IMG/VR virus record: IMGVR_UViG_3300029319_008930
Coordinates: 1-47,842 of that record
Strand: one strand, 5' to 3'
DNA from: a virus
Length of the DNA stretch: 47,842 nt
Below the pieces are notes generated by a model. That model saw only the letters and a program-made list of their open reading frames with translations. It was not told where the DNA came from and did no database searches. Positions 1-47,842 of the stretch are shown piece by piece. The translations under genes and the position numbers were made by a program. The stretch's first letter is position 1. Each line of letters starts with the position of its first letter.

Positions 1-776
1 TTCTCCTCGGCATCAGAATCTAAAGCTACATAAACTGGCGTGTCGTTCAAAATAATGCTTTTAAACAATTTTGATTGCTCCTTTAAAGACGAACCCAATA
101 TGGGTACCGAATTCTTGCCAGCTACTATAGCATCAAACACCCCTTCTGTCAAGGTTAAATCTTCGCACCAGTCGATATATAGTTCATTAAAAATTATCTT
201 ACTCTTAGAAGTGCGAGGATTCATGTATTTTCTCCAATCATCCCGATATGTTCTGGCAATAAAGAAGTTGCAGTCACCGTTTTCATTAAAAGAAGGGACT
301 ATTACTCTGCCTGCATATTCTCCGCTAGAACAATATCCTATTTTCCAAAATAAAATATCTTTATCTGTTATATTTCTTTTGTTTAGGTAGTTTTTGGCTA
401 TTTTAGCCTCGATTGAATTGTTTTTGTTAGCCAAAGACACAAATTCGCTAGGTAAATCTACAACAATCTCTTCTTCTGGTTCATTTTGCGGAAAAATGGT
501 CTCTAAAATATTTTCAAAGTCTAAAAGATTTAGTTTTCCTGATAGTTCTTGCCATTTTGATCTTTTTTCGTATGATGCATACTTTCTAACTAGGCGATAT
601 ATGCTATTACCCCTATAATCACAGATCCAACACTTAAAAACATCCTTGTCGATATTAACACTCAGCTTTTTCTTATGATGATTACACTTGGGGCAGGTAA
701 ACAGGTGTTCTTGTCCTGTTTTATTGTATGGTCCAAGAAAATCTTTAAGAATTTTTACTTTTTCGTTGTTCGACAA
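1..776 (-). CDS. DNA primase, CHC2 zinc finger plus TOPRIM (partial, runs off left edge)
   Basis: This would be the DnaG-type primase making RNA primers at the phage fork. The frame is open from 776 to the window edge with no stop. Near the N terminus a zinc-binding pattern is visible: CPKC followed by two His, then about 20 residues later CWIC. Further on, TEGVFDA and ALDSDAE match the acidic TOPRIM motifs, so both the zinc-binding and the catalytic halves are present; the C terminus is missing. The start is inferred to be TTG at 776 because AGGA lies about 7 nt upstream. Two other TTG codons lie further upstream in frame, so the start is uncertain. The gene overlaps the end of the RuvC-like gene by about 32 nt, which suggests translational coupling. 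A primase-helicase fusion cannot be excluded because the rest lies outside the window. Confidence 0.85.
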   Translation of the reverse strand, partial: MSNNEKVKILKDFLGPYNKTGQEHLFTCPKCNHHKKKLSVNIDKDVFKCWICDYRGNSIYRLVRKYASYEKRSKWQELSGKLNLLDFENILETIFPQNEPEEEIVVDLPSEFVSLANKNNSIEAKIAKNYLNKRNITDKDILFWKIGYCSSGEYAGRVIVPSFNENGDCNFFIARTYRDDWRKYMNPRTSKSKIIFNELYIDWCEDLTLTEGVFDAIVAGKNSVPILGSSLKEQSKLFKSIILNDTPVYVALDSDAEE

Positions 777-1284
777 GTGCGTATCCTGCTTTTGCAATAA
801 CAATGCTATCGGCAATATCGTAATACTTGGGCTTCAAGTTCCCAGATTTTGTGTACTCTACAACAAAACAAGGTTCATTGTCAAGCAAAAAGTTAACAAC
901 TTGTTCTTTTGCTTTAGTTCCCTTCTTGATAGTAATGCCACAAGCCTTACGAGCAGACGATGCTGGGATATGTTCTGGTTTAATGCTTAGTTCTCTATAG
1001 CACAGATAAGTTATGACTCCGTTAAACGAGGATAAGGTTGATAATGTCTTAGCTGACGAAAAGCCAGAGCGGAACATCTGGAGGCTTTGCTCAATAAAAA
1101 TGTGCTCTATCTTGTATTCTCGCTGAATATCAAGCAATTCTCCTTGAATATGGTTGTATTTTGAATAGATGTCTGGAAATTTGTTCTTGTTTCTTAAATC
1201 TATTGCAAATGTCTTTATTATTTCGCCCTGATCTACAATCGTGAAACCAACAATGCTTGTTGAAATGTCTAAACCTAAAATCAT
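745..1284 (-). CDS. RuvC-like Holliday junction resolvase
   Basis: A 179-residue protein with the RNase H fold signature of RuvC resolvases, which cut four-way DNA junctions during replication, recombination and packaging. The N terminus reads MILGLDISTSIVGF, placing the first acidic ligand at D6. E65 lies in HIFIEQ, and D156 and D159 lie in YYDIADS. These spacings closely follow the D/E/D/D tetrad of bacterial RuvC. Length is normal for the family (about 160-180). It follows the tail genes and is joined by overlap to the primase, so it marks the change from structural to replication genes. No clear ribosome binding site precedes the ATG. A poxvirus/phage A22-type resolvase is an equivalent description. 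The resolvase call is firm; its exact substrate preference is not visible. Confidence 0.9.
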   Translation of the reverse strand: MILGLDISTSIVGFTIVDQGEIIKTFAIDLRNKNKFPDIYSKYNHIQGELLDIQREYKIEHIFIEQSLQMFRSGFSSAKTLSTLSSFNGVITYLCYRELSIKPEHIPASSARKACGITIKKGTKAKEQVVNFLLDNEPCFVVEYTKSGNLKPKYYDIADSIVIAKAGYALVEQRKSKNS

Positions 1285-1289
1285 AGATA

Positions 1290-2468
1290 TTATATATCAA
1301 GTTTTAATTTAAATGTCAAGTCTCTTTGTTCTGTTTTTTTAACTGGGGTGGCTAATTTAGCAATTGCAATTAGGTTTCTTTCTTCATCATAAATTCCAAT
1401 TTTCGAAATGTATGTTTCTTTGCCAAATGGCGGGGACTGATCTGTATATGAGGCACTCACAATGTTCTTAATTGACAATTCTCTTTTTTCGCTGTAAAAA
1501 TTAGAACCAGTTATCGGAGACTTGTCTTGACTGTAGGCAGCATATGTTGGGTTGTTTGAGTGATTTAGCTGACCCTTTCCTGCTCTGGCAAACATAGTGA
1601 CAACTTGCGTCTTTGTTGTCCCTCGAAAATCTAATTGCCAAGAAGATTTTTGACCAGATATAGCTATGCCATCTTGTGCTCCTACAGCAAATTTCAACCA
1701 ATTGGGAACTGTGTCTGGGTCTGACGGGTTGTAGTCCTCAGATCCGTGTTGACCGCTCGTAAGGTCCCACGAGCCTGTTAGCATCAAAAACCCCTCATTG
1801 TATAGAGCTACCCCCGCCACAGAACCAGAACCATTTGATCCCTGCGGACCTGTCTGAATAAGTGTTCCATTTCTTGTTTCGTCTTTAAGTGTTCCAACCA
1901 GAGTTCCTGAAACAAAGAAATTTAATTCTAGGGATCCTTTTTTAATTTGAGAGCCATAGAATATAGAGGGTATACTAATCAAATTTACATTTTGTGTGCT
2001 CTTATCCCAGCCATCCTCAAATGTTGATGAATAAGCGTAGTGTTCACTGCTAGGTCGATAAAAATTCATGGTGTTCTTTAAAGCATCTAGCTGTGGTCTA
2101 CTCTGCGTACTAGAGCTAAAGAAATTTCTCGTAATGCTAGCCGATAAGGGGTAACTGCCAGACATAACATCGCCATATACAAAATCAGAATTAAAAGATG
2201 CAGAAGTTATTGTCCTAAAAGATGTGAGAGAGCCGTCTTTGGTGACAAACGGATATATCAAATTACTAGTAGGCTTATCTACATTGTATTCGTAAAGACT
2301 TATAAACCCCGGTGGGATGTGATTGATGTTTTGCTCGCTTAAATCACCTTTGCTAAATGGGTGCTCATTGTAATATACAACTCCACCATACACAAAAAAA
2401 GCAGCTTTAGGGTGTGTAGTCAGGGTATTGTTAATTATATCGTCTTGATTAAACTGATAGTATGGCAC
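1290..2468 (-). CDS. Virion structural protein, short tail fibre-like, paralogue A (392 aa)
   Basis: Probable virion protein, inferred from position at the end of the baseplate/tail block and from composition (rich in Ser, Thr, Asn, Gly and aromatics, no membrane segment). The last 45 residues follow the same plan as the neighbour at 2485-3657: YIxxIGxY, a short turn, LxAxAK, PxKKT and an alternating strand ending in LD. This looks like a homologous C-terminal module. Start: GTG at 2468 preceded by AGGAGGT with 7 nt spacing, the best ribosome binding site in the window, which makes the non-ATG start convincing. The gene lies 16 nt after its paralogue. I do not recognise a named family. Fibre, fibritin-like or head-decoration roles are all possible. 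Confidence 0.7.
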   Translation of the reverse strand: MPYYQFNQDDIINNTLTTHPKAAFFVYGGVVYYNEHPFSKGDLSEQNINHIPPGFISLYEYNVDKPTSNLIYPFVTKDGSLTSFRTITSASFNSDFVYGDVMSGSYPLSASITRNFFSSSTQSRPQLDALKNTMNFYRPSSEHYAYSSTFEDGWDKSTQNVNLISIPSIFYGSQIKKGSLELNFFVSGTLVGTLKDETRNGTLIQTGPQGSNGSGSVAGVALYNEGFLMLTGSWDLTSGQHGSEDYNPSDPDTVPNWLKFAVGAQDGIAISGQKSSWQLDFRGTTKTQVVTMFARAGKGQLNHSNNPTYAAYSQDKSPITGSNFYSEKRELSIKNIVSASYTDQSPPFGKETYISKIGIYDEERNLIAIAKLATPVKKTEQRDLTFKLKLDI

Positions 2469-2484
2469 GGGGCTTACCTCCTGC

Positions 2485-3657
2485 CTAGTAGTCCAATCTT
2501 ACCCTCAAGGTTAACTCTGTGTCTGGAGTCTTCTTAAGCGGTTCAGATACTTTTGCGGTTGCTAACAGTTCATTATCAGCCGAATACAGTCCGATAGTCG
2601 TAATGTATGATGTTGGCTGATCTAAACTGCTATTTTTAACCCTAATTTGACTGGTGCTGTCGATATAGGTTGGGTTAGAGCTGTAATTAAATTCATTGTG
2701 ACTGGCGCGGCAGAAATAAATTGTAGAATTTAATTCTGTCGTATTGTTAAAGCTAATATTTTTAACCCTATTTCTAATTGCGTCACAAGAGCCAGAAATA
2801 GATGAACCAGTGGTAAATTTAAGACCATCAAATCCTGTGCCCGTTGTTCCACTGGCTGGGCTTAACATGTTCAACGAACCAAAGCCAGTATTATTTAAAA
2901 TCCCGCCATCAGCAAAATCTTTGAATATTGAGGAGCTTACAACTGCAACGCCTGCCTGATAATAAATTAGCCCAACTGGTATGCCGGTCGCGTCAAGATG
3001 AAGTGGCTCCTCGCTTCCATCAGACTTTGAAGATGTGGCAAACAAGATTCCGTATTCACCTGCTGGGGAGTTTATTTTATATCCCGATGACCCACTGCTA
3101 TCTACAATTTTTACAGTTTTTCCAAAGTTCATGCCGTTAAATGCTGCAAGATTGTTACCAGCGGCGGCGTCATCATTTGACCCGGAAACACCAATTTCAA
3201 GAGAAAAAGTTCCCTTTTTAACTTCATCTTTTTGCAAGAGTCTGGCAAAGTTAACAAAGAAGGCTTCTTTTATCTTGGTTCCAGAGGCATGCTCTCCGTC
3301 TTCATCAAACTCTCTAATATTGCCGTTAGTGTCATGACCAGACAATAGTTGTGCCATCTGATTATAGATGTGTATTTTGTCTGCATTCTGCACATGTCCA
3401 GAGCCTGATAGTTCCGAATTATTGGAATACCCATAAGTCAAATCAAAAATGTGATTTGCCGATGAGCTTAAATAAGGATAATCGTAAACACTCTGAAACA
3501 ATCCGTGAGAAAAGTTTTTTATGTTTGTTTCAACCAACGAGCTTGCTTGATTGTATGTACCCGACACGATTGACCCCGTAAGAGGGATAGCTTCGTGCAG
3601 AAGTGTCCTAGTGGATGTTACATCATTATTTAAAAAATTTTTAAAACTTGTTGCCAT
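2485..3657 (-). CDS. Virion structural protein, short tail fibre-like, paralogue B (390 aa)
   Basis: Nearly equal in length to the 392-residue protein immediately downstream, with the same C-terminal plan (YITTIGLY, LLATAKV, PLKKTPD, RVRLDY). The N-terminal two thirds are Ser/Gly/Asn rich and appear to have diverged between the two copies, as expected if the conserved end attaches or oligomerises while the rest varies. No signal peptide or transmembrane stretch is seen. Its position in the tail cluster argues for a structural role. Function beyond virion protein is not recognisable. The start ATG at 3657 follows a modest TAGGT-like site. Confidence 0.7.
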   Translation of the reverse strand: MATSFKNFLNNDVTSTRTLLHEAIPLTGSIVSGTYNQASSLVETNIKNFSHGLFQSVYDYPYLSSSANHIFDLTYGYSNNSELSGSGHVQNADKIHIYNQMAQLLSGHDTNGNIREFDEDGEHASGTKIKEAFFVNFARLLQKDEVKKGTFSLEIGVSGSNDDAAAGNNLAAFNGMNFGKTVKIVDSSGSSGYKINSPAGEYGILFATSSKSDGSEEPLHLDATGIPVGLIYYQAGVAVVSSSIFKDFADGGILNNTGFGSLNMLSPASGTTGTGFDGLKFTTGSSISGSCDAIRNRVKNISFNNTTELNSTIYFCRASHNEFNYSSNPTYIDSTSQIRVKNSSLDQPTSYITTIGLYSADNELLATAKVSEPLKKTPDTELTLRVRLDY

Positions 3658-3679
3658 AATTTTTTACCTATTTTAAGTA

Positions 3680-4621
3680 TTATACTTTCTTTAGAAAAGT
3701 GATTGGTATATCAATTCTATATCCTGTTGTTGCTCCAGTGATTCTGACATTACTATGAATTCTTCTGAAATTTTCTGTGGAAGATCCAAATGTCAGTGAT
3801 TCACTGGCTACACCCAAGAGAGTGAACAAATAGTTGGAGCTAGCCAACTCTGTCGATGGAGCTAATCTGAATCGTAGTCTACTTCCTCTTGGTCCATCAA
3901 TTGGGCTTGTATCTGATGACCCAAAAGCGGTTGTAACAATAGTGGCGTTATCAGTAGAGAAGCTATAGCTTGCTATATTGTCATCGTCTAAGTATGAATA
4001 TGCTTGTTGTGAGCCCCCAGCTCCCGGAGAATAAACATAGCCCAGTCGATTGTCGATTTCGACAATATATTGTGTTTCTAATAATGTTGGGTCTATTGTG
4101 AAATCTTTTGGTATAGCAGTAGTGTCAAGACCTTGATCAATTAATATTTGCTTAGTCTCATTTGTATCTTCTCCTGATAAGAAAATGCCATTATCACTTA
4201 AAGCATAAGTTGATTGTTGTGCAGTAAAAATATCGTCAGTTGTTTTATTGCAGCAAATCACAAAGCTTCCAGCGACTTTTGTTGTAGTGGAATTTAAGCT
4301 CGTTGCATTTGAAGATATTTCGTTTAATCTTGTCACCGGCAGGTACAAAAGGTTCGTCTTAGGAATAGACAAAAGGCGGTTTTTCATTGTAGAGGTGTTG
4401 TTTGTCAGCGCCTCAATAATCGGAGTTGTAAGAATATCAATGTCAAAATAAGCCGAACCACTAGAGTGGTTAAGGTTGTACTTTGAATAATCAATCTCGT
4501 CGTCCGCAAAAGCGTACTTTACAATTTTAAAAGAGCCGTCGCCTCTCGCTAATCTAGCTCTTCCTGCGTCTGTAAGAACAGCGTCTAAAATAATATCTCC
4601 ACTATTGTCTAAAAACCCCAT
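3680..4621 (-). CDS. Tail/baseplate-associated structural protein with conserved N-terminal module (313 aa)
   Basis: The N terminus is striking: ILDAVLTDAGRARLARGDGSF followed by VKYAFADDEIDY. The same scheme (LT, small residue, G, L, RG, then YAF-DDxIxY) appears at the start of the 318-residue protein at 12983-13939, so the two share an N-terminal module of about 45 residues. From memory this module recurs in tail proteins of marine T4-like phages. The rest is beta-rich and Ser/Thr rich, ending in IDIPITFLKKV. The start ATG has AGGAG 7 nt upstream. It is the first gene after the largest gap in the window (4622-4750), so it may begin a transcription unit with the two paralogous proteins. Exact function unknown. 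Confidence 0.7.
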   Translation of the reverse strand: MGFLDNSGDIILDAVLTDAGRARLARGDGSFKIVKYAFADDEIDYSKYNLNHSSGSAYFDIDILTTPIIEALTNNTSTMKNRLLSIPKTNLLYLPVTRLNEISSNATSLNSTTTKVAGSFVICCNKTTDDIFTAQQSTYALSDNGIFLSGEDTNETKQILIDQGLDTTAIPKDFTIDPTLLETQYIVEIDNRLGYVYSPGAGGSQQAYSYLDDDNIASYSFSTDNATIVTTAFGSSDTSPIDGPRGSRLRFRLAPSTELASSNYLFTLLGVASESLTFGSSTENFRRIHSNVRITGATTGYRIDIPITFLKKV

Positions 4622-4750
4622 TTTTATTCTCCTAAAATGTCTACATTGTCTTTATAATTAGTCTTTTTTATAAATAGTTATATTTTTTAATTTAGCTCAA
4701 ATTAAATCATATGTTAATCTTTACTTCATATATATGTCGGCTAAAGAGGA
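4622..4750. other. Largest intergenic gap (129 bp), AT-rich, possible regulatory region
   Basis: Nearly every other junction in the window is under 35 bp, so this gap stands out. It contains an AT-rich inverted repeat (4686-4706), a plus-strand TATAAATA octamer (4669-4676) and the Shine-Dalgarno of the 313-residue gene at the left end. The octamer matches the T4 late promoter consensus but points away from the flanking genes. On the minus strand I find no exact TATAAATA. No credible small gene is present. It could hold a promoter for the last structural genes or a processing site. This is inference. Confidence 0.4.
4686..4706. repeat. Inverted repeat, 8-bp AT stem
   Basis: TTTAATTT is separated by AGCTC from its exact reverse complement AAATTAAA. 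The whole is almost a perfect palindrome around AGCT with one extra base. The stem is pure A/T and would be weak as RNA, and on neither strand is it followed by a T run, so it is a poor intrinsic terminator. It is better viewed as a possible protein-binding palindrome or as chance in AT-rich DNA. Confidence 0.4.
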
Positions 4751-7700
4751 TCACGGGCTTTTTACTTCAGCCTCATTTGAGCTTTTTCGCCCTGTGCCAT
4801 CGTATGAAACAATCTCTTGATCGCCTTCAATAGCTCTGCTCTTAAAAGCAACATTTAAATCTAATATTTTTCCCGTGTGCTTAGATTTAATTCTAAATTT
4901 AAATTTTATAGGATTCGTTGAATTAATATCGGAAAAAACAGATTGTTCTTTTATACCAAGAGTTGGAGCTTTTTTCAAGTTTAATGCAGACTGAGCTTGA
5001 ACGCCTTGTTCATTAACTTGCATGCTTTCATCTAAATTCAGTATTCCCTGCATTGAATCTGGTTCTATTTTTAGATATCTCTTAAATGATTTAGACTTAA
5101 TCCCCAGCATTTCTGGATCTGGCTCGTATATGGATATCACCGGATATACCACACCTGAATTTTCAACCATTTCTACTTCGTAAATCGGCGATGGATTTGA
5201 AGGGTTATTGTGAACATCGATTGCTCTAAACATGTAGTAATATTTTTTATTTTGTTCTATTTTGTCTATGTATGCGCTTGCTTCTTCCGCGTCTATCACT
5301 GTCTTTGTGCTTTTTGATATGGCACCATCGTTTCTAAAACTATCGTAGTTAATTGGCTTTTTTTCTATTCTATACACTTCATATTGAATTGGAAAATCAT
5401 CTGATTTAAACATGATCATAGGATCAACATAATCAAGCTGGCTTGTAGTTTCAGGAGGGGCATTAAGTTTTTTTAACTCCCTTCCCTGTGCCTTTCTGAT
5501 TGCATCAAATCTTGGTATGTCATTTTCATAATCAATGATAATTGGTATCATTTCATTCCCCACCGAACCGGGGAAAAAGTTAATTTTTATTTCATTTTTC
5601 TTGCCATTTAGTGGAACAATATCAATTTCAGGTGGTGCTGGAGGAGCATCGCTTACGCATACCTCTTTTTTGTACACTGGCACCTCTACCAATCTAACAT
5701 CTGGCTCACAAATGACATCAAAAATTCCCATTCTTCTATGCGACCCTTCAGGTTTCATAAATAGAATGTTTGCCCCTTCCTCCAAGGACTCGCCTCGGGT
5801 GAGGAATTCGGCGGAGTTGTTTCCAGAGGTTGTATTAGTGCCAACAAAGCCACTATTAGAAGCGCTGTCTTTAACAGATTGTCGATAATTAACGAATTTA
5901 GATCCGAAATAGTTTGCCTGTATGCCGGTCATTGCCGATGTGTCTGAGGTGGCAGAGTAGTAACTATTGACAAATTGAAACCCATATTTTGATCCAACAA
6001 CAATTTGATATGCATATACAGTGTATTCATATCTTTGCCCATATTTAACTTGTGTATCCACATATTTTAAAACTCCGGTAGCTCCATCTGTGTTATTTGG
6101 CACAGGAATCCAAAAATTTTGAACTGGGTTTGCGTCTGGATTTGAAGGGGCTCCATTTTGTTGAAGTGGAGTTTTTTGCACTCTATAGAACATGGTCTCA
6201 TTATAAGACAATTCTTTATTTAAAATTTGCTCATAATTTCTCGTAAGCTCACCAATAATATTTTGATAATCTGCGATGAAGACGAAGGCTCCCAATGTTG
6301 CCTCCGGAGAGTTAACTCCGTTTCTTTTATACTTTCCGTCTTTGGGGTCGCTATACAGAGTTTCTCCGGAATTATTCAAGAAAAGCTTATTTACAAATTC
6401 TTCATAATCCCAAGTGTAGATGCGGTCCTCTGAGTCTTGGGCTACAGTAGTCCACGGACCATCAGCGTTGTACAAGTATTTAATGTATCCATCTAGAAAC
6501 TTATTTACATCAAACTGTCTATAAACTTCTGATCCTTGAGGACCGATGATACCGCTGCTTATGGTAGCGTCAGATGATTCGTCAGGGGGCACTAAATTAT
6601 AGAGAGCCTTTTTATCACTTAAAGAATATATTCCTGATGAGCAAATAGGTGGTATTGCTTCTGAACTTGGTGCGTTCCCTCGGGGCAAATTTCTGTAGTC
6701 TGGATTTATGTCTAGCGAGTTATAATACCGATTGCCATCTGGTCCTATGGGGGCATTTTTTGATGGAGTGCCGCCAGTCGAATTTGCTGTAAACACATTC
6801 GATATCCAAGCTTTTATAAGAAGATCAGTCATTCCGCTCTTGTTAAAGATGCTCGTCAAAGTTCTATTGGATGGTGTATTAAATTCTATATTGGTGTAAA
6901 ATGGAAATTGATTTTTTATACTATCATATTTCTGCACAAACTCATTGCTTGTTTGATCAAGAATGATATGATCATAAAATATTTCATCTCCCTCAGATCT
7001 GTCTGGGAATGTTTTTCCTTTTAGCACCCATCGTCCGTACTGCTCAAAATTAAACTGGGAGAGCGGGCGTTCCGTGAGAGGAGCAGGTGTGTTATTGTCT
7101 TCCTCAATAGGTACATCGTATATAGATGGAATTTTCCTTTCATTTAATGCTGTCTTAGAGTTTACAGCGTTTTCATAGTTTTTTGAATAATAATTGTATA
7201 TTGGCTGTATATCTACATACAATATACTTTTATTTGTTTCACTTGCTAATTCAATAGCTCTCGGAGACATTGGGGTCTGCATTTTGAAAGATGTATCGTT
7301 ATAAAATACTCTATCATATGCATAATCATTATTTATAAAATCATAAAAAGAGTCCATTCGAGCCAGATCTATAGTGCTATTTAACAAGTTTAATAATTCA
7401 CCTTCCCAGTAATTCAATATTTCATTAAGTTCTGACTCTGGCATGTCCGATTCTTTTGCTTTTTTATAGGTCATGCTGCTTGGACCGCCATCAGTTCTCA
7501 TTGGTAACTCGTTCTTGCTTAAGGCAGCTTTAAAATTATATTGTCCCGTAGACCCCGGACTGGGTGAGTTCAGATCGATGGGGGGAGGGTTGCCAGCGTT
7601 AGACACAAAATTTAGAGTAGTATTTAGATCTTTATATGGTTCTGTAGAGTTTTTTGCTTTTATGTCTGTTAATAAAGAGAGATAAAACATTCTATTGTTT

Positions 7701-8374
7701 AAAAGATTGTCGGTTCCTGTTGCAATCTTTAATCTGCTCGCCTTTCTTGGCAAATTTAGACTGTCCCCATATACTCCTTTTTCAAAAATATTATTCCATT
7801 CAACAGACACATCTTCAAATGTTAATTGAATTTTTGCGCCCCCTTCAAGGCACTGGTGCCTATAGGGGCGTGGAATCATATCTTCAGAAGAAACAGAAGA
7901 AACCTCTCGTTCATCATAAAGAAAGGTAACAGTGGGGCTTTGCTCATTGGAATTGGCTGGGTTTTTGAAGGACCATACTCTGCCTAAACATTGCCTAAAT
8001 GCATCTGTTGTTGTGGGTGGTGTCTCATATGAGATTTCTTCTGCTCGCTCATCAGAAAGAGAATCAAAGCTTCCGGGGGCAGCAGATTGCTGTATAACAA
8101 TAGAACCAACCCCTGTTCCACCCGGACCAGACTCATCAAATGGGCTAGCATTGTAGAAAGATGATCTATCGATTATTAATGCATACTGGTTTGAATATTC
8201 GCTCTTGATTCTATCGGAGTATGCCGCTTGCGATACCGTCAGTTCCCCCACAGATGCAATTGCAGTGCCCATTGGGGATTCCGGAGGGGTTGCGGGATCG
8301 TATGAGGAGTCAGGGTCTTGTGCGGGTCCAATCTGCCCGCCCCCTATTGCTCCAATATTATATTCTAAGACCAT
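4751..8374 (-). CDS. Large baseplate/tail protein with fibronectin III-like C-terminal domains (1207 aa)
   Basis: Long structural protein inferred from context. Two regions look like fibronectin type III sandwiches. One is around residues 725-800, where YVDTQVKYGQRYEYTVYAY has the typical G/N-x-x-Y-x-Y-x-V strand. The other is around 910-1070, opening PPAPPEIDIVPLNGK and closing KYYYMFRAIDVHNNPSNPSP. FN3 domains are common in phage tail proteins that contact cell surfaces. The N-terminal 700 residues are Asn/Ser/Pro rich with no family I recognise. The start ATG at 8374 has GGGAG 7 nt upstream. It lies 28 nt downstream of the 1527-residue gene and just before the 129-bp gap. No enzymatic motif seen. 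Confidence 0.65.
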   Translation of the reverse strand: MVLEYNIGAIGGGQIGPAQDPDSSYDPATPPESPMGTAIASVGELTVSQAAYSDRIKSEYSNQYALIIDRSSFYNASPFDESGPGGTGVGSIVIQQSAAPGSFDSLSDERAEEISYETPPTTTDAFRQCLGRVWSFKNPANSNEQSPTVTFLYDEREVSSVSSEDMIPRPYRHQCLEGGAKIQLTFEDVSVEWNNIFEKGVYGDSLNLPRKASRLKIATGTDNLLNNRMFYLSLLTDIKAKNSTEPYKDLNTTLNFVSNAGNPPPIDLNSPSPGSTGQYNFKAALSKNELPMRTDGGPSSMTYKKAKESDMPESELNEILNYWEGELLNLLNSTIDLARMDSFYDFINNDYAYDRVFYNDTSFKMQTPMSPRAIELASETNKSILYVDIQPIYNYYSKNYENAVNSKTALNERKIPSIYDVPIEEDNNTPAPLTERPLSQFNFEQYGRWVLKGKTFPDRSEGDEIFYDHIILDQTSNEFVQKYDSIKNQFPFYTNIEFNTPSNRTLTSIFNKSGMTDLLIKAWISNVFTANSTGGTPSKNAPIGPDGNRYYNSLDINPDYRNLPRGNAPSSEAIPPICSSGIYSLSDKKALYNLVPPDESSDATISSGIIGPQGSEVYRQFDVNKFLDGYIKYLYNADGPWTTVAQDSEDRIYTWDYEEFVNKLFLNNSGETLYSDPKDGKYKRNGVNSPEATLGAFVFIADYQNIIGELTRNYEQILNKELSYNETMFYRVQKTPLQQNGAPSNPDANPVQNFWIPVPNNTDGATGVLKYVDTQVKYGQRYEYTVYAYQIVVGSKYGFQFVNSYYSATSDTSAMTGIQANYFGSKFVNYRQSVKDSASNSGFVGTNTTSGNNSAEFLTRGESLEEGANILFMKPEGSHRRMGIFDVICEPDVRLVEVPVYKKEVCVSDAPPAPPEIDIVPLNGKKNEIKINFFPGSVGNEMIPIIIDYENDIPRFDAIRKAQGRELKKLNAPPETTSQLDYVDPMIMFKSDDFPIQYEVYRIEKKPINYDSFRNDGAISKSTKTVIDAEEASAYIDKIEQNKKYYYMFRAIDVHNNPSNPSPIYEVEMVENSGVVYPVISIYEPDPEMLGIKSKSFKRYLKIEPDSMQGILNLDESMQVNEQGVQAQSALNLKKAPTLGIKEQSVFSDINSTNPIKFKFRIKSKHTGKILDLNVAFKSRAIEGDQEIVSYDGTGRKSSNEAEVKSP

Positions 8375-8402
8375 TTACTTTCTCCCTTTTGATAACGCTG
8401 CC

Positions 8403-11400
8403 TTAATATCGTGTGGATCCACGAGTGCCCTCATTCATTCTAGATCGAGCTGCGGTGTCATTGTTATCTCTTGCGCTCGTTCGTCTTTCTGTTGTTAAAG
8501 GGGGGGCATTTCTAATCATGCTCCTGTTTAATTCTTCAGAGCGAATATTTGATGGCATATTTATCAAATCCTGTAGCCAGCCCAATGCAGTGCTAGCACG
8601 AGCCTGTCTTCGCCCTCTATCTATATTTGCGGTCCTTCTCGCAGTCACACCCCTTGGCGGTCTCTCTCCAGTGGCCGCGCCGCCGACCGCTGCTGAAACC
8701 GTGTCCGGTACAGCATCGAAATTTATGGTAAAAAATTGATTATATATTGGTAATTGAAGTATATCGTACTTTGTTACGCCATACAGTTCATTTTCATAGG
8801 GTATCATTCTGCACAAAGCCGTTCCCCCGAGATTTCTATATTCTTGAAACACTTCATCGGTCAACAAAGACCAAATTGGGTCATTAGTGTTCAGATTACC
8901 ATCATTATCGTAATTATATCCTGTTAAAACTTCTATTTTAACAATATTTTTGTAATTTAACAAGAAAAATGAAGCAAATTCAGGTGTTTCATATATGGCT
9001 TTCATTTTTGGAATCTTAGGATAGTGCGATATACCCTTTGATTGGTAAACCAAGGGTGCTACACCCAAAAAATTGTATGCCCCATTTATTGCAAAAATGC
9101 TCGCCTCTTCTTCCGTAAGCTCGTAATCGTATGCATATGGTTTTCTTTTTTGTAATTCATTTTTTAATGCCTCAAAGTCTGAATTAATAAAATTTTTCGT
9201 CCAATCTAGGTGCAGCATTAGAGATTTTACATGATTTGGCGCTCTTTTAAGCGGAGAGTTATTCAATATAAAGGGGTCTATGTGGTCTTTGCCTCCAAAA
9301 GCCATTAAAATGCCCATACCAATTGCCCATGCTGAGTATTCTTGGTAAAATGTGTTTTCAAATCCTTGGCAATAGTACTCCCAAGTCCATTTCGGATCAG
9401 AATATATATTAAAAAACTCTTGATTGTTGATAGACAACAACAAATCAGATGGATCTACATTTGATTTGATTATGTCGCTTGGATCATTAAGTATAGTGGC
9501 TGCTGACTTTATACTTTCCAAAGTAGATCCACCTGCCTCATAAGAACCTATCGCCATTGTTGAGCTGACTATTAGTTCTTGGTCCAACTGCTGGACAATT
9601 GCACTAGAATCACCTGTGGAGCCTCCAAAAACAGCACCAAAAGCTGTTCCCTGTGGTGTGGGCAAAGCGCTTATTGGACTGTTTGCAGACCCAGCTACTT
9701 CAATAGTGGCTTGCTTATCGGACAGCAAGTTAGTAAGATCATATTTTACCTCTGATTTTTGCCGATTGCTTCCTACTTTATCAGATTGTGAACTTTTATT
9801 TGCGATGTCAAATTTTTGATTTAATTTTAAATTGTGCTTGACAATATTTAAAAACACATTGTTAAGCTCTGAAATGTCTGTCCTAATATTGCCGCCTCTT
9901 AGCATATTTTGGGACTGCGCTCCTGCAAAATTTATGATTGATGGGCTTAAAAAAGCAGTTTTAGTGAATTCTATTGTATCATTTGGATTAAGAACAGCAC
10001 CTTGGAGTTCTTTAAGTGCTGCTTCGCCAGCTTCTTGAGTCTGTATCTGATCTTTTACATCTTGCAACTCTTTTAAAGCGTTCTCGTAAGGCGTGGTCGC
10101 GACTAACAATTTAGCCTCGGCTGCTCGAATCGCCTCTTCTTCCTCGTTACTCAGACCGCGCTGTCCCAGTTCTTGTGGGTCACGGGAGTTACTGGGTGTC
10201 TGAGGTGCGTCGCGACCTGAAGAAGCGCCAAGCAAGGTCATCACAGGTGCTAAGTTGGTCTCTCGCGAAGAATTCGACGATTCTTGTGGGTCACGGTCGT
10301 TTCTGAGTATCTGAAGCGGGTCACGCCCAGAAGAATCCGACGATCTTTGTGGGTCGCGGTCGTTACTGAGTGTCTGAAACGGATCACGCCCAGAAGAATC
10401 CGACGATCCTTGTGGGTCACGGTCGTTTCTGGACATCTGAAACATGTCTCCCGATCCCGACGACAATCGTTGTACCGTCCCCCCCAGTTGTGGATTGGCT
10501 TGAATCAAGTCAAGCTCTCGTTGCGCCTGATCAACATTCTCCTTTAGTGAATCAACTTTTCTTTGCTTATTAAGCAAATCTTGATATAGATTTGCAATTA
10601 TTGAAGCAAAGTCTTGCGAAGTTATAAGTGAATCTGCTAAAGGTGTTTTATATATATTAATCGTGTTGAATGTTCCAAGATTTTCATCGGTCTGGGGCGG
10701 GTTCGGGAATATTTTATTAAGCTCTTTTGTCGCTCGGTCATTGTATTGAGCATATGTTAGATTTTTTAAACCAGTTGTTACATCAGACTCTTCTCCAAGT
10801 GTGGATTCTAAAGACAAATAATCATACGCAGTTCTATGATCAAGTGCGCCATGGATTTTTACTGGAAATTTCTTTTTTATTACAAATTTTCTATTAGGAT
10901 TTGATCCGGCAGAATATTGAGATTCTACATGTTGTGAATCTACTGGTTTTTTATACTTTGACACAGACGAAAAGGCGTTCAAAACTTTTTTATAAATATC
11001 CTCCATTATCTGAAAAGCTTTTAGTGCCCCACTTGGGCTTCCAAAGCTTGTAGAAGATATTGTGGTTAAAAAATTATATAAAGAGTAAATTTGATTATTG
11101 CTGCCAAATGAGGTAAAACAGCTCAGAATTTGAAAAAAATTGTTTATTTTGATCGCTGAAAATTCGGGGCTCAGAAAGCCAATAGAGCTAGATTCGAATT
11201 CGTCGATAAAGGCTTGTGTGAACCTATTGGTGTATAAATTATAATACCCCGGATTCTGCGTTGTCATGGCTACATAATTATTAAATCCGAGATCGGTGCC
11301 TTCTACACCATAAAGTTCTGCTTCGAGAGCTTCTATCTTTTCTCTCATCCATTGAATAATTGGATCAGTCATTGTAATTTCAATAGAATACACATAATCG

Positions 11401-12983
11401 CCATCATTTGGGGTATCTAAGTCAGTTCCAGTGTAAAATCTTATATATGTCTCGGTGTTTTCTGGGAGGTTGAGAGATGTTTGTCTAATTGTCCCTGTTG
11501 TCTTTCCTCCAAGTGACAATCTTCTGTTGCGTAAAGTCCCCAGTCTATTGTCTGATGAAATACAAACAATCTTGGGAGTTTCATTTATTATTTCTTCATA
11601 TAGATCAACTGTTTCGTCCGCTGGATTTTCTTTGTAAATTCGGTGCCTATATATTTTAAATTCTTCAATTATTTTTTTGTTAATAAAAGAATTTTTTTCT
11701 TGCACCGTGCCATATTCAAGCACTTGTTCTATCAATTTAGGAAAAGCTGAATTTTGTTTCAAAACCTCTTTAAGGTCGAGACCAACAAAAAATCTAGTAT
11801 TTCCAAACGCATCCATTGATGTGTAGAATTGTGTAAATACTGATTTGTTTTTTCCGTTGCCTAGCGACTTTACGATTGCTTTTTCAATATCTTGCGTATC
11901 GTCTAAATAAGGATTATCTCTATTTGCAAGTTGCTTGATGCCATTTAGATTATTTTGTAAATTTTCGGTGGTTTTTTGATTAAACCAAGAATTAGAAAAT
12001 AAAGAATAATCAAAATTTATCTTTTCAAGCTCTTTTACTTCTCTAAAGTCTTGAATAATTCCGTTTAAAACAGGAACAGCAGTCAAGTAAGGACCCATGT
12101 CCTTCCCCGGTGGGCCACCCATGTATCCTATGTAACCATTTGGTCCCGGATTTTCAGATCCGTGATAATGAACTTCTCCTAACCAGACGGGACCGTAGTC
12201 GCCAGCTTGTGCTACTGTTGACCCGTCTTGTGGTGTTTCATAAAATATTTGTGCAAAATTGTTTATAGTGCCATCACGAATTACAACTTGGGATGAAATT
12301 GGACCCCTGACTATTGTATTTTGGACATTATCTGGCAAGCTTATTGTATCCCCAACTGCCCCTAGAGCGGTTTCGGATAACAATAATTCTTCCAAATCGA
12401 TATGTGCTAAAACAAAATAAGCCAAATGTTTAATTTTTGTCCCCCCAGAAACAGCAGGTATTTCAAACCTTAACTTATAAGGCATGCAATAAGTTTTTTT
12501 TCCATCGTCTGATGTCTTTACCTCTATACGATTTGCCAATTCTGGCTCTTCTTCAGGAACCTTTCCTCCAAAGGATGAAAAATCAATTTTTTTAATTTCA
12601 ACCCCCGGTTGAGATTGTAGCCTTCTTTCTTCATAGGGTTGAAAAAAACCTTCGTCGTTCATTAAAGCTGAGGTCGTGGAAGCGTCTGTGCTTTGAATGG
12701 CTCTTATCTTGAGATATTTTATAAAATCATCTTTAAAAAAGACAGAATATATATTATTCTTTCCTTCATCAAAGCCAACCTCTATGGACAAAACTAATTC
12801 AACTGACATTGGGTCTACATTTTCACCAGCGGCTTGACTTGGGTTGGTGATGTCTGCGGAGAAAATTTGTGTTTCTCCTTGTTGACGAATGTGTGGCTCA
12901 TCTGTTTGTTTTAACAAATCAGTGCCACCATCGAGAGTGATGTTTATAAAATTAACATTTGGTAGTGTGTAACCTAACGCCAT
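8403..12983 (-). CDS. Very large structural protein with in-frame tandem repeat and coiled coil (1527 aa)
   Basis: No named family is recognised; the position between tail proteins supports a virion role. The N-terminal part is strand-rich. Around residues 800-825 and 943-995 there are charged heptad-like helices (LLNKQRKVDSLKENVDQAQ and ALKELQDVKDQIQ). Between them sits a hydrophilic 21-residue repeat, NDRDPQxSSDSSGRDPxQ, encoded by a 63-bp tandem repeat, so the coiled coil appears interrupted by an expandable linker. The C terminus is Arg/Thr/Asn rich and probably flexible. The start is ATG at 12983, overlapping the preceding stop in TAATG with AAGGAG 8 nt upstream. A GTG six bases earlier would leave only 2 nt to that site and is rejected. 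Confidence 0.65.
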   Translation of the reverse strand: MALGYTLPNVNFINITLDGGTDLLKQTDEPHIRQQGETQIFSADITNPSQAAGENVDPMSVELVLSIEVGFDEGKNNIYSVFFKDDFIKYLKIRAIQSTDASTTSALMNDEGFFQPYEERRLQSQPGVEIKKIDFSSFGGKVPEEEPELANRIEVKTSDDGKKTYCMPYKLRFEIPAVSGGTKIKHLAYFVLAHIDLEELLLSETALGAVGDTISLPDNVQNTIVRGPISSQVVIRDGTINNFAQIFYETPQDGSTVAQAGDYGPVWLGEVHYHGSENPGPNGYIGYMGGPPGKDMGPYLTAVPVLNGIIQDFREVKELEKINFDYSLFSNSWFNQKTTENLQNNLNGIKQLANRDNPYLDDTQDIEKAIVKSLGNGKNKSVFTQFYTSMDAFGNTRFFVGLDLKEVLKQNSAFPKLIEQVLEYGTVQEKNSFINKKIIEEFKIYRHRIYKENPADETVDLYEEIINETPKIVCISSDNRLGTLRNRRLSLGGKTTGTIRQTSLNLPENTETYIRFYTGTDLDTPNDGDYVYSIEITMTDPIIQWMREKIEALEAELYGVEGTDLGFNNYVAMTTQNPGYYNLYTNRFTQAFIDEFESSSIGFLSPEFSAIKINNFFQILSCFTSFGSNNQIYSLYNFLTTISSTSFGSPSGALKAFQIMEDIYKKVLNAFSSVSKYKKPVDSQHVESQYSAGSNPNRKFVIKKKFPVKIHGALDHRTAYDYLSLESTLGEESDVTTGLKNLTYAQYNDRATKELNKIFPNPPQTDENLGTFNTINIYKTPLADSLITSQDFASIIANLYQDLLNKQRKVDSLKENVDQAQRELDLIQANPQLGGTVQRLSSGSGDMFQMSRNDRDPQGSSDSSGRDPFQTLSNDRDPQRSSDSSGRDPLQILRNDRDPQESSNSSRETNLAPVMTLLGASSGRDAPQTPSNSRDPQELGQRGLSNEEEEAIRAAEAKLLVATTPYENALKELQDVKDQIQTQEAGEAALKELQGAVLNPNDTIEFTKTAFLSPSIINFAGAQSQNMLRGGNIRTDISELNNVFLNIVKHNLKLNQKFDIANKSSQSDKVGSNRQKSEVKYDLTNLLSDKQATIEVAGSANSPISALPTPQGTAFGAVFGGSTGDSSAIVQQLDQELIVSSTMAIGSYEAGGSTLESIKSAATILNDPSDIIKSNVDPSDLLLSINNQEFFNIYSDPKWTWEYYCQGFENTFYQEYSAWAIGMGILMAFGGKDHIDPFILNNSPLKRAPNHVKSLMLHLDWTKNFINSDFEALKNELQKRKPYAYDYELTEEEASIFAINGAYNFLGVAPLVYQSKGISHYPKIPKMKAIYETPEFASFFLLNYKNIVKIEVLTGYNYDNDGNLNTNDPIWSLLTDEVFQEYRNLGGTALCRMIPYENELYGVTKYDILQLPIYNQFFTINFDAVPDTVSAAVGGAATGERPPRGVTARRTANIDRGRRQARASTALGWLQDLINMPSNIRSEELNRSMIRNAPPLTTERRTSARDNNDTAARSRMNEGTRGSTRY
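10285..10473. repeat. 63-bp tandem repeat, three units plus a degenerate outlier
   Basis: Units begin at 10285, 10348 and 10411, each opening TGTGGGTC. A degenerate relative begins at 10174. On the coding strand they encode RDPQ-SS-SS-GRDP units of 21 residues within the 1527-residue protein. The period is a multiple of three, so copy number can change without breaking the frame. The first two units (10285 and 10348) are the most alike and the second half of the 10411 unit has drifted, consistent with recent slippage or unequal recombination. The repeat is more GC-rich than its surroundings. Confidence 0.9.
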
Positions 12984-13939
12984 TAGCACGGCTCCTTATC
13001 GTTTTCAGGCTTTGTTTTATAAATATCTGTTATTACATTGCCCCCTAATCCAACATCGTCACTTATTTCATCATCCACTCTAATATCAAAATAATACTCA
13101 ACATGCCCTTCGCCAACATCAATTGTTGACTTCGTGTTTTCTGAATAATACACATCGTTTGTTACTTTTTTTGCGTCAGCAAATAATAAAGGTGTGTCTA
13201 AATTTAATTCTTCGCCTACTGTTTTATAAACCTCAATTTCAAAATTTTCATTATCAAACAAAGAATTAAACTCTCTAAGATCAACCAAAACACAGTCTTT
13301 CTCAACCTGTAAATAACTGTTATCTGGGAACACAGTTATTCCCTCTGCGACATTTGGCGTTTCTTCTCCTACAAATTGATTTGTGGTGATGTCGTAATAA
13401 ACGACAACATCTAATTGTGGTATTTTCAAAAGTCCAGATGACCCAGTGTAGTCTGTAATGGGGGTTAAAATTTCCCCTTTTATAAATTTAGCATCCCAAG
13501 CTGGTACTTTGTCGGAATTAAGCTTGCTAGATCCCATTGGCAAGCCCATACTATAGTGATTATCTGCTGCTGGTGGTGGGTTTTCTAGGGCTTTTAATTT
13601 TTGCTCTAAACTTAATTCTTTGGGGACCGACGCATTTATGTTTGTGCCATTGTCTGGGGTGGTATAAGACATGCCATGCAACTTTTTGATATGAGTTTCA
13701 GCGCCTGCGTAATTGTATTGCACTTTTGGTCTAATTGCTTTTCTAATTCTATCAGAGGATTTAGTGGAATGCTCTATTTGACTATCAGTTCCGTCAGAGA
13801 CATACTGACTGTCGTAAATTATATCGTCATCGAAAAATGCATAATGAGTTGGATTAAATTCTCCTCGTGAAAGCAAAGATTTGCCATACGATGTTAGTTT
13901 TAATTCCAATACCTCTTCTTTTCTATCAAAAAAATTCAT
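12983..13939 (-). CDS. Baseplate/tail-associated structural protein sharing N-terminal module (318 aa)
   Basis: The N terminus reads LELKLTSYGKSLLSRGEF then HYAFFDDDIIYDSQY. This is the same LT...G...L.RG...YAF.DD.I.Y scheme found in the 313-residue protein at 3680-4621. The remainder has an acidic, Asp/Glu-rich C-terminal half (for example VEYYFDIRVDDEISDD). It lies between the 3380-residue giant and the 1527-residue protein and overlaps the latter by one base (TAATG), so the two are probably translated together. No enzyme motif. A small wedge or connector protein is plausible but not proven. Confidence 0.7.
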   Translation of the reverse strand: MNFFDRKEEVLELKLTSYGKSLLSRGEFNPTHYAFFDDDIIYDSQYVSDGTDSQIEHSTKSSDRIRKAIRPKVQYNYAGAETHIKKLHGMSYTTPDNGTNINASVPKELSLEQKLKALENPPPAADNHYSMGLPMGSSKLNSDKVPAWDAKFIKGEILTPITDYTGSSGLLKIPQLDVVVYYDITTNQFVGEETPNVAEGITVFPDNSYLQVEKDCVLVDLREFNSLFDNENFEIEVYKTVGEELNLDTPLLFADAKKVTNDVYYSENTKSTIDVGEGHVEYYFDIRVDDEISDDVGLGGNVITDIYKTKPENDKEPC

Positions 13940-13962
13940 ATCTATAAGTAGTTATTCCTCAA

Positions 13963-16900
13963 TTAATCATCGCCCTTGTTTATGTTAAATGTGATTGGAC
14001 CTACATCGCCGCTGCCTTGTGGGCTAGCTGAGGAGTCCGTTAGAGGGGAGCTATTTGCAATATTTGTAGCTGTGTCGCTAATAACTTCAGCGTCCTTAAG
14101 CTTTATAGGATTAAAAGTTATCGCTGGTTCTAACTGTGCTAGCTCGACTAAGGAAAAATAATCATAGGGCCAGTTATAACTATACACTGCTTGTTTGCCG
14201 TTTGGATTCAACTTAGCCGAGTCATTGTCGGTCCAACTTTCAAGCTCATCAAAATCAAAACCCTTTGATGCTTCATTTGTTACAGATATTCCTGCATAAT
14301 TATTTTTTGCCCTTTTCTTTACTTTAAAGACCATCCATCTTAATTTGTCGTTAAATATATTCTTTCCCGGTATTAATGATTCGTTTGCGGGAGAAAAGAA
14401 GCTAGAATCAACACCAAAAAAATCAACCTTATCACCTGTTAGAACTGAGTGTTCTACTACCGATTCCGCTTTTTCTGCTGTAACTGAAATGTCTGGCATC
14501 ATATTTTGCCAAATCAAGGACAAATCACTTTTTGAAAGTGTGTGTGTAAACTCAAACATATACATGACAAAAGGACCTAATTTATCATAAGTTGTTTTAT
14601 TGTTTAGAAAATCTAAATGCGGAGGTATAACATATTTTTTCATTTTGGAAATCATGTCACTAATTGATGTTCTTTCAATGTCTCTTTTAATTTCCCCACC
14701 AAAATCTCCTGCTTTTAGGGCAATGCCATCGGTAGCCATGTTGTCCCTTTGCTTTGCAAAGCCCACTTTGTTAATTGGCACAAAACTACCGTTTGTATTT
14801 ATTGGTATCGCAACTATTGCCTCGCTAATTTCTTTACTAGATGCGAGTGCTCCAACTCTTCTAGTTTGCGGCTCAAAATTACAATGTTGTAATAGCGAAC
14901 CAGTTGTCTTCAATATTATTTCTCTATCAGAATTTGTTAAACTTCTGTTTGCTGGTCCTCTTCGCCTTGTCCGACCAGTTACAGCATCATTACCACCTGT
15001 TGAACCGGCTGCCTCTGCCTCAGTAGCATTTTCTAACTGAGGAAAAGATTCTTTTAATGATAGAAAAATGCCAGATTCATTTTCTGGTATCGTGCCAAAT
15101 GTTCTCCACGGACCTGTTGTTGCTTCTCTTTCTCGTCCAGATCCATCTCCGAAACCAGAAGTGTCGTGACCAGCATAATTCATTGTTGGGCACTCAAACT
15201 TACTTTCAATTACCCACACATCATTTTGACTACCCTCGTCTTCTCCTTGAAATAAGGCATTTGGCTTAAATGACATGGATCCGTCTGCTCCTTGTTTAGG
15301 TGTATAAGCCACTCTTTTCTTGCCTGTGCGGTTAAACAAGTTCATTGAGGATTGCAAATTCATTTGATTCCTGTATGCAGCAGATCCAGTTGCTGATGGC
15401 ATCTGCACAACAGTGGACCCCCCTCTAGGTAGATCTACAACCTTAGTGAGGTTCTGAAAAACTCCTCTGGAATTTTCTCCCAAATTAATAAATTCTGTTT
15501 CAAATTGAACTGATGAGAATATTTCTGAAAGTGTGAAATCACTTGATTCTCCTTCTGCCATGTCTCTGAGGGCATGGGGTCTAAATGCAATCCTAGCAAT
15601 AGAGGTTCCATAAAAATATGGAGGCGTGTATGGCGCTGGTCCGGGGTCTCCCATTTGTTCTGCTAATCGGTCTGAATGATTGGACATGTCTGGCTCATAA
15701 TTGTCTTTAGATGAGAAATATGGACCGTAGTGCATACCTCTCGCACCTACTGAATGTGTTAAATCAACGGCAGCAACACTTGCACCGCTATTTCCACTGT
15801 TGTGCATTTCAAGGAAGAACTGACTATCTGGTCCCTCGTACATTTTGAAATCTGGTGTTTTTGACATAACAACATCCATAAAATATGTTGTTCCAGACGC
15901 GAAAGGCTTAAATCCACTTTGTCTTCCCGATACGAATGTTGTTGTTGTCTGACCTTCAAGAAAGAAATCAACTGTTTCTGCCAAGAAATTATTCATAGCC
16001 AAATGATAATCTGGTCTATTTTGTCCTGTCCATTTAAAATTAGGAGTTGGTCTGTTGTATCCAGCGTTGCTTGTTGAGCCAAACCAAGGTTTATCCTCAA
16101 CAGCAGTTGTGGGTGAAAATCTCTTTGCTTTGTTGCTCTGATGAAGGGGTGCGCCAGAGTAATTTGGCCAAATATGATAAATGGCGGAACTTGGTCTATC
16201 ACCCTCTTCTAAGTTAAAGTTTTCGTTCTCAACTGGCAAGAACTTTTCTGGAGCTAACAAAGCCTCAAACGGCATACGCCAATCTGGGTCAAAATTGCAC
16301 AAACCAGCGGCACGATATCCATAAAGCCCATCTGATCCCGGATGTGGTCCGGCTTCTAAAACCCCTCTAGGAGGAGTTTTGCTGCTGATCGATCCTGTTA
16401 TAACAGGCCAATCGCAAGCAATCCCAGATTTAATAGAATTAAATAAAATTCCCGGAGCGAAGAATGGCTGAAGCAAAGAAGCAAGGGCTTGATTTTGCCA
16501 ATTAATATTAATGTGCTCTCCAGCATCGTTTGTATCTGCTGAACCGATGAAATCCACATCATAATTACCTGTTAAATATGGACCGAACGACGAGGAAAAC
16601 ATAGTCCCAAGTTGAACAGACCTAAGCGCAGGATAAAATCCCTGATAAGGTAAAAGTTTTTTTATACCTCTACATTTAATTTTTATCTTTGAAGGCATAT
16701 ACGCAACAGTATCATCAGATTCCGGTGATTGAATCGTTTTTTGATGATCTTCTTTAAGAATTTCAAAATGTTTCATGAAATCTGAATTTGTATATATTCT
16801 GTAAAAGTCATCATTTATTGCAGTCTTGCTATACGCTGGGCTTGGATTTCTTACTGTTGCGGAAGCTGTTAAATAGCCTTTTCCGGCGTTTGCCCCAACT

Positions 16901-19900
16901 GTCTCAAGAAATTCAAAATTTGGTGCTGAGAATCCTTCTTTTAAATAATAGTCCATGTGAGAAGATATTCTAAACTCAGGAATAATAGTATAATCTTTTC
17001 CGATTCTTCTTATGTCATTTGAATAATCGTCATAAGAATCAAAAAATGGGTTTCGGCTTGAAGTTACATTTGCAGTCCAGTCCGGTATCAGGTTTAAGTG
17101 AGACAAAGTATAGGACATCCCTGCTTGATCTGGGTCACTTCCTGATAGGGCAAAATTAGGATATTCGTAACTTATGGAAGCGGTGACAGTTGAAGAAGCC
17201 GACAGGGTGCTATCAGCAGAATCTGCTAATCCTTGAACCGGAACTCTGTAAAGATTGTAAATCCAATTGTTGTATGATAATTCTCCGTTTCTAACTTTTC
17301 CTTCATATGTTGATGGCAACCCTATAGAGCCTTCTCCCTCTCCTATCCCAGAAGCAGTAGAGACCGTTTGTGCATCATTTACATATGATCCAGATCCAGT
17401 TGGACCGATGTCTACCATCGGATAATTTGCGTCTAATGGCCAGATACTCATATCAACCACATTTTCATACGAGGTTAATTCAAAAGCGCCGACAGGTGCT
17501 ACAGGAATTAATTGCGAGTTTTTAGCGCCGATCCATGCTCCATATTTGGAGGTTTGTCCATTTTTGAAGCCACCTGTAAGGGGTAAACCGGTAATAGTGT
17601 TGAAACCATATCCCATAGGTCTTAGTCTAGCAGTGGGATTGTCTCTCCAGTAAATCACTTGAGACCCAAGAGGACCTCCGTGGATAGAAGTGCCCTGAGC
17701 GCCTACCATCTTATTGGTTCCGCTAGCTGGTGTAAACATTAACCTACCTCTAGACCCGCTTAAATAGGTATATGATTCTTTTGGATATACTACTTCTCTA
17801 TATGTAATAGATGTCGCTTTTTTAATTGGGCTAGTTCCCGGCGCAACACTATCTTGCTCGTTATTTAGATAAACTCTTTTTAAATCATCGTATAATTGTC
17901 TTTGATAGCTAGGATTGAATCCAGTTATTTTTGATATGCTTTCAACTTTTGGAGCGCGTTGTGTGGATTCATCAATCGGTGTTGGATCAGCATTGATACC
18001 CTGCATATTTGTCATAGTGTAGTATGCTAAATTATTACCATAACTGCTTCTTATAACAATCTCATCGCCATCTTTTCCCATGCCTGATGGATCTTGATGG
18101 TTCCACAGTTGAAGCTGATGTCTTAGTGGCTTATACTTTGAACTTACTGGTGGCTCTTTATATTCAAGCAATTCATCTTCTTTTAGGAATGTTCCATCGG
18201 TTGATTGAGTAGCCGAATTAACTTCCCTCACCAAAGTAAGTCTATTATTTCTTCTCATTTCTCTTACTAATTGACTATCCGCTTGCCTAACTTGCTTCCA
18301 CGAGGGGTATCCAAAGGGACCATTGCTCTTCAAAAGACCATTATTCAAGATTAGAGCATCGGATCCGGGGAGATATGCCGCCAAAGGTGCAAAATCAGTA
18401 TTTGACTCATATTGAATTAAATTTTGATGAAAAATTGTGTCTACCGCCTTGAAAGCCTTGTTCAATCCCACAAAATCTTGCGCTATGTATTGACTTTCAG
18501 GCACTTGATAATCGTTTATGCCAAATTTCCTTGTCCCACTGTCATTCCATATGCCTGCCTGACTTCGGCTGACAAATTGTAGCGCTGTAGAAGCCATGGA
18601 GGCATTAGAATTATCTGGTGGAGCATATCCAAACACGGTATTTATCGCAGAGGCTGTAATCCAAGCGTATTGCATATCACTTTGTGGTATCATATGCTGA
18701 ATAAAACCATTATCAAAGACTGTTCCGGTTGCCAAGCTTAAACCAAGCCCAGAATGTGATCCAATCTCTGGTTGTCCGCTTATTTCTAGTCTTTTTGCGC
18801 CATTTCTTTGTGTTTGGTGATATGACCCTGTTGGAGACCCATTAACGCCATCATAGCCTCCAAATGCAGAGTGCCTAGTTAACAACTCCCTCAATGGCTG
18901 CCTCACTGTTAGGTTTCTATACGGTAATGCGTTGTAAACTGAGAAAGTTTCTGATTCATAGTCCAAATATCCAGCACCCATCGTCTCGGGACCACCGGGA
19001 GCAGAAAATCTATTAACAAAAACATGCTTGTTTACCCGACGATCTGGTATTTCTCTGTCAAAAATACCTTTTACTGAGAGTAGTGAGTGAGATGATGTTG
19101 CAACACCAGAGCTTCTAGCGAAATAATTGTTATTAATTGATCTTCCGGGTATTTGAACAATCTCATAATCATGAGAATAATTTCCAAGAGATACCAAGGC
19201 TCCAAACTCATCCACAGTTGTGTGTGAAGAGGCTAATTGAGAGCTAGTTACATTTTTTATATTCTTAATATTTAAGGGGCTTTTTGCAATATGGTCCCTA
19301 GAATATCCAGCCCTTGGATATGCGGTTGATATGTCAATTGGATTGCGAACCGTGTAGTATGTTGATCCACTAGTTGACCCAGAAACGACAGTATACCAAC
19401 CTTCTGGGCGTGTATTGCTATTATTTGCGTTGAGTCCTATGTGTCGATATTGATATCCACCAACATGTTGCTCTGTAAATGGACCCTGCATTGGAATCTG
19501 CTTAGTATCTACATAATAATCTTGCAAATGTTGCGTTGTTAAGTAATAGCCATTTGCGTCAGTGTTTTGGCTACCAGCCGCAGCACTATAAAATGTTAGC
19601 GGAGAGACCATTTTGCCCTGAAAAATGGATCCTTCTACTTTAAATTGTGGTTTAAATTTAAATTGCGGATCATCACCTTCAGTGTCCTTGCAACTAAGCG
19701 GAGTGCTAAACTCTGATGTGTTGAATTTTAAAGTTTTTCCGCTTTTGGGTGGAGTTTGTGTGAAAACAACTTGCCTTTTGTTTAAATCTGCGGTTTTTTT
19801 ACTTTTGTACACAATTTGCATCTCAAAACTTACAGGCGTATCAAATTTTCTGTTTAATAATTGAACAGAGGCAGAATGAATCTGCATTCTGTCTGTATCC

Positions 19901-22900
19901 GTTGCTGAATCGCCTGATGATATTCCACTTTCGTGACGCAAAGCTCTTTTGTTCCACCATAAGCAGTTCCTAGAGTTGTCTCCTAAGTTAATTCCGCCTG
20001 AGAAAGTCGCTCTTGAGCTATCTCCTTCACCGCCATTAGCAAAATTTGTCCCATCTCCCCCTGTAGCTGTTTGCATAGTTCTAACGCTACTTGTGTCTGT
20101 GATGGTTACATTTTTTCCAGTGACAGAACCGTTATTTATTAACTCAACAAGCTCTGCTGTTGTGAGATTGACAGCAGTTGAGCCATTATTAGTCCCATCA
20201 TTTGGTGTAATGAATATGTTTATTTGGGTTCGTGGCGTACCAACTGATACAAAACTAACCAATATTGTATTAGTTGGGTTAGCTGCCGCTGCAAGAACAT
20301 TAATCTGTATGTGTTCACCATTTCTTTTTGCAGCAGAAGTAATCGGAAAGGCATTGGTGTTGCTAGTAAAGACAATCGGAGTTGTTACTGCACAGGGCGA
20401 TACCCCCATGCATACCTGTGTTCCAGTTGCTTGTTTTCCAGTTGATGCTTCTGGAATAGGTGCGTGACCGCGATTCCAGCTATATTTTAGTTCATTGACC
20501 CCCCGCATCGCATCTTCTGGGTCTTTGCTTTTAAATTCTAGCGTTGGAAATCTACTTTGGTATTTTCCGCCACGCTCGAATATATGACTTTCTACCACAT
20601 TGGTAACATCTGGAATTTTTGCTGATGCTGGTGTTATTTTTTTCACCATTTCAGATATTGAATTGTCCAGCCATTTGTAGTAATTGAGATATTTTTCTAA
20701 ATCTGGCGTATTTCCTACCATATTGAAAAATAAATTTCTTATTTTTTCTAAACCTTTGTAGTCCTGCCTGTATCTGTTAACAGGATCTCCTATTAAGTTT
20801 TCTAAGGAGCTGGCTTCTTTAGATGCTGCAAAAAACTTAATCATTTCCTCAGAAATTGTCTGATACATGCTCTTTTCCAAAGCAAAAGAAAATGTAACTG
20901 GGAGGGTGTTTTTTGTATATGTGAGATCGTCCGTCGTTGCAACATTGATCATATTAGAATTATTAATATTTTCAGGCAATTGCTGTTTATAAGCAGGAAT
21001 GAAATCTCTTTGAGTCGAATCATTACTGCTTGCTACAAAAAAATCACCTCTACCATCATGATTTTTTTCTAATAAATTTGTAAAATCAGTAGTATTATCC
21101 CATAGTTGAAATTTTTCGTTTTGATTTATTGTATAGCTGCTATCTTTAGCGACAAATTGTCCGCTTCCATCAGACCCTGTAACTGTATCAAATTCCCAAT
21201 TTTGAACGAGAGTTTTTATTCTTGGCACCTCCATGCCTGCTTGCCCCTTAGAGGAAAAAAGATATGCGTTTCTTGTCGGCGTAAATAAGCCATAGCTTTG
21301 TGGATCAATTGCATGAAACTTCAATTCTTCACTGGTAATATCGTCAGCCCAATATCGACATGAGGAAACTAAAGCATCCGATCTTTCTCTCAGAGATCCT
21401 GTAAAATTAGTCCTGTGTGCACCCACATACAGTCTCTTCTTCTGTGTTATAAAATTAAGACCTGCTGCGTTTGCTATTGTTCCCGTTGCTTTGAAACTGT
21501 TCACTACAATGTCAGATGTTGTACACACGCCCTCAAACTCTACATCATAAGATTTTCCAGTTGATCCAGTTATGCCTCCTGATATATTTGGATAACCAAA
21601 TGGCTTAACTCTTACAGCAAAATTCCATTTAGTATCTTGATATTGATCAAGAAAAAGACTACTTGTTAATTCCGGCAATACAGAATTATAACTTTTTAAA
21701 ACAAATTTGACACTCTTCGAAGATGCTCTATCTCTTGCTGTGGTATCTCCGACAGCGTAGACTTGAAAGTTTGCATAGTCATTACTGTCCCATGTCATGA
21801 CTGTTTGTGCATCAGATCCGGGATCAGCTTTTGCTGAATGCATACCAAACAATGATGAGGTTAGGTCTGGAAAATATTTATCATCTGATTTAGGTGAGCC
21901 AAGTGGTGGCTTTCTTGGCAATATGACCTCTGCCTCCACAGTCATGGCTAAGAAGCGGTCAAATCCAGTCGTTGTGTCCGTGCTTCCAGTTATAAATCCA
22001 GTGTTGTTAGCTTCGCTAGTGTTTTTATATGTGTAGACAGATGCATTGTTTCTTGTAATATCATTAAAATCTGCATATGTCTTTCTTATTGATTTGTCAA
22101 CAAAGTTATTTGATAATGTATATTCTGCATTGTCAGCATACATGTTGACCTTATACACCTCTTCATCCACACCAAAGCATCTAATTAAATTTCTTATTGC
22201 CTTGTGAGTACCTTTGGACTTATTGATGTAAGCTAAATTGTTATATATATTTTGATAAATATAATTTTTTATATCATATAGTTTTTTTTCGTATTCCCTT
22301 TCATTATCAGCGTGTGTTAGGGCAGCTATAACATCACTATCTGCAAATATTTCCGGAGCCACAAAGCCCGAATTTGTAAGGAGTTTATAAGCGTAAGGAA
22401 AAGGCTTTACATCGGTGTCCAAGCTGCTGCTGAGATATCTGATGGTTTTTATTTTTTTCATCTCTTCAATTTGTAAGTGAAGAGTGTCAAAATAACTTGC
22501 CATAATTTGCGTTAAGGCTAACACACTATTCCTATCCTTAAGAGCGTCCTCATCTTGTATCCAACTAGGCAGTGTGTTAAATAAGTAAGAGGAGTTCCTA
22601 ACATCCCATGCCTCTCCCTTTCTCATCGCTTCGGTCTTATACGAATCAACCGTTGGGTGCGTTGGATACAATATTGGATCTTTAAATTCTCTTTCAGCTG
22701 CCGAGGCTATTACCATTGCGGAGCCGGTAGATCTGCTAGTTGATGCATAGTTATTATACAAGCCATTAGAAACACGACCAGAGTAATCTAAAATAACTTG
22801 ATCTTTATTTGTGTCGCCGGTTATTCCCTCATTAAATTTAAAATAAAATCCAAGGTCTGTGTTTGATTCGTCCGTATTTGTTCCTGCACCAACTTGAGTA

Positions 22901-24105
22901 AACCAATACCTTTTGATTTGATGTTCTGTCCTTGCAGTTTTCCAGAGCCTGAATTCATCAAGAGATGCGTTCATATTGCCAGCGCCTTCAAAGTTAGATA
23001 ATCCCGCTGTTACACCTGCTGCCTTTACATATTCAGTTGGGTAAGTTCTATATGCACCAATGTTTGCGTTTATTCCACCCGCCGAAGCCCCTGTCACCTC
23101 TAAAACGGAGGAACCTGTAAGCTTGTTGTCGATAAGTGTTCCGTTATAGAAGGTTTTAATATTTAATTGGTTTCCACTATTTTTTACAGTGATTGCGTAA
23201 TGATTGTAAACATCGTTAGTAAATGCCCCGATTGTTGCAAGGGGCAAAAGCGGCACCCTTTCTGCGCCAGTGGTTCCTGACATATATGTAAAGTGTAGGA
23301 TGTGACCGTCAACAAAATTTGTTGTTGATGTCTCGAATCTGTTTTCAATAAGCATACGCCCATAACTGGCGCTTCCGGGCTGCGTTTCATTAGTTCCGTC
23401 GTTATTCCATGCATCAAAAATTGCTTTTGATGTGGTAAGGTTTCCATCAGATCTAAGCCAAAATTCTATAGTATTACCGGAGGCACCATCTATTGTGATA
23501 TTTTTTGCCCTATTTTTTGCTGTGTCATAAAAATTCGCCTTATGCTCTGGCTTCTTAAAATCGGTACCTTTGTCTAGATCCTGATCATATATGGGTAGAG
23601 ACGCTTGGTTTGGTCCACCTTTTACGCTAATATATTGAGGATTTGTAGCTATAGAAAATGTCTCTAAACCTGTGCCCGGATTGTTTGTAATGGCAGCAGA
23701 GCTGCCACCATTTAATGGCGTTACAGATATGAAACCATTTGTTCTTGGATATTCATTTTCAAAAATGTAATTATCAAAATACGATGAAGATAGAGACCAT
23801 TGAATTTTTTCTTTTTTAGATCCATCGTATGGATAAGTTTTGTAAATTCTCTCAAATGTTGTTCTATAATATTCTTTTGCAGAGCCATATTTTGCAAAAT
23901 TTGCAGGGGTTGAAAAATCGACAGATGGGACAACTCTATTTTTATTTTTTATCTCTTCTCTAACATAATCAGCAGATTCAATATCTGCTGCTACCGTGTC
24001 TAAACTTGATGAAGATACAAGTTTTGATACTTTTGTAGTGCCGTTTCCCTTTTTTCCCCTAAAAAGAGAGCTAATTCTACTATTTTTATCGCCATATCTC
24101 GCCAT
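13963..24105 (-). CDS. Giant baseplate/tail structural protein with LamG-like domains (3380 aa)
   Basis: The longest gene here (10.1 kb). Residues about 205-395 form a LamG/concanavalin-like jelly roll: TIEFWLRSDGN at the start, YNHYAITV in the middle and SLDEFRLWKTARTEHQI at the end, the signature of the LamG_3 type. A second, weaker one lies around 720-932, ending YVGAHRTNF and CRYWADDITSEEL. Such domains bind glycans. About residues 1228-1372 form a beta-rich, Thr/Asn/Gly-rich segment resembling an inserted Ig-like or tube-like module. The C-terminal 400 residues look conserved (RWMVFKVKKRAKNNYAG, YSYNWPYDYFSLVEL). It lies two genes after the gp6-like gene, where T4 places gp7, so a wedge scaffold carrying host-binding insertions is one reading (inference). 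A polyprotein is not suggested: no protease motif is visible. Confidence 0.7.
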   Translation of the reverse strand: MARYGDKNSRISSLFRGKKGNGTTKVSKLVSSSSLDTVAADIESADYVREEIKNKNRVVPSVDFSTPANFAKYGSAKEYYRTTFERIYKTYPYDGSKKEKIQWSLSSSYFDNYIFENEYPRTNGFISVTPLNGGSSAAITNNPGTGLETFSIATNPQYISVKGGPNQASLPIYDQDLDKGTDFKKPEHKANFYDTAKNRAKNITIDGASGNTIEFWLRSDGNLTTSKAIFDAWNNDGTNETQPGSASYGRMLIENRFETSTTNFVDGHILHFTYMSGTTGAERVPLLPLATIGAFTNDVYNHYAITVKNSGNQLNIKTFYNGTLIDNKLTGSSVLEVTGASAGGINANIGAYRTYPTEYVKAAGVTAGLSNFEGAGNMNASLDEFRLWKTARTEHQIKRYWFTQVGAGTNTDESNTDLGFYFKFNEGITGDTNKDQVILDYSGRVSNGLYNNYASTSRSTGSAMVIASAAEREFKDPILYPTHPTVDSYKTEAMRKGEAWDVRNSSYLFNTLPSWIQDEDALKDRNSVLALTQIMASYFDTLHLQIEEMKKIKTIRYLSSSLDTDVKPFPYAYKLLTNSGFVAPEIFADSDVIAALTHADNEREYEKKLYDIKNYIYQNIYNNLAYINKSKGTHKAIRNLIRCFGVDEEVYKVNMYADNAEYTLSNNFVDKSIRKTYADFNDITRNNASVYTYKNTSEANNTGFITGSTDTTTGFDRFLAMTVEAEVILPRKPPLGSPKSDDKYFPDLTSSLFGMHSAKADPGSDAQTVMTWDSNDYANFQVYAVGDTTARDRASSKSVKFVLKSYNSVLPELTSSLFLDQYQDTKWNFAVRVKPFGYPNISGGITGSTGKSYDVEFEGVCTTSDIVVNSFKATGTIANAAGLNFITQKKRLYVGAHRTNFTGSLRERSDALVSSCRYWADDITSEELKFHAIDPQSYGLFTPTRNAYLFSSKGQAGMEVPRIKTLVQNWEFDTVTGSDGSGQFVAKDSSYTINQNEKFQLWDNTTDFTNLLEKNHDGRGDFFVASSNDSTQRDFIPAYKQQLPENINNSNMINVATTDDLTYTKNTLPVTFSFALEKSMYQTISEEMIKFFAASKEASSLENLIGDPVNRYRQDYKGLEKIRNLFFNMVGNTPDLEKYLNYYKWLDNSISEMVKKITPASAKIPDVTNVVESHIFERGGKYQSRFPTLEFKSKDPEDAMRGVNELKYSWNRGHAPIPEASTGKQATGTQVCMGVSPCAVTTPIVFTSNTNAFPITSAAKRNGEHIQINVLAAAANPTNTILVSFVSVGTPRTQINIFITPNDGTNNGSTAVNLTTAELVELINNGSVTGKNVTITDTSSVRTMQTATGGDGTNFANGGEGDSSRATFSGGINLGDNSRNCLWWNKRALRHESGISSGDSATDTDRMQIHSASVQLLNRKFDTPVSFEMQIVYKSKKTADLNKRQVVFTQTPPKSGKTLKFNTSEFSTPLSCKDTEGDDPQFKFKPQFKVEGSIFQGKMVSPLTFYSAAAGSQNTDANGYYLTTQHLQDYYVDTKQIPMQGPFTEQHVGGYQYRHIGLNANNSNTRPEGWYTVVSGSTSGSTYYTVRNPIDISTAYPRAGYSRDHIAKSPLNIKNIKNVTSSQLASSHTTVDEFGALVSLGNYSHDYEIVQIPGRSINNNYFARSSGVATSSHSLLSVKGIFDREIPDRRVNKHVFVNRFSAPGGPETMGAGYLDYESETFSVYNALPYRNLTVRQPLRELLTRHSAFGGYDGVNGSPTGSYHQTQRNGAKRLEISGQPEIGSHSGLGLSLATGTVFDNGFIQHMIPQSDMQYAWITASAINTVFGYAPPDNSNASMASTALQFVSRSQAGIWNDSGTRKFGINDYQVPESQYIAQDFVGLNKAFKAVDTIFHQNLIQYESNTDFAPLAAYLPGSDALILNNGLLKSNGPFGYPSWKQVRQADSQLVREMRRNNRLTLVREVNSATQSTDGTFLKEDELLEYKEPPVSSKYKPLRHQLQLWNHQDPSGMGKDGDEIVIRSSYGNNLAYYTMTNMQGINADPTPIDESTQRAPKVESISKITGFNPSYQRQLYDDLKRVYLNNEQDSVAPGTSPIKKATSITYREVVYPKESYTYLSGSRGRLMFTPASGTNKMVGAQGTSIHGGPLGSQVIYWRDNPTARLRPMGYGFNTITGLPLTGGFKNGQTSKYGAWIGAKNSQLIPVAPVGAFELTSYENVVDMSIWPLDANYPMVDIGPTGSGSYVNDAQTVSTASGIGEGEGSIGLPSTYEGKVRNGELSYNNWIYNLYRVPVQGLADSADSTLSASSTVTASISYEYPNFALSGSDPDQAGMSYTLSHLNLIPDWTANVTSSRNPFFDSYDDYSNDIRRIGKDYTIIPEFRISSHMDYYLKEGFSAPNFEFLETVGANAGKGYLTASATVRNPSPAYSKTAINDDFYRIYTNSDFMKHFEILKEDHQKTIQSPESDDTVAYMPSKIKIKCRGIKKLLPYQGFYPALRSVQLGTMFSSSFGPYLTGNYDVDFIGSADTNDAGEHININWQNQALASLLQPFFAPGILFNSIKSGIACDWPVITGSISSKTPPRGVLEAGPHPGSDGLYGYRAAGLCNFDPDWRMPFEALLAPEKFLPVENENFNLEEGDRPSSAIYHIWPNYSGAPLHQSNKAKRFSPTTAVEDKPWFGSTSNAGYNRPTPNFKWTGQNRPDYHLAMNNFLAETVDFFLEGQTTTTFVSGRQSGFKPFASGTTYFMDVVMSKTPDFKMYEGPDSQFFLEMHNSGNSGASVAAVDLTHSVGARGMHYGPYFSSKDNYEPDMSNHSDRLAEQMGDPGPAPYTPPYFYGTSIARIAFRPHALRDMAEGESSDFTLSEIFSSVQFETEFINLGENSRGVFQNLTKVVDLPRGGSTVVQMPSATGSAAYRNQMNLQSSMNLFNRTGKKRVAYTPKQGADGSMSFKPNALFQGEDEGSQNDVWVIESKFECPTMNYAGHDTSGFGDGSGREREATTGPWRTFGTIPENESGIFLSLKESFPQLENATEAEAAGSTGGNDAVTGRTRRRGPANRSLTNSDREIILKTTGSLLQHCNFEPQTRRVGALASSKEISEAIVAIPINTNGSFVPINKVGFAKQRDNMATDGIALKAGDFGGEIKRDIERTSISDMISKMKKYVIPPHLDFLNNKTTYDKLGPFVMYMFEFTHTLSKSDLSLIWQNMMPDISVTAEKAESVVEHSVLTGDKVDFFGVDSSFFSPANESLIPGKNIFNDKLRWMVFKVKKRAKNNYAGISVTNEASKGFDFDELESWTDNDSAKLNPNGKQAVYSYNWPYDYFSLVELAQLEPAITFNPIKLKDAEVISDTATNIANSSPLTDSSASPQGSGDVGPITFNINKGDD

Positions 24106-24107
24106 TA

Positions 24108-25637
24108 TTAGTCTACCCTAAATTTAAAAACCTCTGATTGTTCCGCGTATCTTCCATTTGTATAATATGAAAATTTAAGCCCATATGAATATCCGCTTTC
24201 TAGTATGTCCATATCTAAATCAAAATAATTGCCAGAAATATCATAGGATAATCTTGTATATGACCCTGCCGATCCTGTTTGTTGGGGTGAAGTAGCAGAT
24301 CCAGTTCCATAAGCTATAATCTCGCTATCATCAACAATTCTATATATGCGATAGTAAGCATCTTCGATTATTTGGCTTTCTATATTCGAATTAGCAACGG
24401 TATATATTGTTGGATTCCAATCTTTTTCTCGAACATATAGCCTAAATCTTGCCTTTTCGTCTCTTGAATACGATGGCTTTAAGTTTGTAATTTTAGAAAC
24501 ATACTGTGGGTTGGGATTCGTGTTTGATGCATTAAATAATTTAACATATATTGCAGACCCAGTGTGGTATTGAGTTCCGCTCTTATTCCAAACAGGAAAT
24601 ACTGTAGTTATTGATGAGCTGACAGCAGGATACACTAGGCTGGCAGTGTATATTCCTGTTGATATTTTTCCGCCAACAGCAGCAGTAGAGCCATCAGATG
24701 AAACACCCGCTCCCTCGGGTAGCGGTAGTGCTGTGCCAGTTGGTGCAGAATTGTCGGAGGATCCAGAAAATAAACTAACATCTAATATATTATCTGTCAA
24801 TCCGGGGATATCGGTCAATTGCCCCCTTACATAGTTATACATGTACAAAGTGTTCACATTGTCATCTGATGGAGCCAGTGCGCTACTTAAATAAAAACTA
24901 GCCGCGTTGTCTTTTTCCGATGAATCCCACCTAGCTTCCAAACTCGGCTTTTTGAAAAAGTATTCACTTGATCTAGAGAAAAATTTCTTTGTATAATAAG
25001 TTTGAGACCCAGTTTCATAACTTCCGGACAACTTTACCACAAATCCATTTCTCTCTAAACCAGAGCCGGATCCATGAAGCATTTGTTCAACAACATGTGT
25101 AACATCTATTTCCAGATCTTCAGTGCCATTGTTAAAATATTGACTCGGAGTGTAGTTGGAGTTATCAGATATAAAATCACCACCAGTATTTGTCCAGTTT
25201 GTTCCGAGAGAAGAGACGGTCCAGTTAGACCCTGATAAAACGCCATAAGTTTGATCGGTGTATTCGTCCATATCTAAACCGTCGCCTTCTTGCCAAGAAG
25301 AGGAAATAGGCTCTACAGACATAAAAAACTTCTTGGGAAGCGTAGTGGCATGACGGGCATTGAACATTCTTAAATACCAAGAGACATTTCCGCTGGATGG
25401 GATGTGAGGGGAGCTTGAACTTCGGTCTGTTTCAATCTCGGAAAATGGAAAATTTATTAAAATTCTTGATTTTTCTGACGAGAGACCGCTAGATCCCGAA
25501 GTTTGTCCGACGATATAGAAAGCCTCCAGAACATCAGCGGCTCCCATGTTTGAGCCAGTTGCGCGACCAGTTAAATTTGACCTAAACGCATTTGAAATTG
25601 TGTTATCAGCGCTAGCTGTATATCTATATAATCCCAT
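24108..25637 (-). CDS. Structural protein with DNRLRE/CBM96-like N-terminal half (509 aa)
   Basis: The first 250 residues look like a DNRLRE-type domain. MGLYRYTASADNTISNA opens with the solvent-exposed strand, ILINFPFSEI is a core strand, and SSSWQEGDGLDMDEYTD followed by a Trp-containing loop and LEIDVTHVVEQM matches the weft of that fold. DNRLRE/CBM96 domains are surface or carbohydrate-binding modules. The C-terminal half is strand-rich and ends in SEVFKFRVD. It starts at ATG 25637 sharing a base with the stop of the gp6-like gene, and its stop lies 2 nt before the giant protein's start, so all three are tightly coupled. Likely a baseplate wedge or adsorption protein. The domain match is by eye and should be treated as tentative. 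Confidence 0.6.
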   Translation of the reverse strand: MGLYRYTASADNTISNAFRSNLTGRATGSNMGAADVLEAFYIVGQTSGSSGLSSEKSRILINFPFSEIETDRSSSSPHIPSSGNVSWYLRMFNARHATTLPKKFFMSVEPISSSWQEGDGLDMDEYTDQTYGVLSGSNWTVSSLGTNWTNTGGDFISDNSNYTPSQYFNNGTEDLEIDVTHVVEQMLHGSGSGLERNGFVVKLSGSYETGSQTYYTKKFFSRSSEYFFKKPSLEARWDSSEKDNAASFYLSSALAPSDDNVNTLYMYNYVRGQLTDIPGLTDNILDVSLFSGSSDNSAPTGTALPLPEGAGVSSDGSTAAVGGKISTGIYTASLVYPAVSSSITTVFPVWNKSGTQYHTGSAIYVKLFNASNTNPNPQYVSKITNLKPSYSRDEKARFRLYVREKDWNPTIYTVANSNIESQIIEDAYYRIYRIVDDSEIIAYGTGSATSPQQTGSAGSYTRLSYDISGNYFDLDMDILESGYSYGLKFSYYTNGRYAEQSEVFKFRVD

Positions 25638-27445
25638 TATCTAACAGTTCCTACAATGTCTGAGTCCGGATATTTTACTTCAAAAATAACATCCTCTCTT
25701 CCCAGTATTAGTCTTCCGTCCGGAGATGTATTTCCCTCTACATCATATGAGAACGAAGAGTACAAAGATCCAGACTTTCTCGCTACATTAACAGAAACAA
25801 CATCTAGAACGCCATCAACATTTTTAAGAGTTCTAAATATATCGCTAACTCTGACGGGTTCTGCAACATTGTACTTTGACCTTAATATTTCAAATTTTAT
25901 AGCATCAACGGCGCTTTGTAAAACATCAAATTTATTTTTATGCTCCTCTGCTATAATGTCTATTTCAATGCCTAGATTAACAACTCTAGCATCTAATATG
26001 TCAATTGTGTCATTAATCATCTTATAGTTTGATAAGTGTTCTTTCAAGTTTGTTTTTAAAGTGCTTGTAGATTCTGTCAAGTTGCCATCTGAGTCTTCAG
26101 AAATTATATATAAGTTCAAATTTCTTTTGAAAGAATCCTGATCTTGGACTATGTTGCACCTCTTAACTGCACCAAATTTAGGCGGCATCGCATATATTAC
26201 AGCCTTATAGTCCTCAGCAGTTACAGCTCTGTTTTGAGATGAAAAAGCACCATATGCTCTGTATTTTATTTCTTCATTTGATGGCTCAGAAACGCTTCCT
26301 ATTATTGGTTTTTCATTTTCAAACTCAAGAGAAGATATTACATTATTCACTTTTTGAGACGAAAGAGACCCAATGTTGGCAAAAGTAAAATCTGTATCGC
26401 CGACAGAAGTCAGTGCCCTAGATGCAACATTGTTGGTGTTTACACTATTCTTTCTATATTTTACTGTTAATGTAGTATTCGATGGAGCTACACCCATTTT
26501 GTCTGTTTCTATTAGATTGGTTGGATCAAAGCTTTCATCAACAACATAATCTTTGCCATTTACTTGCATTATAACTTTGTTTGGCTCACTAATTATCTCG
26601 TTTGTAATATTGGTTTCTGATCCATATCCAAATTGCAAATAATACTGATTACTTAGTTGTTCGAAAACAAATCTTCTTGGCACTTTTCTTGGCTTGAGAA
26701 CCATGGGAACTTTATCGCTGTCAGAGTTTTTATTCACTACGGGTACATAAATTGTATCCTGAGTGAGATAATCAACTTCGTAGTATTCATTTCCGTTTAA
26801 ATCAAGCACAGATATTATTTCTGTTATATTTCTGTCAGAAATAAGAACTTTCCTAAACCTTTGAAAGTTTCCGATATCGATGTTTTTTTCTTTTACCTCT
26901 CCAGATATAACTTGACCGTAGGCTTTAATGGCATATCCAGTTGGAACCCCCGTGTTAGTGTCTACTGTTGCGACAACCACTTCGTTGCTAGCTACTGAAA
27001 AGTCCACATCCTCGTTTAAGGTAAAGGATGCTCCCGTGCTGCCAGCGGTAAACACAGCGCCCTTTTTCAATATGGGCGCATAATCAAGATCTGGCTGGAT
27101 TCCGTTTGCAGAGGCAGGCACCACAATATACATTGTGACTATTCCACTTGAAGCAGGAACACCAGCATATCGATATCCCATTTGTCTTGCTAGTTTAATT
27201 ATATTATTTGTTTCTATGCTACTATCAAGAAAAGACTCATTTACATTGTAATCCATGTAAAATGATAGAACATCACCCACATACGCAACTGAGTCGAGCA
27301 TCATGGATCCGAACGAAGCTTCATTAAAGTCTTGATAAACATTAGGGTAATATCTTTTTACATGAGTAATTAAATCATTTCTTATTGATTCGTAATCCCT
27401 GCTAGTGTAATTTATCGGTACTATATCTTTTTTTTCAAATGGCAA
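25637..27445 (-). CDS. Baseplate wedge protein, gp6/baseplate J-like
   Basis: A 602-residue homologue of the T4 gp6/P2 gpJ family, which forms the iris ring of the baseplate. Supporting features are the N-terminal YTSRDYESIRNDLI motif, then FNEASFGSMMLDSVAYVGDV and the helix LARQMGYRYAGVPAS, all typical of baseplate J proteins. NRAVTAEDYKAVIYAMPPKFGAVKRC in the second half is the classic downstream motif. T4 gp6 is about 660 residues, so the length fits. The start is TTG at 27445, supported by AAGGAG 8 nt upstream. It directly follows gp25, as in T4. This is one of the firmest structural assignments in the window. Confidence 0.92.
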   Translation of the reverse strand: MPFEKKDIVPINYTSRDYESIRNDLITHVKRYYPNVYQDFNEASFGSMMLDSVAYVGDVLSFYMDYNVNESFLDSSIETNNIIKLARQMGYRYAGVPASSGIVTMYIVVPASANGIQPDLDYAPILKKGAVFTAGSTGASFTLNEDVDFSVASNEVVVATVDTNTGVPTGYAIKAYGQVISGEVKEKNIDIGNFQRFRKVLISDRNITEIISVLDLNGNEYYEVDYLTQDTIYVPVVNKNSDSDKVPMVLKPRKVPRRFVFEQLSNQYYLQFGYGSETNITNEIISEPNKVIMQVNGKDYVVDESFDPTNLIETDKMGVAPSNTTLTVKYRKNSVNTNNVASRALTSVGDTDFTFANIGSLSSQKVNNVISSLEFENEKPIIGSVSEPSNEEIKYRAYGAFSSQNRAVTAEDYKAVIYAMPPKFGAVKRCNIVQDQDSFKRNLNLYIISEDSDGNLTESTSTLKTNLKEHLSNYKMINDTIDILDARVVNLGIEIDIIAEEHKNKFDVLQSAVDAIKFEILRSKYNVAEPVRVSDIFRTLKNVDGVLDVVSVNVARKSGSLYSSFSYDVEGNTSPDGRLILGREDVIFEVKYPDSDIVGTVR

Positions 27446-27478
27446 CTTTTTAGCTCCTTAAATTTAAATAGTTAGCTG

Positions 27479-27877
27479 TTATTCATTTCTCAAAGGCAAA
27501 CTTATAGTATCCTGAGCGCCTACAGTTTTTATTACATAACTTATTGATATATACATTTTATTGTAATTTGCAGATGTTGGGTCATTGTTCATTTGAAAAC
27601 TTACATCCCTAACTGTAACAAAAGGTAAATATTTTTTGACTTGACCCCTGATATTTCTCTTTATCTGCGTTTCTAAATCAAGAGTCTTTGCGCGAAATAT
27701 ATACTTATATAATCCAACTCCAAATTCAGGGTCCATAATTCTTTCGCCGGGAGCGGTTAGCATTAAACATTTAAAATTCTGTTTGGTCGTTTGCCTCATT
27801 GTTGTAAGCATAGAATATCCATGGCGTTGATCCTTGGACAGCGGGAGCCTTGGGGCTAATGTATTTGTTTTAGACAT
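27479..27877 (-). CDS. Baseplate wedge protein gp25/GPW family
   Basis: A 132-residue member of the gp25/GPW lysozyme-like baseplate family, which joins the sheath and wedge. The hallmark APGERIMDPEFGVGLYKYIF is present at about residues 41-61. The name lysozyme is historical; the role is structural. It lies between the 1685-residue protein and gp6, matching the conserved gp25-gp6 order of contractile-tail phages. AGAGGAA precedes the ATG, overlapping the end of the upstream gene by context. Length is normal for the family. Confidence 0.95.
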   Translation of the reverse strand: MSKTNTLAPRLPLSKDQRHGYSMLTTMRQTTKQNFKCLMLTAPGERIMDPEFGVGLYKYIFRAKTLDLETQIKRNIRGQVKKYLPFVTVRDVSFQMNNDPTSANYNKMYISISYVIKTVGAQDTISLPLRNE

Positions 27878-27880
27878 AAA

Positions 27881-30800
27881 TTATTCCTCTTTGACTTCCG
27901 GTATAGTATAATCTACATTTGTGGTTGCCGGTGGCACATAATCGTATTTTCTAGCATTCATGGTGACCATCATATTAGACCGCAACATGTTTTTTGTTTG
28001 AATAAAAGAGCGATACAAATCATTGCTGCCGTAAAATTGAATTCCTGCAAGTGTATTAAATAACATTATATTCTCAGCCGAGAAGCACAAATTGATTAAC
28101 ACTTTATACTCTTCACTATTAATTATGTCAGTTCTCAAATTTTCAAACGCAGATTCATAACTATTATTTTGAATTGTCTTTTTAAAATCGGACCACATTG
28201 CGTCTTTAACTGGCTTGTCGTCAATGACTATTTCTTGCTCTCTGCTCATAAGCGGTATGACAATTGAATAGGTGCTATCTTTCATGTAGAAGTCTCTTTC
28301 GGGCTGAACAGCATCTGTTATATCAAAATATTCGTCAGTTATTTCTTCAATTTCAAGTAGGGCGGCGGCTCCGACAGTGGAAGGGGAGGTGGCGGCAGCG
28401 ACGGCAAGCTCTTCACTTATATAATCATCTACAGACCCCAATGGCTTTACAACTATCTGATCAATTGCTTTGAATTCAGTTCCAATTTTACAATTATGTC
28501 CGTCATGACACACTAAATATTTTCCTACAGATGCAGCGGTGTGAGCGTGGCTTTGATTTCCGTTGAAAGCGGGATTATCGCTTTGCTTACTATGAGCATA
28601 ATTAGCAAATATTTTTGCTGCGATTTCTCTTGATTTAAAATCGGAACTTTCGTCTTTTGGATCAACAGCTAAACCATAGCACAACCTTGTTCCAATCTTT
28701 ATATTTTTAAAATAAGACCCAATGTTATCGCTAAACTGACCTTTGTTTGCAGATGTCGCAGCGTCTACTGCTAACGCATTTAAGTCGCTAACGCTAATAT
28801 CCGGGCTAACTATTCCTACTAAAGACCTATTTCGGGTCGTGTTGTTATTACTATTTAATTCTTCAAAAATAAGATATTTTTGTATAAAAAACATGCCATT
28901 TTTAAAATAGTTATATCTGCTGCCCTTGAATAAGCTGTATGGCTTTTCAGATACATCTTTAACATCCGCAACGGATTGACCGCCTAGCTCGTTACTTTCG
29001 GTTATTGATCTGATTCCTGCGTTTTCATGAGGGGGCAGAATAGTGTCATACATTACAATATTGTTTATAAGGTCTACTTTTGATTTATTAAGCGCACTGC
29101 TCATCGAGTCTTGAAAAATTTCATATGTTTTGGTAAAATTTTTGTCAATGTAATATTCTATCCCGCGAAGTTCACCGGAATATTTCGAGTCCTCATCTCC
29201 TAATTCGCTGTTTAGTTTCATAAATTCAAAAGTTGAATTAATAAGATCTCTGTAAGTAGAAAAATTACTAGATCCCAAATCAGCTTCGATCATTTTCATA
29301 ATATAGTTTTTTGAAAGATTATAAAAAACTTGGCTTTCTGGTGGGAGGTTAAACTTCACATAAAACGGCATTCCGCGAGAGAAAAACTCAACTAGATAAA
29401 TTGTAATATAAACTTTAATCAATCCGTTTAATATGGAGTACTCTTTAGGACCCATGATTGTACTATCATTTGGGTCTTCAAAATCTCCCAAATCATAATA
29501 TTCTTTCATTTCTTCTTTTGCCAATTCATAATCTACCATATCTATAATTTTATCATTTAAAGCCTCAGAGCATGTTTGCAATTCTTCTGAGCTTCCATTA
29601 AAACTATTCGAAACAACTCTCGCTATTCTTTCAGCTATTTGAGAAAAGGCAAGATAAAATAAATCATCCTGATGGGTGTTACTATTGTATGAATCAGTAT
29701 ACTTTGTTACCAAGTACGGCACGGGAAAATTATAATCAACATTGCTGACCGAATTACCAGATGGTTTTTTTGAATTATTAATAAAATAATTTTGTATCAT
29801 TTCATAAAAGACTGATTGTGCTTTTGAAATCCATGTTGTATCTTTTGTGCCTATGTACTCTTGACTTTCGTCAAGCATTTTCTGAATTGATCCCGGCAAA
29901 GGATAGGAAGGAAAAGAAATGTCGTCAAGTTCAAGATACCCTGATTGAATTCCTGCTGTTTTTACATTTTTTATGTATTGTGACCCATTTTGATAAAGTT
30001 CATAGTATGGCATTTTCTGTGCGTCGCCATCAAAATAATATTTTTTCCCGGCGGTATCTCCTTGCGTACTCGTAATTAAACTATCTTTACTTAAAATATC
30101 TATAAAGTCCTTAAATTTATTTCCGTATTTGGAAAAATACGAGCCGGCTTCAAACCTTGACATTATTTTAGGGGGTCTTGTCATTGTCTCTGCCATTCTT
30201 TCAAGAAAAAAGTTTTGACTTTTAGGTTTGTTTTTCGAAAGGATTCCTTTTTCCTTTTTTGTTCCGGCTGTAGCAGCCACGGCTGTTTCTAAATCTTGTT
30301 CGCCTTCCTCCATGGCACCGACAGCGTTCAACGCGGCAGCAACGGTATCGGATAAGTCATCTTCAGGTAATAGACCTTGAGGGGGATTGTTAAAAATGGT
30401 TGGCACTAAAGTGTTTGAAGAATCTTTCAATAGGTCCAATATTTTTTTATATTTTTCAACTTTTGAACTAATTTCTTTTTCAAATACAGAATTATATACA
30501 GAGGGATCTGAACATTTGCTGCACATTATGTTTTCCAGCTCTCTAGCTATATCTTGACAAATAGCTGGGTTTCTGTACTGGTTTGCTATAGTGCTTTCAA
30601 CATCCTCAATTGCTCTTGGGCTTATGTTTTCCCCCAAGCAAACAAAAAAATCTGCTATCACTGATGTAGAAAGTTTTCGGGGAGAAAACATACCGGGATA
30701 ATTATCTGAAGTGTATTCATAAACATCTTCCAACAAGTCGCTTGTTGAGCTTCCATCAAATAATCCCAAAAGTTCAATAGGTGCAACCATTGAAGAAACC

Positions 30801-32938
30801 TCATTTAAATATTTTGACGCTGTATCGCCGGGGATTGAGGTAGGATTTATGCCACAATCGTTAAAAATCGATGCTAAATTAGAATCATATGCGTCATCAT
30901 CAAAAACTCCAATTGAGTTTTTCATCAAGTCGTTTACATTTGCCGCTCCATAATCTTTATTTATTAAAGCAGCGCTGCTCGGATTTGAATAAGCGCCCAA
31001 AGGATCGTCTTGCAAGTCCGCCAGCGCAATAGAATTAGAAGCAGAATTAGAAGCAGAATTAGAAGCAGAATTTCCTGCACTTCCAGCATTCGCTGCTGTT
31101 CCTGTGGAGAGTGCGCCGAATCCTCCACCAAAAGGATTGTTAGCGCCGCTTTGATTGTTTGAATCGTTGTGATTTGACTCTCTGCCTTGTAACATTGATA
31201 TTAGTGACTCTAGAGAAAAAATTATCATTCCTAACACTATTGATGCCAAAGCAGCTTCAAACGCAAAAATCAATCCCTTTTGCACAGTGTCTAGTAGATT
31301 AAAAGATGGGAGCCTAGCGGAGAATGATGGTAACTCAAAATTTGGAGCGCTAGACATATCAGGACCATCAGTACCCGGAGTGGTTGCATAATAAGATCCA
31401 ACGGCAGAAAATAACTTTCCCAAATCTATGTGACTTAGTGCTAAATCATACAATTCATCTAGACCGGAAAAACCAAGTTTTGATTTTAAATCGGATACAA
31501 AGCCGGTAGATGTTAAAAAGTCTCCGCTATGAATTGTTTGCAAGTCTCTGAATTCAATGGCTTGCAGTTTAAAATCAAAATCTTTTCCGCTGTATCTGAA
31601 AGAGCCAAAATCTATGTTACCATCCAAGCCCAAGCTACCATTGAAACTCAGGGCTATGTTTTTAATTACATTTTCGGCATCTACAGTCATTCCCAAGGCA
31701 GAGGTTCCATATTCTCCTACTTTTTTAAAATTGTTTCTTTTATTAGAAGTTGCGACAGTTACCTTGGGATAATCAACAAAATCTTCAAAGAAATTTTTTA
31801 AACTCACGGTAGGCTTGCAAAACTCTTTTTGGTTTAAAAATAAAGAGCCGGTTCTGCTCTCATTAAAGGGTTCAGAATTTATTACTTCTTTTAATCCAAT
31901 ACGCATAAACTCTTCATTAAAGCCAACAGAAACAGAAACTGAGTTAAGTTCTGATTCCTCTGTAAAATATACATTTAATATTTTTGGCGGGTTTGCCCTG
32001 TTGTTGTATTTTGGATTCTCTGATTTGAAATCAACATCGTTTTGAATTAATAAGAATTTTATTTTTTGTATACTATCTTGTAATTTTCTTATTTCACTTT
32101 CAAAATTAAAATTTTTTACACTATGACTTGAATCTAAGTATTGTTGATATTTTCTTTTTAAACATATCGTTGTTTCTCTAGACAAATTGTCTAAAGAATC
32201 AACAGGAATAGAAAACTTGTAGGGCGTCCTCAAGTCTGCCGCTGGTATTGATAATGCGAGTTCTTGAGCTATGTTATTCACATGTTGTAAATATACAGCA
32301 GGTATTACAACTAATGCCTTCAATTTAGATCCGGGTCTTGTTGACAGATGATAATCTTTTACAAGAATAGAAAGCGCCGCATTTTTAAACTCTTCCACAG
32401 AGGGCAGGTTGGCAACAGAGAGATTTCCGGAGATTCCTTCGTAAGGTGCTGCATAATAATCATACATCCTACGAACTGCAATGTCTGTTGCTTCAGGCTC
32501 AAAGCCTGATAAGCCTTGGCTTGAGTCTATGCATGTGTACGGTAGCGTGACGGTGACCCACCATTCCCCATTTTCTCTATGATAATATGGTGTTTTGTTT
32601 TCATACCACTCTGGTATTAATGCTTTTGCCATGGGAGACATGTCTTGAAGTGTTATTTCTGCTTTCGGGATTGTAGAAAAAGATGACACCTTTTGAAGAT
32701 ATTTTGTTAGAATATAACCACCAACGCCATCAGGCTCTGCCGAAGGCGTTACATAAGACCACTTCCCCTCGCCATCTGCCCATTCTCTTCGCATAAGAAC
32801 TGATCCCTGCCCGTAGCCGGATGGGAGATATTGCAGAATCTCGGATGAATTGTTAGGCTCTGCTCTCAAAGGAGCAGGAGAACCACTATTTTTAACATAA
32901 TGCGTTCGGAGATTGGTCAATTTTTTATAATTCAACAT
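27881..32938 (-). CDS. Very large virion protein with N-terminal SH3-like domain and one hydrophobic segment (1685 aa)
   Basis: Residues about 10-80 resemble a bacterial SH3 domain: PAPLRAEPNNSSEILQYLPSG, then GKWSYV and GGYILTKYL, the usual layout of SH3b domains that bind peptidoglycan. A hydrophobic stretch at about residues 556-580 (GLIFAFEAALASIVLGMIIF) could cross a membrane. It is followed by a Gly/Asn/Ser linker with a NSAS repeat. The rest is mostly helical, with a CxxC in MCSKCSDP. Placement between spike and gp25 implies a baseplate or injected virion protein. A tape-measure role is possible given size and hydrophobic segment, but that gene usually lies elsewhere. Function is unresolved. 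Confidence 0.6.
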   Translation of the reverse strand: MLNYKKLTNLRTHYVKNSGSPAPLRAEPNNSSEILQYLPSGYGQGSVLMRREWADGEGKWSYVTPSAEPDGVGGYILTKYLQKVSSFSTIPKAEITLQDMSPMAKALIPEWYENKTPYYHRENGEWWVTVTLPYTCIDSSQGLSGFEPEATDIAVRRMYDYYAAPYEGISGNLSVANLPSVEEFKNAALSILVKDYHLSTRPGSKLKALVVIPAVYLQHVNNIAQELALSIPAADLRTPYKFSIPVDSLDNLSRETTICLKRKYQQYLDSSHSVKNFNFESEIRKLQDSIQKIKFLLIQNDVDFKSENPKYNNRANPPKILNVYFTEESELNSVSVSVGFNEEFMRIGLKEVINSEPFNESRTGSLFLNQKEFCKPTVSLKNFFEDFVDYPKVTVATSNKRNNFKKVGEYGTSALGMTVDAENVIKNIALSFNGSLGLDGNIDFGSFRYSGKDFDFKLQAIEFRDLQTIHSGDFLTSTGFVSDLKSKLGFSGLDELYDLALSHIDLGKLFSAVGSYYATTPGTDGPDMSSAPNFELPSFSARLPSFNLLDTVQKGLIFAFEAALASIVLGMIIFSLESLISMLQGRESNHNDSNNQSGANNPFGGGFGALSTGTAANAGSAGNSASNSASNSASNSIALADLQDDPLGAYSNPSSAALINKDYGAANVNDLMKNSIGVFDDDAYDSNLASIFNDCGINPTSIPGDTASKYLNEVSSMVAPIELLGLFDGSSTSDLLEDVYEYTSDNYPGMFSPRKLSTSVIADFFVCLGENISPRAIEDVESTIANQYRNPAICQDIARELENIMCSKCSDPSVYNSVFEKEISSKVEKYKKILDLLKDSSNTLVPTIFNNPPQGLLPEDDLSDTVAAALNAVGAMEEGEQDLETAVAATAGTKKEKGILSKNKPKSQNFFLERMAETMTRPPKIMSRFEAGSYFSKYGNKFKDFIDILSKDSLITSTQGDTAGKKYYFDGDAQKMPYYELYQNGSQYIKNVKTAGIQSGYLELDDISFPSYPLPGSIQKMLDESQEYIGTKDTTWISKAQSVFYEMIQNYFINNSKKPSGNSVSNVDYNFPVPYLVTKYTDSYNSNTHQDDLFYLAFSQIAERIARVVSNSFNGSSEELQTCSEALNDKIIDMVDYELAKEEMKEYYDLGDFEDPNDSTIMGPKEYSILNGLIKVYITIYLVEFFSRGMPFYVKFNLPPESQVFYNLSKNYIMKMIEADLGSSNFSTYRDLINSTFEFMKLNSELGDEDSKYSGELRGIEYYIDKNFTKTYEIFQDSMSSALNKSKVDLINNIVMYDTILPPHENAGIRSITESNELGGQSVADVKDVSEKPYSLFKGSRYNYFKNGMFFIQKYLIFEELNSNNNTTRNRSLVGIVSPDISVSDLNALAVDAATSANKGQFSDNIGSYFKNIKIGTRLCYGLAVDPKDESSDFKSREIAAKIFANYAHSKQSDNPAFNGNQSHAHTAASVGKYLVCHDGHNCKIGTEFKAIDQIVVKPLGSVDDYISEELAVAAATSPSTVGAAALLEIEEITDEYFDITDAVQPERDFYMKDSTYSIVIPLMSREQEIVIDDKPVKDAMWSDFKKTIQNNSYESAFENLRTDIINSEEYKVLINLCFSAENIMLFNTLAGIQFYGSNDLYRSFIQTKNMLRSNMMVTMNARKYDYVPPATTNVDYTIPEVKEE
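31031..31072. repeat. 12-bp tandem repeat encoding NSAS linker
   Basis: AGAATTAGAAGC occurs three times in a row from 31031 to 31066, followed by a six-base partial copy. On the coding strand this gives NSASNSASNSAS, a flexible linker after the hydrophobic segment of the 1685-residue protein. It is in frame and a candidate for length variation. Confidence 0.85.
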
Positions 32939-32963
32939 ATTCTTATTCTCAAAAGTCCTAGCA

Positions 32964-33914
32964 CTAGTTGGTATTGTTATATTTACTTATTATATACTTA
33001 GATCCGCATGGCTTTAAGTAATCTATCTCGCTTGTAATTGAATTGGTTGCAACACTAATGTGCGAAGGAAAATCCATTGCACTAAGCTGAACGGCGTCGG
33101 CAGTTGCAGCCACAGCTAATTCTATTGAAGGTGCTGCAAGCCCCGGTCCAACCCCACAAGCCGTAATGTGTGTGTGCGCGGCTAGCGTTGCATCTAGTGC
33201 GACTTGCTTTGTTGCTAAAGAGTTCACAAGACCGTTGAGAGTCCTAATGTCTTCAACTATATTTCTAAGTAGTTTTACTAAATTATTGCCCTTTACTAAT
33301 GGTTGCAAGTCCGAATCATCATTTCCCGCTATTAAATCTATGCCCTTTGTTGACAATATGTCACCGCCTAAAGAGTTTTTTGATTCTGTTTGTGTGACCA
33401 GTTTTATTCCCTCTCTGGATATGATTCTTACACTATCACCCTTTATACCGATACCAGATCTTGCTATAGAATTACCCACTTTTCCATCAGCTAAATTAAA
33501 ATTCTTATCAATATCTGTTTTTTGACTAATGTGAATTCTTGCTGAATCCTTTTGAAAATTTGGATCGACAAAAGATTTTTCGTTGTTATCATCAGTTTCT
33601 TTTGCGCTCGCAGCTACTCGACCTGCAACTATGTCAATAGACCCCGCATGAGTGTCTCCCCTGCCACCATATCCAGATGCCAATGTTGATGGTCTATCCC
33701 TTCCAACAATAATTTGAGCATTATTTTGCCCGTTAGCGACAATATCCTCGGATGGAGCTTTTCTAAAAGTAGGAATGGGTTCAACTTTTTTATCGTTTGC
33801 TATTCCTTCGGAGCCCACTGATTCAGATAGCGTAGAATTTGAAAGTTTATTTTTTCCATTAACGCTAAGATTACTTAAGTCGCTAGGTTTGCTCTTATTA
33901 GGTCTTGTTGCCAT
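32964..33914 (-). CDS. Baseplate central spike protein with HxH tip motif
   Basis: A 316-residue protein following the hub. The middle has short alternating-strand repeats (ARIHISQKTDID, GIGIKGDSVRIISREGIKLVT, GDILSTKGIDLIAGN) typical of intertwined beta-helix needles. After a helix at about 205-245 comes AAHTHIT with H247 and H249. An HxH pair binds iron at the tip of trimeric spikes such as P2 gpV and phi92 gp138, so the same role is likely. The start ATG has AGGAG 8 nt upstream. The spike is a separate gene from the hub, unlike T4 gp5, where the beta-helix is fused. Structural role well supported; the metal site is inferred. Confidence 0.75.
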   Translation of the reverse strand: MATRPNKSKPSDLSNLSVNGKNKLSNSTLSESVGSEGIANDKKVEPIPTFRKAPSEDIVANGQNNAQIIVGRDRPSTLASGYGGRGDTHAGSIDIVAGRVAASAKETDDNNEKSFVDPNFQKDSARIHISQKTDIDKNFNLADGKVGNSIARSGIGIKGDSVRIISREGIKLVTQTESKNSLGGDILSTKGIDLIAGNDDSDLQPLVKGNNLVKLLRNIVEDIRTLNGLVNSLATKQVALDATLAAHTHITACGVGPGLAAPSIELAVAATADAVQLSAMDFPSHISVATNSITSEIDYLKPCGSKYIISKYNNTN

Positions 33915-33932
33915 ACTCTTATCTCCTAAAAA

Positions 33933-35585
33933 TTACTTAAATGTTTCTGTTTCAAATTTTTCATCAGAAGTCAACCTTCCGCTTTTTATGCTTTCTTCAA
34001 TTACATAAGTACAATATTTGTAATATTTTCCGTTTACAAAAGATCCATCCTTAGAGTTAGCAAAATCACCTCCAGAATTCCAATTTCTCCTCGGCACTTG
34101 CACCTCCCACCTTTTAAAGTTAATCCCACTGGGGTATATTCCATAAAGATAAGCATTTTGTATTAACCAGCTCCAAGAAACAGAGCTTTGCACAGAGACT
34201 CCAGATTGGAATCCGTTATTTCCAATATCAAAGACAAGACCGGTTTCATACGCAGAGCGGAAAGGTTCATAGAAAGCCGCTTCTTTAACAGAGCCATATT
34301 TTTCAATCATTTTTTGCAAATATGAATCGTAATTATCATTATATTTGTGCTCTGTAAACCCTTTTGAAATTTTAAATATTCCATCTATTTCGTTAGCATT
34401 TTTATATGGCATGCCAGATGCTGGGTCTTTGGTTATATATTCAAACCAAGCTAGATTTAGGGCATCTAATCTTTCTGCCGCTAAAATATGAAGTTTCTGC
34501 CTTTTATATCCAATTGCGCTTGGAACATCTACTAAGTTTTTAGAATTCTTATCTACGCTTCCATATGCGTACACTCTAACTCTATTTGTTCTGAGTCCTA
34601 CTTTTGGTGATACTATTTGTATATTTTTTAAATATCTAATCTTAGTTGGCGCACTGTACGAGCCATTACTACTTGGAGTCACTTTAGATCCTCGCAAAGC
34701 TTTAGATGAAATACCACCGATAGTTGTTCTAGGCGGGATAACAAACCCCCCCTTGGGGGAGTAAAAATTAGCACCAGCCTTTTGAAGCGTTGGAGAGTTT
34801 GTATCTTTCGAAGTGGCTACCTGACCGCCATTACCACCTTTAGCTGCTTTTGCACCTGTAGATGTTTGCGGATTTTGACTAAAAGGTTTTGATGAATTTC
34901 CGGACCCAGCCTCGCTATTGATTGTTGTTTTATCTGCGTTTACCGGTCTTAAATATACTCCTGCTGATTGTGTTTTTTTGTCCACAAAATCAACCCAAAC
35001 TAAAGATCCTATTTCTGGCAAATATGCACTTGTTTTTGTATCGGCAGAAGAGAAGATTGGATACATGTCAATAATTCTTTTGTCTTCCCCCTCTATATTT
35101 TTCGAAGACGCTTTTGGTAGCAGACCACTCACCCCAGACTTTGGTACAGTCTGACTTGTAAATGTAACGGGGATTGGAAGTGCCGCATGAAGCTCTGGTA
35201 TTCTAACTCTTAACGAGAGGAGAGGGGGAGGGTCGGGGTTTTCTCCCAATTGTGATCTAATCAGCCAATTATTTTCGGCTGCTTTAAGTGCGACTTCATT
35301 AGACTCAATTCTTAAAACAACTCCAACATATGGACCAGAATTTTCAAAAATATCTGCGGCATATGATGATTCGAGTTGTTTTTTTGACCTCTGGAAAAAT
35401 CCTACATTTTCTCTTGGGTTAAAAGGAATATCAGATATTCCAGAGTCGTAAAGGGGGTTTAGTTGACCAAATTGCGTGTTCAAGTTGACAAACTCGCTTT
35501 TGTCCCTAGTCAGTTCATCTTCCGGAATGTCTGCCAATGGACCAGTCGCAATTCGATTGTGCCCCGGCTTGTTGCTATCAGCCAT
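33933..35585 (-). CDS. Baseplate hub, gp5-like OB-fold with VanY/M15-like C-terminal domain
   Basis: A 550-residue hub candidate. Residues about 85-215 look like the gp5 OB-fold: LLSLRVRIPELHAALPIP, then YLPEIGSLVWVDFVDKKTQSAG. A Gly/Ser/Lys linker (220-310) follows. Residues about 365-505 resemble a VanY-type M15 peptidase (ERLDALN, KYGSVKEAA, SAYETGLVFDIGN, WLIQNAYLYGIYP). In the SxHxxGxAxD motif the His is Tyr446 here while Asp453 is kept, and the downstream WHxR-like site reads WEVQVPRRNW with no His. So the metal-binding residues appear lost and the domain may be structural only. The gene precedes the spike, as expected for a hub that mounts the needle. The hub call is good; the inactivity claim is inference. 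Confidence 0.7.
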   Translation of the reverse strand: MADSNKPGHNRIATGPLADIPEDELTRDKSEFVNLNTQFGQLNPLYDSGISDIPFNPRENVGFFQRSKKQLESSYAADIFENSGPYVGVVLRIESNEVALKAAENNWLIRSQLGENPDPPPLLSLRVRIPELHAALPIPVTFTSQTVPKSGVSGLLPKASSKNIEGEDKRIIDMYPIFSSADTKTSAYLPEIGSLVWVDFVDKKTQSAGVYLRPVNADKTTINSEAGSGNSSKPFSQNPQTSTGAKAAKGGNGGQVATSKDTNSPTLQKAGANFYSPKGGFVIPPRTTIGGISSKALRGSKVTPSSNGSYSAPTKIRYLKNIQIVSPKVGLRTNRVRVYAYGSVDKNSKNLVDVPSAIGYKRQKLHILAAERLDALNLAWFEYITKDPASGMPYKNANEIDGIFKISKGFTEHKYNDNYDSYLQKMIEKYGSVKEAAFYEPFRSAYETGLVFDIGNNGFQSGVSVQSSVSWSWLIQNAYLYGIYPSGINFKRWEVQVPRRNWNSGGDFANSKDGSFVNGKYYKYCTYVIEESIKSGRLTSDEKFETETFK

Positions 35586-35587
35586 TG

Positions 35588-35872
35588 TTACGCGGACTCC
35601 TTAATCAAATCAAACAATTCTTCCTTGTCTTCTGTGCTTAACTCCTCTGATCCTGCTGTTTTTTTCTGAATGAGTGCGCTGACTTTAACAAGCTGCTCGT
35701 TTGATCTTTGCAATGTTTCTACATATTTTGCTGCGATTGTTCCAACAGATTCCTTTCTGTCTTCATCTTTCTTCATATACTCCATCAACTCCATTAGCAG
35801 AGTTGTGGTAATGGCACGGTCACTTCTTATGTTTTTAATTGTTTCTTCAATGTATGATTCTAGGTCTTTCAT
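35588..35872 (-). CDS. Small helical acidic protein downstream of late sigma (94 aa)
   Basis: A 94-residue, highly charged, almost wholly helical protein of unknown family. It has no Cys and no membrane segment. The tail ELSTEDKEELFDLIKESA combines acidic and bulky hydrophobic residues. It lies between the late sigma gene (21 nt away) and the hub, and its stop is 2 nt before the hub start. No ribosome binding site is clear before the ATG. A small chaperone, structural cofactor or transcription co-activator are all possible. The gp33-like idea raised in the findings rests only on position and the tail. Confidence 0.6.
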   Translation of the reverse strand: MKDLESYIEETIKNIRSDRAITTTLLMELMEYMKKDEDRKESVGTIAAKYVETLQRSNEQLVKVSALIQKKTAGSEELSTEDKEELFDLIKESA

Positions 35873-35893
35873 AATAATATAATTAGTACTTAA

Positions 35894-36574
35894 TCATATT
35901 TCTCCACGATCCCATTTCTTTTTAAATACTCTGTATCTAACTCTCATTTTATTTAAGTTATTTACAACTTGTTTCGTGTTTAAGCCTGTAATTTCTCTAA
36001 TGTAAAAATATATCGCTTTTTTATTATATATTTCTATGTTATCAGGGGAGGAGAGGAGTAATCGAATTGCCTCATATACTTTCTCCTCATTAGGCTTCAT
36101 GGTTATAGTTTTTTCCCAAAGATTTATTTCTTCCCAAAGATTTGACCAAAACTCATGATCTTCTCGCTTACTGTGATATTCGTTTTCAACAGTTATCTTA
36201 GACATGTCTATATTTTTCGGAAGGTCATCTAGCTGGACTTCTCTTTTATTGCTTTGATTGGTCTTTCTTACTTTATGAATAAACCAATTTTTTGTAATAA
36301 CACTAAAGTAGGAAAATGCTTTTGATCCCTTGTTTGGATCGTATTTATCTAAAATTGTTGTTAACCATATTTTACACTCATCTTTTAACACATCAATATT
36401 TGGTAAATTTGTAAACCTGTATGTGTATATAATTTTGTCCACCATCTCACTAAAAGCAGGCTCAATATAATCTATATACAGATCTGTTCTAATTTTAATA
36501 TCATCAGTGTTTGAATACTCTATGATTGCATTCTCATGCACTTTTGTAAAATATAAGTTCTTTTTTTTAGCCAT
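35894..36574 (-). CDS. Late transcription sigma factor, gp55-like
   Basis: A 226-residue sigma-70-related protein resembling T4 gp55, which redirects host RNA polymerase to late promoters. KIWLTTILDKYDPNKGSKAFSYF followed by KNWFIHKVRKTN corresponds to sigma region 2 (core binding and -10 melting). The C-terminal part, with IREITGLNTKQVVNNLNKMRVRYR, is a helix-turn-helix-like segment. It is longer than T4 gp55 (185 residues). The protein ends RVFKKKWDRGEI, a basic tail without an obvious hydrophobic/acidic clamp-binding end. Its position just before the tail genes fits a switch to virion production. The start ATG lies 1 nt after the stop of the membrane-protein gene. Confidence 0.82.
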   Translation of the reverse strand: MAKKKNLYFTKVHENAIIEYSNTDDIKIRTDLYIDYIEPAFSEMVDKIIYTYRFTNLPNIDVLKDECKIWLTTILDKYDPNKGSKAFSYFSVITKNWFIHKVRKTNQSNKREVQLDDLPKNIDMSKITVENEYHSKREDHEFWSNLWEEINLWEKTITMKPNEEKVYEAIRLLLSSPDNIEIYNKKAIYFYIREITGLNTKQVVNNLNKMRVRYRVFKKKWDRGEI

Positions 36575-36575
36575 A

Positions 36576-36884
36576 TCATTCTAATTTTGCTTCTTCGACC
36601 TCATCCACCCTCTCATTTACAATATTGTAAACATCACTAAATTGTTTTACATGCTCTATTATTTGCCTAGAGTGCATAATCAATTGTTTGATGCTGGGCT
36701 CTCCGTAATACATTTCCATCTCGTAGAGTTGTTGCAAGTGGTTTTGATAAGAAGCCAAATCCTCTACAAGGTTTCCCATGTTGTCAGAGATGGGCAATAG
36801 TTTGGATAACATTTTTCTTATATACCACAATAAGAGAGCATTAATAAAGACAGACAAGATTAAAAAAAATATAAGTAAACTCAT
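36576..36884 (-). CDS. Small single-pass membrane protein (102 aa)
   Basis: The N terminus (SLLIFFLILSVFINALLLWYI) is one uncleaved hydrophobic helix of about 20 residues, followed by RKMLSK, so the rest is likely cytoplasmic by the positive-inside rule. Residues 35-102 are helical and probably coiled coil. The ATG overlaps the stop of the zinc-ribbon gene as ATGA, with GGGAG 5 nt upstream. I recognise no family. An accessory lysis, spanin-like or membrane-anchoring role is possible, but no lipobox or holin pattern is evident. Confidence 0.7.
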   Translation of the reverse strand: MSLLIFFLILSVFINALLLWYIRKMLSKLLPISDNMGNLVEDLASYQNHLQQLYEMEMYYGEPSIKQLIMHSRQIIEHVKQFSDVYNIVNERVDEVEEAKLE

Positions 36885-37120
36885 TTATACTCCCGCTTCA
36901 TCTCCTCTTTGTCAGCTTTAATCTGCTCTCTTGCTTCCTCTATATGTTGCCTAACTATATTTCCTGCTTTTTTACTTTTCACATATGTGGGCATTGAGGG
37001 AACTCTGGTCAAGCTGCCCTCGGCATTGCACACTTGACAAACAGTCTCGACACTTTTCATAGAATGAAACGCCTCAAAGTGTTCACCACACGCTTCGCAG
37101 TAATAGCAATAAGTTGGCAT
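36881..37120 (-). CDS. FmdB-type zinc ribbon protein (79 aa)
   Basis: The N terminus MPTYCYYCEACGEHFE followed by a CQVC pair about 20 residues later is the FmdB/CxxC_CxxC putative zinc-ribbon pattern (four Cys binding one zinc). The C-terminal half is a charged helix (EEAREQIKADKEEMKREYK). The start is ATG 37120, one base after the preceding stop and with GAGGAG upstream. A longer frame reaching 37231 exists but overlaps the neighbouring gene and loses the family N terminus. FmdB proteins are annotated as regulators, but their function is poorly known. In this phage it lies just before the sigma factor pair. Confidence 0.85.
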   Translation of the reverse strand: MPTYCYYCEACGEHFEAFHSMKSVETVCQVCNAEGSLTRVPSMPTYVKSKKAGNIVRQHIEEAREQIKADKEEMKREYK

Positions 37121-37121
37121 A

Positions 37122-37325
37122 CTACTCCTCTGTGTCTTCCACTTCTTCAACCCCCATTTTAACCAAAGGTGGGTTTTTGACAAAAAGCTCTGCTGTACCG
37201 CCTTCTTCTTCGGAGGCAGCAACAAACTCAAAACCTTTTAATACCGGCACAATGTCACTTTGTTCTAAAAGGCTTTTCTGAAGAGCCATCATTACGGCTC
37301 CGATTGCTTGGTCTGACATGTTCAT
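37122..37325 (-). CDS. Small acidic hypothetical protein (67 aa)
   Basis: A short protein with a Met-rich helical start (MNMSDQAIGAVMMALQKSLL), a few strands, and an acidic end (VEEVEDTEE). The ATG at 37325 has AGGAG 7 nt upstream, and the gene fits exactly between APS kinase and the zinc ribbon, so it is very likely real. No family recognised. It is the first gene after the sugar/APS-kinase block and may be the first gene of the late unit. Confidence 0.7.
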   Translation of the reverse strand: MNMSDQAIGAVMMALQKSLLEQSDIVPVLKGFEFVAASEEEGGTAELFVKNPPLVKMGVEEVEDTEE

Positions 37326-37340
37326 GTTATTTCTCCTATC

Positions 37341-38072
37341 TTAACTAATTTGATTTATAATAAACTTTTCAAATATTTTAGCAGACTCAGACACTGTTTG
37401 TTTAGAGGTATCTAAAACTAAATCAGGATTTTTTGGTTCTTCAAATGGATCCGAAATACCTGTAAAATTTTCAATTTTTTCAGGATGATTTTCTGGTAAA
37501 CTCGCCCTAGCATACATTCCCTTTGTATCTCTTTCGAATAGTGTGCCTAAATCACATTTTATATATACTGTTTTCATTGTCGGGTCTTTTATTTTGTTTT
37601 CCTCTCTAATATTTTCATATGGATTAATTGCTGCAATTATACTAATAATGTTGTTTCTAGATAACACCTTGCTTACAAAACTTAATCTTCTAATGTTTGC
37701 ATTTCTATCAGGCTTAGTAAATCCAAGATCTTTACAAAGGCTTTCTCTATACTCATCTCCGTCTATAACTTCCACAAGATAACCCTTTTTGATAAGATTT
37801 TTAGATGCTATTTTAGAAATTGTGCTTTTCCCAGCTCCCGACATTCCTGTCATTTGTATGGATATTCCCCTTGTTTTGCCCCAGCTAACACGCGCCCAAA
37901 TCCTTTCGTGAGCCGCGTAAATTAAAAAAGTAACAATAAACTGTGCCAGAGCGATCAAACCTGCGACTTTAAAAGATCCTGTGAAAATGTATCCCAAAAA
38001 AGTAAGACAAAAAAAGCCTATGAGTTTCCAGCAAATTGCTTTTAACAATGTTCTTTTTTTAGTCTCAATCAT
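37341..38072 (-). CDS. DUF2061-APS kinase fusion (membrane-anchored CysC-like kinase)
   Basis: Residues 1-63 are a DUF2061 membrane module: ETKKRTLLKAICWKLIGF followed by two hydrophobic helices (about 13-31 and 36-53) and the HERIWARVSWGK end. Residues 66-243 are a full APS kinase: Walker A TGMSGAGKST (75-84), DGDEYRESLCKDLGFTKPDR, ERDTKGMYARA and FTGISDPFEEP. The reaction is ATP plus adenylylsulfate giving PAPS. At the position usually reading SPF/Y the protein has NPY. No ATP sulfurylase or sulfotransferase is in the window. It sits 15 nt after gmd, at the end of the sugar cassette. A donor of activated sulfate for sulfated glycan is a reasonable inference. Domain identity is firm. Confidence 0.9.
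   Translation of the reverse strand: MIETKKRTLLKAICWKLIGFFCLTFLGYIFTGSFKVAGLIALAQFIVTFLIYAAHERIWARVSWGKTRGISIQMTGMSGAGKSTISKIASKNLIKKGYLVEVIDGDEYRESLCKDLGFTKPDRNANIRRLSFVSKVLSRNNIISIIAAINPYENIREENKIKDPTMKTVYIKCDLGTLFERDTKGMYARASLPENHPEKIENFTGISDPFEEPKNPDLVLDTSKQTVSESAKIFEKFIINQIS
37352..37359 (-). promoter_or_regulatory. Possible late promoter -10 octamer (TATAAATC, 7 of 8)
   Basis: On the minus strand, TATAAATC differs from the T4 late consensus TATAAATA at the last base only. It lies 27 nt upstream of the ATG at 37325, inside the 3' end of the APS-kinase gene, at the junction between the accessory cassette and the sigma/structural genes. AT-rich sequence makes chance matches common, so this is a weak call. 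Confidence 0.22.
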
Positions 38073-38088
38073 AAAATAACTTTTTAAT

Positions 38089-39087
38089 TTATCTTATTTG
38101 TTTTTTAAAATATTCTAAGTCTGCCTCGAACATCATCTTGGCAAGACCCTCAAATGTCACTTCGGGTTCCCAGCCTAATTTTTCTTTTGCTTTTGTAGAA
38201 TCCCCAAGAAGATAAGGCACTTCCTGCGGTCTAAAAAGCCTCGGGTCAATCTCTACATACTTATCTGCGCTTCCAAGACCTGCTTGATCAAAAACTGCAT
38301 CTAAGAATTCTTTTACAGAATGAGTCTCACCTGTTGCAATAACATAATCATCGGCTTCTTCTTGCTGCAACATCATCCACATAAGCTTCACATAGTCACC
38401 TGCAAAACCCCAATCGCGCTTTGCATCAAGATTTCCTAAGAATAATTTATCTTGTAGACCTAGCTTGATTCTTGCTGCTGCCATGGTAATCTTTCTGGTT
38501 ACAAAAGTCTCACCCCTTCGTGGAGACTCGTGGTTAAAAAGAATACCACTACAAGCATATTGACCATATGACATTCTATAGTTTCTTATAAGGTTGTGGG
38601 CGAAAACCTTAGCGCAAGCATACGGAGATGCTGGCATTAGAGTTGATTCCTCATCGAACGGATAACTAGGATTATCTCCAAACATTTCTGAAGAAGACGC
38701 CTGATATATCTTGCACTCTGGCACCAGTTCTTTTGCCGCGTTAAGCAATCTTAATGTTCCCATGGCGATACCATCTACAGTGTGCTCTGACAGATCAAAG
38801 GAAACCCTCACATGGGATTGTGCTGCTAAATTATAGATTTCGTCGGGCTTATATTTGTTGATCAAGGACCACATGCAGCCTGTATCATTGAGATCAAAAT
38901 ATTCTAATATAAAATTTTTATTTGAAAAAAGATGATCGACCCTATCAGTGCAAATAAGCGAGGTTCTCCTCTTTAATCCCACAACCTTGTAGTCTTTTTC
39001 CAGCAATAGTTCAGCAAGATATGAGCCATCTTGACCAGTAATGCCCGTGATAATAGCAACTTTATTTGCTTTTTTTATACCACTCAT
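38089..39087 (-). CDS. gmd: GDP-mannose 4,6-dehydratase
   Basis: Converts GDP-D-mannose to GDP-4-keto-6-deoxymannose, the first step to GDP-fucose, GDP-rhamnose or GDP-perosamine. TGITGQDGSYLAELLLEK is the Rossmann loop. ASSSEMFG and SPYACAK carry the catalytic Ser/Glu and Tyr/Lys. NHESPRRGETFVTRKIT and GNLDAKRDWGFAGDYV are GMD-specific. The 332 residues are close to the usual length (about 345-370). The gene overlaps the end of GDP-fucose synthase by 26 nt, so the two enzymes of one pathway are coupled. All key residues appear intact. Confidence 0.95.
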   Translation of the reverse strand: MSGIKKANKVAIITGITGQDGSYLAELLLEKDYKVVGLKRRTSLICTDRVDHLFSNKNFILEYFDLNDTGCMWSLINKYKPDEIYNLAAQSHVRVSFDLSEHTVDGIAMGTLRLLNAAKELVPECKIYQASSSEMFGDNPSYPFDEESTLMPASPYACAKVFAHNLIRNYRMSYGQYACSGILFNHESPRRGETFVTRKITMAAARIKLGLQDKLFLGNLDAKRDWGFAGDYVKLMWMMLQQEEADDYVIATGETHSVKEFLDAVFDQAGLGSADKYVEIDPRLFRPQEVPYLLGDSTKAKEKLGWEPEVTFEGLAKMMFEADLEYFKKQIR

Positions 39088-39961
39088 AAGTTTTTAAAAC
39101 TCCATTTTCAAATTTAGTAAATTCAAAATCTCCGTATAGCTCTTTGAATTTTTTATTAGATCCATCTTTTCTGTATTGACCGTCTAAACTATTATTAAAC
39201 ACTATTTTAACATCTTTTTTTATATTATTTAAAAACATTTCTATCATTTCTTTTATTGATAAGTTTTGATCGGGAGATATGATTAGCGGGACATCGGTAT
39301 TATGATTTTTTAAGAGAAAAGGAATTATTTTCACCAAGTCATCAACATATAATTGCTGCCTCAGAGGGTTTCCAGAACCCCAAAACTCAACTGTGTCTCC
39401 GTCTTTTGCTTCGTGTATCTTTCTTATCATGGCGGGGACAAAGTGGGAACTTTCTAAATCAAAGTTGTCATTTGGACCATATATATTCGATGGGCAAAAT
39501 GTAGAGTAATTCACTCCGTATTGAAGCCTATAAGCGTTTGTTTGTACAAACAAAGCTCTTTTTGTGTATCCATAAGTAAAGTTTGTCTTAGCCGGTGGTC
39601 CCGACAATATATCCTCCTCTGCAAAGGGATATCTATTAACCACATCAGGGAATGAGCAGGTGCTCAAGCATGATAAAACTCTTACAATACCTGCCTTGTG
39701 AGCCGCACTTAAAACATTAGTATTTATGTATGTATTGATATCATAAAACTCTGCTTGCTTCGAGGAGTTCTCCTTAATTCCACCAACCTTGCTAGCTAGA
39801 TGCAAAATTGCATCCGGCTTTTCTGATGCGAATAATTCGTATACGCTAGAATAATCCCTAAGATCACAATCTTTTGAGGACAAAAACATCCAATTTGGAT
39901 TTTGTTTTTTAAGTCTTGTGCCAACAAATCCAGTGCCACCAGTTACTATAATCTTATTCAT
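39062..39961 (-). CDS. fcl: GDP-L-fucose synthase (GDP-4-keto-6-deoxymannose epimerase/reductase)
   Basis: Takes the Gmd product to GDP-L-fucose with NADPH. VTGGTGFVGTRL is the nucleotide loop, CLSTCSFPD gives the active-site Ser/Cys region and YGYTKRA the Tyr/Lys pair. CPSNIYGPNDNFDLESSHFVPAMI is a GDP-fucose synthase signature. About 299 residues, slightly short of the usual 310-320. The start is ATG 39961, overlapping the stop of the HAD gene; a TTG nine bases earlier is possible. With gmd following, the GDP-fucose branch is complete, provided host GDP-mannose is available. Confidence 0.92.
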   Translation of the reverse strand: MNKIIVTGGTGFVGTRLKKQNPNWMFLSSKDCDLRDYSSVYELFASEKPDAILHLASKVGGIKENSSKQAEFYDINTYINTNVLSAAHKAGIVRVLSCLSTCSFPDVVNRYPFAEEDILSGPPAKTNFTYGYTKRALFVQTNAYRLQYGVNYSTFCPSNIYGPNDNFDLESSHFVPAMIRKIHEAKDGDTVEFWGSGNPLRQQLYVDDLVKIIPFLLKNHNTDVPLIISPDQNLSIKEMIEMFLNNIKKDVKIVFNNSLDGQYRKDGSNKKFKELYGDFEFTKFENGVLKTYEWYKKSK

Positions 39962-40259
39962 TATTTCCAAAAAAAGTTTCAGAATTTATATTCTTATCAT
40001 CAATAAACAAATCATATACGGGTTTTCCGAACTTAAGATCGTTGTATTTTACGCCCCATTCTTCAAATTGTTTTTTTGTAATTTCAGACCAGTCTATTCC
40101 CGTTCCAGTGCCCCTAGCGGTCCAGTATATAATTGTATTTCCACTATCATACAGCTCGTTAATTATACTAATCCTATCTTGCAATGGTATTGCCATGCTA
40201 TAATCTCTACTATCTGGAGATGTGCATATGGTTTCGTCTATATCGACATAATAAATCAA
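39954..40259 (-). CDS. Small HAD-family phosphatase
   Basis: A compact 101-residue HAD enzyme. DIDETICT holds the nucleophile and acid aspartates (motif I), YWTARG is motif II, and the Lys in FGKPVYD with IDDKNI are motifs III and IV. No cap domain fits in this length. Such small HADs are common in capsule and LPS clusters, where they are predicted to remove sugar phosphates. Here it follows the NeuB-like gene by 5 nt, so dephosphorylation of a nonulosonate phosphate or its precursor is a fair inference. The start is TTG at 40259, with GAGGG about 8 nt upstream overlapping the NeuB stop. Confidence 0.8.
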   Translation of the reverse strand: MIYYVDIDETICTSPDSRDYSMAIPLQDRISIINELYDSGNTIIYWTARGTGTGIDWSEITKKQFEEWGVKYNDLKFGKPVYDLFIDDKNINSETFFGNNE

Positions 40260-40264
40260 ATTAA

Positions 40265-41119
40265 TTACCCTCTCAGCTTTTTTCTAATTGCAATTTCACT
40301 TTTTGTTACAGTTTTTTCAGACGATCCTAGAATTTTTCTAATATCCTTAACTCTTTTCTGTAACATGTCCATAGCCATAACCTCTAAACTAGACTTCTGA
40401 TCTGTGCCCCACATATCATGAGACAGTGTAATGTGCCTCTCTACAATAGTCGCACCAAGTGCCACTGCAATAACTGTTGGCTCCAAGTCCTCTTCGTGCC
40501 CAGAATATCCTATTTCACAACCATATCTATCTTTTAAAAATGGTATTAAATTTAAATTGAGTTCGTCCTTTGGCGTTGGATAGCTAGAATTTGTATGCAT
40601 TAAAACAAGGTTTTTATTGTGTTTTAAAACATTATTCACAGCCTCATCCACTTCAGATAATTCGCACATTCCCGTGGACATTATAATGGGAATATTTGAT
40701 TTAGCAGCCTCGGAAACCAATTCTTTATTCGTAGTCATAGCCGATGGTATTTTTAAAAACGGTAAATCATATTGCATTAAAAATTCCAAACTATCTAAAT
40801 CCCAAATAGAGGCTGACCAATCTACGGGCTTTTCAGAGCAATATCTGCTGATATAATCGTATTCTTTTTTGCCAAACTCGACACGATATTTATATTCTAG
40901 ATATGTCATTTTGCCCCATGGGGTTTCTCTCATAACACCCTTTTGATGTTCTGGGACGCACACATCTGGGTTTCTTTTTTGAAACTTAGCACAATCCCAC
41001 GAACATGCAGAAACCGCATCAATAAGCTTCTTTGTTATATCAATGCTGCCGTTATGATTAATACCTATTTCACCAATAAAATAAGTGTCTTTATCTTTTC
41101 TTTCTAAAAAATTTTTCAT
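40265..41119 (-). CDS. NeuB-like nonulosonic acid synthase without C-terminal SAF domain
   Basis: Condenses phosphoenolpyruvate with a hexosamine-derived aldehyde to a sialic-acid-like sugar. The TIM-barrel motifs are present: FIGEIGINHNGS, WDCAKFQKR, FLKIPSAM, MSTGMCEL, MHTNSSYPTP, IGYSGHE and ERHITLSHDMWGTDQ. The protein stops at RKKLRG, residue 284, exactly where NeuB proteins continue into the antifreeze-like (SAF) domain. Full NeuB is about 340-350 residues. The stop is followed in 5 nt by the HAD gene, so no separate SAF gene follows. AGGAATT precedes the ATG. Substrate (sialic, legionaminic, pseudaminic or other) cannot be told. The SAF loss raises the possibility of altered specificity. 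Confidence 0.9.
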   Translation of the reverse strand: MKNFLERKDKDTYFIGEIGINHNGSIDITKKLIDAVSACSWDCAKFQKRNPDVCVPEHQKGVMRETPWGKMTYLEYKYRVEFGKKEYDYISRYCSEKPVDWSASIWDLDSLEFLMQYDLPFLKIPSAMTTNKELVSEAAKSNIPIIMSTGMCELSEVDEAVNNVLKHNKNLVLMHTNSSYPTPKDELNLNLIPFLKDRYGCEIGYSGHEEDLEPTVIAVALGATIVERHITLSHDMWGTDQKSSLEVMAMDMLQKRVKDIRKILGSSEKTVTKSEIAIRKKLRG

Positions 41120-41130
41120 GCTTAGAATTC

Positions 41131-42066
41131 CTATGAATAATTTGCTATTTTATAATACCATTCAAAATTATTTAATTGCTCTTGTATTGTACACAAATCT
41201 TTCTTATTAGTCAAGAAAGATTTAACTTCTTCTAAAAGTCCGGGCTTGAATTTTAAATCTTTTTCTTCTTCATCTAGTTTAACAAAACTAGTCTCTAAAG
41301 ACCCTTTGTTCTGAATTTGCAATTTTTCCAATGGTCTTAAAATCAGTTTCTTATCTGGTAAGTTTATCTCGATGCCCCATCTACCTGCTGATTTCCAATT
41401 TGCGTCGTAACTAAAATGGGTGCCTGATTCTGTGATTCCACAACCATTAAAGGAGCTGGCAGAGGGGTGCCATTCTAATTTATCTTGTGTATACGCGCTT
41501 AATTCTTTTGGTTTGCCAAATAAATAAAACACGGTGTCAGGAACATGTGATGAATTGCATAGAAAAAATCGTGCCAATTCTTCTTTCGTATATGAATCAA
41601 AGTCTATCATATGGGACCACTCAGTAAAAGTGAAATGAACATTGGCATACCCATTGCTGTTGGATATTATTTCTTTGCACTTTTTTACAGACTGGTAAAA
41701 TCTTCTGTTATATGCCACATGCAAACTACAAGATTTTTGCTCCGATTTGAAAATCAAGTTTTTAATTTGATCTTTATTTATCCCTGCTGGCTTTTCTATC
41801 AAAATGTTTTTGACCCCAGCGTCAATTAGTTCATCCGTAACGGAGTAAAGTTGACTTTCGTCAACTGCCACTATGGCATAGTCTGCAACATTTGTTGCAT
41901 TAGATTCTACAAACTTTGTTAACCCATGGGGATAAACTTTTGTGGGGAAACTAGGTTTAGCAGACCTGCCCACAACATTATAGTCTACCCCAAGATGATG
42001 CAATACTTTATAGTAGTCTAAGCCTATGTTTCCCGGTCCTACGAGCCAAACTTTCTTATTTTTCAT
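41131..42066 (-). CDS. Gfo/Idh/MocA-family NAD-dependent sugar oxidoreductase
   Basis: An N-terminal Rossmann fold (VWLVGPGNIGLDYYKVL) and the EKPAGI motif near residue 92 identify the GFO_IDH_MocA family. AYNRRFY is the usual start of the C-terminal domain. The 311 residues are somewhat short for the family (about 330-380). These enzymes oxidise or reduce sugar rings, often on nucleotide sugars. It is embedded between NeuB and a radical SAM gene in the glycan cassette. TTAGGAA overlaps the preceding stop and serves as its ribosome binding site. The substrate is unknown. Confidence 0.85.
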   Translation of the reverse strand: MKNKKVWLVGPGNIGLDYYKVLHHLGVDYNVVGRSAKPSFPTKVYPHGLTKFVESNATNVADYAIVAVDESQLYSVTDELIDAGVKNILIEKPAGINKDQIKNLIFKSEQKSCSLHVAYNRRFYQSVKKCKEIISNSNGYANVHFTFTEWSHMIDFDSYTKEELARFFLCNSSHVPDTVFYLFGKPKELSAYTQDKLEWHPSASSFNGCGITESGTHFSYDANWKSAGRWGIEINLPDKKLILRPLEKLQIQNKGSLETSFVKLDEEEKDLKFKPGLLEEVKSFLTNKKDLCTIQEQLNNFEWYYKIANYS

Positions 42067-42075
42067 ATTGATTTC

Positions 42076-43212
42076 CTAACTTAATCCGCATCTGTCGCAA
42101 GGATTCCACTTGGAGCGTGAACCGGATATATGGTCTTTTCTTAATGCATTATAAGTTTCTCCGGACCATATTTCCTTAATTGTGGAATCATTTAAATTTC
42201 CAACTTTTAAATAGCTTTTATAGTCCACATCGCACGGATTTGATATTCCGTCAAACCATACATACATCCTTTGCCAAAGATACTCACATGGACTTGTTAT
42301 GTCTGGGTGTGTTTCGTTGGCGTAGGTATTCCACCTATTTTCTATATTAACAACCGCCACATTATCAACTAATTTTTGAAAAAATTTAGTGTATTTTTCT
42401 ATACTCTGTTCTTCATCAAAAAATACTCCAGAGGCAGTTGTCATTGTGTTAGAATCAGGGTAATGCTTTTCCCTTATACTGTGAAACATTTTGATATTAT
42501 CAACAACAGTGTCAAATTTTCCCCTGACTCTTATTCTCTCGTATAAATCTTTTCTTTCTGCGTCTATTGAGAATACTAACTCTGTCACATTTGAAGACAA
42601 TATGGCATGACAATGTTCCTCTGTCATTTTTGTAGCGTTTGTATTAATTTTTATTTCAAAAAACTTTCCCTTAGCATAGTCAAGCATTTCGCATATTTGT
42701 TTATGCATTAAAGGTTCGCCTCGGGAAGCTAGAGTAATCGCTCTGGTTCCTCCCGCCACAGCCTGATCTACAACTTTTTTGTAAAGGTCCATTGGCATAA
42801 CGCCCATGTATGGCTTTTTAGTAAAAGTCTTATCAATCTGAAAACACATTACACACCTGAGATTACAAGCAGATACTGGCTCGATCAATAAATAACAAGG
42901 AAATTTAGAAACCTTTCTTTGCTCTGGGTATTTCTTTAGTTTATATCTAAAAACCAAATATTCACACCACTTTTCTAGGTCATTACTTTCTAAAAAGCTT
43001 TTCTCTTGCGGGGAAATATCGAAAGGGAGAGATGAATTTTCATCAAGGCACTTTAAAATTAGATCTGCTACCTCAATATCTTCTTCATCCATATTCTTTT
43101 TGCATAAGTCATATGACTTTTGATAAAGCTCCAAAGATAATTTACTATCCCCAAGCTCATCATTTGTAAAAATTCTACCAAAGTCTGGTATGTTAAAGTT
43201 TTTAATCTTCAT
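42076..43212 (-). CDS. Radical SAM/SPASM-domain enzyme
   Basis: The cluster motif CNLRCVMC (C116, C120, C123) binds the 4Fe-4S that cleaves S-adenosylmethionine. SRGEPLMHKQI and FEIKINTNATKM follow in the usual order. The C terminus has SPCEYLW, SNPCDVDYKSYLKVGN and WNPCDRCG, typical of a SPASM domain holding an auxiliary cluster. An N-terminal extension of about 105 helical residues precedes the core. Radical SAM/SPASM enzymes in polysaccharide clusters are thought to modify sugars (dehydrogenation, epimerisation, deoxygenation), though many of the family modify peptides. Its place between Gfo/Idh and SDR genes favours sugar chemistry (inference). Confidence 0.9.
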   Translation of the reverse strand: MKIKNFNIPDFGRIFTNDELGDSKLSLELYQKSYDLCKKNMDEEDIEVADLILKCLDENSSLPFDISPQEKSFLESNDLEKWCEYLVFRYKLKKYPEQRKVSKFPCYLLIEPVSACNLRCVMCFQIDKTFTKKPYMGVMPMDLYKKVVDQAVAGGTRAITLASRGEPLMHKQICEMLDYAKGKFFEIKINTNATKMTEEHCHAILSSNVTELVFSIDAERKDLYERIRVRGKFDTVVDNIKMFHSIREKHYPDSNTMTTASGVFFDEEQSIEKYTKFFQKLVDNVAVVNIENRWNTYANETHPDITSPCEYLWQRMYVWFDGISNPCDVDYKSYLKVGNLNDSTIKEIWSGETYNALRKDHISGSRSKWNPCDRCGLS

Positions 43213-43234
43213 ATTATACGACGAACCTTGGTGA

Positions 43235-43912
43235 TTACCAAGAGGTCCACCCTCCGTCTATTGTTATTTCGGTGCCAGTAATATAGCTAGATCTTTCAGA
43301 TAGTAGAAAGTTAACTGCACCGTTTATCTCCTCCACATTCATCATCCTACCCATTGGAGTTTGAGAAGAATACTTTTTGATAAAGTCTTCACCCTGATCA
43401 TTGTAAACCCCTCCCGGAACAATGGAGTTGACTCTAATCTTTGGAGCCAAATGAGTTGATAAATGCTTAGAAAGCATTAGAACACCAGCCTTTGAAATAC
43501 TATATCCAATGTGCTTTTCTTCATTGTCATACAAATCTTTTCTAGGAGAAGCGATGCCATATGTTGAAGAAAAATTAACAATGCTGCCATATTCATTGTT
43601 ACGGGCATATTCCCTACATACCGAAAAAAGCGCTGTTAAGTTTATCTTCATATATCTATCAAAGGAATCCAAGCTTATGTTAAACAAGTTTGTTTTCTTT
43701 ATATTTGAATCAATATGGTGATTTAGGGCGAACAGATTAACAAGACCATCGGCTTTATTTTGTAAGAAAAAATTCTTTACAAATTCTTCGTCAGTTAGAT
43801 CATGCCCATTTTGATAATCCAAACAAATACATTCGTAGCCACTTCTTGATAAATCTTGTTTAACAGATGACCCTATAAGACCCTCGCTACCAGTTATAAT
43901 CACCTTTTTCAT
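43235..43912 (-). CDS. Short-chain dehydrogenase/reductase (SDR)
   Basis: A classical 225-residue SDR. TGSEGLIGSSVKQDL is the TGxxxGxG nucleotide loop, IVNFSSTYG supplies the Ser, YSISKAG the Tyr/Lys pair, RVNSIVPGG the NPG-like turn and ITGTEITIDGGWTSW the family's C-terminal signature. NADPH-type keto reduction of a sugar intermediate is likely. The start overlaps the stop of the aminotransferase gene as ATGA, so the two are coupled. SDRs of this type occur beside NeuB and cytidylyltransferase genes in flagellin and LPS glycan loci (compare ptmA in Campylobacter). Confidence 0.9.
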   Translation of the reverse strand: MKKVIITGSEGLIGSSVKQDLSRSGYECICLDYQNGHDLTDEEFVKNFFLQNKADGLVNLFALNHHIDSNIKKTNLFNISLDSFDRYMKINLTALFSVCREYARNNEYGSIVNFSSTYGIASPRKDLYDNEEKHIGYSISKAGVLMLSKHLSTHLAPKIRVNSIVPGGVYNDQGEDFIKKYSSQTPMGRMMNVEEINGAVNFLLSERSSYITGTEITIDGGWTSW

Positions 43913-45117
43913 TTTTCAAATTCCATTATAGTTTTTTTAAGAGCATCGGCTTTTTTTAAAGCTAAATTAGAATCTCTGTAGTTTGTTTTGAATACCATCA
44001 TTTGTGATTGTATTTTTTCTGCAACTGGACATAAGCCTGCACCATATTTTATATTTTCATATATAGATGGCATCCTTTCAACAAAAGCCCTTGATTCCAT
44101 AACTGGTTCCATGTAAGGCACTGACCAAGCGCCATAAATTCCATCGCCGCCATTATTTATATATCTTTTTCTAAAATCTTTCCAACTAACACCAATCTTT
44201 TCCTCCCCCAAGTATCTAACCCCCAAACTCCAATAGCTATTAGTTGAATAGTCGGGCGTATATTGAGGTATTAAATAGGGGCAGCCTTCGATGGCGTTTA
44301 AAAATATTTCTGCCGATTTAACTCTCATATCCACTAAAGAATCAATCCTCTCTAATTGCGCCAAAGCTATAGCAGATAAAAACTCTGACAGTCTATAATT
44401 CCATCCGATGGTGTCGTGGCGCTTATAGTTTGGATTCTGAAAAACATCCAGATCTGCCTTGACTCTACCCTCATCTGCCATCAGATTTTTAAATCCATGA
44501 CCCCCAACTTTTCTTGCTCTCTTGGCATATTCAGCGTTATCTGTAACTAATATACCGCCTTCGCCGCAAGATATGTGCTTTGAGTTTTCGAAACTATAGC
44601 TAGACATAGCTCCGAATGATCCAACCATTTTTCCTTTGTAAGTGCTCATAAAACATTCAGCATTGTCCTCTACAACTGGGATGCCATACTTGTTTGATAT
44701 ATGCATTATTTCATCCATCTCACAAGGCAAGCCATATATGCTAACAATGGATATCGCTTTCGTTTTTGGCGTAATTTTTCTTTCTAAATCTTCTGGGTCT
44801 ATTGTGTATCTATCCTCCAGAACATCGGCGTATACGGGTATGGCATTGGCATGGATTGTAGATGAAGTGTTCATGATTACCGTAAAAGCTGGTGATATCA
44901 CTTCGTCTCCGGGCTTTACTCCAACAGCCTCTAAGGCGGCGTGAAGTGTACTAGTCCCAGAATTAAAAGCTACTCCATGTTTTGTGCCCATTTTATTAGA
45001 AAATTCTTTTTCGAGCTTTCCAGTCCATGAGCCCTCTGTGGCGCTCCAGCTTTCAGAATTTAAAACTTTTTTCATATATTCCAATTCGTTTCCCAAAAAT
45101 TTACTAGGGTTTTTCAT
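43909..45117 (-). CDS. DegT/DnrJ/EryC1/StrS sugar aminotransferase
   Basis: A PLP-dependent aminotransferase acting on nucleotide-linked keto sugars. FNSGTSTLHAALEAVGVKPG binds the phosphate, VVEDNAE holds the pyridine Asp (about residue 151) and SFENSKHISCGEGG has the Schiff-base Lys (about residue 180). GWNYRLSEFLSAIALAQLER is the family subunit motif. About 402 residues, a normal length. I place the start at ATG 45117, with AAGGA 11 nt upstream. An ATG at 45129 has that site right against it and is less likely. It overlaps the SpsF-like gene. A Lys at the PLP position argues for amination rather than dehydration. Confidence 0.93.
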   Translation of the reverse strand: MKNPSKFLGNELEYMKKVLNSESWSATEGSWTGKLEKEFSNKMGTKHGVAFNSGTSTLHAALEAVGVKPGDEVISPAFTVIMNTSSTIHANAIPVYADVLEDRYTIDPEDLERKITPKTKAISIVSIYGLPCEMDEIMHISNKYGIPVVEDNAECFMSTYKGKMVGSFGAMSSYSFENSKHISCGEGGILVTDNAEYAKRARKVGGHGFKNLMADEGRVKADLDVFQNPNYKRHDTIGWNYRLSEFLSAIALAQLERIDSLVDMRVKSAEIFLNAIEGCPYLIPQYTPDYSTNSYWSLGVRYLGEEKIGVSWKDFRKRYINNGGDGIYGAWSVPYMEPVMESRAFVERMPSIYENIKYGAGLCPVAEKIQSQMMVFKTNYRDSNLALKKADALKKTIMEFEK

Positions 45118-45883
45118 TGGCTGCACCATCCTTTAATATTAGTTTTGTTTTATTAACTTGATTTTCTTTCCACATATTTTCTAAAAAATAATTTATTTCT
45201 ATCACATTTTTGTTGTCATCTAAATAATCAAATAATTCTTCACTTGTGAATTCATTGCCCCCAAAATATTCTATAACTCTTTTGAAAAATTCAAAGTCTT
45301 CTTGATAGTCAAGTGTCATTCTTATATCCTTTCTTAAAAATATTTTTGGTATGTTTTCAAGATCTTCAACATTAAAAAGACCAGTTTCTGTAAAATATAC
45401 CCACATCATCTCAGTATCAGTGGTGTCTTTGATATCACACACCTTATAGAGTGCTTCAGACTTTATGCCATATGTAAAAGAACCACAGACGACATCATCT
45501 GATTTTATAAAGTCAACACTACTCTGACTTTTTTCATACTGACAAAAAGCCATATCCATCAATTCTGGATCACAAAACAAATCATCTCCATCGGCAGTTA
45601 CAAAAAAATCAATGTTATATTTTAAACAAGCCCCCCTCCATCTATCAAGCTTGTCTTGGACACTTCCCCTGTAAAATTCGATGCCATTGTCACTAGCTAT
45701 TTTACACAGATTATCATCTTCTGTCAATTCGGTTGTGCATAAAACAACAACATCAGCCAATTTACTTTTTTTTGCTTGATCAATAACATATTCTATAGAG
45801 TATCTGTCTAGTATTTTTTTATAACACTTCTTCTGTAACCTAGATGAATCGCTCCTAACTGTTATTATAATCCCCTTATTCAT
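45104..45883 (-). CDS. SpsF-like cytidylyltransferase (CMP-sugar synthetase family)
   Basis: The N terminus GIIITVRSDSSRLQKKCYKKI matches the nucleotide-binding start of the SpsF/KdsB/NeuA fold (usually QARxxSSRLPxK). FVTADGDDLFCDPELMD carries the metal-binding aspartates. These enzymes activate a sugar acid with CTP. Next to a NeuB-like synthase, a CMP-nonulosonate synthetase is the natural inference. 259 residues is normal. The ATG at 45883 has AGAGG 7 nt upstream. SpsF proteins are often of unknown exact substrate, so only the family is firm. Confidence 0.85.
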   Translation of the reverse strand: MNKGIIITVRSDSSRLQKKCYKKILDRYSIEYVIDQAKKSKLADVVVLCTTELTEDDNLCKIASDNGIEFYRGSVQDKLDRWRGACLKYNIDFFVTADGDDLFCDPELMDMAFCQYEKSQSSVDFIKSDDVVCGSFTYGIKSEALYKVCDIKDTTDTEMMWVYFTETGLFNVEDLENIPKIFLRKDIRMTLDYQEDFEFFKRVIEYFGGNEFTSEELFDYLDDNKNVIEINYFLENMWKENQVNKTKLILKDGAANEKP

Positions 45884-45894
45884 GCCATAACCTC

Positions 45895-46710
45895 TTACGA
45901 TAATGTCTCAGGTAATTTATTTGACCTATATGACATATTGTTTATTTTTATATTATTTTTATTAGCAATAAAACAAAGATATTTTAAATCAGCCATAATT
46001 TGCTTTCTCATTGCAGGATTGTCAAGAGCTGCTGATCCGTGTATAGACTTGTCAGTTTTGACTCTGCTGTCGGTAAAGCCAGCATGAGTTGATCCGTATG
46101 TTTCCAATGCTTGATTGTGTGACAAATCAAACCCAGTAACATTTATTGGGTTGCAGCCCATCCACAAAGCATAGGCTATCATGTGATTGGTAATAGTATT
46201 ACAGTGAGAATAAGCTTTCTTGATGCCATATTTTTGTGCTAGCGCTATTTGAAATATTTTTTGTTCCCACATCCAAGGATAAACCAATTTAGTTTTTGAC
46301 ATTTTTAATAACTTTACAAATTCTTTTCTAATGGGAATTGTAACAATAGACTTTATATTTTTCTTCATACAGAATTGAAAAGGGTCCTTAAGCTCATCAT
46401 ATGAATTAGCTGCACACCAATAGTCTGGTTTCATATCTTTGTCAAAGAAATCAGGCACCATGTGAAAATGATTGCATGTAAACTTAATATCATCGCGATG
46501 CGAAGCCTGATTGGTCTCGAAGAGGCTCGGTCCTAATCCCATAATGAGGGCTGGCTCATTGTGGTATTTATTATTAAGGCTCTGTAGCTTTTCGTATCCC
46601 TCCAGCATATGCTGCTTGAAGAAGTTCTTATCTTCTAGATTATCTATTTGTGCATCTTCAAGATAAGTGGTATTATATTGATTTTTGATTATTTCTAACG
46701 GATCTACCAA
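45895..46710 (-). CDS. DUF115-like glycan-associated protein (possible nonulosonate/phospho-sugar transferase)
   Basis: About 271 residues. PALIMGLGPSLFETN resembles the GxGPSL nucleotide-binding loop of DUF115 proteins, and NPINVTGFDLSHNQ resembles their conserved GxDLS segment, also seen in motility accessory factor (Maf) glycosyltransferases that add nonulosonic acids to flagellin. YGIKKAYSHCNTITNHMIAYAL lies between. No signal peptide or membrane helix. The start is inferred as TTG 46710 because GGAG lies 5 nt upstream; a TTG at 46725 lacks one. It sits between RmlB-like and SpsF-like genes. A transferase using CMP-nonulosonate is attractive, but the family call is only moderate. Confidence 0.6.
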   Translation of the reverse strand: MVDPLEIIKNQYNTTYLEDAQIDNLEDKNFFKQHMLEGYEKLQSLNNKYHNEPALIMGLGPSLFETNQASHRDDIKFTCNHFHMVPDFFDKDMKPDYWCAANSYDELKDPFQFCMKKNIKSIVTIPIRKEFVKLLKMSKTKLVYPWMWEQKIFQIALAQKYGIKKAYSHCNTITNHMIAYALWMGCNPINVTGFDLSHNQALETYGSTHAGFTDSRVKTDKSIHGSAALDNPAMRKQIMADLKYLCFIANKNNIKINNMSYRSNKLPETLS

Positions 46711-46718
46711 CTGGTCTC

Positions 46719-47669
46719 CTACCAAATGAATTTTGATTTATAATATTGAACTATGTGTTTTATTTCTTCATTAAACTTCTTTTTTGTAAACCAGCCCAAA
46801 GATTGCAATTTGGTATCGTCTACAGAATATCTTACATCTTGTCCCTGCCTAGAATACGAAAAGTCTACATATTTTTCTAGGTCGTCTACACTGTGCCCAA
46901 AGCATTCAATAATTTTTTTGACAGTATCAATGTTTTTTTGCTCTTCGTGCCCTGAAATGTTATAAATCTCGTTTGTTTTCCCGCTCTCAACAATTTTTAC
47001 GATTGCTTCGGCTGTGTCGTCAGCATGTAACCAGCACCTATAAGGCTCACCATCATTATGCAAACAGGTTTTTCTGCCACGATTCAGGTTTTTAATAGTC
47101 AAAGGAATTAGTTTTTCTGGATATTGACCAATTCCGTAGTTGTTTGCTGGTCTGACAATCACATATTCTAAATCATATGTTCTTGCCCAAGCCAAAACAA
47201 GCATGTCTGCTGCCGCTTTAGAGGCAGAATAAGGATTGCTAGGCTTAAGCAGGTCTTCTTCTTTGTGGTCTCCACTTACAATGTCACCGTAGACCTCATC
47301 TGTGCTAAAATGTAAGAAAATTGGTCTTTCACCAACATTTTTTTGCTTATTTCTTACTAATTCTAACAAATTTTTAGTCCCTAAAACATTAGTTTCAAGG
47401 AATTTGTCACTACTAACAATACTATTTGCAACATGAGACTCTGCTGCTGTGTTGATTACATAATCACAGTCATACAGATGGTCCAAATCTTTAATATCAG
47501 CCTTCTCAAACCTAAAATTTGGGTGAGTTGAGAACTCTTCAATCAAATCTGTGTTGGCTGCATAGGTGCATTTGTCAATTCCATAGACCATCCACCCTTT
47601 TTCAAGGCATTTTCTAGTTACATAGGAGCCAATAAAGCCCAAACAGCCTGTCACATATACAATTTTCAT
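46719..47669 (-). CDS. NDP-glucose 4,6-dehydratase, RmlB-like
   Basis: An extended SDR that makes the 4-keto-6-deoxy sugar from an NDP-hexose. VTGCLGFIGSYVTRKCLEKG binds NAD, NTAAESHVANSI and FSTDEVYGD hold the Thr/Asp/Glu catalytic set, and NPYSASKAAAD has Tyr/Lys. RCWLHADDTAEAI and RQGQDVRYSVDDTKLQSLGW are typical RmlB C-terminal motifs. 316 residues is a little short of RmlB (about 350). The nucleotide could be dTDP or CDP (RfbG). The ATG at 47669 overlaps the preceding stop as ATGA with GAGG 7 nt upstream. Confidence 0.88.
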   Translation of the reverse strand: MKIVYVTGCLGFIGSYVTRKCLEKGWMVYGIDKCTYAANTDLIEEFSTHPNFRFEKADIKDLDHLYDCDYVINTAAESHVANSIVSSDKFLETNVLGTKNLLELVRNKQKNVGERPIFLHFSTDEVYGDIVSGDHKEEDLLKPSNPYSASKAAADMLVLAWARTYDLEYVIVRPANNYGIGQYPEKLIPLTIKNLNRGRKTCLHNDGEPYRCWLHADDTAEAIVKIVESGKTNEIYNISGHEEQKNIDTVKKIIECFGHSVDDLEKYVDFSYSRQGQDVRYSVDDTKLQSLGWFTKKKFNEEIKHIVQYYKSKFIW

Positions 47670-47842
47670 GCCTTATCCTCAAAGAATTTATCGACAACTT
47701 CTTTAATATAAGCGATTTTTTGGTCATTAATTCCAATAAAAGTGCCCAAAAAGAACGAATTGAATGTCGCTTTATGTGCATTTGGGAACTGTTCTTGAAG
47801 ATTATCATACCCTTTTGCAATGTGCTGGTAGCCCGGATGATA
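47666..47842 (-). CDS. DegT-fold PLP enzyme, RfbH-like C terminus (partial, runs off right edge)
   Basis: An open frame of 58 codons enters from the right edge and ends in TGA at 47666-47668, overlapping the RmlB-like start. The reading FNSFFLGTFIGINDQKIAYI, then EVVDKFFEDKA, resembles the end of RfbH/NDP-hexose 3-dehydratase-type DegT proteins (family pattern F-iGxxxG, then a helix). A second frame through 47614-47820 on the same strand reads into the RmlB gene and lacks this pattern. Beside an NDP-hexose 4,6-dehydratase, an enzyme acting at C3 or C4 of the keto sugar is likely. The catalytic part lies outside the window. Confidence 0.65.
   Translation of the reverse strand, partial: YHPGYQHIAKGYDNLQEQFPNAHKATFNSFFLGTFIGINDQKIAYIKEVVDKFFEDKA

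Follow-up and report, generated by a model that had tools for sequence, protein, structure and literature searches.

The phage sequence analysed here, a whole virus record of 47,842 bases that is itself a metagenomic fragment (the window), encodes a protein joining a DUF2061 membrane module to a CysC-type kinase, and this protein is likely a membrane-tethered APS kinase that makes PAPS for sulfating a glycan built by the same gene island. The open reading frame lies on the minus strand (38072..37341), starts with ATG, contains no internal stop codons and is organized as follows.

37341..38072, minus strand: 243-aa DUF2061-CysC fusion, a predicted APS kinase with a membrane anchor (profiles, model, fold match)
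37893..38048, minus strand: two-helix membrane module matching DUF2061 (PF09834), residues 9-60 (Pfam, AF2 model, hydropathy)
37410..37871, minus strand: APS kinase domain (PF01583), residues 68-221 (Pfam, motifs)

Both domains were well above their Pfam cut-offs, with 49.6 bits against 23.1 for PF09834 over residues 9-60 and 144.5 bits against 21.1 for PF01583 over residues 68-221. The kinase part also passed the NCBIfam equivalog domain TIGR00455 apsK (166.5 bits, cut-off 138.7), the protein staying below the cut-offs of the subfamilies NF002059 and NF003013. An AlphaFold2 model with a mean pLDDT of 82.7 contained two helices (residues 5-31 and 34-61) followed by a kinase fold, and all top Foldseek matches of the model were APS kinases, the best being 5cb8 (TMt 0.87, 43% identity), a crystal structure solved with APS. 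The kinase carries the motifs GMSGAGKST (P-loop), DGDEYR, LGF, DRNANIRR, INPY, RDTKGMYARA and NFTGISDPFE, and comparison with 5cb6/5cb8 and E. coli CysC showed that the P-loop, DGD plus the conserved Arg, LGF, DRxxNIRR, KGxY and NFTG are retained. The first-pass annotation had described a two-helix module fused in frame to an intact APS kinase, naming no strand, a description borne out by the Pfam and TIGR00455 matches, the AF2 model and the motifs; loss of key APS-binding residues was looked for, and the key residues are kept.

Hydropathy analysis placed two hydrophobic helices in the N-terminal module (the best-scoring 19-residue windows span 12-30 and 36-54). Basic residues lie ahead of the first helix and after the second, on the same side of the hairpin, suggesting an N-in/C-in arrangement in which both termini and the kinase would be cytosolic. 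The literature offers only passing mentions of DUF2061, as a membrane protein of unknown function. A stand-alone DUF2061-like gene of 73 aa was also seen in a glycan island of another fragment that contains no kinase (L089:301-522).

The nearest relative of the fusion, in the phage record L001, is 71% identical, and the two reading frames differ with a dN of 0.21 and a dS of about 2.5 and share 78/88/46% identity at the three codon positions, a pattern that indicates purifying selection on the fusion. Of the 51 phage loci counted that carry CysC, 34 had the same fusion with an identical junction (26 of 39 once dereplicated), and about 30 other phage contigs share it; this recurrence, together with the codon-position pattern, rules out a chance fusion, a frameshift or an assembly artefact. 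Among the INPHARED isolate phages, only five remote partial matches were found (32-38% identity), none of them a fusion, leaving no cultured example of a DUF2061-CysC phage, and the phage sample consists of metagenomic fragments only. Naming a host from the baseplate wedge protein was attempted and abandoned, as its nearest matches, at 36% in a Microcystis phage and 33% in Flavobacterium phages, were too distant.

A sugar-nucleotide island that continues past the end of the record at 47842, 9.8 kb upstream of the kinase, has the fusion gene as its final member. Next to the fusion gene, in the same direction, comes a conserved block made up of a 67-aa gene, an FmdB-like zinc ribbon, a late-sigma-like gene and tail genes.

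38089..39087, minus strand: GDP-mannose 4,6-dehydratase (gmd), with 16 bp between it and the fusion gene downstream (TIGR01472, 442.7 bits, over cut-off)
39062..39970, minus strand: GDP-L-fucose synthase-like NDP-sugar epimerase/reductase (Fcl-like; NF047922, 199.8 bits, below the cut-off of 500)
39954..40259, minus strand: 101-aa HAD-phosphatase-like protein, cluster c22, recurring in related islands (family assigned by eye only)
40265..41119, minus strand: NeuB-family nonulosonate synthase (Pfam/NCBIfam)
41131..42066, minus strand: Gfo/Idh/MocA-type oxidoreductase (Pfam)
42076..43212, minus strand: radical SAM/SPASM protein, no clear equivalog (Pfam/NCBIfam)
43235..43912, minus strand: short-chain dehydrogenase (Pfam)
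43909..45129, minus strand: DegT/DnrJ/EryC1 aminotransferase (Pfam/NCBIfam)
45104..45883, minus strand: CTP_transf_3 cytidylyltransferase-like protein (Pfam/NCBIfam)
45895..46725, minus strand: MptE-like (PF01973) protein
46719..47669, minus strand: NDP-sugar epimerase/dehydratase, after which the island leaves the record at 47842
37122..37325, minus strand: conserved core gene of 67 aa (c5), immediately following the fusion gene
36881..37120, minus strand: FmdB-like zinc-ribbon core gene (c6), from MPTYCYY
35894..36574, minus strand: late sigma factor-like core gene (c2), anchor of the control set

The GDP-fucose genes proposed earlier to precede the fusion are thus in place, gmd firmly and the Fcl-like gene with a sub-threshold equivalog score. 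The tail region of the window also holds a single 3380-aa open reading frame (13963-24105). In 40 loci CysC occupied this same slot, mostly at a distance of 0.7-3 kb from the sigma-like gene, and this position stayed constant while the remainder of the island varied between phages. All phage DUF2061-CysC fusions examined sit in sugar-nucleotide/glycosyltransferase islands. Among these, none was a fusion in a phage devoid of glycan genes, and the one visible exception to island placement is unfused: in L020 (4786-5942) an adenylyltransferase-like HxGH gene, CysC and a stand-alone 67-aa DUF2061 are three adjacent genes among replication genes, with no visible glycan island around the trio.

The distribution of the gene is patchy, 77 of 80 sampled loci of the phage lineage lacking CysC locally, as would be expected of a host gene acquired by chance with a glycan island and now selectively inert or decaying. 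We consider this very improbable, given the purifying selection, the motifs intact over about 40 distinct phage sequences and the constant position beside core genes. In addition, an IQ-TREE phylogeny of 87 kinase domains, in which the canonical sample comprised Bacteroidota and E. coli enzymes, placed the phage kinases in clades of their own rather than as scattered recent captures, the window kinase grouping with that of L001 (94/84) among the DUF2061-fused phage enzymes.

The first-pass annotation had proposed looking for a sulfotransferase in the rest of the genome. That search came back empty: the window, which ends inside the island, contains no hidden sulfotransferase, PF13469, PF00685 and PF03567 all being negative over 47.8 kb, and the ATP sulfurylase and CysD/CysH families are absent from it as well. 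The related phages gave a different picture. In a first scan of the 24 other CysC-bearing phage records, PF13469 was over cut-off in eight and PF03567 in eight others (16/24 for the two Pfam families), and PF00685 added two more records with a sulfotransferase. As controls we used 50 records of the same phage lineage, collected through the late-sigma-like gene, with at least 8 kb upstream of it and no CysC at the locus; with CysC absence judged at the locus and not across whole records, PF03567 was over cut-off in three of the 50 and PF13469 in none. Counted by dereplicated island, a sulfotransferase was present in 20 of 25 islands with CysC versus 4 of 46 without it (Fisher p about 2e-9), and among islands with an NDP-sugar epimerase only, in 15/21 versus 4/42 (p about 1e-6). 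Because our Python sulfotransferase profile drew its seeds largely from loci with CysC, the counts free of this bias are those made with Pfam. In L001, a Sulfotransfer_2 protein (E 1.6e-31) is encoded by a gene ending 4 bp before the fusion gene. Some CysC-bearing islands (L010, L127, L141, L142, L152 and L153) showed no sulfotransferase within reach, and the frequent neighbour c8 was rejected as a candidate since its sequence reads as a nucleotide-sugar dehydrogenase.

Bacterial relatives provide parallels. In the Bacteroidota loci L037 and L040, a fusion of reversed domain order, CysC-DUF2061, is followed by GMD and fucose synthase genes and then by a sulfotransferase, which in L037 comes directly after fucose synthase, and in both loci the fusion gene is divergent from cysD-cysN. 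This layout joins the DUF2061 and CysC domains, GMD and Fcl of the window to ATP sulfurylase and sulfotransferase. L039 likewise encodes a CysC-DUF2061 fusion with a sulfotransferase nearby, and in L034, L036, L038, L041, L046 and L047 a sulfotransferase gene abuts or overlaps the CysC gene.

Phage cysC has been read as a gene of assimilatory sulfate reduction (PMC10914622), and on that published reading of phage cysC and cysH the kinase would be an auxiliary metabolic gene that, during infection, raises the amount of host PAPS available to be reduced to sulfide and cysteine. As both uses have PAPS in common, some spill-over is possible. However, PF01507 (CysD/CysH) was over cut-off in none of the 25 phage records, all of them fragments, and the sulfotransferase enrichment, the placement in glycan islands and a kinase clade apart from E. 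coli-type CysC also make assimilation an unlikely role. The sulfotransferase enrichment, the lack of cysH/cysD in these 25 records and the bacterial operon layout together favour use of PAPS for a sulfated glycan. Of the two fates that the first-pass annotation had offered, sulfation of a surface glycan is therefore well supported by comparison, and a change in host sulfur flow finds no cysH or cysD to go with it.

The comparison with bacterial enzymes suggested earlier was made in the same IQ-TREE phylogeny, and it separated the phage kinases and their bacterial relatives, which we call the DGDEYR clade, from canonical CysC with 100/100 support. The clade is common to phages, Bacteroidota and Acidobacteriota, 21 enzymes of the two bacterial phyla forming one clade that adjoins the unfused phage enzymes. 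All phage members and bacterial relatives read DGDEYR (DGDYYR in one) and INPY or INPF, whereas E. coli CysC and 26 Bacteroidota enzymes read DGD[NVIQ]xR, and ISPx where that motif was read. Most members of the clade also contain a 5-6-residue insertion near the substrate lid, reading ALLPDGHPEKI. The ISP serine of E. coli-type CysC is thus absent, Asn taking its place throughout the clade. Not every APS kinase is known to require this serine, and we therefore take its replacement as a subfamily mark rather than as a defining feature.

The Asn and the lid insertion mean that the substrate could have shifted, the kinase phosphorylating another nucleotide-activated group. There is a precedent in Campylobacter Cj1415, which phosphorylates cytidine diphosphoramidate in capsule decoration, and the glycan-island setting would suit such a role; no phosphoramidate pathway genes are recognisable among the Pfam/NCBIfam names of the window island genes. 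Sister genes adjoining cysD/cysN and sulfotransferases nevertheless point to APS and PAPS, the APS-contact motifs match those of 5cb8 and TIGR00455 was passed, which together render a shifted substrate quite unlikely.

Beside the kinase, many CysC-bearing phages encode a 132-aa member of the HxGH nucleotidyltransferase superfamily (L013:9604-10002; also L002, L005, L009-L011, L014, L015, L017, L019-L024, L145, L149-L156 and L160-L162). These small neighbours, cluster c0, were at one stage considered split DUF2061 genes, an idea rejected once they proved to be HxGH nucleotidyltransferases. All 32 HxGH genes lay in CysC-bearing loci or a CysC fragment, and none occurred in 77 lineage loci without CysC. 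PF01747 (ATP sulfurylase) was over cut-off in none of the 25 phage records. The model of the HxGH protein resembles PPAT and NMNAT, with ATP sulfurylases lower in the list, and its nearest NCBIfam family is archaeal NMN adenylyltransferase, below cut-off.

CysC-HxGH fusions were also found in four Acidobacteriota genomes (L026:7998-8930, L033, L035 and L045), and CysD was missing from exactly these four of 22 genomes, a match whose chance is 1 in 7,315 if genomes are independent, and which is confounded by phylum and MAG incompleteness; only one of the four has a Sat-type ATP sulfurylase. On the haloarchaeal plasmids L196, L197 and L198 (Natrinema, Halostagnicola and Haloprofundus), a CysC-HxGH fusion annotated only as cysC shares a small cassette with genes for a sulfotransferase and a YqcI/YcgG protein. 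The phage family phrog_10255 ('kinase'; Clavibacter phage 33, L199:3599-4336) is matched in different halves by the window kinase and the HxGH protein, so kinase-nucleotidyltransferase fusions may exist in isolated Casjensviridae phages too.

We tentatively suggest that the kinase belongs to a sulfate-activation module that is widespread and largely undescribed, and in which the HxGH partner of many relatives, of NMNAT/PPAT fold, possibly acts as a miniature ATP sulfurylase, which is a good hypothesis and not a result. If so, phages encoding a sulfotransferase besides the kinase and the HxGH protein would possess the whole route from sulfate to sulfoglycan, and the window phage, with no HxGH gene within the fragment, would represent its kinase arm with a membrane anchor. 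The absence of ATP sulfurylase from the 47.8-kb record agrees with what had been noted nearby; the conclusion drawn from it, that the kinase relies on host APS, fits the window and is less secure for the many relatives whose HxGH adenylyltransferase might make APS.

Taking these observations together, we infer from sequence a pathway in which the DUF2061 hairpin would hold the kinase at the cytoplasmic membrane, on its inner face, and may bring PAPS to the place of glycan assembly as the first-pass annotation had proposed, APS from host ATP sulfurylase would be converted there to PAPS by its catalytic activity, and sulfation would be the fate of that PAPS. The sulfotransferase using it is phage-encoded in most relatives, and here would probably lie past the fragment end or be supplied by the host. 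The acceptor would be a glycan for which the same island could make the sugars, namely GDP-fucose and a nonulosonate-like one, and it may be borne by the host surface or by the virion. Sulfation of cell-surface or virion glycans by phages could change receptors, block superinfection or allow escape from degradation. Viral ecology counts phage cysC as a driver of assimilatory sulfur cycling; the link made here is that a clade of phage APS kinases, often with a membrane anchor, co-occurs with sulfotransferases in islands for sugar synthesis. Phage 'cysC' of the DGDEYR kind probably serves surface-sugar sulfation rather than sulfur metabolism, in which case some of the sulfur cycling that has been attributed to viruses on the basis of cysC would need re-reading.

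Compared with known systems, the phage fusion shares with canonical CysC (E. coli b2750; TIGR00455/PF01583) the fold, P-loop, DGD, NIRR and FTG motifs and the expected APS-to-PAPS reaction, and differs in its separate clade (100/100), DGDEYR in place of DGDN[VI]R, INPY in place of ISPx, the 5-6-residue lid insertion, the N-terminal membrane hairpin and a glycan island without cysD/cysN/cysH. The Bacteroidota CysC-DUF2061 proteins (L037, L039 and L040) have the same two domains, kinase clade and GMD/fucose synthase/sulfotransferase setting; their DUF2061 is C-terminal with cysD/cysN adjacent, whereas that of the phage is N-terminal with no ATP sulfurylase. The ATP sulfurylase partner of a bifunctional PAPS synthase has no counterpart in the window (no PF01747, PF01507 or HxGH gene). 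The phage cysC auxiliary metabolic genes described previously (PMC10914622) are also APS kinase genes, but the DGDEYR clade co-occurs with sulfotransferases, not with cysH. Finally, phage sulfotransferases have been reported in OM43 phages and S-SRM01, where their function was called unclear (PMC10580990), and a neighbour in L001 matches phrog_3347 'Galactose-3-O-sulfotransferase' at 1.4e-21; in the present relatives, such sulfotransferases are tied to a phage-encoded kinase predicted to make PAPS.
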